A stretch of DNA of 40,902 bases from Coriobacteriales bacterium (GCA_031263105.1 JAISGJ010000042.1:1-40902); one strand, 5' to 3'. Numbered from the stretch's first letter, positions 1-40,902 are shown. Numbers and translations are program-made. The notes: a model not told the origin generated them from the sequence alone.

Positions 1-26
1 CACAGCCCGCGCATGCGCGGGCTGTG
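1..26. repeat. Perfect 26 bp palindrome at left edge
   Basis: Two 13 bp arms (cacagcccgcgca and its complement) meet with no spacer. It lies about 90 bp beyond the phnL stop codon and could act as a rho-independent-like stem for the phn operon. No T-tract follows on the minus strand within the window, so it could equally be the end of the adjacent repeat family. Confidence 0.7.
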
Positions 27-102
27 ACAAAACAGTACCGTCCCCACTGTCACACAAAACAGTACCGTCCCCACTGTCACACAAAAGAACCGTCCCCCTG
101 TG
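27..102. repeat. 27 bp tandem repeat, two full copies plus a degenerate third
   Basis: Units 27-53 and 54-80 are identical and contain the core cagtaccgtccccactgtc. Positions 81-102 carry a shortened variant (gaaccgtccccctgtg). The same gtaccgtcccc core recurs at 15491-15501, so this looks like a dispersed intergenic repeat. It is not a coding region. Confidence 0.85.
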
Positions 103-115
103 CCCCCCTGACACA

Positions 116-880
116 TCAGCCATCGAGGAGTCCCTCCTGCATGTTGTGCTCGCGGTCACAGATGCCTTCCATGAAGTCGAGGTCGTGGAATATCCCGAGC
201 ATCGTCGTGCCGTCCTCCTTCAGGCGCTCGATGAGCTCGCGCACCTTGAGCTTGGAGGCGTTGTCGAGCGAGGCGGTCGGCTCGTCGAGCAGCAGCAGGC
301 GGGGCCTCTTTATCATGGCCATAGCGATGTTCAGCCTGAGCTTCTCGCCGCCCGAGAAGGTGCGCGGGTACAGCCCCCAGAGGGTCGTGGGCAGATCGAA
401 GTGTGCAAGCAGCCGCCGTGCCTCGCTCCGTGCGCGCTCGAGCGCATCCTCCCCCTGCTCCTCCACGGAGTCAAGGGCGCTTTGCAGCACTGCGTCAAAA
501 GCCGTCGTGCGCGGCAGCACCGAGAGGAACTGCGAGATGTAGCCTATCTCGAAGCGCCTGAGCCAGACCATCGACCGCTCGTCCGTCCGCGCCAGGTCGA
601 TGCGCCCGAAGCGCGCGGAATCGTACCAGATGCTCCCTGCCTGCGGCAAGTTGGTGCGGTAGACGCTGCGCAGGATCGTCGACTTGCCGCTGCCGCTCTT
701 GCCCGTGATGCCGACGAACTCCCCGGGACGCAGCCTCAGATGTATGCCGCAGCAGGCGACGACGCGCCGGTTCGCCTCGTGCAGGTCGAAGCGCTTGGAG
801 AGTCCTGCGATCTCGAGCAGCCAAGGGGTGCCGTCGCCTTGGCACACGCCGACCCCTCCGTCCGCGCTCGGGGCGCTCAT
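116..880 (-). CDS. phnL: C-P lyase subunit PhnL (ABC-type ATPase)
   Basis: PhnL is the ABC-family partner of the phosphonate C-P lyase machinery; in E. coli PhnGHIL with PhnM forms the ribose 1-phosphonate triphosphate. It is a cytosolic protein and is not a transporter ATPase. Visible motifs are Walker A GKSGSGKS near residues 60-67, the signature SGGEKLRLN, and Walker B LLLLDEP followed by TASLD and an H-loop (FHD). The ATG at 880 is chosen because it overlaps the phnM stop in an ATGA junction; a longer frame upstream would only be a shadow of phnM. At 254 aa it is slightly longer than E. coli PhnL because of an N-terminal extension of about 20 residues. It is the last phn gene visible. Confidence 0.95.
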   Translation of the reverse strand: MSAPSADGGVGVCQGDGTPWLLEIAGLSKRFDLHEANRRVVACCGIHLRLRPGEFVGITGKSGSGKSTILRSVYRTNLPQAGSIWYDSARFGRIDLARTDERSMVWLRRFEIGYISQFLSVLPRTTAFDAVLQSALDSVEEQGEDALERARSEARRLLAHFDLPTTLWGLYPRTFSGGEKLRLNIAMAMIKRPRLLLLDEPTASLDNASKLKVRELIERLKEDGTTMLGIFHDLDFMEGICDREHNMQEGLLDG

Positions 881-2268
881 GCGCAGCGCTCCCGCCGGAC
901 GAGGCAGGGATAGCACGACCGATAGACGACGTGGCCGTCCACGAGCGCCCGTTCGACGAAGGGCGTCCCCGGGCCTTCTCCCTCCCCCACACCCCAGCTT
1001 TCTCCTGCGTCCGCGCCCGACCCCGCGCCCACGTCCCGGCCCGGCCCCTCCCCTGCGCCCCGGCCCTCCCCGATGCCGTCGTGCTCCCGTATGACGAGGA
1101 GGTCGGCGCACTTGCCGACGGCGACCTCGCCCAGCTCGTGCGCGATGCCGGCCGCGCGGGCGGGGTTCACGGTCACCAGCGCAAAGGCGCGCGCGAGGTC
1201 GATGCCGCAGCAGCGGTTGAGCGCAAAGACCGCCGAGAGCAGGGCGGCCGGACAGTAGTCGCTGCACAGGATGTCGGTCGCCCCGGCGCCGATGGACTCG
1301 CGCGCCGAGAGGTTGCCGGAGTGCGAGCGGCCGAGCAGCACGTTGGGCGCGCCCGCGATGGTGTGGAGGCCCCGCGCCCGCGCGGCCTTGGCGATGTCAA
1401 GCGTCAAAGGGAACTCCGAGATGGACACGCCGATCCCCTGCATGGCCGCAAGCTTCGCTGTGCTGTCGTCGTCGTGGGAGGCGACGGCGATGCCGCGCTG
1501 CTGCGCGATGCGCGCCAGACGCCCCATCTGCTCCAGCGTGAGCCTCGGCGCCGCCTGCTGGGCCGCCACCACGTCGTGGACCTCCGCATCGGACAGGGAG
1601 GGCCGGTAGCCCTTGAGCGTGTCGCCGAAGACCTTGAGGTCGCGGTACTGCCCCTGCCCGGGGGTGTGGTCCATAAAGGAGAGCAGGTCGATCCGCCCGT
1701 CCCGAAGAAGGCCCTCTATCTGCTCCAGCCGGTCGACCGCGTCGGCCTCGACGCGCAGGTGGACGCGGTGCCGGACGAGGTGCCGTCGCGCCTCGCCCGC
1801 ACGCATCCCGTCGATGAGGGCGACAAGGCGCGAGACGTTCTCGAAGCGGCGGATGGGCTTATGGTCGAAGACGAGCATGCGGTAGACGGAAAGCGAGTGG
1901 TAGATGGTCGTCACCCCGTAGGCGGCCATCTCGCGGTCGGTGCCGAACAGGGCCGCGCCCAGGTCCATGAGCACGCCGGGGCGCGGCGACGCCACGCCTT
2001 CCACGTAGTCGGAATGGATGTCAATGAAACCGGGCGCGACCCAGGCGCCCCGAGCGTCGATGACCGCGGCGCCGGGCGGGGGCGGGGCTGACAGCTTGTC
2101 TGGGCGGGCCGGGGGTGCGTCTGGGCGGGCCGGGGCGGAAGCGCTCGGCCGTATCCCCACGATGCGCCCCTCCTCGACCACCACGTCATGGGCGTAGGCG
2201 ACGCGGTCGGCCAGCACCACGTTGCCGCCGCGTATGACCGTGGGGCCTGCCGCTCCTGTGCTGCTCAT
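877..2268 (-). CDS. phnM: Alpha-D-ribose 1-methylphosphonate 5-triphosphate diphosphatase PhnM
   Basis: PhnM is an amidohydrolase-fold enzyme. It removes pyrophosphate from ribose 1-phosphonate 5-triphosphate to give the substrate of PhnJ. The metal-binding strand PGFIDIHSDYVE, the ASHDDD segment and CSDYCP near the C-terminal third are typical of the family. Two low-complexity insertions stand out: a Pro/Ala stretch near residues 43-66 and a Gly/Glu-rich stretch near residues 398-432, both absent from E. coli PhnM. The 463 aa length (E. coli 378) is largely explained by these. The start has a GGAA Shine-Dalgarno-like site. It lies between phnK and phnL, giving the order K-M-L rather than the E. 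coli K-L-M. Confidence 0.95.
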   Translation of the reverse strand: MSSTGAAGPTVIRGGNVVLADRVAYAHDVVVEEGRIVGIRPSASAPARPDAPPARPDKLSAPPPPGAAVIDARGAWVAPGFIDIHSDYVEGVASPRPGVLMDLGAALFGTDREMAAYGVTTIYHSLSVYRMLVFDHKPIRRFENVSRLVALIDGMRAGEARRHLVRHRVHLRVEADAVDRLEQIEGLLRDGRIDLLSFMDHTPGQGQYRDLKVFGDTLKGYRPSLSDAEVHDVVAAQQAAPRLTLEQMGRLARIAQQRGIAVASHDDDSTAKLAAMQGIGVSISEFPLTLDIAKAARARGLHTIAGAPNVLLGRSHSGNLSARESIGAGATDILCSDYCPAALLSAVFALNRCCGIDLARAFALVTVNPARAAGIAHELGEVAVGKCADLLVIREHDGIGEGRGAGEGPGRDVGAGSGADAGESWGVGEGEGPGTPFVERALVDGHVVYRSCYPCLVRRERCA

Positions 2269-2311
2269 AAGCTGTTCCTTTCCTGCTCTGCCACGCCTCG
2301 CGCCGCCTCGC

Positions 2312-3157
2312 TCAGAGAAGGGAGTCGACGAGCTGCTGGGTGTAGCGGTGCTGGGGGTCCTCGAGCACCTGGTCGGTCAGCCCGCCTTCGACGATGCGGC
2401 CTTCGAGCATCACGAAGGTGCGCTGTGCGAGCATGCGGACGACCCCGAGGTCGTGGCTGACCACGAGCATGCTCACCTTGAACTCGCGCCGCAGCTGCAG
2501 GACGAGGTCGAGCACCTTGGCCTGCACGGACAGGTCGAGCCCTGTTGTGACCTCGTCGAGCAGGAGGATGGGCGGGCTGTTCGAGAGCGCCTTGGCTATC
2601 TGCACGCGCTGCTGCATGCCGCCCGAGAACAGGCGCGGCGGCTCGGCGGCGCGCTGCGAGGGGATGTTGACGCGCCCGAGCAGCCAGAGCGCCCGCTTGC
2701 GCATCTGCGAGACGTTGCGGTGCCCGGCGGCTATCATCTGCTCGGCGATGTTGGAGAGCGCACTGTAGTCCATGCGCAGGCCGAGATGGGGGTTCTGGTA
2801 GACCATGCCGAACACGGTGTCGCGTATGGCGCGCTTCTGCTGGTCCGTGCAGGCGAGGAGGTTGCGGGCGCCTCCCTCGACGGGGGCCGCACGGACGTCG
2901 CCCTCCGTCGCCTGCTGGTCGAAGCAGAGGCAGCGCATGAGGGTCGACTTGCCGCTGCCCGACTCGCCGACGATGCCGACTATCTCGCCGGGATACACCG
3001 CAAGCGAGACGTCACGCAACGCGTGCACCGTCCCGCATCGGGGACAGAGCGCTCGCTCGGGGGGCGTCTCAGGGTCCAGGCAGTGCGGGCATCCGGGCCC
3101 GAAGCGGCAGGAGAGGCCGCTGAGGGAGAGGGCGGGCGCCTCGACCTCCCAGCTCAT
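2312..3157 (-). CDS. phnK: C-P lyase subunit PhnK (ABC-type ATPase with Cys4 insertion)
   Basis: PhnK is the second ABC-family ATPase of the C-P lyase complex and docks on PhnJ in the E. coli core complex. Motifs: Walker A GESGSGKS (residues 64-71), signature SGGMQQRVQ, Walker B ILLLDEV with TTGLD, and a switch His in SHDLGV. Before Walker A there is an insertion with two Cys pairs, C23-x2-C26 and C38-x2-C41, in the layout of a zinc ribbon. E. coli PhnK lacks it. The ATG overlaps the phnJ stop (ATGA) and is preceded by a strong AGGAGG. At 281 aa it is longer than E. coli PhnK by roughly this insertion plus small extensions. Confidence 0.96.
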   Translation of the reverse strand: MSWEVEAPALSLSGLSCRFGPGCPHCLDPETPPERALCPRCGTVHALRDVSLAVYPGEIVGIVGESGSGKSTLMRCLCFDQQATEGDVRAAPVEGGARNLLACTDQQKRAIRDTVFGMVYQNPHLGLRMDYSALSNIAEQMIAAGHRNVSQMRKRALWLLGRVNIPSQRAAEPPRLFSGGMQQRVQIAKALSNSPPILLLDEVTTGLDLSVQAKVLDLVLQLRREFKVSMLVVSHDLGVVRMLAQRTFVMLEGRIVEGGLTDQVLEDPQHRYTQQLVDSLL

Positions 3158-4008
3158 GCCGGCACCTCCTCCTGCGCCGTCCGGCGCGACAGGCAGCGGT
3201 CCGTGTCATTGCACTGGTAGCGGGTCGCGCCGTCGGCATCCACCGTCTCGTCGAGATACCCGCAGGTCGCCCCGCAGAGCCGGCAGGCCGCCCCTCCGAA
3301 GGACTCGACCGCGAACGGATAGTCCTCGAAGTCGAGCGGCACGACGTCGGTGAAGGGCGGAATCGCGTATATCTTCTTCTCCCGGCCCGCGCCGAACAGG
3401 GTGAGGTGGGCCGCCTGATGGAGCCTCCGGTTGTCGAAGCGGGGGATAGGGGAAGGCGCCATCACGTAGCGTCCCCCGACGAGCACGGGATGGTCGGCAC
3501 CGGTCGCCGCGCTGCCGAAGCGCACCACCTGCTCGAACAGCTGCAGCCAGGCACCCGTGTAGTCGGCCTCGGCATGGAGGCGGCGCGTCTTAGTCTCGCG
3601 CGGCTCGATGGCACGCAGCGGCTCGGGGGTCGGGACCTGCAGAACCAGCAGCTGATGCTCCTCCAAAGGCTGCTCGGGCACCCGATGGCGCGACTGTATG
3701 AGCGTCGCTGCCGCCGTGCGGGTGGTGACCTCCACGCCCGTGACCATGGTGACGAGCCGTTTGATGCTCACCGCGTTCACGCTGTCGTCATGGCCCTGGT
3801 CGATGACCTTGAGCGTGTCGTCGGGCCCGATGACGGCCAGGGTTATCTGGAGGCCGCCCGTGCCCCATCCCCGCCCGATGGGCATCTCGCGCGAGGCGAA
3901 GGGCACCTGGTAGCCGGGGATGGCTATGCCCTTGAGGATGGCGCGTCTGATCTCACGCTTTGAGCCCTCGTCGAAGTATGCGTAGTTATACATCTGTTCC
4001 ACGGGCAA
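3154..4008 (-). CDS. phnJ: Alpha-D-ribose 1-methylphosphonate 5-phosphate C-P lyase PhnJ
   Basis: PhnJ is the radical-SAM enzyme that breaks the C-P bond, giving an alkane (methane from methylphosphonate) and ribose 1,2-cyclic phosphate 5-phosphate. The characteristic cysteines are present: C242-x2-C245, C266 and C272, in the contexts CRLCG and YQCNDTDRC. The glycine that carries the radical in the E. coli model aligns at G32 (IPGYQVPF). The GWGTGG motif is intact at 47-52. The longest start is TTG (4008), whose numbering aligns exactly with E. coli PhnJ; GTG at 4002 and ATG at 3993 are alternatives. The gene overlaps the end of phnI by 23 nt. All catalytic residues I know of are in place, so it is probably active. 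Confidence 0.97.
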   Translation of the reverse strand: MPVEQMYNYAYFDEGSKREIRRAILKGIAIPGYQVPFASREMPIGRGWGTGGLQITLAVIGPDDTLKVIDQGHDDSVNAVSIKRLVTMVTGVEVTTRTAAATLIQSRHRVPEQPLEEHQLLVLQVPTPEPLRAIEPRETKTRRLHAEADYTGAWLQLFEQVVRFGSAATGADHPVLVGGRYVMAPSPIPRFDNRRLHQAAHLTLFGAGREKKIYAIPPFTDVVPLDFEDYPFAVESFGGAACRLCGATCGYLDETVDADGATRYQCNDTDRCLSRRTAQEEVPA

Positions 4009-5233
4009 CGCCCCCTTCTGTCAGGTCGTCGGGTTCCTGCATGGAGCCCTCCTGCACGCAGGGCGGGGGCATGTCGTCGTCGGGTTCCCGCTCCGCGTTT
4101 CCCTGCGCACGGGTCGTGCGCACGCTGTCGAGCTTGGACTGGAAGGTGACGTAATGGGGCAGCTTGAGATGGGAGACGAAGCCCGTCGCCTCGACTCCGT
4201 CCACGTGCAGGAGCACGAACTCCTCGTCCTCGGTGGGGAAGCCGCCGCCCGTGCCGTCCCCTGCGCCACCGCCTGTGCGCTCAAGGCAATGGTCGAGCAC
4301 GCTCATCGCTATCGCCTTGCTCTCGCAGCGGCCGAGCACCATGCCGTAGCCGATGTCGAGGGAGAGCGCGCCCCCCGCTGCATCCTCGACCTCGAAGAGG
4401 CTCTCGACCTCCGTCACCGGGACCGAGCCGAGGTAGCAGGCGTCCTCGCTGCCACCGGTGCAGAGCGGGTGGTCGACCAGGACCTCGACGCTCCCTGAGC
4501 ACAGCTCGCCCACGGTGGGATGGGCGGGCCCGAAGCCCCGGATGGCCGCATAGCCCAAGGCGAGCACCGCCTGCGTCATCCCGCGCGCAAGGGTCTGGAG
4601 CCGGGCCGAACGGGGGGCGGGAAAGCTCAGCGGCTCCATCGTGACGTCGCAGGGCTCGGTGTCGTCCGGGGCAGGCGGCACCATGAGCCCCTGCTCGACG
4701 AGATAGGCGCTCACGCGCGGCAGCCCCGAGAAGCCCGCCCTCCTCACCAGCTCCTCGGGCACGACGCGCGGGGCAGAGGCGAGGGTGCCCACATCAGCGA
4801 CGGCGGAGGCCGCAGCAGCCGGTGCGGCCTCGACGTCCAGCGTGAAGTCCAGCAGGCGGTGGCTGTAGTCGCGCGTCAGGCCGAGGAGCTGGCCGCCCGG
4901 GACGTCCTTGAACGCCGCCGAGATGCGGCGGGACACCTGCATTCCGTCCGTCTCCACCACGCGCGAGGCATAGGAGCGCTCCAGCGTCGAGCGGAAGGCG
5001 CGCAGCAGGAACACGGCCTCCTCGACCGAGCCGCCGCCCTGCCTGAGCGCCAGGGCCGCAAGACGGGGGGCGTACAGGGACCCCTCCCCCATGACCTGGT
5101 CTATGAGCTCGGGGACGGCTGCGGCGAGGGCGTCGAGCGGGAGAGGGCCGGGGGCTGCGTGCAGCTCGTCGCACAGGAGCCCAAGGCTTGCCGCTATGGC
5201 CTCCTCGCCCCCGCTGACGGCGACATAGGCCAT
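3986..5233 (-). CDS. phnI: C-P lyase core subunit PhnI
   Basis: PhnI is the nucleosidase-like subunit. With PhnG, PhnH and PhnL it attaches the phosphonate to the ribose of ATP or GTP. Recognisable PhnI segments are the N-terminal MAYVAVSGGEEAI, the central TRDYSHRL, and the C-terminal region with LPHYVTFQSKLD. The ATG at 5233 is chosen because the family begins at MAYVAV; the frame upstream is only low-complexity sequence overlapping the phnH end. At 415 aa it exceeds the E. coli protein (354 aa), with extra residues in a Gly-rich loop (near 338-350) and an acidic tail. The start lies 2 nt past the phnH stop codon. Confidence 0.95.
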   Translation of the reverse strand: MAYVAVSGGEEAIAASLGLLCDELHAAPGPLPLDALAAAVPELIDQVMGEGSLYAPRLAALALRQGGGSVEEAVFLLRAFRSTLERSYASRVVETDGMQVSRRISAAFKDVPGGQLLGLTRDYSHRLLDFTLDVEAAPAAAASAVADVGTLASAPRVVPEELVRRAGFSGLPRVSAYLVEQGLMVPPAPDDTEPCDVTMEPLSFPAPRSARLQTLARGMTQAVLALGYAAIRGFGPAHPTVGELCSGSVEVLVDHPLCTGGSEDACYLGSVPVTEVESLFEVEDAAGGALSLDIGYGMVLGRCESKAIAMSVLDHCLERTGGGAGDGTGGGFPTEDEEFVLLHVDGVEATGFVSHLKLPHYVTFQSKLDSVRTTRAQGNAEREPDDDMPPPCVQEGSMQEPDDLTEGGVARGTDV

Positions 5234-5235
5234 GC

Positions 5236-6048
5236 CTACCCCTCCCCCTGCAAGGCGCGCGCACCTGCGGAGGCCGCCGCTGTCGAAGCGCCGCCGGGGC
5301 CCACGCCTGCGGGAACCGCCGCACCCGAAGCATCGCCGCCGCCCTCCCCCTGCAAGGCGCACACGCCTGCCTTTATCCGTGCCGTGCGCGGCAGGCCGAC
5401 AAGGTTGCCCTGGCGGTCGACGAGGAGCAGGTCGATGCCGCAGGGGAACTCGTCATGCCGGCGCAGGCGCCCGGCGAACCAGCCGTCCTCGCTGCTCGCA
5501 AAGAGCTGATGCGACCTGACGCCGGGGCCTGCGACCTCCCACAGGAAGCCCTCCGCGCCGTCGTGGGGCCGCTGGCGCCCCACGTCGCCGGACGCCCGCT
5601 GGCGCTCCGCAGCGTCGGACAACCGTCGGCATTCCACGAGGGCCGTGGCGCCGCGCTCGGGGGAGAGGGCAGTGCCGCCCGTGAGGGCTGCGATGAGGGC
5701 CGCCTGCTCGGCTCTCGGGACATCGGCGGTGAGGAGCGCAAAGGAGGCCCGGTCGGGCGCCACACGTGCCGCAGAGGTCGTGAGGCCGACATGGGCGGCG
5801 ACGTGGCCGGCCAGTTGTGCGCCCCCGTCCGAGGCGCACGATGCCACGGCGAAACCGCAATGCCGGTCGAGGAGCGTCCGCACGATGCACTCGAGAAAGG
5901 GATTGGCGAGCTGCGCGCCTGGGAGCGTCGGTACCCGGAAGATGCGCCCGGGACGCGCCAGGGCGTCCATGAGCGCACGGAAGGCGCACTGGGTGACGAA
6001 TATGCGAGGGTCGTGCGCTTGCACAGGGGCCCTTTCTTGGTCATACAT
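5236..6048 (-). CDS. phnH: C-P lyase core subunit PhnH
   Basis: PhnH is a structural subunit of the PhnGHIJ core. The segment FRALMDALARPGRIFRVP near residues 23-40 is diagnostic, as is the later GIDLLLVDRQGNLVGLPRTARI. The protein is 270 aa against about 194 in E. coli. The excess comes from a loop near residues 142-165 and an Ala/Gly-rich C-terminal tail of about 45 residues. The duplicated ALQGEGG words in that tail show local tandem duplication of coding DNA. The start ATG overlaps the end of phnG by 8 nt, so translation is probably coupled. Confidence 0.94.
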   Translation of the reverse strand: MYDQERAPVQAHDPRIFVTQCAFRALMDALARPGRIFRVPTLPGAQLANPFLECIVRTLLDRHCGFAVASCASDGGAQLAGHVAAHVGLTTSAARVAPDRASFALLTADVPRAEQAALIAALTGGTALSPERGATALVECRRLSDAAERQRASGDVGRQRPHDGAEGFLWEVAGPGVRSHQLFASSEDGWFAGRLRRHDEFPCGIDLLLVDRQGNLVGLPRTARIKAGVCALQGEGGGDASGAAVPAGVGPGGASTAAASAGARALQGEG

Positions 6049-6604
6049 CGCTCGTCGCCTCCCTCGCCATCGACGAGAACTCGACCCGGGTCCGCCCGAT
6101 GCGCTCCTGTCCGATGCGGCGGGCTGCGGCCAGCCGGGCCTCCTCGGCTTGGAGCAGCGCGACCCAACCGGACTCCTCGGGCAGGGGCGCGGGTGCGCTC
6201 ATCACTGCGTCGACGACCGCCAGCGCGAAGGCTCGCTGACGCTCGGAACCGAGCAGGAGGCCGATGCCGGGCAGCTCGCCAAGGCGCACGCGGCATTCGG
6301 TCGCCAAGGCCTCCCCCAGGTAGAACAGGCCGCCCCGGGCGCTCTCGCGCACCTTGAGGACGACGAGCATCTCGTGCGGGGCGGCCAGCGTCACGACAGT
6401 GTGGCGCCGAAGGGCCTGTGCACAGAGCCGTGCCGAGAGGCCGGGGTCGCCCTCGACCAGAATGCGCGTCCTTTGCAGACGGCCCATCCGAAGACCTGCG
6501 GCAACGCCTCCCACGCAACTCGCAGGCTCGTCGCCCTTGCGGCCCGAAGTCCCCTTGTCCGCACGCCCTGCGCCCCCGCCGCCCATCCGAGACTCCTCGC
6601 TCAT
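6041..6604 (-). CDS. phnG: C-P lyase core subunit PhnG
   Basis: PhnG is the small core subunit that pairs with PhnI and PhnH. The recognisable part runs from RTRILVEGDPGL to the C-terminal RVEFSSMARE, including FYLGEALATECRV in the middle. The ATG at 6604 overlaps the stop of the upstream permease gene (ATGA). This gives 187 aa with about 40 low-complexity residues before the conserved domain. An internal ATG (at MGRLQRTRI) is an alternative that would bring the length close to E. coli PhnG (150 aa). Confidence 0.93.
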   Translation of the reverse strand: MSEESRMGGGGAGRADKGTSGRKGDEPASCVGGVAAGLRMGRLQRTRILVEGDPGLSARLCAQALRRHTVVTLAAPHEMLVVLKVRESARGGLFYLGEALATECRVRLGELPGIGLLLGSERQRAFALAVVDAVMSAPAPLPEESGWVALLQAEEARLAAARRIGQERIGRTRVEFSSMAREATSDV

Positions 6605-7605
6605 GACCGAATATACCTCCTCCTCAGCCGCGTCGCAACGAGCTCGAGCGCCGCTGCGACCGCCAGGCAGAGGTAGACGATGAAGCCGACCTCGTGGATG
6701 TTGTGGTAGAAGCTGCCGGCAAGGAACAGTTGCAGCCCTATGCCCCCTGCCCCTGCGACCGCACCGACGGCGACTGCGTTGACGAAGTTTATCTCGAAGC
6801 GGATGAAGCCCCACGAGAGCATCTCGCTCGTCTTCTCGGGGACCACCGCCTGGAACACGGTCTGCCACCAGGACGCGCCGCTCGCGCGCAGGGCCTCGAT
6901 GACACCGGGATCGACCTCCTCGAAGCTCTCGGAATAGGCCTTGACGAGGAAGGCGACGCTGTGGAACAGCAGGCCGCAGACCGCCGCCTCCGGCCCCAGG
7001 CCGATGGCGACCGTGAAGATGAGGACCCACAGTATGGTCGGGACGGCCCGGAAGAAGGACATGACCGCCTTTATCCCATTGCTGACAAGGCGGTTCGAGA
7101 GGTTCGCCGCCGCGAGCAGGCCGAGCACGAAGGCGAGGGCTGCGCCGACGAAGGTGGTGAGCACGGCGAGCCCCAAGGAGACGAACAGTCCCCCCGTCAC
7201 GTCGCCGAGGCCGAAGTGCTTGTCGATGTAGGGCTGCGTCATCATGACGAGGAAGTCCCTGAGCATGGCGGAAAGGGCCGCAAGAAAGGGCGTCTTGCCG
7301 TAGTCGAGGGCCAGCATCGTGTACGCGGTCAGCAGGGCGAGCACCACGACCACCGCGCCGAGCATCACGTTGGGCCGCGAAAGCGTGCGGATGCGGATAA
7401 GGCCGTGCCGGTTGTGCAACACGACGCGCCCCACCGCCTCGTCAAGGCCGCGTGCGCCCCCGACGGCGGCAAGGCCGGGAGCCGCAAGGCCCTGCCCAGG
7501 GCCGGGGGCGGCAAGGCCCTGACGGACGATGCCGTAGGTCACCGTGCCGAGCGGCAGCTGGGGGACGGGCGGGCGGCCGTTCGCAAGGGGCGGGCGGACG
7601 TTCAC
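6601..7605 (-). CDS. phnE: Phosphonate ABC transporter permease PhnE (second copy)
   Basis: Membrane permease of the PhnCDE phosphonate importer. At least five hydrophobic helices follow an N-terminal low-complexity region of about 75 residues. The family EAA loop reads EALRASGASWWQTVFQAVVPE, the coupling site for the PhnC ATPase. The protein begins with GTG overlapping the stop of the upstream permease gene (GTGA). The unusual N-terminus includes repeated GLAAPG words (residues 30-45). Two adjacent permease genes suggest a heterodimeric pore, as in other phn operons with paired phnE genes. Confidence 0.94.
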   Translation of the reverse strand: MNVRPPLANGRPPVPQLPLGTVTYGIVRQGLAAPGPGQGLAAPGLAAVGGARGLDEAVGRVVLHNRHGLIRIRTLSRPNVMLGAVVVVLALLTAYTMLALDYGKTPFLAALSAMLRDFLVMMTQPYIDKHFGLGDVTGGLFVSLGLAVLTTFVGAALAFVLGLLAAANLSNRLVSNGIKAVMSFFRAVPTILWVLIFTVAIGLGPEAAVCGLLFHSVAFLVKAYSESFEEVDPGVIEALRASGASWWQTVFQAVVPEKTSEMLSWGFIRFEINFVNAVAVGAVAGAGGIGLQLFLAGSFYHNIHEVGFIVYLCLAVAAALELVATRLRRRYIRS

Positions 7606-8432
7606 AGTATCGCCCTTCTGACGAGGTTCGACGTGAGCTCGAGCGCTATGACCACGACGACGACGGCGAGCACCACCAGGCCGGCGTTGTCGTAGCGGAA
7701 GCTCTTGTAGTAGAGGTCGAACACGAAGCCGATGCCCGTGCCCGTGAGGATGCCGACGAGCGTGGCGTCGCGCACGTTGGTCTCTATCATGAACAGCACC
7801 CAGCTGACGACCGCGGTCGCGCTCAGGGGCATGACCGCCTGGGCGACCAGCTGCCCGTAGGTCGCGCCGGTCGCGCGCAGGGCCTCGACCGCACCGCCGC
7901 TCACCTCGTCGATGCTCTCGAGGAAGCAGCGGGTCAGGTAGCCGAGGCTGCCGAGGAACAGGGCAAGGTAGCCGGTGAACTCGCTTTGCCGAAACGACAG
8001 CAGCAGAAGCAGCGCCCAGGCGACCGTGGGGATGTTGCGCAGCAGCGACGCGACGGCGCGCACGGCAAGGGGGACGGGCCCTCCCAAACCGACGGAGCGC
8101 GAGCCGATCACGGCGAGCAGCAGCGCAAGGACGGCCGCCGTGCAGCTCGCGGCGACCGAGACGAGGACCGTCGAGGCGAGCTGGGAGACGATGGTGCCCA
8201 ACTTGGAGAAGGACGCGACGGTGGGCATGAAGTTCGAGAACATCCAGACGATGCCGCCCGGAAGGTCGTGCAGGGCCGCCGGGAGGTCGAATCCGAGCAG
8301 GGAGCCGATCGCCCCGTTGAGCACGAGAAGGACGGCGGCCGCAAGCGCGACGAAGAGCGTGCGCCTGCGGAAGAAGCCGACGGCCCTCTCCAACGCCTCC
8401 GCGCTCCTCGATGCCTCCGCCTCCATCAGCAT
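7602..8432 (-). CDS. phnE: Phosphonate ABC transporter permease PhnE (first copy)
   Basis: First of two PhnE-like integral membrane proteins, 276 aa with about six hydrophobic segments. The EAA-type coupling loop is EALRATGATYGQLVAQAVMP. RNIPTVAWALLL and GTGIGFVFDLYYKSFRYDNAG are typical of PhnE. ATG at 8432 is used; a second in-frame ATG follows two codons later. It lies 31 nt downstream of phnC and overlaps the next permease gene by 4 nt. Confidence 0.95.
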   Translation of the reverse strand: MLMEAEASRSAEALERAVGFFRRRTLFVALAAAVLLVLNGAIGSLLGFDLPAALHDLPGGIVWMFSNFMPTVASFSKLGTIVSQLASTVLVSVAASCTAAVLALLLAVIGSRSVGLGGPVPLAVRAVASLLRNIPTVAWALLLLLSFRQSEFTGYLALFLGSLGYLTRCFLESIDEVSGGAVEALRATGATYGQLVAQAVMPLSATAVVSWVLFMIETNVRDATLVGILTGTGIGFVFDLYYKSFRYDNAGLVVLAVVVVVIALELTSNLVRRAIL

Positions 8433-8463
8433 GCCTCTCTGTGTGCCGACAGCCTGGCCTCCA

Positions 8464-9423
8464 TCAGCACGCCTCCGCAGGCACCAGCGGCCTGGGCTTC
8501 CCGGCCTCGGCGGGCCCCATGTCGTAGACCCTGCGTATCGTCTCCTCGCCCATGGCCGAAGGGGCGCCGTCGAACACCACGGCGCCGTTGCGCAGGGCGA
8601 TGATGCGGTCGGAGTAGTCGAGCGCGTAGTCCACCTGGTGCAGGTTCACCAGGCAGGCGATGCCGAGCGTGTCGGCGATGGCGCGCAGGTAGCCCATGAT
8701 GACGCGCGAGGACTTGGGGTCGAGGCTTGCCACCGGCTCGTCGCAGAGCACGAGCAGCGGGTCCTGCACCAGGGCGCGTGCGATGCCCACACGCTGCTTC
8801 TGGCCGCCGGAGAGCCGGTCGGTGCGCACGTAGGCGAACTCGACGATGTCCAGCTGCGCCAGGATGTCGAAGGCCTTGGCCTTCTCGGCCTCGGTGTACA
8901 GCCCCACCATGCCCGCGAGCGTGGACTTGTAGCCCAGGCGCCCATGGAGCACGTTCTCTATGGTGGTGAGGCGGTGCACGAGGTTATAGTGCTGGAATAT
9001 CATGCTGATCCTGCGGCGCAGCATCCTCAGCTCGCGTCGGCCGAAGCCTGTGACCTCGCGGCCGTCGAAGACGATGCTGCCGGCGTTGGGCTCTATCATG
9101 CGGTTGATGCACCGCAGGAGCGTGGACTTGCCCGCCCCCGAGGGCCCGATGACGCTGACGAGCTCGCCCCGACGCAAGGTGAGGCTCACCTCGTCGAGTG
9201 CGGGACGCGTCCTCGTGTAGCTCTTGGAGAGCCCCTCGATGCGGAGAAGTTCGGGCGAGACGGCGGGAGCGGCCGTCCCGCCTGCCCCCGCCGCACCTGT
9301 CGCCGCCGCCCCGTCGCCGACCGCCGCGCCTGTCGCGCTCACGCTCACGCTCGCGCCCGCCGCGCCTGCCGCAGCCGCGCCCGCGCCCGCCGCGCCCGAG
9401 CCCGCCAACCCACTGCCTCGCAT
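8464..9423 (-). CDS. phnC: Phosphonate ABC transporter ATP-binding protein PhnC
   Basis: Energises phosphonate uptake through the PhnE pair. Walker A GPSGAGKS (93-100), Q-loop MIFQHYNL, signature LSGGQKQRVGIARAL, Walker B LVLCDEPVASLDP and the H-loop NLHQVDYAL are all intact, and the sequence is close to PhnC throughout. The first 55 residues are an Ala/Gly-rich extension with no counterpart in E. coli PhnC. GTG codons at residues 26 and 28 could be alternative starts, so the extension may be partly untranslated. It follows phnD by 13 nt. Confidence 0.95.
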   Translation of the reverse strand: MRGSGLAGSGAAGAGAAAAGAAGASVSVSATGAAVGDGAAATGAAGAGGTAAPAVSPELLRIEGLSKSYTRTRPALDEVSLTLRRGELVSVIGPSGAGKSTLLRCINRMIEPNAGSIVFDGREVTGFGRRELRMLRRRISMIFQHYNLVHRLTTIENVLHGRLGYKSTLAGMVGLYTEAEKAKAFDILAQLDIVEFAYVRTDRLSGGQKQRVGIARALVQDPLLVLCDEPVASLDPKSSRVIMGYLRAIADTLGIACLVNLHQVDYALDYSDRIIALRNGAVVFDGAPSAMGEETIRRVYDMGPAEAGKPRPLVPAEAC

Positions 9424-9436
9424 GGCAACCTGCCCT

Positions 9437-10642
9437 CTAGCTGCTCAGCCTGCGGATGGGGTCGTACCAGCTGTCGGTCACCGGGAGGAAGCAGGTCGCC
9501 TCGGTCTTCTTGGTATGGATGGCCATGGCCGTCTCGTCGTCGGGGTCCTTGAAGATGCGCGGGTCGTCGGCGACGGCATCCGAGCACATATGCTCGACGA
9601 TGGCGGTGCGGGTCGCCTCGTCGACCGTCTCGGTGTTGAACACATAGGGCGTGTTGAGGACCGGCGTGGACGAGATGATGACGAACTCCCCTCCCCGGAC
9701 GTCCGTGAAGGGGTCCTCGGCATCGTCGCGGACCCGGTAGAGGGCGCCCGGCATGTTCGCCTCGCCCGAGACCAGCTCCAGGTACATATCGACGTCTATG
9801 TCGTCGAAGGCCGCCGCCTGGGCGGCGCCGCTCACCAGATTGACGACCGAGCCCTGATGGGAGTTGCCGAACAGCACCTCGCTGAAGAACTGCCCGCCCT
9901 CGAGCAGCACCTCGTTGCTGTCGAGGCCGAACTCGCCGACGATGACCGAGGAGGGCACCTTGAAGCCCGAGGTGGACGAGGCGGAGACGAAGCTGAAGCT
10001 CTTGTCCCTGAGCGGCTCCAGCGTGAAGCCCGAGCCGCTCTCATAGTTCGCGAGGTCCTCGGGGCGCACGCAGATGCGGCTGTAGTAGCAGGCAAGCTCG
10101 AGCGAGCCGTTGTCGTCGCTGTTGGTCCAGGCCGCCTGCACCGCGCCGTTCTTCTTGTTGGCCTGGATATAGCCCTCGGCGCCCATCTGCGCGATGTCGG
10201 CGCTGCCGTTGGCGATGGACTCGATGGCGACGTTGTAGTCCGTCGTGAGCATGACCTCGACCTCGCGGCCGCAGGCGGCCTTGATGGCGTCCGCGAAGGC
10301 CTCGCGCGATGCGGTCATGTCGGCGGAGGACGCGTCGGGGTAGAACACGAACACGAGCGGTGACGTGTCCGGCGCCGCCGCGCTCGGGGCACCCGTGCCG
10401 CTCCCGCCGCCGGTGCCGGCGCCGCCGCCGCCGGAGGTGCCGCCGGTGCCGCCCGTCGCGCCCGTGCCGCCGCCCCCGCCGCCTGCCGCCGTGCCGCCTG
10501 CCGCCGCAGCGTCGCCCGCGCAGCCCTGCAGCGCCCCCAGCACGCCGAACGCCAGGGCGGACGTGAGCCCGACGACGAACTGCCTGCGGTCGAGCCCGCT
10601 GCCCTGCCTTATCTCCTGCCTGATATCGTTGCGAGAATCCAA
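9437..10642 (-). CDS. phnD: Phosphonate-binding lipoprotein PhnD
   Basis: Extracytoplasmic substrate-binding protein of the phosphonate importer. A twin-arginine-like start (DRRQFVV, R19-R20) precedes a hydrophobic stretch and a lipobox ending at C41 (LQGC), so it is probably exported and lipid-anchored. A Gly/Thr-rich linker spans about residues 44-90. The PhnD domain follows, with FVFYPDASS, GSADIAQMGAEGYI and a C-terminal DSWYDPIRRL. The start codon appears to be TTG, supported by GGAGGAA a few bases upstream; no ATG exists before the signal sequence. It is the first gene of the operon, so the operon promoter should lie in 10643-10815. I see no convincing -35/-10 pair there. Confidence 0.93.
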   Translation of the reverse strand: MDSRNDIRQEIRQGSGLDRRQFVVGLTSALAFGVLGALQGCAGDAAAAGGTAAGGGGGGTGATGGTGGTSGGGGAGTGGGSGTGAPSAAAPDTSPLVFVFYPDASSADMTASREAFADAIKAACGREVEVMLTTDYNVAIESIANGSADIAQMGAEGYIQANKKNGAVQAAWTNSDDNGSLELACYYSRICVRPEDLANYESGSGFTLEPLRDKSFSFVSASSTSGFKVPSSVIVGEFGLDSNEVLLEGGQFFSEVLFGNSHQGSVVNLVSGAAQAAAFDDIDVDMYLELVSGEANMPGALYRVRDDAEDPFTDVRGGEFVIISSTPVLNTPYVFNTETVDEATRTAIVEHMCSDAVADDPRIFKDPDDETAMAIHTKKTEATCFLPVTDSWYDPIRRLSS

Positions 10643-10814
10643 GGTTCCTCCCTTGTCCTGTGGCGACGCGCACCGCGCGCCCTGTCTGCCATTCTCCTGT
10701 CGGATGACCGCAACAAACGATACGGAGCCTCTGTACAGGAAAGGTCAGAGGAAGGAAAAATATAGATAAAATCAGGCTTCACGGAGCGACGGGGGCGGGG
10801 CATACCAGGGAAAC

Positions 10815-10904
10815 GGGACGTCGAGGACGCCGTCCCCTACGGATGCGGCCATGCCGCCACATCTCCCCTGCCACACCTGTAGGGGACGGCATCCTCGACG
10901 TCCC
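10815..10904. repeat. Long inverted repeat between phnD and the flavoprotein gene
   Basis: Arms 10815-10840 and 10879-10904 are 26 bp each with a single mismatch, separated by 38 bp. The arm contains ggggacggc next to cctcgacgtccc. RNA from either strand could fold into a strong stem. It probably ends transcription after the flavoprotein gene or is a dispersed repeat; there is no T-tract beside it. Confidence 0.85.
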
Positions 10905-10931
10905 GCCCCAGTTTGCCCCGATGCCTGGCAC

Positions 10932-10966
10932 GGGGGGGGGGGGGGGGGGGCACGTCCCCCCCCCCC
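10932..10966. repeat. G19 tract facing a C11 tract (hairpin)
   Basis: Nineteen G at 10932-10950, then cacgt, then eleven C at 10956-10966. It lies 12 bp past the flavoprotein stop codon. On either strand the two runs can pair into an 11 bp G:C stem. Tract length may vary between cells or be misassembled. Confidence 0.85.
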
Positions 10967-10977
10967 AACCCTTGAGG

Positions 10978-12858
10978 TCACATGCCCCCAGCAGCGCTTC
11001 TTCCTGCGGTATAGCCGTAGTACATGCAGATTGAAGAAGCCACGCCGCCGCAGGGAATCGGATACTGGACGCAGAAACGGTCGCCCTGGGTGTTGCCTGC
11101 CACATACAGCCCCTTGATGACCTCGCCGGTCTCACGGTCAAAGGTGTGGCCGTGCTCATCGGAGGACAGTCCGCCCAGATTGACCAAGTTCGAGGCCGGA
11201 ACGAAGTAGGTGGCGAAGAAGGGCCCGTTTGCATCGTCAAAGGTCGTAAGCATGGTGGGCGGCTTGTTGAAGTCGTCATCTTCACCGGCCTTGCAGAGTT
11301 CCTGGTAACGCGCGATGGAGGCTTTGGCGGTGTCTTTGTCTATGCCCACCCAGTTGGGGTCGCCTTCCTTGTACAGGTTGTCCAGCAGCTCGTCGATGGT
11401 CTCGCCCCTGACAATCCAACCACCCTCGATGCCGGAATCGAAGCCGTCCACGCCGGGAACGGTGACCTCGTTGATGCCGCCGTGGGTCGGCGGGAAGCTG
11501 GGCACGCATTCTGCCCAGTTTGCATCCCACAGCATATAGCACTTCATGCCGGGCTGTGCCTCAAGCTGGTTCTCGGTCTGCTGGCCGGGAGTGTTCTCGT
11601 TCATGAAGCGCTTGCCCAACGTGTTCAGGCGCAGGTAGGGAGCAATGCCCATCGACTGCGACGGAACATCGCCGCCACCCATGAAGCCCAGCATGTTGCC
11701 CATGTGATGAATCATCGGGGCATGGTGCTGCTGAATCTTTGCACCCACCCAGTCACCGATTTTCAGGTGGTCGCCATAGAACACGGGGGTGCCGTCGGGG
11801 TCGCTGAAATCACCCATTTGCTGGATGCCGTTCTTGTAGACGTCCGGCAGAAAATACGCCTCCATGTCCTTGTTGCTCCGATAGTCGCCCGTACAGAGGA
11901 TGACGCCCTTGGAGGCGTTGACCTTCTTGTACGCGCCCGTCTCATAGTTATATATATAGCCGCCGGCCACGCGGTCGCCTTCTTTGAAAACGCACTCCAA
12001 ACGAGAGAGGAAGAAGCCCTGTGCGCCGTAGTCCTGTTCTGCCTTGGTCACGCAGGCCTCGTTGAAAGACAGTTGGTCGCACCGAAAGCTTGAAATGAAG
12101 TCGGGGTAGCCGCCTTCAGCGATGACCTTCATGGCATCGTAGCCGGGCGGCTCGGGGAGGAAGTTGGGTGCGAACCATCCCTTGGCCTCGGGGTCGCCCA
12201 TCAACGCCTGGCCGTCGGCCTGGGTCGGGGCAATGGTCAATTCCCCACCCAGGTCCTGATACGGCTGGATATACCAGCTGAACACCTCGTCGTGGTTCCA
12301 CGCCCATTCCCTCCAGATTGCCTGGCTGGGAAAGCCTGAGCCCTCAAGCAGCATACGCTCGATGATGACGTTGGGGTCGTATTTGTTCACACGGTCCCAA
12401 TTGGCCTGTATCGACCTGTCGCTCCTGCCAAGGATGAATATCTCGCCCGAAGAAGACGAGACGGCTGCCTGCTTGTCACAGTAGATGACCTTCGCACCGC
12501 TTTCGGCCGCTGCCAGAATCGCACAGCAACCGGAAATGCCGGTGCCGGCCACAAGGACGTCACAGTCGAGGGTCTCCTCGACATCCTCGTCGGCGACGGT
12601 CGGCGGGGCGGTGGACCAGGGATAGGGCTGATTGCCGCTGCCGATGCCGCTGGCATTGGCGGTCTCGGGCGCTCCACCGGTCGCGGCCCCGGTCGCGGGT
12701 GTGCCTCCGGCCTCGGGTTCACCGGTATCGCCGCTGCCGCCGCCCTCGTCGGCGTTGGGCGCACAGCCGACAACCGCCCCAGCGACGCCTGCTGCCGCCA
12801 GTAGTCCCGCTCCTGTCAAAAACGTGCGTCTGTCGAGTCCGTGCTCTCTGTCGCTCAT
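10978..12858 (-). CDS. Tat-exported FAD-dependent fumarate-reductase-like flavoprotein
   Basis: A 626 aa flavoprotein of the fumarate/urocanate reductase family. The N-terminus has a twin-arginine motif (DRRTFLTG, R10-R11), an Ala-rich hydrophobic stretch and a lipobox-like VVGC at C32, then a Gly/Ala/Thr-rich linker to about residue 90. The FAD site is VLVAGTGISG (dinucleotide Gly at 105-110), and the C-terminal FAD segment reads GLYVAGNTQGDRF followed by PCGGVASS. No heme CxxCH or FMN-binding domain is present and no cytochrome partner gene is adjacent, so its electron donor must be elsewhere. It is divergent from a membrane LuxR regulator, an arrangement common for such reductases in Eggerthellaceae. 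The substrate cannot be read from sequence. Codon choice is less GC-extreme than in the neighbouring phn genes, which hints at separate acquisition. Confidence 0.9.
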   Translation of the reverse strand: MSDREHGLDRRTFLTGAGLLAAAGVAGAVVGCAPNADEGGGSGDTGEPEAGGTPATGAATGGAPETANASGIGSGNQPYPWSTAPPTVADEDVEETLDCDVLVAGTGISGCCAILAAAESGAKVIYCDKQAAVSSSSGEIFILGRSDRSIQANWDRVNKYDPNVIIERMLLEGSGFPSQAIWREWAWNHDEVFSWYIQPYQDLGGELTIAPTQADGQALMGDPEAKGWFAPNFLPEPPGYDAMKVIAEGGYPDFISSFRCDQLSFNEACVTKAEQDYGAQGFFLSRLECVFKEGDRVAGGYIYNYETGAYKKVNASKGVILCTGDYRSNKDMEAYFLPDVYKNGIQQMGDFSDPDGTPVFYGDHLKIGDWVGAKIQQHHAPMIHHMGNMLGFMGGGDVPSQSMGIAPYLRLNTLGKRFMNENTPGQQTENQLEAQPGMKCYMLWDANWAECVPSFPPTHGGINEVTVPGVDGFDSGIEGGWIVRGETIDELLDNLYKEGDPNWVGIDKDTAKASIARYQELCKAGEDDDFNKPPTMLTTFDDANGPFFATYFVPASNLVNLGGLSSDEHGHTFDRETGEVIKGLYVAGNTQGDRFCVQYPIPCGGVASSICMYYGYTAGRSAAGGM

Positions 12859-12898
12859 CTGAATCCTTTCTCGTGCCTATTCGAGTACTTCAGTGAAC

Positions 12899-12947
12899 TT
12901 CACCGGAATCGGTGAACCCCACCAGAACGTCTCGTACTTTAGGTACG
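12899..12947. promoter_or_regulatory. Candidate operator pair in divergent flavoprotein/luxR region
   Basis: Two inverted repeats lie in the 150-285 bp between the divergent genes. ttcaccg-gaat-cggtgaa spans 12899-12916, and cgtac-tttag-gtacg spans 12933-12947. Both are plausible sites for the adjacent LuxR-type HTH. The function is inferred from position and symmetry only. Confidence 0.5.
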
Positions 12948-13008
12948 GGCGCTCCCGATACCTATCAATGACCGTGGGTATTCCCAAAAGATTTGTCCCC
13001 CAAATCAG

Positions 13009-14592
13009 GTGGTTTTACAATCGGCTCAAACGAACTGCGGATTCGGGTGGCGCGCATGCAGCGCAACCGAGCAAAATGAGCTACCATGGTCGAATCGAGG
13101 AGAATCAAGCGGACAACAACTGAGGAAGGAACGGCTGTTTCTTTTGAGCGGCAATCTCGGGGGAAACCGACAAAACCTGCCGGGCGCTGTGAGCGTTGCC
13201 AGTCTGGGGGCTTACGCTGCACTGCTTCTGTTCCTTGTTGACGGCGCAGAGCAGTTCTCGGCCCTGGTGGCTGACGGCATCGATATCGTATACCTTTTCG
13301 TAGCGGGGCTTTGTGCAATCATGTGCTGCGGACTGGTCTTTGTGGTGCAAGGCTCGCTGTCTGCGACCACGTCATACCGTTACCTTGGCAGCAAGGCGGG
13401 AGCTGTCACTGCCTTTGGGTACGTGTCTTGTCTCCTTGCGAGCCATGTGCCCTCCCCCGCTGCACTTTGCGTTGCGCTCAGCGTTCTGTTCGGATACGGA
13501 CTGGCATTGCTCGGTCTGAGCAAAGGCCTGGTTCTGTGCAGCCTGCAACGGCACACACGCTGGCGCTATGCGGCCACCTCCGGTCTGATTGCGAGTGCGG
13601 TCAAACTGCTTTTGGGCGTCATGCCCTCCCCTGCGCTCGGTGTCTGTGTGGGAATCCTCATAGTTCTTGCATCGCTTGCGCCGAAAACCATAGAACTGTG
13701 CAAAGACCCTGATGCCGCAAGCGACCTCTCGGCCTTGGATGTCGCCAAGGGCGTTGCGAGCAGGAACTGGATTTTCTTGCTTGGATTACTGCTGAGCATA
13801 GCCATCGGAGCATGGGTCTGGAACGACGTCAACACCAACGAAACGGCTCTCTTCACACTGAACCCCAGCGCTCGGTCAGGGGTTTCTGTGGGGTCGTTTC
13901 TTGCCGCGCTCCTGTTGGTCTTTCTCGTCAGCGACAGGTCACTGAAACGACTTGACACCCTGATGCCGGTTTTCCCCGTTACGTGCATAGCCATGAATGT
14001 GCTCAATTGGTTTCTCAGCGTCTGGCAGGACGGGCTGAGCATAGGCGGCGGCTTCGAATCATCTGCGGGGGCGTTTCTTGGGAGCATACTGATTGGATTC
14101 CCCATCACGCTTCTTTTTATCGTGTTCGTCACACGTCTGGCGGACAAGCCGAACAACGACAGCCTTTCCCCTGCCTTCACATACGGCCTGTTCACTTTGC
14201 TCACCGCAGCGTTCTTCCTGCTCTATACCATGCTTCAATCGGTGATGGCATTTGAAACCAGCAGGGTCGTCGATATGTCGCTGAAAGTCACCTACCTGGT
14301 CATCGCGGTAATCCACATGACCGTGCTCACCCAACGAAAGGCCCAGACAGCAGAACCGCTGTCAGAGCTGAGAATCGAAGAGGCCGCCAAGCGATTCTTG
14401 CTGTCCAAGCGCGAGACCGAGATAGTGCAGCTGCTGATGCAGGGGAGAAGCGTGCCCTTCATTGCGGAAACCCAGTTCGTCTCCCAAAACACGGTCAGGA
14501 CCCACGTTAAGCGGATTTACACAAAAACCGGCGCCCACAGCCGCGACGAGCTCCTTGACATCATGTACGACCTGGGCGAAAACTCAGCCTAG
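13009..14592 (+). CDS. Membrane-anchored LuxR-family transcriptional regulator
   Basis: About twelve hydrophobic segments fill the first three quarters (from VASLGAYAALLLFLV to YLVIAVIHMTVL). A C-terminal LuxR-type HTH follows (LSKRETEIVQLLMQGRS, then NTVRTHVKRIYTKTG). This architecture is widespread in Eggerthellaceae, typically beside a flavoprotein reductase gene, and suggests that the membrane part senses the substrate. The longest frame starts at GTG 13009. Its first 44 residues do not look like protein, and a GAGGAAGG at 13122-13129 points to a later start, perhaps TTG at 13144 just before the first helix. The TAG stop at 14590-14592 coincides with the edge of an inserted repeat element, so the original C-terminus may have been slightly different. 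Confidence 0.88.
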   Translation: MVLQSAQTNCGFGWRACSATEQNELPWSNRGESSGQQLRKERLFLLSGNLGGNRQNLPGAVSVASLGAYAALLLFLVDGAEQFSALVADGIDIVYLFVAGLCAIMCCGLVFVVQGSLSATTSYRYLGSKAGAVTAFGYVSCLLASHVPSPAALCVALSVLFGYGLALLGLSKGLVLCSLQRHTRWRYAATSGLIASAVKLLLGVMPSPALGVCVGILIVLASLAPKTIELCKDPDAASDLSALDVAKGVASRNWIFLLGLLLSIAIGAWVWNDVNTNETALFTLNPSARSGVSVGSFLAALLLVFLVSDRSLKRLDTLMPVFPVTCIAMNVLNWFLSVWQDGLSIGGGFESSAGAFLGSILIGFPITLLFIVFVTRLADKPNNDSLSPAFTYGLFTLLTAAFFLLYTMLQSVMAFETSRVVDMSLKVTYLVIAVIHMTVLTQRKAQTAEPLSELRIEEAAKRFLLSKRETEIVQLLMQGRSVPFIAETQFVSQNTVRTHVKRIYTKTGAHSRDELLDIMYDLGENSA

Positions 14593-14812
14593 GGAAGTGC
14601 CGATTAATTGCTTGCCCGCCAGATTGCGCCTGACTTGCCCCAGGTCTGTTCGGGAGCGCAGCGCCACTACTTGCGGTAATGGCGCTGTGCTCACGGGCAG
14701 AGCTGGGGCAAGTCAGGCGTGAGATGGAAAACAGTCCAGTGGACTGTTTTCGGGCGAAGCTGCGAAGCAGCGCGTGAGCCCCCGTAGCGCAATGAATAAA
14801 TCGGCGCTTCCC
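14592..14812. mobile_element. MITE-like element, 221 bp, flanked by TA
   Basis: The ends are imperfect inverted repeats of about 18 bp (gggaagtgccgatt at the left, aatcggcgcttccc at the right), each preceded or followed by TA. Inside are a perfect 16 bp inverted repeat (14627-14642 with 14704-14719) and a hairpin with 11 bp arms at 14727-14751. There is no coding capacity. TA flanks suggest mobilisation by an IS630/Tc1-type transposase, which is absent from the window. Confidence 0.75.
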
Positions 14813-14817
14813 TAGCG

Positions 14818-15129
14818 TCAGAGGCGGCTTTTCTTGCCGAACAGGTAGTCGTGTGATCCTGTGATGACGAAGGATACCTGGCCTATCTCTCTGTCAACCA
14901 CATAGCCGAGCAGCCAATCGACCCTTTCGTCGATGTGGCACTCGCGCCGGCCCTTCTTGTCGCCCGTCAACTGATGGTCCTTGAACTTGGCTTCAAGGAT
15001 TGCGCGAGCCTCGTCGGTGTCCTCCATGACAAGGGACAGGACATGCTTCAGCTTGTCCATATCCCGATGCTTCTTCTGCTGGGTCTTGATGTCGCGGTTG
15101 AAGCCGGCCTCGTATTTCGCCTCCAGCAT
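14818..15129 (-). CDS. yafQ: YafQ-family type II toxin (mRNA interferase)
   Basis: A 103 aa RelE/ParE-fold ribosome-dependent mRNase. Residues matching the YafQ catalytic set are H52 (FKDHQLTG), H65 (ECHI), D71-W72 (VDWLLGY) and H93 (TGSHDYLF), so the toxin looks intact. Its ATG shares one base with the stop of the upstream antitoxin gene (TGATG), the usual coupled arrangement. The gene ends 6 bp from the MITE-like element. Confidence 0.92.
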   Translation of the reverse strand: MLEAKYEAGFNRDIKTQQKKHRDMDKLKHVLSLVMEDTDEARAILEAKFKDHQLTGDKKGRRECHIDERVDWLLGYVVDREIGQVSFVITGSHDYLFGKKSRL

Positions 15130-15398
15130 CAGATGCCCAAGGCATCGAAAAGGGCATCGGGCGACGGGTGTCCCGCAGTGCCGTCCCGCACGTGCCCCTC
15201 GGCCTCGAGGAAGCGCGCCTCCGTCTCGGGTGCAAGCCGCTCAGCAGGGTATTCCACCTTGAACGGCAGGCCGTTGTGCAGGATTATCTGAGAGTAGAAC
15301 GCACGGGTCGCCGAGGATATGTCAAGGCCAAGGCCGCCGAGAATGCCGACCACTTGGCCCTTCACATTGTCATCGACTCGTATGGTCACAGAATCCAC
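15129..15398 (-). CDS. dinJ: DinJ/RelB-family antitoxin
   Basis: An 89 aa antitoxin for the adjacent YafQ. It opens with a ribbon-helix-helix segment (DSVTIRVDDNVK, then GLDISSATRAFYSQI), followed by LPFKVEYP, the part that contacts the toxin in DinJ. The start is GTG at 15398, chosen because GGAG lies 5 nt upstream and the family begins there; a longer frame upstream would run through the promoter. Antitoxin-first order and RHH autoregulation are typical. Confidence 0.9.
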   Translation of the reverse strand: MDSVTIRVDDNVKGQVVGILGGLGLDISSATRAFYSQIILHNGLPFKVEYPAERLAPETEARFLEAEGHVRDGTAGHPSPDALFDALGI

Positions 15399-15428
15399 TA
15401 TGCTCCAATCGCCGAAGATATGTAAGAC

Positions 15429-15434
15429 ATTATA
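15429..15434 (-). promoter_or_regulatory. Probable -10 element (TATAAT) of dinJ-yafQ
   Basis: On the minus strand a consensus TATAAT lies about 30 nt upstream of the GTG of dinJ, within an AT-rich patch. No good -35 hexamer is visible at 17 bp. Confidence 0.55.
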
Positions 15435-15481
15435 TAACAAACTGCTTACTAGTTGGAATAGGCCAGCAGACAAGACAAAAG

Positions 15482-15501
15482 GGGACAGACGTACCGTCCC
15501 C
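15482..15501. repeat. Dispersed ggggac...gtcccc repeat
   Basis: ggggacagacgtaccgtccc plus flanking c forms a short inverted repeat and shares gtaccgtcccc with the tandem array at 27-80. It lies between dinJ and the end of the acyl-CoA synthetase gene. Confidence 0.55.
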
Positions 15502-15532
15502 TCTGTCACCGCTGCCGCGCCCCGCGCTCACC

Positions 15533-17251
15533 CTACGCCGTCTCGGCTTGCTTGCGCTCTTCGACGAGCTCGGCGGCGGTCTCGCGGAGCTTGAACTTCT
15601 GCACCTTCTTGCTCGTCGTTTCGGGGTACTCGTCGACGAAGAAGACGTACTTGGGCACCTTGAAGCGCGCCATGTGCTTGACGGTGTGCTCGCGTATCCC
15701 CTGCTCGCTGAGTTCGAAGCCCTCGCGCTGTTTGATGAAGGCGACGACTATCTCCCCATAATGCTCGTCGGGGGCCCCGACGACCTGGGCGTCGAGCACG
15801 CCCGGAACCGTGAGCAGGAAGTTCTCGACCTCGAGCGGGTAGATGTTCTCGCCGCCCCGGATGATCATGTCCTTGATGCGGCCGGTCACCTTGTAGTAGC
15901 CGTCCTCGTCGAAGCTGCCGAGGTCGCCCGAGTGCAGGAAGCCGTCCCCGTCTATCGCACGGGCCGTCTCCTCGGGCATCTTGTAGTAGCCCTTCATGAC
16001 GTTGTAGCCCTTGCAGCACAGCTCGCCCACCTCGCCGGGGCCGCAGACGTGACCGTCGGCAGGGTCGATGACGCGCACCTCGACCGGCTCGTGGGGCCTG
16101 CCTATCGTGTAGAGGCGGTGCTCCATGCTGTCGTCCCAGGAGGTCTGGATGAACACCGGGGAGGTCTCGGTGAGGCCGTAGCAGTTGGTGATCTGCGTCA
16201 TGCCCATGCGCTCGATGGCCTCGCGGATGACCTCCGGCGGCACGGCGGCGCCTGCTATGATGCCCGTGCGCAGCGAGCTCAGGTCGAACTCCTCGAACAT
16301 CGGATGGTTGAGCTCGGCTATGTACATCGTCGGGACCCCGTAGACGGCGGTCGCGCGCTCCTTGTGGACGGCCTGCAGCACCTGGAGCGCGTCGAACTCC
16401 TCGACCACCACCATCGTCGAGCGGTGCGTGAGCACGGCCATGACGCCGAGCACGCAGCCGAAGCAGTGGAAGAAGGGCACGGGGAGGCAGACGCGGTCGT
16501 CCGTGGCGAGGCGTTCGCGCTCGCCGATGTAGAAGCCGTTGTTGAGGATGTTGCGGTGCGTGAGCATGACGCCTTTGGGGAAGCCCGTCGTGCCGCTCGT
16601 GTACTGCATGTTCACGGGGTCGGTGTTCGTGAAGGCCGTGCACGCCTCTGCCAGCCTCTCGTCGTCGATGTGCTGGCCGAGCAGGATGAGCTCGGGAACC
16701 GAGTAGAACCCGCGATGCTTCTCCGGCCCCATGTACACGAGGTTCTTGAGGTGAGGGTACTCCGTGGCGGAAAGGCGCCCGCGCTCGCTCGTGAGGGCCT
16801 CGGGGACAAGGTCGCGGATTATCTTGAGATAGTCCACGTCACGCCACGCGTCGATGATGCACAGCGTCGTCATGTCGCTCTGCTTGAGCACGTAGTCGAG
16901 CTCGTGGCTCTTGTAGGCGGGGTTCATGGTCACGAGCACGATGCCGACCTTGGCGGTCGCGAACATGAAGGTCAGCCAGTCCGGGATGTTGCGCGCCCAG
17001 ACGCCGAGGTGGTCCCCCGGCTCCATCCCGATGGCGAGCAGGCCCTTGGCGAGGTTGTCGGTGCGCTCGTCGAAGTCGCGGTAGGTCCAGCGCAGGTCGC
17101 GGTCGGGGTAGACGATGAACTCGTGGTCGGGGCCTTGGGCGACCTGGGCGCGGAAGTACTCGCCGATGGTCAGCTCCGTGTGGAGCGGCGGGGCGGCGGC
17201 GTGCGGCGGCGTGGCGGCGGCGGCCGCAGCGGCGGCGGTTTCGCTTGTCAT
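15533..17251 (-). CDS. Acyl-CoA synthetase (AMP-binding, ANL superfamily)
   Basis: A 572 aa adenylate-forming enzyme that activates a carboxylic acid to its CoA thioester through an acyl-AMP. The P-loop-like motif [18 protein letters not shown] lies at about 217-234. Also visible are CYGLTETSP (adenine-binding region), [14 protein letters not shown], the hinge [16 protein letters not shown], and the C-terminal lysine region [14 protein letters not shown]. This resembles medium/long-chain ligases and CaiC/FadK types; the substrate is unknown. An Ala-rich leader (residues 5-22) precedes the domain. ATG 17251 follows the upstream regulator by 10 nt, so the two genes form an operon. Any longer frame upstream is a shadow of the regulator. 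Confidence 0.93.
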
Positions 17252-17261
17252 GGCAGCCACC

Positions 17262-17837
17262 TCACGCAGGGGTGTAGACACAGGCGACGAACCGCGCGGG
17301 TTCTCCTCCGTGCGAGCGCACCTGATGCGGCACAATGGAGTCGTAATAGATGCTGTCGCCCGGCTGCAGCACGAAGGTGTCCTTGCCGTACTCGATCTCG
17401 AGCGGCCCTTCGAGCGCGAACAGCCACTCCTCTCCCTCGTGGGCGGAGAGCTGGTGCTCGGTCGCCTCGGAGGGCTCCAGCGTGATGTAGAAGGGCTCCA
17501 TATGGCGTGCTGCCTTGCCCTCCGCGAGCGCGTTGAACACGAGCCCCCCGGCGTCGCTGTGGGTCTCAAGCGCCTTGAGGCGGGTGGTCTGCGTGTAGTC
17601 CGTGGAGCGGACGAGCGCCGGCCCCAGGTTCTCGTCGTCGTCGAGCAGGGTACCGAGGCGCACGCCCAGGGCGCGCGTGATCCTGATGAGCGGGGCGAGC
17701 GACGGCACGATGTCGCCCGCCTCTATCCCCTCGATGGTCTCCACGTCCGCGCCGCAGCGCTCGGCAAGCTCTTCAGGTGACAGCAGCAGAGCCTCCCGAA
17801 GTTCCGTTATCTTACGGCCGATGCCAGTGTCGCTCAT
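17262..17837 (-). CDS. XRE-family regulator with C-terminal cupin domain
   Basis: 191 aa. The N-terminal HTH (residues about 8-62: [20 protein letters not shown] with recognition helix [10 protein letters not shown]) is followed by a cupin barrel (about 115-190: [37 protein letters not shown]). Proteins of this build usually control the gene next to them in response to a small ligand. Here that is the acyl-CoA synthetase 10 nt downstream. ATG 17837 has AAGGTG 6 nt upstream; GTG three codons earlier is less likely. Confidence 0.92.
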
Positions 17838-18001
17838 AACTATCACCTTCTTTTCTGGGACGGGCCCCCTCTGGGCCTTCCGTTGCGGGACGCGCCCGAA
17901 CCCGAACCGGACGCATAGCCGAGTATTGTACTACAAAGCAAAGGGCAGGGCTGCAACGAGACGGGAACTCGTGCAGCACCGCCTCCTTATGAGGTTACCG
18001 T

Positions 18002-18152
18002 GTTCACACCCTCACTGTCATTCCGGGCCCCGCCGAGGAATCCTTGGACACGCAGTGTCCAACGGCAGGTCGGGGGGTCCTTCGGCCTGCGGTCGACCGC
18101 TTGCGCGACCGAGGATCCCTCGGCAGGCTCGGGATGACAGTGGGGTGTGAAC
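18002..18152. repeat. Dispersed inverted-repeat element, copy 1
   Basis: About 150 bp bounded by imperfect inverted repeats of about 25 bp: gttcacaccctcactgtcat at the left, and atgacagtggggtgtgaac at the right. A related, longer element with matching ends occupies about 24960-25197. Both contain gccgaggaatc near the left end and ggatccctcgg near the right. This copy covers the 3' end of the phosphoglycerate mutase gene. Confidence 0.8.
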
Positions 18153-19460
18153 GAGCAGTGTGGAAAGGAGACGATGGCCGGGGTCGACGAGGAGGCCGGA
18201 GGACCTCGCCTCGGCCTCGGTCAGGCGTTGGGCGGCGTTCGGCGCGATGCCGGGGCCTGCCATGACGAAGGGCACGGGGTCGCTGGTGTGGCGCTTGGTC
18301 GCAAGCGGCGTGGGGTGGTCCGGCAGCGCGAGGATGCGCAGCGGGCGCTCGGCGGCCCAGGAGCGCAGGCGGCCGACGATCTCGCGGTCTATGGCCTCGA
18401 TGGCCCGGCGCTTGCCCTCGACGTTGCCGTCGTGGCCCTCTGCGTCGGGGGACTCCACGTGCACGAACGCCACGTCGTTCTCCCCAAGCATGGCAAGGGC
18501 CCCCTCGCCTTGGGCGGCATAGTCGTTGTCCGGGCCGTCGGTGACGCCTGCGAAGTGGCAGCGCCTGATGCCCGCAAGCTGGGCGATGCCGTTGAGCAGG
18601 TCGACGCCGGAGTTCAGGGCGGCCTGCCTGCCGAAGCGGCCCGAGAAGTCCTCCATGCCCTGGGGACGCACGCCCGGCCAGAACACGGACACGTCGGTCG
18701 CAGGCAGCAGGCCCTGGGCGATGCGGCGCCTGTTGACGGGCGACGCTGCCAGCACCTCTTTGGCCCGCGCCTCGAAGTCCCGGACAAGCTGCGCCTCCGG
18801 GCCGCGCGGCGGATGCTCGGCGACCGGCATGTCGGCTATGTCATGCGCGGCGGAAAACGTCGTCTCCATGAGCGCGGGGTGCCCCGTGACCACGAGATAG
18901 AGGCGAAACCCCGTGCCCTTGTAGAGGGTGAAGGTGTCGTCGTCGAGCGCCGCCTTGAGCTCGTCGCCGAGGGCATGGCCGTCCTCGCTCGAGATGTTGT
19001 CCGTCGAATAGCTGTGCATGACGCCTGCGGGCGTGACGTTCACGAGGTTCACGCGCAGGGCGACCTGGCCGTCCTCTAGGGGGACGCCGAGCGCGGCGAG
19101 CTCCAGCGCGCCACGGCCGATGGGGTAGTCCGCAGGGTCGTAGCCGACGATCGAGGTGCAGGCCACGTTCGAGGAGGGCTCCATGCCCGAAGGGACGTTG
19201 CGGACAAGCCCCACGACGCCCTCGCGTGCAAGGGCATCGAGATGAGGGGTCGAGGCGGCCTCGAGCGTCGTCCTGCCGCCGTAGACCTCGAGCGCGTCGC
19301 CTGCGGCGCCGTCGAGTATCACGACGACCGCACGCAGGGGGCCGCCTTGGGGGGCGCCGGTCGGGGCGTCCTCGGTCAGGGGGGCGTCCTTGGGCGCAGG
19401 GGCGTCCGCGATGAGGCCGCCGTTCGGGGCATCCGTGGACACCGAAGCCTCCTTGGTCAT
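18018..19460 (-). CDS. apgM: Cofactor-independent phosphoglycerate mutase, archaeal (ApgM) type
   Basis: 480 aa, alkaline-phosphatase superfamily. It likely interconverts 3- and 2-phosphoglycerate. VVILDGAAGD (first metal Asp) opens the domain. SSNVACTSIVGYDP carries the phosphorylated Ser, HVESPDAEGHDGN is a metal-binding segment, and LALPDHPTP...RHTSDPVPF closes the metal site. The start ATG overlaps the hxlR stop (ATGA) and has GGAGG upstream. A 40-residue low-complexity leader precedes the domain. The domain should end near GHRLLSTLL. The last 44 residues (from VHTPLSS on) are translated from the dispersed repeat at 18002-18152 and are not family sequence. Paralogues of this family are sometimes annotated as homoserine kinase. 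Confidence 0.88.
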   Translation of the reverse strand: MTKEASVSTDAPNGGLIADAPAPKDAPLTEDAPTGAPQGGPLRAVVVILDGAAGDALEVYGGRTTLEAASTPHLDALAREGVVGLVRNVPSGMEPSSNVACTSIVGYDPADYPIGRGALELAALGVPLEDGQVALRVNLVNVTPAGVMHSYSTDNISSEDGHALGDELKAALDDDTFTLYKGTGFRLYLVVTGHPALMETTFSAAHDIADMPVAEHPPRGPEAQLVRDFEARAKEVLAASPVNRRRIAQGLLPATDVSVFWPGVRPQGMEDFSGRFGRQAALNSGVDLLNGIAQLAGIRRCHFAGVTDGPDNDYAAQGEGALAMLGENDVAFVHVESPDAEGHDGNVEGKRRAIEAIDREIVGRLRSWAAERPLRILALPDHPTPLATKRHTSDPVPFVMAGPGIAPNAAQRLTEAEARSSGLLVDPGHRLLSTLLVHTPLSSRACRGILGRASGRPQAEGPPDLPLDTACPRIPRRGPE

Positions 19461-19846
19461 GAGGGCCTCCTTTGCCACTCGGCATCCCCTTCGAACGACA
19501 TGGAGCAGGTGATGGCGAGGTGGTTGTCGTCCATGTAGGCCGCGCCCCACTGGTACATGGCGTTGAGTATGGGCTTGAGGCTCAGCCCGAACTCCGTCAG
19601 CGAGTACTCGACCTTGGGCGGCACCACGGGGTAGACGGTGCGGGTCACGAGGCTGTCGCCCTCCAGCTCGCGCAGCTGCTGGGTGAGCATCTTGGGGGTC
19701 GCCTGCACGATGAGCTTCTGGAGCTCGCCGAAGCGCAGGGTCTGCTGGGCGAGGTGCCAGAGTATGAGCGTCTTGTACTTGCCGCCTATGAGGCGGATGG
19801 TCGCGTCTACCGGACAGTTGAGGTTGCGGTGGTCGCAACATCCCAT
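19457..19846 (-). CDS. HxlR-family winged-helix regulator
   Basis: 129 aa. The family signature CPVDATIRLIGGKYKTLILWHL sits at the N-terminus with TPKMLTQQLRELEGDSLVTR as the recognition part, followed by EYSLTEFGLSL. Three early cysteines (C3, C4, C11) could respond to thiol oxidants or metal, as in other HxlR proteins. ATG 19846 is preceded by AGGAGG. It is co-transcribed with apgM and divergent from the metal-handling operon at 19988, so it may control one or both. Confidence 0.92.
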   Translation of the reverse strand: MGCCDHRNLNCPVDATIRLIGGKYKTLILWHLAQQTLRFGELQKLIVQATPKMLTQQLRELEGDSLVTRTVYPVVPPKVEYSLTEFGLSLKPILNAMYQWGAAYMDDNHLAITCSMSFEGDAEWQRRPS

Positions 19847-19858
19847 GGTGCCTCCTTT

Positions 19859-19884
19859 GGGCGGGGCGGGGCGGGGCGGGGCGG
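19859..19884 (+). promoter_or_regulatory. Five-base GC repeat with G-quadruplex potential
   Basis: Runs of GGGG separated by single C (unit gcggg, five times) lie a few bases upstream of the hxlR Shine-Dalgarno site at 19851-19856. On the plus strand this matches a canonical short-loop G-quadruplex; the hxlR leader RNA is C-rich. The regulatory effect is inferred. Confidence 0.6.
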
Positions 19885-19887
19885 CTC

Positions 19888-19908
19888 ATAGTATAAAATC
19901 GATAGTAT
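19888..19908. promoter_or_regulatory. Divergent promoter/operator region, repeated atagtat
   Basis: The direct repeat atagtat occurs at 19888-19894 and 19902-19908, 14 bp apart, in an AT-rich stretch between hxlR and the membrane-cupredoxin gene. A TATACT on the minus strand (19890-19895) could be the hxlR -10. The phased repeat is a candidate operator for HxlR. Weak evidence. Confidence 0.4.
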
Positions 19909-19987
19909 CTTTCCTCTATGTGCCTACTTGCGTATTCTATAGCATATGGTTCAATAGGACAAGACAGGAACGACCGAGGACGTGACG

Positions 19988-21340
19988 ATGGCGAAGGCAG
20001 GACGACAGAGGAGAGGCGCGGCAAAGGGGCGAAGGGGCGCACCGCCTGCGGCCACGCCTGCGCCTGCGGCCACAGGCAGCCGCAGGGAGGCCACACGCCG
20101 TCTCGCGGGGCTTGCCGTCCTCGTCCTCGCCCTCTTCCTCGTCGCGCAGGCCTCCGGCCTCGGCCGCACACTCAACTCCTTCCCCCTCGTGAGCGAGGGC
20201 ATGGGATACGCCATGCTCTTCGTCATAGGGCTGCTCACCTCCCTGCACTGCGTGGCGATGTGCGGGGGCATCAACCTCTCGCAAACGATAGGGCGCACGG
20301 GGCAGGGAGACGGCACGAGGGCCGGCGGCGGCGCAGGTCCCTGCGACGACGCACGGCCCGGCGACAGCCCAACGCCCGGCGGCGGCACGGGGCAGCCGCC
20401 CTCAGAGGCGGCGCGGCCCGTACCCACGCCCGTACCCACGCCCGTACCCACGTCCGCCCGCACGTCCGCCCGCAGAGCGCTGCGGCCGTCCCTGCTGTAC
20501 AACGCAGGGCGCGTCGTCTCCTACACCCTCGTCGGCGGCCTCGTGGGGGCGGCAGGGTCGGTGGTGGCCCTCGACGGCTTCTTCAAGGGCGTCGTGCAGC
20601 TTGCCGCCGGCGTGTTCATGGTGATAATGGCGCTCATCCTGCTCGGGGCCGGCCCGTGGCTGCGGCAGTTCAACATCGCGCCGCCCCGGGCGCTCGCCGC
20701 GCTCGTGGATCGGAGGCGCACCCGGAGCAAGAGCCCGCTGGTGGTCGGCCTGCTCAACGGCCTCATGCCCTGCGGCCCGCTCCAAGCCATGCAGCTGTAC
20801 GCCCTCTCGACCGGCAGCGCCCTCGTCGGGGCGCTCTCGATGCTCGCCTTCTCGCTGGGCACGGTGCCGCTGATGTTCGGGCTGGGGGCGGCAGGGTCGC
20901 TGCTCTCCCGCCGCTTCACACGCAGCGCCACGACCGCAGGCGCGGTGCTCGTCGCCGTCCTCGGACTGTTCATGTTCTCGACCGGCTGGAACCTCTCCGG
21001 CCTCCCCTCCCCCTTCGACGCCCTGCCGGGCGCCGCCGCGCCCGCAGGCAACACGGCGGTCGTCGAGGGCGGGTACCAAGTCGTGACGAACACGCTCGAG
21101 CCGGGCGCCTACCCCGCCATCACCGTCCAGGCGGGCGTGCCGCTCAAATGGAACATCCAAGCCACCGACGACGCCATCAACGGCTGCAACAACCGCATGT
21201 CCATCCCCGAGTACGGCGTCGAGCATGCCTTCGTGGAGGGCGACAACCTCATCGAGTTCACGCCCACCAAGCCCGGCCGCTACGTCTACAGCTGCTGGAT
21301 GGGGATGATACGCGGAACCATCAACGTCGTGGCGACGTGA
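19988..21340 (+). CDS. DsbD/SafE-like membrane protein fused to cupredoxin-like domain
   Basis: 450 aa. A basic N-terminus and one helix (about 38-57) lead into a DsbD_2/SafE-type membrane domain. It has the paired motifs SLHCVAMCGG (H87, C88, C92) and LMPCGPLQAM (C262), which are thought to bind metal or exchange thiols. A low-complexity loop with PVPT repeats (144-155, encoded by a 12 bp tandem repeat) separates the first two helices. After the last helix, residues about 350-450 form a cupredoxin-like domain with candidate ligands C400, M404, H413, C436 and M438/M440 (YSCWMGM). ATG 19988 is preferred over the GTG two codons earlier because GAGGA lies 7 nt upstream. With the DUF2318 lipoprotein and CopA downstream, a role in copper or redox handling at the membrane is likely. 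Confidence 0.87.
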   Translation: MAKAGRQRRGAAKGRRGAPPAATPAPAATGSRREATRRLAGLAVLVLALFLVAQASGLGRTLNSFPLVSEGMGYAMLFVIGLLTSLHCVAMCGGINLSQTIGRTGQGDGTRAGGGAGPCDDARPGDSPTPGGGTGQPPSEAARPVPTPVPTPVPTSARTSARRALRPSLLYNAGRVVSYTLVGGLVGAAGSVVALDGFFKGVVQLAAGVFMVIMALILLGAGPWLRQFNIAPPRALAALVDRRRTRSKSPLVVGLLNGLMPCGPLQAMQLYALSTGSALVGALSMLAFSLGTVPLMFGLGAAGSLLSRRFTRSATTAGAVLVAVLGLFMFSTGWNLSGLPSPFDALPGAAAPAGNTAVVEGGYQVVTNTLEPGAYPAITVQAGVPLKWNIQATDDAINGCNNRMSIPEYGVEHAFVEGDNLIEFTPTKPGRYVYSCWMGMIRGTINVVAT

Positions 21341-21380
21341 GGCAGACGGGGCGGAGGAGGAATCCGCAGCCGCAAAAAGG

Positions 21381-21442
21381 GTCGACGGCGGGGAGAACCA
21401 CCCCGCCCCCCTGCGGGGGGCACCCCTCCGAAGGAGGGGAAT
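21381..21442. repeat. Dispersed repeat with two hairpins, intergenic copy
   Basis: A cgacggcgggga stretch, accaccccgcccc, and the palindrome cccctccgaaggagggg (21423-21439). The same module occurs at 23551-23607 inside the copA coding sequence. Here it lies between the membrane-cupredoxin gene and the DUF2318 gene. Confidence 0.85.
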
Positions 21443-21498
21443 TGGACAACCGGACAATGCGAATGGGAACGCATAGACAACAGGAAGGCGAAACAACG

Positions 21499-22071
21499 AT
21501 GGCTAAGAGCATGATGAGAAAAAGGGCTGTGGCGCTCGGATGCATCGGTGCGCTTCTCGCGATGCTCGTGGGGCTGCCCGCCTGCGATGCGGCAGGGCCG
21601 GGCGCGCAGGCGGACGCAAACGCGGACGCAAACGGCGGCACGCAGGCCGCGCAAACCGACCGGCCAGCCGCTGCGGACACGAACCGCGCCGCAGCGACGC
21701 CCAGCGGCGAGGATGTCGTCATCCCCCTTGCCGACATCACAGAGCAGGCACGCTTCTACCCCGCCGACGTCGAAGGCACCGCCCTCGAGGTGCTGGCCGT
21801 CAAGGCGCCCGACGGCAGCGTCCGCACGGCCTTCAACACCTGTCAGGTCTGCTTCGACTCCGGGCGGGGCTATTACGTGCAAGAAGGCGACGTGCTCGTC
21901 TGCCAGAACTGCGGCAACCGCTTCGCCCTGGAGGACGTGGAGATACAGACGGGCGGCTGCAACCCCGTGCCCATCTTCGAGGGAGACAAGGCCACGGGCG
22001 CAGAGGAGATCGTCGTGCCCGCCGAGACCCTGGCAGCGGCAAAACCGCTCTTTGCCGACTGGAAGCGCTGA
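21499..22071 (+). CDS. DUF2318 (FtrD-like) lipoprotein
   Basis: 190 aa. A short signal ends in a lipobox (GLPAC, C29), followed by an Ala/Asp-rich linker and a DUF2318 domain. The domain cysteines are visible as C115-x2-C118 (CQVCFDSGRGYY), C135-x2-C138 (CQNCGNRF) and C154 (GGCNPVP). Related FtrD proteins are iron-sulfur or metal-binding partners of iron/copper transport systems; the exact reaction is not established. ATG 21499 has AGGAAGG 10 nt upstream. It is followed 9 nt later by copA, which supports a shared metal-handling role. Confidence 0.88.
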   Translation: MAKSMMRKRAVALGCIGALLAMLVGLPACDAAGPGAQADANADANGGTQAAQTDRPAAADTNRAAATPSGEDVVIPLADITEQARFYPADVEGTALEVLAVKAPDGSVRTAFNTCQVCFDSGRGYYVQEGDVLVCQNCGNRFALEDVEIQTGGCNPVPIFEGDKATGAEEIVVPAETLAAAKPLFADWKR

Positions 22072-22080
22072 GGCGCGGCC

Positions 22081-24600
22081 ATGGCAACGACTTTGAGCAC
22101 CTTGGGCATACCGGTCGGAGGGATGACCTGCGCGGTCTGTGCGCAGCGCGTCGAGAAGGCGCTCGGGGCGGTCGCGGGCGTCGAGGCGGTCGCGGTCAAC
22201 TTCGCCACTGAGAAGGCGACCGTGACCTTCGACGCAGACGCCGTGCGCCCCGCCGCCCTGCGCGAGGCGATAGAGAAGGCGGGCTACCGGGCGCTCTCAG
22301 GCTCGCTGGCCGGCTCCCTTGAGGAGGACCGCGACCGCAGGCGGCAGGAGCTGCGTGCGATGTGGACGCGGTTCGTCGTCGCGGCGGCCTTCGCGCTGCC
22401 GCTGTTCTACCTCGCCATGGCCCCCATGATCCCCGGCTCTCCCCTGCCCGTCCCCGGCTCGCTCGACCCCATGGCGCACCCCGAGCGCTACGCGCTGGCG
22501 GAGCTTCTCCTCGTCCTGCCCATCATCGGCGTGGGCCGCCGCTTCTACACGGTCGGCTTCTCCTCGCTGCTGAGGCGCAGCCCCAACATGGACACGCTCG
22601 TCGCCGTCGGCACGGCAGCGGCCTTCCTCTTCAGCCTCTACCACGTCATAGGCATCCTCCTCGGCGACGAGCATCAGCAGATGCAGTACGTCGAGTCGCT
22701 GTACTTCGAGACCGCCGGGATGATAATCACGCTCATACTGCTCGGCAAGACGCTCGAAGCCGTCTCGAAGGGCCGCGCGGGCGAGGCGATCAAGCGCCTC
22801 ATGGGCCTCGCGCCGAAAAGCGCCTTCGTGCTGGTGGGCGGCATCGAGACCGAAAGGCCCATCGACGAGGTCGAGCCCGGGGACACCATCGTGGTCAAGC
22901 CGGGCGGACGCATCCCCGTCGACGGGACCGTGCTCGAAGGACGCACCGCCATCGACGAGTCCATGCTCACAGGCGAGAGCATGCCCGTGGACAAGCAGAC
23001 CGGCGACGCCGTCTACGCCGCGTCGCTGAACACGAGCGGCAGCATCGTCTTTCGTGCGGAGAAGGTCGGGGCGGACACGGCGCTCGCCCATATCGTCCAG
23101 CTCGTGGAGAGCGCCCAGGGGGCCAAAGCGCCCATCAACCGCCTCGCCGACGTGGTGGCGGGCTACTTCGTGCCCATCGTCTGCGGCATCGCGCTCGTCG
23201 TCGGCGTCGCCTGGTACCTCGCGGTGACCGTCGGCGGCTTCCCTCTGCCCATGGGCAAGACGCCCGTCGAGTTCGCGCTGCTCGTCGCCATCTCCGTCCT
23301 CGTCATCGCCTGCCCCTGCGCACTGGGCCTCGCCACGCCCACCGCCATCATGGTCGGCACCGGCAAAGGCGCCGAGATGGGCATCCTCATCAAGAGCGGC
23401 GAGGGCCTCGAAGTGGCGCACTCCCTCCAGACCGTCGTGCTCGACAAGACCGGCACCGTGACCGAGGGCCGCCCCTCCGTCATCGACGTCATCGTCTGCG
23501 GGGAGAAGGGCGAAGACGTATCGCCCACATCGAGGACGGCGGAGTCGAAAGCGACGGTGGAGACCACCCCGCCCCTTCGGGGCACCCCTCCGAAGGAGGG
23601 GAATAAGGGCGAGCATGCCGGAGCCGCAGCCGTCCCGCATGCCCCGGACGCAGATGACGCGCAGGCGACAGGGGCCGCGCAAGGCGCAGCGGCGGACGCA
23701 GACGCCCCCGGCACGCAGGCCGCAGAGGCCGACCGCCTCCTCGCCCTCGCCGCGACCGCCGAGCGGGGCTCCGAGCATCCGCTGGGACAGGCGCTCGTCG
23801 CCGAGGCGCAGAGGCGCTCGCTTGAGCTGGGGCGGACGGACGCCTTCGAGTCGTTGGCAGGACAGGGCGTCAGCGCGACCATCGACGGGCTGCAGGTGCT
23901 CATCGGCAACCGCGCCCTCATGGAGGGGCACGGGGTCGCGATGGAGGGCCTCGGCCCCCTCGCGGACACGCTCGCAGCAGAGGGCAAGACCCCCATGTAC
24001 ATCGCCGTCAATCACGGGATGGCAGGCATCGTCACCGTCGCAGACACGGTGAAGCCCACGAGCGCCGCCGCCATCGAGCGCCTGCAATCCATGGGAGTCA
24101 AGGTCACGCTGCTGACGGGCGACAACGAGAGAACCGCGCTTGCCATCGCCTCGTCGCTCGGCATCGACGACGTGCGCGCCGAGGTTCTCCCCAAAGACAA
24201 GGCCCAAGAGGTCGCGGCGCAGCAGGCGAACGGCAGAAAGGTCGCGATGGTGGGCGACGGCATCAACGACGCGCCGGCGCTCGTCAAGGCCGACCTCGGC
24301 ATCGCCATCGGTTCGGGGACGGACGTCGCCATCGAGAGCGCCGATATCGTCCTCATGCACTCCGACCTCATGGACGTGCCCCGCGCCATCGCCCTCTCAA
24401 GGCGGACGATGCGCACCATCCGGCAGAACCTGTTCTGGGCCTTCGGCTACAACGTGGTGGGCATCCCCGTCGCCGCCGGCCTCCTCTACCTCTTCGGCGG
24501 CCCGCTCCTCAGCCCCATCATCGCCGCCGCCTGCATGAGCTTAAGCTCCGTCTCCGTCCTCACCAACGCGCTGCGCCTCCGCCGCTACCGCTTCGAGTAA
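22081..24600 (+). CDS. copA: Copper-translocating P1B-type ATPase CopA
   Basis: 839 aa. One N-terminal HMA domain (GMTCAVC, C17 and C20) is followed by membrane helices, the actuator motif TGESMP, the transmembrane CPC site (411-413), phosphorylation Asp D455 in DKTGT, the nucleotide-binding SEHP (564-567) and the hinge GDGINDAP (725-732). It most likely exports Cu(I) from the cytosol. An abnormal insertion of about 70 residues (about 478-548), rich in Ala, Pro and charged residues, sits in the nucleotide-binding domain. Part of it (about 491-509, including PPLRGTPPKEG) is the translation of a dispersed intergenic repeat. All catalytic motifs are intact on both sides, so the insertion seems tolerated. 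No CsoR or CopY gene is nearby. Confidence 0.96.
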   Translation: MATTLSTLGIPVGGMTCAVCAQRVEKALGAVAGVEAVAVNFATEKATVTFDADAVRPAALREAIEKAGYRALSGSLAGSLEEDRDRRRQELRAMWTRFVVAAAFALPLFYLAMAPMIPGSPLPVPGSLDPMAHPERYALAELLLVLPIIGVGRRFYTVGFSSLLRRSPNMDTLVAVGTAAAFLFSLYHVIGILLGDEHQQMQYVESLYFETAGMIITLILLGKTLEAVSKGRAGEAIKRLMGLAPKSAFVLVGGIETERPIDEVEPGDTIVVKPGGRIPVDGTVLEGRTAIDESMLTGESMPVDKQTGDAVYAASLNTSGSIVFRAEKVGADTALAHIVQLVESAQGAKAPINRLADVVAGYFVPIVCGIALVVGVAWYLAVTVGGFPLPMGKTPVEFALLVAISVLVIACPCALGLATPTAIMVGTGKGAEMGILIKSGEGLEVAHSLQTVVLDKTGTVTEGRPSVIDVIVCGEKGEDVSPTSRTAESKATVETTPPLRGTPPKEGNKGEHAGAAAVPHAPDADDAQATGAAQGAAADADAPGTQAAEADRLLALAATAERGSEHPLGQALVAEAQRRSLELGRTDAFESLAGQGVSATIDGLQVLIGNRALMEGHGVAMEGLGPLADTLAAEGKTPMYIAVNHGMAGIVTVADTVKPTSAAAIERLQSMGVKVTLLTGDNERTALAIASSLGIDDVRAEVLPKDKAQEVAAQQANGRKVAMVGDGINDAPALVKADLGIAIGSGTDVAIESADIVLMHSDLMDVPRAIALSRRTMRTIRQNLFWAFGYNVVGIPVAAGLLYLFGGPLLSPIIAAACMSLSSVSVLTNALRLRRYRFE
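23551..23607. repeat. Dispersed repeat copy inside copA, read in frame
   Basis: gcgacggtggaga, accaccccgcccc and the palindrome cccctccgaaggagggg (23585-23601) match the intergenic copy at 21381-21442. The frame stays open through the repeat. Confidence 0.85.
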
Positions 24601-24619
24601 GGCGGGCGCGGCAGGCACC

Positions 24620-24850
24620 TCATCGACCGAGCATCTCTGCGCTCGTCATCTCCCAGTCCGAGCCGACCTCGATGCGACCGACGCCCGCAAGCACCCCGAG
24701 CTTTATCTCCGTCGGCTCGTCGTAAGGCACGATCTTGGCGACAGGCGTCCGCCTGCGGCCATAGACCACGCCGAAGGACCTGCCCTTCTGCACCTCACTG
24801 AGTATCTCCGAGAACTCGGCCCTGACCTCCGCGACGGTGAGTTCCTGCAT
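24620..24850 (-). CDS. Orphan Phd/YefM-type antitoxin
   Basis: 76 aa. The N-terminal segment MQELTVAEVRAEFSEILSEV, then VVYGRRRTPVAKIVPYDE, matches the Phd/YefM fold that binds DNA and neutralises a RelE- or Doc-type toxin. ATG 24850 is the only reasonable start. The downstream side is occupied by the convergent copA end 19 bp away, so no toxin gene follows. It may be a relic, or act in trans on a toxin elsewhere. Confidence 0.82.
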   Translation of the reverse strand: MQELTVAEVRAEFSEILSEVQKGRSFGVVYGRRRTPVAKIVPYDEPTEIKLGVLAGVGRIEVGSDWEMTSAEMLGR

Positions 24851-24913
24851 GGCGGCTCCAGACCCTTGGGTGCGTGACTGCCATATGTATTCTAGTACTA
24901 CTTGTCAAATCAC

Positions 24914-25288
24914 CTATCCAGCTTAACAAGCGCCGTATGACTGCCAAGGGTTACTCACATCCCACTGTCATTCCGAGCGCAGCGAAGCGAAGCCGAGGAA
25001 TCTTCGGCTGCGAAGCAGCCGACCGCAGGTTGAAGCGTCTCTCAGCCACAGTTGGTCGCCTCGCGTTCCGTGGGCCTGTCAGCCCGTTCTCGCTGAAACG
25101 CGGTCTGGCCGAACTGTTTGCCGGGCGCTCAAACCCAAGGATCCCTCGGCTACGGGGCTTCGCCCCTCCGCTCGGGATGACAGAGTGTGAACGGTAATTT
25201 CCCTTCTATAGAGAAATGGCGGAAGACAGCCCCACCTGAGAGCTTCGCGTATGCTATCCAGCTTAACGGGCACCGCATGAATGCCAAG
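24914..25288. repeat. 35 bp direct repeats (24914-24948 and 25254-25288)
   Basis: ctatccagcttaac begins both copies and tgccaag ends both, with about six mismatches between them. They are 340 bp apart and flank the dispersed element at 24960-25197. They could record a duplication or an insertion into a repeated site. Confidence 0.75.
24960..25197. repeat. Dispersed inverted-repeat element, copy 2
   Basis: It begins cccactgtcattccgagc and ends gctcgggatgacagagtg, the same end sequences as the element at 18002-18152 but with a longer interior (about 240 bp). There is no open frame of interest. It fills most of the gene-free stretch between the Phd gene and the exported protein. Confidence 0.8.
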
Positions 25289-25303
25289 AAAACATCAAAG
25301 CAC

Positions 25304-25462
25304 TGTCAAAAGGTGTAGGTTTTGATAGAGGGCCTTCTTGGGGAGGGCGGCACAAAAGGATGCAGATTTCTGCAAGAATTAGGGGCAAATGCTGTGAATG
25401 TGGTATGATGCGGGACGAGAGTTGGGATATGGGGCAACTATCAAAACCTACACCTTTTGACA
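25304..25462. repeat. Element with perfect 25 bp inverted repeats
   Basis: The arms 25304-25328 (tgtcaaaaggtgtaggtttt...) and 25438-25462 are exact reverse complements around a 109 bp AT-richer core. The core includes a TATGAT on the plus strand (25403-25408). It ends about 95 bp upstream of a small exported protein gene. It could be an invertible promoter segment or a MITE. No recombinase or transposase gene is in the window. Confidence 0.85.
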
Positions 25463-25556
25463 ATGGCTGCCCCGTTGCAAAACCTCGGTGTCGGAATCGG
25501 CACAGACTGTCGGCGGTTGTCACCGAAAGCTCGTTCAAAAGAAGGAAGTGATAGGT

Positions 25557-25805
25557 ATGGTGGCGTCATCAACCATGGGCAGTCGACTGTTCAAGCTGTG
25601 TGTGGCAACAATAGTGGCCATCGCAATGTTGGTTACGATGTCGATGCCAACGGCGGCGTATGCCGATAATCGATTGGCGTCTAAACCAGTACTCGACATA
25701 AGGCAGCTAGATGGGGATACTAGTGGCAATATCACAATTGACGATATTTTACTTGTATATTTTTACACCACTATTTTCAAAATAAGCCATCTACCTGCGG
25801 CTTAA
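25557..25805 (+). CDS. Short exported protein with EF-hand/dockerin-like loop (possibly truncated)
   Basis: 82 aa. A clear signal peptide (LFKLCVATIVAIAMLVTM, then a probable cut after AYA near residue 36) is followed by a 46-residue mature part. This contains DGDTSGNITIDD (about 52-63), spacing that matches a calcium-binding EF-hand or a dockerin repeat. Dockerins need two such loops, so this may be the stump of a larger secreted protein. ATG 25557 has GAAGGAAG 8 nt upstream. Base composition is much lower in GC than the neighbours, which points to recent acquisition or relaxed selection. It is convergent with guaA, whose stop lies 12 bp away. Confidence 0.65.
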   Translation: MVASSTMGSRLFKLCVATIVAIAMLVTMSMPTAAYADNRLASKPVLDIRQLDGDTSGNITIDDILLVYFYTTIFKISHLPAA

Positions 25806-25817
25806 CACCACCGCGCA

Positions 25818-27524
25818 TCACTCCCACTCGATCGTCCCCGGTGGCTTGCTCGTTATGTCGTAGACGACGCGGTTGACGCCTTCGACTTCGGCGACCACAC
25901 GCGAGGAGATGCGGGCGAGGAGGTCGTGGGGGAGCTTGGCCCAGTCGGCGGTCATGGCGTCGCGGGACTCGACGGCGCGAACGATGACGGGGTAGGCGTA
26001 GGTGCGCTCGTCTCCCATGACGCCGACGCTCTTGATGTCGGGCAGCACCGCGAAGTACTGCCACACGCTCCGGTCGCTGTCGCGTATGCCGGTCTGCTCG
26101 TACAGCGCCTGGTTGTAGGCGTCGATCTCCTCGCGCACGACGGCGTCGGCGTTGCGCAGCACCTCCAGGCGCTCCGGCGTGACCTCGCCGATGATGCGCA
26201 CGGCAAGTCCGGGGCCGGGGAAGGGCTGGCGGTGCACGATGTGGTCGGGCAGCCCCAGGGCGGTTCCCAGCGCACGCACCTCGTCCTTGAAGAGGTGGCG
26301 CAAGGGCTCGATGAGCTCAAAGTGCACGCCGTCGGGGAAGGGTATGAGGTTGTGGTGGCTCTTGATGGTGGCGGCCGACTTGGATGCCTTCGCCGAGCCG
26401 CTCTCGATGACGTCGGGGTAGATGGTGCCTTGGGCGAGATAGGAGACCGCAGCGCCGCAGCGCCGTTCGATGCGGGCTGCCTCCTCGAAGAACACGCGCC
26501 AGAACTCGCTGCCGATGATGCGCCGCTTCTGCTCGGGGTCGCTCACGCCCGCCAGGGCCGCCGCATAGCGCGCCTCGGCATGGACGTGCACGAAGTCCAC
26601 GTCGAACTGCCGCGCGAACACCCTCTCGACCTCCTCGGGCTCGCCTTTGCGCAGAAGCCCCGTGTCCACGAAGACACAGGTCACCTGTCTGCCGATGGCA
26701 TGTGCAAGCAAGGCGGCCACGACGCTCGAGTCGACGCCGCCGGAAAGCCCGAGGACGACGCGCCCCTCCCCTACCTGCGCACGCACCTCGGCGGTGGTTC
26801 CCTCGATGATGGAGTCCATCGTCCAGGAGGGCTCAAGGCCTGCGACGTCGAAGAGGAAGCGGCAGAGCATCTGGTTGCCGAACGCGGTATGGTGCACCTC
26901 GGGATGAAACTGGGTCGCATAGAGCCCGCGAGCCCGGTCCTCCATCGCGGCGACGGGGGTCGTCGGCGTCGAAGCCGTGACGGCGAAGCCGGGCGGGGCG
27001 GCGCCCACGCTGTCACGATGGCTCATCCAGACGGTCTGGGTGTCCGGCGTGCCGTCGAGCAGCAGGGAGGAGCCGTCGCAGCGGGTCAGCTCCGCAGGGC
27101 CGTACTCGCCGACGTCCGTCTTGGGAACCGTGCCCCCCAGGGCGGCCGCCATCGCCTGCATGCCGTAGCAGAAGCCGAGCACCGGGACGCCCAGTTCGAG
27201 GAGTCCGGGGTCGAGCGCGGGGGCATCGTCCGCATAGACGCTCGCGGGGCCGCCGGAGAGGATAAGGGCCGCAGGCGGATCGGCCTCAAGCGCCGCGACG
27301 TCGGTGTCGAAGGGCAGTATCTCGGAGTACACCTTGAGGTCGCGCACGCGACGGGCGATGAGCTGCCCGTACTGTGCGCCGAAGTCGATGACGACGACCC
27401 GCCCTTCCCGGGCGCGCCTTCCTGCGTCAGACGGCGCCCCCGTGCATCCCGCCGCGCCCTGCCCTGCCGCCGTGCGCCCCGCTCCGCCCTGCACTGCCGC
27501 CTTCTGCTCCGCTGCCTCCTGCAC
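25818..27524 (-). CDS. guaA: GMP synthase (glutamine-hydrolysing)
   Basis: Converts XMP to GMP with glutamine and ATP in purine synthesis. The glutaminase half has [25 protein letters not shown], the catalytic Cys in LGFCYGMQ, and FHPEVHHT. The synthetase half has the PP-loop [11 protein letters not shown] and [15 protein letters not shown], and the protein ends KPPGTIEWE as usual. The frame is open up to ATG 27587, but a -10 box lies inside that extra part. GTG 27524 has AGGAG 5 nt upstream, so I place the start there (568 aa). An Ala-rich leader of about 40 residues remains before the domain, absent from E. coli GuaA (525 aa). Confidence 0.95.
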
Positions 27525-27561
27525 TGCCGCTCCTCTCGGGGTCTCTCGAAATGACCTTCCC

Positions 27562-27567
27562 AGTATA
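27562..27567 (-). promoter_or_regulatory. Probable -10 element (TATACT) of guaA
   Basis: On the minus strand TATACT lies 37 nt upstream of the GTG start. No convincing -35 is seen 17 bp away. It supports guaA having its own promoter, separate from the fix operon upstream, and supports the internal start. Confidence 0.5.
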
Positions 27568-27580
27568 CCCAAAAGCGGCA

Positions 27581-27665
27581 CGGGCATCGTGACTGCGGGC
27601 GGCGGCCAAACGGCGGGGCGGCGGGCGCACGGCGGGCGCGAGGGCGGGCATCGTGACTGCGGGCG
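27581..27665. repeat. 21 bp direct repeat, two copies 64 bp apart
   Basis: The copies at 27581-27601 and 27645-27665 are identical (cgggcatcgtgactgcgggc plus g). Between them is a run of gcgggc words. The region lies between fixX and guaA. Confidence 0.75.
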
Positions 27666-27680
27666 CAGCGGCGCAGCGCC

Positions 27681-27986
27681 TCAGCCGTAGCGGTACTCCA
27701 CGCCCATCGTCGGCTGGGGGTTGCGCCACTCCTTGACGATGCTTCCTGCGCAGGCGATGCGGCAGGTCCCGCACTCCAGGCATCCCGCGAAGTCGAAGAG
27801 CTTCTTCCCCGTGTCGTCCATGCGGTACAGGGCGGCGGGACAGACGCGCACGAGCTTGAGGAACTCCTCGGTGTCCGGGTCGTCGACCAGCACGATATGC
27901 GGGTTGCCCTCGTCCACCTCGTATTTGTTCAGCGAAAGGTAGCCGTCCACGTTGACGGTGACAGGCTCGGTCTCGTTCATGGTCAT
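27681..27986 (-). CDS. fixX: FixX-type ferredoxin
   Basis: 101 aa ferredoxin-like protein that works with FixC to pass electrons between ETF (FixAB) and the quinone pool. Cysteines C69, C72, C75 and C79 (CLECGTCRIAC) would hold a 4Fe-4S cluster; C49 lies in the VCPAALY motif. The start ATG overlaps the fixC stop (ATGA). It is the last gene of the nine-gene carboxylate operon. Confidence 0.93.
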   Translation of the reverse strand: MTMNETEPVTVNVDGYLSLNKYEVDEGNPHIVLVDDPDTEEFLKLVRVCPAALYRMDDTGKKLFDFAGCLECGTCRIACAGSIVKEWRNPQPTMGVEYRYG

Positions 27987-29269
27987 AGGGCCTTCATGCC
28001 TCCTCTGACGTCTTTGAGCAGATTGACGATGCCGACCCTTTTTACGAGGGGCATGAGGGAGCGCCTCAAGGGCTGGACCGGCTTTCCGTCGACGATGAAC
28101 AGGGTGTTCATGACGTCGCGCGCCAGCCGGGGATACTCGTCGAACAGGCGCGTCGTGGACTCCATGAAGTGCGGGAAGCGCCTGAACTGCCGCAGGTCCT
28201 TGAGCACGAAGCTCTCTGCCAGTGCATCGACATAGCATCCGAGGCCGGCCTTCGAGGTGTCCCGTGCGTCCAGGGCGGCAGCGACGCTGCGCCCCGCATG
28301 CATCCCGGCCGCCACCGCGTAGTCCATGCCTCGCACCATGTACCCCAGGTTGAGGCACATCATCGCCGAGTCCCCCGCGAGCAGCACCCCCTCGCCGACA
28401 AGGTCGGGCATCGCGTCGAAGCCGCCCTCGGGCACCATGTGGCCGCTGTGCTCCACGACCTTGCCGCCCTTGACGAGCGGCGCCACCACGGGGTGGGCCT
28501 TCAGGTCCTCGAGCATCTGGCAGATGGGGACGTGCGCACGTGCCAGGTCGGAGATGGTCGCGACGAGCCCGAGGGAGACGGAGCCCCGGTTGGTGTACAG
28601 GAAGCCGCCCCCCACATGCCCCTTGGTCGCGTCGCCGACGAACAGCCAGGCGGCGCCGTCGCCCTCGCCGAGCAGGAACCGCTCCTCGATGAGCGAGGGC
28701 GCAAGCTCGATCACCTGTTTGACGCCGACGGCCATGGCCGAGGGCTCGGGACGCGCAAAGCCCACCGCCTGCTCCGTCAGAAGCGAGTTCGCGCCGTCGC
28801 AGAGCAGCACGGCCTCGGCGCTTATCTCGTCCTCCCCGGCGATCACCCCGCAGACCCTGCCGTCCTTGACGAGCAGCCTCTCCACGGCGATGCCGCAGAT
28901 GTACTCGGCACCGGCCGCCTCGGCCTGCGCGGCCAGCCATTGGTCGAACGGGCCGCGAAGCACCGAGTACGAGGCCTGGCCCTCCTGCGTCATCTGCGAG
29001 GATCCGAAGCCTACCGTGAGGCCGGCGTCGGGGGTGATCATCGAGATGCCCTCGCGGACGATGCGGCGCTCGAGCGGTGCCGTGCCCTCGAAGTCGGGGA
29101 ACACCTCCCGCAGCGAATGGGAGTATATCCTGCCGCCGGTCATGTTCTTGGCACCGGCATACGTGCCGCGCTCGATGACCAGGACGCTCTTCTCGGCCTT
29201 GGCGAGCTCGTGGGCCGCCACGGGGCCGGCACAACCGGAACCCACCACTATCGCATCGAAATCAGCCAT
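27983..29269 (-). CDS. fixC: FixC-type electron transfer flavoprotein-quinone oxidoreductase
   Basis: 428 aa FAD protein, membrane-associated in its family. The Rossmann motif IVVGSGCAGPVAA opens the protein; IERGTYAGAKNMTGG and, later, GVLLAGDSAMMCLNLGYMVRGMDYA are typical of FixC/ETF-QO. It lacks the 4Fe-4S domain found at the C-terminus of mitochondrial ETF-QO; FixX supplies it. ATG 29269 is preferred over a GTG three codons earlier because AAGGTG lies 6 nt upstream. One base separates it from the ligase gene stop. Confidence 0.94.
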   Translation of the reverse strand: MADFDAIVVGSGCAGPVAAHELAKAEKSVLVIERGTYAGAKNMTGGRIYSHSLREVFPDFEGTAPLERRIVREGISMITPDAGLTVGFGSSQMTQEGQASYSVLRGPFDQWLAAQAEAAGAEYICGIAVERLLVKDGRVCGVIAGEDEISAEAVLLCDGANSLLTEQAVGFARPEPSAMAVGVKQVIELAPSLIEERFLLGEGDGAAWLFVGDATKGHVGGGFLYTNRGSVSLGLVATISDLARAHVPICQMLEDLKAHPVVAPLVKGGKVVEHSGHMVPEGGFDAMPDLVGEGVLLAGDSAMMCLNLGYMVRGMDYAVAAGMHAGRSVAAALDARDTSKAGLGCYVDALAESFVLKDLRQFRRFPHFMESTTRLFDEYPRLARDVMNTLFIVDGKPVQPLRRSLMPLVKRVGIVNLLKDVRGGMKAL

Positions 29270-29270
29270 G

Positions 29271-30986
29271 TCACACACCTTTCAACGGGGCAGGCTCGAC
29301 CGCCTCCAAGGCCGCCCCTGCGGGCGCCTCTGCTGCCGCCTTTGCGGCCGCCTCTGCAGCCGCCTCTGCAGCCGCCTCTGCAGCCGCCTCTGCGGGCGGC
29401 CCTGCGGCCGGCTCGAACATCCCGAGGACGTCCTGCTGCCGCAGCCGTGCCTTCTGTGTCTTTCCTATGCTGTTGGTCGGAAGCTCGTCCATGAAGAGCC
29501 AGCGCCTCGGCTTCTTGTAGCCCGCAAGGCGATGCCTGCACCATTCGAGCATCCGCTCGCTCGTCAGCCCGCTCCCAAGGCGGGGCACGACAGCCGCGCC
29601 TATCGTCTCCTCGTAATAGTCGTCGGGAATCCCTATCACCGCGCAGTCGCAGACGTCGGGGTGTTCGAGCAGGGCCTGCTCTATCTCCTGGGCGTAGACG
29701 TTCTCGCCGCCGCTCCTGATGATGTCCTGGCTGCGCCCGACGAAGTAGTAGTGCCCGTCGGCGTCCTTGCGCAGCCAGTCCCCTGTGGCGAACCATCCGT
29801 CCGCAGACGGCCGCACCGTCCCCTCCCTGCCGTCCTCGTCGCCCAGGTAGCCCTTGAACACCATCGGGGAGCGGACAAGCGCCTCGCCCGTCTCGCCCGG
29901 GCCCACCTCGTGCCCGTCGGCATCGACCAGGCGTATCTCGAACAGGCTGTTGACGGTCCCCACGCTCTCGACCAGCCCCGGGTCCTCTGCGAGGGCGGCA
30001 CGTGTGACGGCCTCCCCGGTCGCCGAGCATATCTCGGTCGACCCCCAGGAGACACGCAGGGAGGCATGGGGGAACAGGGAGAAGATCGTCTCCGTGTACG
30101 GCAGGGAGCACCTCCCCGCAGAGGCCTGCGCCTCGCACACGCTGCCGAGGTCGAAGGACTCCCAGCCCTCATGGGCGATCAGGCGGCTGTAGACGACGGG
30201 CGGCACCATCAGCACCTCGGTCGCCCGATAGCGCTCGATGAGCCCCAGCACCAGCGCGGGGTCGAGCCTGTCCGCAAGGACCAGGGAGCCGGCAAGGGCC
30301 GCCATCTTGAGCACGCAAAGCAGCCCTGCGGCATGGTAGAGGGCCGAGGAGGTCAGCATGACCTCGTGGGGGCGCCGGTTCCCGTTCTCGATGGCGAGGA
30401 CCATCGCCTGGTCCCGGAGCATGCGCTGCGTCCTGACGACGCCCTTCGAATGCCCCGTCGTCCCGCTGGTGAAGAGGATGAGCGCCTCGTCGTCCTCCGC
30501 AAGGTCCGCCTGCGCCTCGTGCATGCCGCCAAGGGACATGACCGTCTCCCAGTCCACGCAGCGGCAGGCGGGGCGTCCCGGCAGGGCATGGCGGGCGATG
30601 CACGTCGTCACCGCCCCGTGCAGGCGGATGAGCTCCAAGGCCTTGTCGAGGTATGCGTCGCCGCACAGGAGCGTGTCGCATGCGGCGATGTGCATGGCCC
30701 GGGCGAGCTCACGGGGAAGCAGGCGCGTGTTGAGGGGGAGCAGCGCCGCCCCCAGCTTCTGGCAGGCATACCAGAGCACGACCCAGTCGGTGCAGTTCTG
30801 CCAGTACGCGGCGACGCGCCTGCCCTTGCCGATGCCGAGGGCCCTCATGCCGTTGGCAAGCCGGTTGCTCTGCTCGTTCAACTCGCGCCAGGTGAGCGCC
30901 GCGTCCTTGCAGGCGACCGCGAGCCTGTCAGGGAAGCACTGCGCGTTCCTGATAAGGAAGTAACCAAACTGAAACACATTCACCAT
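29271..30986 (-). CDS. CaiC-like acyl-CoA ligase
   Basis: 571 aa ANL-superfamily enzyme expected to activate a carboxylate as acyl-AMP and then CoA thioester. Motifs: LFTSGTTGHSKGVV (171-184), SWGSTEICSATGE (adenine region), ATGDWLRKDADGHYY, and GRSQDIIRSGGENVYAQEIE. The C-terminal catalytic Lys is in the region NSIGKTQKARLR. It resembles crotonobetaine/carnitine-CoA ligase. After the fold ends, about 45 residues of Ala-rich EAAA repeats follow. The ATG at 30986 directly abuts the GGAGG Shine-Dalgarno, so initiation may be at GTG 30977, 9 nt away. It lies in the fix/cai-like operon, between the DASS permease and fixC. Confidence 0.92.
   Translation of the reverse strand: MVNVFQFGYFLIRNAQCFPDRLAVACKDAALTWRELNEQSNRLANGMRALGIGKGRRVAAYWQNCTDWVVLWYACQKLGAALLPLNTRLLPRELARAMHIAACDTLLCGDAYLDKALELIRLHGAVTTCIARHALPGRPACRCVDWETVMSLGGMHEAQADLAEDDEALILFTSGTTGHSKGVVRTQRMLRDQAMVLAIENGNRRPHEVMLTSSALYHAAGLLCVLKMAALAGSLVLADRLDPALVLGLIERYRATEVLMVPPVVYSRLIAHEGWESFDLGSVCEAQASAGRCSLPYTETIFSLFPHASLRVSWGSTEICSATGEAVTRAALAEDPGLVESVGTVNSLFEIRLVDADGHEVGPGETGEALVRSPMVFKGYLGDEDGREGTVRPSADGWFATGDWLRKDADGHYYFVGRSQDIIRSGGENVYAQEIEQALLEHPDVCDCAVIGIPDDYYEETIGAAVVPRLGSGLTSERMLEWCRHRLAGYKKPRRWLFMDELPTNSIGKTQKARLRQQDVLGMFEPAAGPPAEAAAEAAAEAAAEAAAKAAAEAPAGAALEAVEPAPLKGV
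29319..29390. repeat. 12 bp tandem repeat, about six units, at the 3' end of the ligase gene
   Basis: The unit tgcagccgcctc (exact at 29355-29390, variants before) encodes alternating AEAA on the minus strand. This gives a predicted continuous helix at the C-terminus of the ligase. The period keeps the frame. Confidence 0.88.
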
Positions 30987-31082
30987 CCTCCTGAAGGCAC
31001 GGGGGAAGCGTGGGAGAAGTGCGGGCGGGACGGGTGGCGCCGCCGCCCCGCCTGCCCGGGCGGGGCGGGTGGGGCGGCGGCC

Positions 31083-31151
31083 CGGGCTGCGCGCGGCCCA
31101 CGGGCGGCGCGCAGCCCGCAGGCGGCACGCGGCACGCAGGCGGCACGCGGC
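31083..31151. repeat. GC-rich hairpin and 17 bp direct repeats between DASS permease and ligase genes
   Basis: A perfect 12 bp stem (31083-31094 with 31107-31118, 12 nt loop) is followed by two 17 bp copies of cgcaggcggcacgcggc (31117-31133 and 31135-31151). On the operon mRNA this hairpin sits just after the DASS stop codon and could stabilise or partly terminate the transcript. Confidence 0.75.
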
Positions 31152-31152
31152 C

Positions 31153-32559
31153 TCAGATCGACCAGATGCCCATGAGGTTCCAGACGAAGTACGCCACGTA
31201 CATGCCGGCCAGTGCGATCACGCAGTAGACGGCGCAGTAGGCAGTCGTGGCCTTCTCGGTGACCCAGCCGGTGCCGGCGCCGTGCAGAGCGGTCAGGTAG
31301 ACCGAGCTCTGATAGGGCAGGAACCAGCCCACGACGAAGGCGTTGAGGACGAAGCCGATGACCCAGGGGTTGATGCCTGCGGCAATGGCAAGCGGGAAGA
31401 GGAAGGCCGTGAACACCGAGAGGTAGCCTATCTCGGAAAGGATGAGGAAGCGGACCGCAAGGGTCATGAGCGCAAGCACCGGTATCAGCAGGAAGGGGTT
31501 GCCGAAGAACGCCTCGGTGTAGGGGCCGACGGTGTTGACGAGCCAGTCGGTGATGCCCACGGACGGGAGCACCTTCGAAAGGCTGACGGCGCAGCCGATG
31601 AAGATGAGCGTCTCCCACGCGACCGCCGTGCGCCATTTCGCTGCAGGCAGGATGCCGAAGACGAGCGAGGCGACGAGCGCGAACAGCGCGACGGCGTACT
31701 CGGGGATGCCCAGCTGGCTCTTGAGGACCCACAGCAGGACGGTCAGGCCCATGATGATGCCCATGAGCTTCTCGTTCTTGCTCCACGCGCCGAGCTCGCT
31801 CAGGCGCTGGTCGAGAAAGCCGACGTCCGTCTTGGTCTTGACCTTGGGGCGGTACCTCATGCTGATATAGAGGAAGTTGCCCACGAAGACGAACAGGAGC
31901 CAGGGCAGCGCGCACATCGCCCAATAGAGCATGGTGTACTGGGCCTGTATCTCGGGGCTGAACATGCCGACCAGCGCCGCCGTGGTCACCGACGCGCTGA
32001 TGAACATCACCGGCGAGAAGCAGATGGCGGAGTAGTACGAGAGGAAGAACCCGGTCGCCTCCCTCCCCTCGTTCTTGTAGCCCATGGCCTCGCTCATGCC
32101 TCGGACCAACGGCGAGAGGATCGAGCACTTCGCCGCCTTGCTGGGAATGACGGGGGAGGTGACCGTGGTCACCGCCAAAAGGCCCAGCACCTGCCCCGAG
32201 AAGCTCTTGGGGAACAGGCGCAGGAGGATGATGGAGATGCGTTCGAGCAGCCCGCACTCCTTGATCGCCGCGCCCAGTGCGAAGGCCGCGACCAGCAGCC
32301 AGTAGGTGGTGTCCGCGAAGGCGCTGAACGAGTCGGTTATCTTCACCTGGGCCGCAACGATGAAGAGGGTGCTCATGAGGAGGGCGATGGCGGCCTCGTG
32401 GAAGGCGCGGCCCGCCCACAGGACGACCGCGGCCGCGAGGATTCCCAGAACCCTCATGCTCGAGACCTCCAGGCCCGAGGGCGGAGGGACGAGGGCGATG
32501 CCCACGCCCACGAGGACCGCCACGATGATACAGACGAGTCTGCCTTTGGTGAGTTTCAT
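31153..32559 (-). CDS. DASS-family anion permease
   Basis: 468 aa polytopic membrane protein, about 11-12 hydrophobic segments, of the divalent anion:Na+ symporter type that carries di- and tricarboxylates and related anions (CitT/TtdT-like). Landmarks: VPPPSGLEVSSMRVLGI at the N-terminus, TSPVIPSKAAKC in the first half, GFVLNAFVVGWFLPYQSS in the second. ATG 32559 has AGGAG upstream. Its place between the acyl-CoA dehydrogenase and ligase genes suggests it imports the substrate, or exchanges substrate for product. Confidence 0.88.
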   Translation of the reverse strand: MKLTKGRLVCIIVAVLVGVGIALVPPPSGLEVSSMRVLGILAAAVVLWAGRAFHEAAIALLMSTLFIVAAQVKITDSFSAFADTTYWLLVAAFALGAAIKECGLLERISIILLRLFPKSFSGQVLGLLAVTTVTSPVIPSKAAKCSILSPLVRGMSEAMGYKNEGREATGFFLSYYSAICFSPVMFISASVTTAALVGMFSPEIQAQYTMLYWAMCALPWLLFVFVGNFLYISMRYRPKVKTKTDVGFLDQRLSELGAWSKNEKLMGIIMGLTVLLWVLKSQLGIPEYAVALFALVASLVFGILPAAKWRTAVAWETLIFIGCAVSLSKVLPSVGITDWLVNTVGPYTEAFFGNPFLLIPVLALMTLAVRFLILSEIGYLSVFTAFLFPLAIAAGINPWVIGFVLNAFVVGWFLPYQSSVYLTALHGAGTGWVTEKATTAYCAVYCVIALAGMYVAYFVWNLMGIWSI

Positions 32560-32634
32560 GTTCGACTCCTTTGAAACGAAACGAAGGGCTCATGCCGACG
32601 GCCGCCGACGGCTGTCAGCGGCTGCTGGCAGCTG

Positions 32635-33771
32635 TCAGCGGCGCTCCCTCTGCAGGGCCTTGAAGATGATGTTCCTCTGTATCTCGCTGGTCCCCTCGCC
32701 GGTTATGATCACGCAGGCGTCCTCGTAGTAGCGGGAGAGCCCGAAGTCCTTGAGCAGGCCCATGCCGCCGCAGAGCTCCATGGCGCGCTGGCAGACCTGC
32801 TGCGCCATCAGGGTGCTGTTCAGCTTGGCGATGGAGCCGCCCTTGCCGATGGAGTGCCCCGCGTCGAGCTCGGAGACCAGATGCATCAGGTACCCCTTGT
32901 TGACCTGGATCGAGCTGTACATGTCCGCGAAATAATGCTGGAGCGCCTGGAAGTCGGTGAGGTGCCTGCCGAAGGCCTCGCGCTCGGACGCATACTCCCA
33001 GGCCTTCTCGAAGGCCCCTTCGGCGTACCCGACGGCACGGGCGGCGATGACGAGGCGTGCCCCGTCCAAGGTGCTGAGCGAGATGTGCAGGCCCTTGTTG
33101 ACGGTCCCGCACAGGCTCCATCGCGGCACGCGGCAGTCCTTGAAGTAGACGTCGCCCGTGTCCGAGCCGCACCAGCCGAACTTGTCGTAGTGGGCCCCGT
33201 AGCTGACGCCGGGGGCGTTCGCGTCCACAAGGAACACGCTGATGCCGGGATTCCCCTCCTCGTCGACGGTCTTGGCACTGACCTGCCAGCTGCCGACGGC
33301 GCAGCGGTACGAGATGAAGCTCTTGGTGCCGTTGATGACCCACTCGTCCCCGTCGAGGACGGCGGTCGCCTGGATGGCCTTCGAGTCGGAGCCGGCGGAC
33401 GGCTCGGTATAGGCCATGCCCATGAAGCGCCCCTCCTCGACGATGCGCGGGAGGAAGACCTCCTTTTGCCGCTCGTTGGCGAAGCTCAGCAGCTTGTTGG
33501 CGTTGTTCGAGCAGTTCAGCAGCGAGCCCAGGGTGTTGTTCACCTGGCAGCCCCGGATGATGAGCAGGAGCAGCGTGGTCATGCTCTCGCCGAAGCCTCC
33601 CTGCTCCTCGGGGGCGACCAGCCGGGTGAAGCCCAGCTCCGCAAGTCGCTGCTGCATCCATACGGGGTACTCGTCCTGCACATCGAGCTCCTTGATGCGC
33701 GGCTGCACCTCCTGCTCTATGAACTCGTCGAGTATCTTGAGGTACATCTCTTGGTTCTCCGTCAGTTCCAT
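32635..33771 (-). CDS. Acyl-CoA dehydrogenase / enoyl-CoA reductase (CaiA-like)
   Basis: 378 aa FAD enzyme of the acyl-CoA dehydrogenase family, usual length. MAYTEPSAGSD binds flavin/substrate, GTKSFISY follows, and GEGTSEIQRN carries the catalytic base (E359). In cai-type operons the homologue works as a reductase, using electrons from FixAB to saturate an enoyl-CoA. Direction here is inferred from context. ATG 33771 lies 122 nt after the CaiB-like stop, an unusually long gap that contains a poly-G tract and tandem repeats. Confidence 0.94.
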   Translation of the reverse strand: MELTENQEMYLKILDEFIEQEVQPRIKELDVQDEYPVWMQQRLAELGFTRLVAPEEQGGFGESMTTLLLLIIRGCQVNNTLGSLLNCSNNANKLLSFANERQKEVFLPRIVEEGRFMGMAYTEPSAGSDSKAIQATAVLDGDEWVINGTKSFISYRCAVGSWQVSAKTVDEEGNPGISVFLVDANAPGVSYGAHYDKFGWCGSDTGDVYFKDCRVPRWSLCGTVNKGLHISLSTLDGARLVIAARAVGYAEGAFEKAWEYASEREAFGRHLTDFQALQHYFADMYSSIQVNKGYLMHLVSELDAGHSIGKGGSIAKLNSTLMAQQVCQRAMELCGGMGLLKDFGLSRYYEDACVIITGEGTSEIQRNIIFKALQRERR

Positions 33772-33816
33772 GACGTGTTCCTTTCTCCTGTGTTCCCCGG
33801 CCTTCCGTGCGGCCCA

Positions 33817-33897
33817 GGGGGGGGGGGGGGGGGTCTATGGCCGGGCGCTCCGTGGCCGGGGGCTTGATGGCCGGGCGCCCGGTGGCCGGGCGCTACT
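33817..33897. repeat. G17 tract plus four 15 bp tandem repeats
   Basis: Seventeen G at 33817-33833, then units of 15 bp (tggccgggcgctccg and variants) at 33838-33897. The last unit contains the stop codon of the CaiB-like gene (33893-33895). In another frame the array would read as APGH-type pentapeptides. Confidence 0.88.
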
Positions 33898-35158
33898 TGG
33901 ATACGAGCGACGCGGCGACCGCGCCGCATTCCTTGAGGGCGGCGATGCGCTCCTCGTTGTAGCCCAGCAGCTCCCGCAGGACCAGGTCGCTCTCCTGGCC
34001 GAGCAGGGGGGCGGGCTTGTAGGCCTCGCAGGGAGTGCCGAGGAACTTGGGGACGGTGGCGATGTCGATGAAGTCCTCGCCCGAGGTCAGGTCCCTTATC
34101 TTGACGAAGTCGTTGCGCGACTGCCAGTGCGGGTTCCTGTAGGCGTCCTCGGCGTTGTTGATCTTCGAGGTAGGGATGCCCAGCCGCCTGAACTCGGCCT
34201 CCACCTCGGCGGCCGTGTGCGTGGAGAGGTAGGCCGTCCAGATGACGTCCATCTTCTCGACCTTCTCCGGGTCGTCCTGCCCGCAGGTGTCCATGTAGGG
34301 GAACTCCACCTCGCCGTCCACGCCCATCAGGTCGCAGAACTTCTTCCAGATGCCGAGGCCCCAGACGCCGACAGCGACCCATTGCCCGTCGCTGCACTCG
34401 TAGTAGCCGAAGGGGCGCCACAGCTGGTTCAGGGGGCCCGAGCGCTCGTACAGCCCCTCGCCGTTGAGCTGCGAGCACCAGTGGTAGACCATCAGGTAGG
34501 CCGCGCTCTCGTACATCGAGACGTCCACGACCTGGCCTTTGCCGGTGCGCTGGACGTTTATGTAGGCGGCGAGGGCAGCGACGGCTGCCTGGTGGGCGGT
34601 CACGCTGTCGCAGACGATGGGATTGGCCGTCAGATAGGGGCCGTCGGGCATGCCCTGCATGGCCGCGAGGCCGCTGAAGGCCTGGGCGACAGGGTCCACG
34701 CAGGGATTGCCCAGAAGCTCGGGCGACCCGCCGCTCTCAGGCAGGCCGAAGCCGGTGACATGGACGATGACGAGCCGGGGGTTGCTGCCCATGGCCAGCT
34801 CGTCGGTGGCCCCGTGCTTGCCGATGTTGGGCACGCTGTTTATCCAGATGTCGCATTCCTTGACCAGGTCGCAGAACACCTGCCGTGACTCGGGGGACAC
34901 GTCGAAGTTCATGTTGAACTCGAAGCTGTTCATGTTGCGGCCCAGGCTTATCCATTTGGGCACCGAGCCGGCCTCGTTGACCCTGCGGCCGATACGGGAG
35001 GTGTCCCCCCTGCCCGGGACCTCGATCTTGATGATCTCGGCCCCCATGTCACCGAGCCAGCGTGCGGCGAAGGGGCCGGCGAACGCCATCCCGGTCAGCA
35101 TGACGCGCATGCCTTGCAGGGGCCCTCCTTGCCCTTCGGTGATCGAATTCCGTTCCAT
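33893..35158 (-). CDS. CaiB-like class III acyl-CoA transferase
   Basis: 421 aa. Moves CoA from a product acyl-CoA to the incoming acid, so ATP is needed only to prime the cycle. Family marks: MRVMLTGMAFAGPFAARWLGDMGAEIIKIE at the N-terminus, the likely catalytic Asp D184 in IVCDSVTAHQAA, VVDVSMYE, and the C-terminal GIPTSKINNAEDA. ATG 35158 has AGGAAGG upstream; any longer frame would be low-complexity sequence. It sits between the ETF genes and the acyl-CoA dehydrogenase, the gene company seen in carnitine-type operons. Confidence 0.93.
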   Translation of the reverse strand: MERNSITEGQGGPLQGMRVMLTGMAFAGPFAARWLGDMGAEIIKIEVPGRGDTSRIGRRVNEAGSVPKWISLGRNMNSFEFNMNFDVSPESRQVFCDLVKECDIWINSVPNIGKHGATDELAMGSNPRLVIVHVTGFGLPESGGSPELLGNPCVDPVAQAFSGLAAMQGMPDGPYLTANPIVCDSVTAHQAAVAALAAYINVQRTGKGQVVDVSMYESAAYLMVYHWCSQLNGEGLYERSGPLNQLWRPFGYYECSDGQWVAVGVWGLGIWKKFCDLMGVDGEVEFPYMDTCGQDDPEKVEKMDVIWTAYLSTHTAAEVEAEFRRLGIPTSKINNAEDAYRNPHWQSRNDFVKIRDLTSGEDFIDIATVPKFLGTPCEAYKPAPLLGQESDLVLRELLGYNEERIAALKECGAVAASLVSK

Positions 35159-35246
35159 GGCCTTACCTTCCTTTCGTTCGTTGTGCGCGCCCGCCTTGTA
35201 GGGGCGCGCCCTCGAAGGGACGCGGGGTGCGGGGCCTTCCCGTGCA

Positions 35247-35346
35247 CCCTCCCCTGCGGCGGCCCCACCGCAGGGGAGGGCGCTCGGGCGGCGGGCCCTT
35301 GGCGACCCCGGCGTCCCTGGCATCCCTGGCGTCTCTGGCGTCTCTG
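35247..35346. repeat. Strong hairpin and 9 bp tandem repeats downstream of fixB
   Basis: A perfect 13 bp stem (35247-35259 with 35268-35280, 8 nt loop) is followed by five 9 bp units (gcgtctctg, gcgtccctg, gcatccctg and similar) at 35302-35346, ending 4 bp before the fixB stop. In the mRNA the repeats come first and the hairpin after. It may be an RNA-processing or stability element within the operon. Confidence 0.82.
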
Positions 35347-35350
35347 GCGT

Positions 35351-36259
35351 TCAGCGCCCTATCTGGGCACGCAGCGCGTCGGCGATCTCGAACAGGTCCC
35401 CCACCGCGCCGTAGTCGCAGTTCTTGAGGATGGGGGCGTTGGGGTCCTTGGTCACCGCGACCACCAGCTTCGCGCCGCGTATCCCCACCGTGTGCTGGAC
35501 CTGGCCCGACACCCCCAGGGAGAAGTAGAGCTTGGGACTGACCTGGTCGCCCGAAAGGCCGATGTAGCCCGGGAACCAATGGCTGTTCTCCGCCAGGCCG
35601 CGGGTGCAGCCGACCTCCGCCCCCAGGGCCTGCGCCAGGTCGTAGGCGGTCTGAAGCTCCTCCTTCGACGTGAAGCCCATGCCGGCGCAGACCACGCGCT
35701 CTGCCTTCGTCAGATCGACGCCGCCCAGGTCGAGCGCCTGGGTCTCGACGAGCACGGCCCGCCCGTCGCCCTCCACCTCCCGCACGACGAGGGGGGACGC
35801 CTCCTCGCAGGGCGCGGACGGCGCGAAGAGGCCTGCGGGCAGGCCCACGACGCCGAAGCCCCGGATGCGCTCCTCGTAGACCACGGCGCCGCCATAGGCC
35901 AGCCGCCTGGCGCCGATGCCGCCCTCCTCCAAGGAGAACTCGGCGACGTCGCTTGCCATCGGGCAGTCCAGGTAGCCCGCGACCCTGGCCGCGACGTCGC
36001 GGCCCGTCACGTCGGCGATGACGACGAAGGCCTCGGCCTCGCGCTCTGCCAGCAGCCCTGCCATGTGCTTGGCATAGGCCTCGGGAAGCGCCTCCCTCCC
36101 CTGGAGGCAGAGCACCTCGGAAAATCCCAGGCCCCTGTAGGCCTCCACGTCCTGCGCGGACGTCACTATCAGGGCCGCGTCCCGCTGAAGCGACGAGGCG
36201 CAGGACGCCGCCTCCGCCGCCAGCAGGGGCGTGGACCCGAACATATACAAGCCTGCCAT
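35351..36259 (-). CDS. fixB: Electron transfer flavoprotein alpha subunit (FixB/EtfA)
   Basis: 302 aa. The C-terminal FAD domain is clear: CAGMGFTSKEEL, GLSGDQVSPKLYFSLGVSGQVQH, VAVTKDPNAPI and the final DYGAVGDLFEI. With FixA it forms the ETF that links the acyl-CoA dehydrogenase to FixCX. The ATG shares one base with the fixA stop (TAATG). A longer upstream frame is only a shadow of fixA. Confidence 0.94.
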   Translation of the reverse strand: MAGLYMFGSTPLLAAEAASCASSLQRDAALIVTSAQDVEAYRGLGFSEVLCLQGREALPEAYAKHMAGLLAEREAEAFVVIADVTGRDVAARVAGYLDCPMASDVAEFSLEEGGIGARRLAYGGAVVYEERIRGFGVVGLPAGLFAPSAPCEEASPLVVREVEGDGRAVLVETQALDLGGVDLTKAERVVCAGMGFTSKEELQTAYDLAQALGAEVGCTRGLAENSHWFPGYIGLSGDQVSPKLYFSLGVSGQVQHTVGIRGAKLVVAVTKDPNAPILKNCDYGAVGDLFEIADALRAQIGR

Positions 36260-37020
36260 TACAGCACTCCTTCCTTTTTGAGGGCGGCAAGGAGGCCGGC
36301 GGCGAGCTCTGCGGCCGTTTCGCCCTCTATCAGATTGCATCTGCGCTCGCTGAGGTACCCTCGGACGCCCACCCGCTCCAAGGTGCTCTCAAGGCTGACG
36401 CCCAGCCCGGCGGCATCCTTCTCGTCGACCGGCCTCCGCTTGGCCGCAAGGGCCTCCTTCAGGCTCGGGATAGGCGCAAGGCATGTCTCGGGGAGGACGG
36501 AGAGGACGGCGGGCAGGGGCACCTCGACGACCTGGACGCACTCGTCCATCCTGCGGCGCACCAGCAGCGTCCCTTCCTTGACCTCGATGTTGTTCACGGC
36601 GGTCACGGTCGGCCAGTCGAGGAGGGCGCCGATGCGGGAGGGCGTCTGGCGCGCGTAGTCGTCGCTGGAGCCCTCGGCGCACACCACTGCGACCGCGCCC
36701 GTCTGCCGCGCGACGGCCGCAAGGGCACGGGCGGCTATCTGCGCAGAGGCCTCCACCTCGCCCGTATCGACCCAAATGCCCTCGTCGAGCCCTCGGGAAA
36801 GGGCATCGGAAAAGGACTTGCGGACAGGGGCCGGCCCGCACGAGACGCCCAGCGCCCTGCCCTGCAGGGCCTCGGCCATCCGACGGCCCGCCTCTATCGC
36901 GTTGCGGTCGTATTCGCTTATCTTTCCTCGGGCCGAGCCGAAGTCGACCGACAGGTCGTCCCTGACCTTGACGTCGGACTCGTCCAGGACCCATTTGTAT
37001 GCAACGATCACATCTGACAT
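36259..37020 (-). CDS. fixA: Electron transfer flavoprotein beta subunit (FixA/EtfB)
   Basis: 253 aa. VIVAYKWVLDESDVKV at the start, EYDRNAIEAGRRMAEA, and a central VCAEGSSDDYARQTPSRIGALLDWPTVTAV match FixA/EtfB. ATG 37020 has GAAGGAAG upstream. The preceding 108 bp gap to the SLC13 stop holds a G21 tract. Whether this ETF bifurcates electrons cannot be decided from what I can see. The presence of FixC and FixX, which deliver to or from quinone, resembles bifurcating FixABCX sets. Confidence 0.94.
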   Translation of the reverse strand: MSDVIVAYKWVLDESDVKVRDDLSVDFGSARGKISEYDRNAIEAGRRMAEALQGRALGVSCGPAPVRKSFSDALSRGLDEGIWVDTGEVEASAQIAARALAAVARQTGAVAVVCAEGSSDDYARQTPSRIGALLDWPTVTAVNNIEVKEGTLLVRRRMDECVQVVEVPLPAVLSVLPETCLAPIPSLKEALAAKRRPVDEKDAAGLGVSLESTLERVGVRGYLSERRCNLIEGETAAELAAGLLAALKKEGVL

Positions 37021-37088
37021 TCGAGCTTCCTTCCGTTCGGTCGTCCGGTGCCCAAGAGGGGCCTCGGGGGGCATGGCCGCCCCCTGCC

Positions 37089-37109
37089 GGGGGGGGGGGG
37101 GGGGGGGGG
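37089..37109. repeat. G21 tract between SLC13 permease and fixA genes
   Basis: Twenty-one consecutive G on the plus strand, so a C-run in the operon mRNA, 20 bp after the SLC13 stop and about 70 nt before the fixA start. Nearby ggcaggggg in the RNA could pair with part of it. Confidence 0.88.
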
Positions 37110-37128
37110 CAGCGGGGCGGCGCATCTC

Positions 37129-38637
37129 TCACCAGCCATACAGCAGGGGGGTGAAGACGATGATGACAACGACGAGCAGCAGGCAGAAAGGGGTTCCTAC
37201 CTTGAGGTATTCCGTGAAGCGGTAGCCTGCGGACAGGGTGAGGGTCATAGGGGGCGTGCCGATGGGCGTGGCAAAGCAGACGCTCGAGGCGAGCACGATG
37301 CCCACCACCATGGTCGTGACGCAGAAGCCCATGCCCTGCGCGAGGAAGATTCCCATGGGCGCCATCATGGCGGCCACGGCCGTGTTGCTTATCAGGCAGG
37401 AGAGGACGGCCGTCACGACCACGACGGCCGAGAACACGAGCAGGGGCTGGGCGTTGCTCCCGCCGCACAGCCCGATGATGCCCGAGGCGAGCGTCCTGCC
37501 GACACCCGACGCCTCGAGGCCGGCGGAGAAGCCCAGGGAGCCGCCCAGGATGACCACGGACGACCAATCGACCTTCCGCACGACGGTCCCAAGGTCGATG
37601 CAGCGCAGGGCGACGAGGAGCAGCGCGCAGAGCATGGCCACCGCGCCGACCGTCCACAGCCCCGCGACGATGCCCACGATGCAGAGCACGAAGACCGTCG
37701 CCGCAAGGCACATGCGGCGGTACGAGGGCAGGCGGCGCTCCTCGGCAGGGGCGCCGACGGGGATCCCGGCGGGGGCGGGGGCGGGGGCGGGGGCAGGGGC
37801 GGAGGAGGCGGAGGAGGCCACGGCGGCGGCAGGGGCGGGAGGGCCGACGGGGGCGGGGGCGGGGACCTCGGCAAGGACGGCCGTCCTGCCGCCCGTCTCC
37901 CCGGCCCCTGCAAGCAGGCGACGGCCGACGGTCGAGAAATAGAGCACCCCGACGACAAGCAGCGGAAGCGCCCCCTTCAGGAGGCTGAAGAAGCCGAAGG
38001 TCGGCAGGCCCGAGCTGTCGAGGACGCCCTGGACGACCAACTGGGGGGTGGAGCCTATCAGGGTCAGGTTCCCGCCGAGGACCGCAAAGACCCCCACGAC
38101 CATGTAGAGGGGCCTGGACGAGACGGCGCCCCTCGCAGCGGGCGCCCCTCCTTGGGGACGGGCCGCCAACGAGTCGACGAGCGGCAGGAACGCCGCCGCG
38201 ACGGCCGTGTTGCTCATGCAGGCCGAGAGGACCGCCACCGTGCTCCCGATGAGCCCGACCGGCGCTCTCCTCCTGTTCGCAAGCAGGCGCCCAAGGAGCG
38301 AGCCCACCCTGTCGAGCAGGCCCGACTCGTACAGGGCGAGCCCGATGACGAGCATTCCGACCACCATCATCAAGGTGTCGTTGGCGAAGCCTGCAAAAGC
38401 CTCGGGGAAGCTGATGATCCCGCATGCCGCCATGGCAAGGGCCCCCAGCATCGCGGCGACCGGCAGGGGGACGACTTCCGTTATGAACATGATCATGACG
38501 AGAACAAGGATTACGATGGCGACGAGATCAGGGGCAATCACAGGCAACGCTTTCGGAACAGGTGGCGCTTTCAGAGCAGGCAACGCTTTCGGAACAGGCA
38601 ACGCTTTCGGAGCACGTGACGCTTTCGAGGCAGGCAA
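37129..38637 (-). CDS. SLC13-family permease
   Basis: 502 aa polytopic permease. Two copies of the family motif SNTAVAA (142-148 and 417-423) mark the two inverted halves that bind Na+ and anion. A loop of about 50 residues rich in Ala and Pro (251-300), encoded partly by a gcgggg repeat, separates the halves. The N-terminal 33 residues are repeats of PKALPV read from an 18 bp tandem repeat. The start is uncertain: TTG 38637 is the longest and lies about 17 nt from the inferred transcription start, while other TTG codons in the repeats or GTG 38541 are possible. It is the first gene of the operon, divergent from the AAA+ regulator. Together with the DASS permease it suggests an organic-anion substrate. 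Confidence 0.88.
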   Translation of the reverse strand: MPASKASRAPKALPVPKALPALKAPPVPKALPVIAPDLVAIVILVLVMIMFITEVVPLPVAAMLGALAMAACGIISFPEAFAGFANDTLMMVVGMLVIGLALYESGLLDRVGSLLGRLLANRRRAPVGLIGSTVAVLSACMSNTAVAAAFLPLVDSLAARPQGGAPAARGAVSSRPLYMVVGVFAVLGGNLTLIGSTPQLVVQGVLDSSGLPTFGFFSLLKGALPLLVVGVLYFSTVGRRLLAGAGETGGRTAVLAEVPAPAPVGPPAPAAAVASSASSAPAPAPAPAPAGIPVGAPAEERRLPSYRRMCLAATVFVLCIVGIVAGLWTVGAVAMLCALLLVALRCIDLGTVVRKVDWSSVVILGGSLGFSAGLEASGVGRTLASGIIGLCGGSNAQPLLVFSAVVVVTAVLSCLISNTAVAAMMAPMGIFLAQGMGFCVTTMVVGIVLASSVCFATPIGTPPMTLTLSAGYRFTEYLKVGTPFCLLLVVVIIVFTPLLYGW

Positions 38638-38648
38638 CGCTTTCGGGG
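38541..38648. repeat. 18 bp tandem repeat, six units, at the 5' end of the SLC13 gene
   Basis: The unit caggcaacgctttcggaa occurs exactly at 38541-38558 and 38577-38594, with close variants at 38559, 38595, 38613 and 38631. Each unit keeps the frame and adds a possible TTG start (gaaagcg then ttg on the minus strand). Confidence 0.92.
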
Positions 38649-38660
38649 CCTTTCAGGGCG

Positions 38661-38689
38661 ATTATCGGCATTCCACAAAACAGTTTCAA
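38661..38689 (-). promoter_or_regulatory. Sigma-70-type promoter of the SLC13-fix-cai-like operon
   Basis: On the minus strand: -35 TTGAAA (38684-38689), 17 bp spacer, -10 GATAAT (38661-38666). Expected transcription start is near 38654. This is the best housekeeping-type promoter match I found in the window. Confidence 0.7.
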
Positions 38690-38711
38690 GACAAGTTGAA
38701 GAAATATCTTG

Positions 38712-38728
38712 CATATTCGGTGAATATG
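38712..38728. promoter_or_regulatory. Candidate operator catattc-ggt-gaatatg
   Basis: Perfect inverted repeat with 7 bp arms, centred about 66 bp upstream of the inferred operon start and about 105 bp upstream of the regulator ATG. It is a plausible binding site for the Fis-type HTH of the adjacent regulator. Confidence 0.55.
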
Positions 38729-38825
38729 TGTAGTGTATTGTCACGAACTGTTCTATTGTGTTATAGGTTGTACCGTTTTGTAAATCCTTCCCTCGCGCGA
38801 CAGGGGCACCGATGAAGGCACTGCA

Positions 38826-40850
<2,025 letters not shown>

Positions 40851-40877
40851 AAGAGCCTCCCCACCGCCGTCCCGAGC

Positions 40878-40902
40878 GGGGGGGGGGGGGGGGGGGGGGG
40901 GG
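40878..40902. repeat. Poly-G run at the window end
   Basis: Twenty-five G reach the last base, preceded by cccgagcggg, which can form a short stem after the regulator stop. It is probably where the assembly broke. It may be a real tract like the internal ones or a sequencing artefact. Confidence 0.8.

Follow-up and report, generated by a model that had tools for sequence, protein, structure and literature searches.

The cai-fix genes of E. coli (caiTABCDE and fixABCX) encode a class III CoA-transferase, an acyl-CoA dehydrogenase (ACD), a ligase, the FixABCX proteins and a dedicated carrier, and combine CoA recycling with the reduction of an enoyl-CoA. The operon described here has the same kinds of component and is proposed to share that chemistry, although its ACD is 24% identical to CaiA, its transferase is 30% identical to CaiB, its carriers are of the SLC13 rather than the BCCT type, it has no CaiD or CaiE, and its regulator is different. 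A second E. coli system, ydiO-ydiQRST-fadK, likewise brings together an ACD, EtfAB, FixCX-like proteins and a ligase, but YdiO is 26% identical to the ACD described here, the transferase (YdiF) is a different one, and there are no SLC13 carriers. CarCDE, the caffeyl-CoA reductase, and AcrCBA, the acryloyl-CoA reductase, are ACD-EtfAB complexes without FixCX, and have in common with the present operon an EtfAB-linked enoyl-CoA reductase, a function that is probable for the ACD here; CarC is 32% identical to our ACD, which scores 294 bits against the AcrC equivalog model, below its cut-off of 640. The bbu cluster of Emergencia timonensis (PMC8364193), also from an anaerobe, shares an ACD-like flavoenzyme, class III CoA-transferases and a dedicated carrier, and differs in its BCCT-type carrier, ferredoxin, thioesterase and trimethylamine (TMA) elimination, with no ETF, FixCX or SLC13 protein listed. 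A literature search found no description of this operon, and the view that it encodes a new form of the cai-fix kind of pathway, with a substrate other than carnitine, is partly supported by the comparisons that follow.

Organization and distribution of the operon

The DNA analysed (the window) makes up one entire contig, of 40,902 nucleotides, from a 2.9-Mb Coriobacteriales genome assembled in 250 contigs, with a completeness of 86% and a contamination of 6.5%. It contains nine minus-strand genes between 38541 and 27681 and a divergent plus-strand regulator gene at 38826–40850, all of them intact. The features are as follows.

38826–40850, plus strand: AAA+ regulator of the enhancer-binding type, divergent from the operon, with Walker A/B and the Fis-type HTH intact and GAFTGA replaced (ELFGYTRGSPAASRRESSPG)
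38724–38783, minus strand: operator-like array, six ACA triplets repeating every 10 bp exactly, common to the relatives (0 of 2000 shuffles)
38712–38728, no strand: perfect 7-3-7 inverted repeat, CATATTC-N3-GAATATG
38661–38689, minus strand: TTGAAA-17-GATAAT, a sigma-70-like promoter preceding the first carrier gene
38540–38646, no strand: about 6 tandem copies of an 18-bp unit, located between the likely GTG start and the promoter-like site
37129–38541, minus strand: DASS/CitMHS carrier, two SNT motifs, Na+-symporter-like; reading frame extendable to TTG 38637 (Pfam/NCBIfam)
36259–37020, minus strand: EtfB, FixA/YdiQ type (Pfam/NCBIfam)
35351–36259, minus strand: EtfA, FixB/YdiR type (Pfam/NCBIfam)
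33893–35158, minus strand: class III CoA-transferase, sister to the CaiB clade yet outside it, catalytic Asp kept (tree, alignment)
32635–33771, minus strand: ACD/enoyl-CoA reductase, own deep clade, catalytic Glu (GEGT) (tree)
31153–32559, minus strand: SLC13 carrier of the DiT1/LaINDY branch, IPSKAAK and LSEIG replacing SNT-type motifs
29271–30986, minus strand: AMP-forming acyl-CoA ligase with a repetitive Ala/Glu-rich C-terminal tail
27983–29269, minus strand: FixC, ETF:quinone oxidoreductase-like (Pfam/NCBIfam)
27681–27980, minus strand: FixX, ferredoxin-like protein (Pfam/NCBIfam)

The nine-gene, same-strand set with its own regulator that the initial annotation had described thus holds, with the families as named: the Pfam/NCBIfam assignments are CitMHS/Na_sulph_symp (twice), ETF (twice), CoA_transf_3, Acyl-CoA_dh, AMP-binding, FixC and FixX, and the regulator has Sigma54_activat and HTH_8 domains. 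The annotated span (27681–38637) needs one correction, in that GTG 38541, and not TTG 38637, is most likely the start codon of the first carrier, since the proteins of the relatives begin there and 38540–38646 is a tandem repeat. EtfB starts at 37020 and EtfA at about 36259. Catalytic residues are kept (the CoA-transferase Asp, the ACD Glu in GEGT, the ligase TSGTTG and the regulator Walker A/B), and the sole terminator-like site on the sense strand falls within the etfB coding region. Different short tandem repeats occupy most intergenic junctions of the operon (27436–27649, 31022–31152, 33837–33894, 35300–35350 and 38540–38646), and there is a 12-bp repeat in the 3′ end of the ligase gene (29310–29414). 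Two poly-G runs, of 21 (37089–37109) and 25 nucleotides (40878–40902), may be sequencing artefacts, as the second is the contig end; we reject a chimeric assembly at the poly-G run, given the identical gene order across it in three relatives. Elsewhere in the window, 3986–14592 holds genes for phosphonate use (PhnI and ABC carriers), and an FAD_binding_2 protein (10978–12858) adjoins a LuxR-type regulator (13009–14592).

The search of other Coriobacteriia that had been suggested gave close homologues in three other genomes only (G103, G255 and G262), all Eggerthellaceae (Coriobacteriia, Actinomycetota) and hence of a different family from the window genome. The order regulator / carrier-etfB-etfA-transferase-ACD-SLC13-ligase is the same in all three, and fixC-fixX follow in two. 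Such conservation of gene order between families is, judged from these sequences, far beyond chance. The operon's ACD is present in 3 of 140 Eggerthellaceae genomes, and among 397 genomes sampled across the phylum none has it apart from the window's own; with gene content and order conserved in three genomes (one of them without fixCX) and yet so few holders in the family, the operon is real but rare. A contig scan with the ACD alone returned only unrelated ACDs (31–39% identity, which served as tree background), with matches on common peptides and no named holder of the operon, and a plasmid search with FixC returned only FixC proteins of less than 60% identity.

Three proteins are the most constrained across families: the ACD (86–87% identity between the window and the relatives), the CoA-transferase (72–78%) and the SLC13 carrier (72–74%). 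The ETF subunits, ligase and first carrier are at 50–61%. The G103 operon lacks fixCX and must therefore draw on a copy elsewhere; the nearest FixC is in a second cai-like cluster of that genome (L100:8148-16001 and L103:1-11756), which also includes an SLC13 carrier, a YdiO/CaiA-type ACD, a CaiB-like transferase, etfBA and fixX, with true CaiB and CaiC genes farther along.

Enzymes, carriers and the proposed pathway

The initial annotation had argued for a substrate other than carnitine and for trees of the ligase, transferase and dehydrogenase, and all three enzymes prove to lie outside the carnitine clades. First, the ACD forms its own deep clade, separate from CaiA, YdiO and a G103 paralogue (100/100 support). 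Second, the transferase is sister to the CaiB group but outside it. Third, the ligase is far from CaiC, which groups with the G103 ligase lig3 and not with this one. These trees are small, and the transferase and ligase backgrounds thin. The transferase has CaiB as its best NCBIfam match but scores 208 bits against a cut-off of 413, and the ligase scores 193 bits against the CaiC cut-off of 651, while the same models recognise true homologues elsewhere in G103 (CaiB at 704 bits and CaiC at 817 bits). G255 too holds a separate CaiB (96% identical, with the CaiB protein as query), so that a true CaiB exists outside the operon in two of the three relatives. Given the placement of the three enzymes and the separate CaiB genes, we conclude from the sequence comparisons that the operon is not a carnitine pathway.

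The ACD has the three domains of an acyl-CoA dehydrogenase and the canonical catalytic Glu, which is absent from CaiA and YdiO, and the transferase has a CoA_transf_3 domain (276 bits, Pfam) and an Asp that aligns with that of CaiB, as in class III enzymes. EtfB, EtfA, FixC and FixX are encoded together as a FixABCX chain; FixC and FixX are 49% and 52% identical to their E. coli counterparts, FixC scoring above a subfamily cut-off and FixX below its equivalog cut-off (NCBIfam). As annotated, none of the nine genes encodes a BCCT carrier, CaiD or CaiE. Both of the anion permeases that had been reported, as separate SLC13 and DASS types, are present, although both are members of a single superfamily (DASS/SLC13). 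In the first, both SNT motifs are of the ordinary kind. The second has as its closest solved chains the plant chloroplast dicarboxylate transporter DiT1, DiT2.1 and LaINDY-type proteins, with IPSKAAK and LSEIG where SNT-type motifs normally stand; it probably belongs to the antiporter branch, for which exchange is predicted.

Gene content, synteny, clade placement and catalytic residues are read directly from the sequence; direction, electron donor, substrate and exchange we infer. On balance we think it probable that the operon serves a CoA-recycling, flavin-linked reduction of a non-carnitine enoate. One or both carriers would import an alpha,beta-unsaturated carboxylate, with the antiporter-type SLC13 protein probably exchanging the unsaturated acid for the reduced product. 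The ligase would spend ATP on the first CoA ester and so prime the cycle; the ACD would reduce the enoyl-CoA to the acyl-CoA, with electrons from menaquinol or NADH/ferredoxin delivered via EtfAB and FixCX; and the CoA-transferase would shift CoA from the product to fresh substrate, so that no further ATP need be spent. Priming by this ligase may be dispensable, or supplied by other ligases, as it is the least conserved enzyme (50–54% identity to the relatives) and the G255 gene (L096:9370-10926) is interrupted by one in-frame stop, at codon 141, although the rest of that operon is conserved. The CoA-dependent, flavin-linked reduction of a carboxylate that was originally suggested is thus supported as regards the CoA and flavin chemistry, with a carboxylate plausible from the carriers.

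We prefer reduction to oxidation as the direction, since the operon provides for a single redox step and encodes neither a hydratase nor a hydroxyacyl-CoA dehydrogenase nor a thiolase. The set of EtfAB and FixCX is that of cai-fix and ydi, but its electrons could come from an acyl-CoA instead: the ligase or transferase would activate a saturated acid, the ACD would desaturate it, EtfAB-FixCX would pass the electrons to menaquinone, and the unsaturated product would be exported or used elsewhere. All parts are reversible in principle, and EtfAB and FixC resemble ETF:quinone oxidoreductase routes. We nonetheless regard oxidative use as unlikely, since no gene of the operon takes an enoyl-CoA further and the nearest named matches of the ACD are anaerobic reductases (the AcrC model, Bcd and the caffeyl-CoA reductase CarC).

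The substrate of the proposed reduction is most likely a small polar unsaturated acid, candidates being itaconate, mesaconate, glutaconate and zwitterionic enoates. This is suggested by the carriers together with an Asn-rich ACD segment, NCSNNANK, that is invariant in the four operons, unusually polar, and occupied by other residues in Bcd and CarC; in related structures the segment at this position is near the acyl pocket. (GEGT in place of YEGT was considered as a further substrate clue and dropped, being common among ACDs.) The same machinery might act on an aromatic or hydrophobic enoate such as cinnamate, caffeate or crotonate, as in the caffeyl-CoA or fld systems, and CarC and Bcd indeed rank among the best structurally characterised matches. 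This seems improbable, as identity to them is 32–36% only, the ACD segment is polar, and the carriers are of dicarboxylate type. A divergent carnitine, crotonobetaine or gamma-butyrobetaine pathway with an unusual carrier is very unlikely: CaiB is the best NCBIfam match of the transferase, and the SLC13 site has a Lys and a Glu that differ from the residues of structurally known relatives and would suit a zwitterion, but against this stand the score below the CaiB cut-off, the clade placements, the ACD Glu that CaiA lacks, the separate CaiB of G103 and G255 (and CaiC of G103), and the missing BCCT carrier and CaiD.

Control of the operon and sigma-54 in the family

In the three relatives the operon carries the signs of sigma-54 control. 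First, rpoN is its last gene in G103, G255 and G262. Second, the three orthologous activators have GAFTGA. Third, each has the -24/-12 sequence TGGCCA-N5-TTGCA, 66–68 nt before the first gene. In G262 the operon rpoN is the only rpoN found, and the operon's activator the only full one. The window differs at each of these points: guaA comes after fixX in place of rpoN, the regulator has RGSPAAS where its orthologues have GAFTGA and so lacks the loop of a sigma-54 activator, and no -24/-12 site with a GG/GC core faces the operon in the upstream region scanned, the last two absences being apparent in the sequence itself. The window has instead TTGAAA-17-GATAAT, which matches the sigma-70 consensus at 10 of 12 positions (2 promoter-like sites in a 500-base stretch, against 0.3 expected). 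There is no sigma-70-like site in the corresponding stretch of G103 or G262, and the one in G255 is weaker (9 of 12) and at another position. What all four share is a run of ACA triplets spaced exactly 10 bp apart, six of them in the window and G103 (0 of 2000 shuffles) and three in each of G255 and G262 (0–1 of 2000 shuffles).

We infer from these features both the binding of the array and the switch of sigma factor. The divergent regulator would bind the phased ACA triplets as its operator, and would have worked with sigma-54 in the ancestor, probably, and with sigma-70 in the window lineage; the simplest account is that the window activator still binds but now acts with sigma-70. The on-switch of the operon thus appears to have changed from one sigma factor to another in this genome. 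AAA+ activators that have lost the sigma-54 loop and act with sigma-70 have been reported, R. capsulatus NtrC among them, along with TyrR and Caulobacter NtrC (PMC10274813, PMC3162934). Unlike in those cases, close orthologues here still have GAFTGA, an operon rpoN and a -24/-12 site, and the change can therefore be traced within one operon.

It could be objected that the missing GAFTGA is an assembly error, with sigma-54 control persisting, since the genome is fragmented and incomplete and the contig has poly-G runs. We doubt this, because frame and length are maintained on either side of the loop, the activator adjacent to the one other rpoN of the window genome keeps GSFTGA, and the -24/-12 site and operon rpoN are missing as well. 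An operon-type rpoN elsewhere in the genome is possible given its incompleteness.

Sigma-54 genes are not confined to these operons. In EGGERTHELLACEAE, 31 of the 140 genomes have rpoN and 32 have activators; an activator lies on the same contig within 14 kb for 29 of 35 rpoN matches (within 3 kb for 20), and the pairing of rpoN with a nearby activator is about 1:1 in Eggerthellaceae. With the focal operon left out and the window genome's own rpoN included, an ACD occurs in 14 of 27 rpoN neighbourhoods and in 0 of 14 control stretches (Fisher 0.0006, species not being independent). The ACD-holding neighbourhoods are mostly ligase-ACD-rpoN-activator, with etfBA too in seven, and the E. lenta type strain has the same arrangement with RpoN box and GAFTGA intact. 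In E. lenta DSM 2243 (L203, L209 and L210; 3332454-3351958), rpoN and its activator lie inside a cluster of CaiB-like transferases, a hydratase, a ligase, a YdiO-like ACD and etfBA.

Taken together, and tentatively, we propose a new anaerobic pathway of non-carnitine enoate reduction whose ancestral operon had its own sigma-54 and activator, rewired to sigma-70 in the window lineage by the joint loss of the operon rpoN, the GAFTGA loop and the -24/-12 site, and that sigma-54 in Eggerthellaceae acts as a local factor, linked to individual activators and often to CoA-ester redox operons. The regulatory change, as read from sequence, is the more surprising part of the result. Two surveys describe the Actinomycetota as effectively without sigma-54 (PMC12316311, PMC3162934), and neither text mentions Eggerthella; sigma-54 genes are thus found in a phylum said to lack them. 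The operon permits a comparison of sigma-54 and presumed sigma-70 control within one operon, and sequenced isolates are among its likely holders. Gut Eggerthellaceae depend for their living on the reduction of compounds from diet and host, and the operon would make one such substrate concrete and testable.
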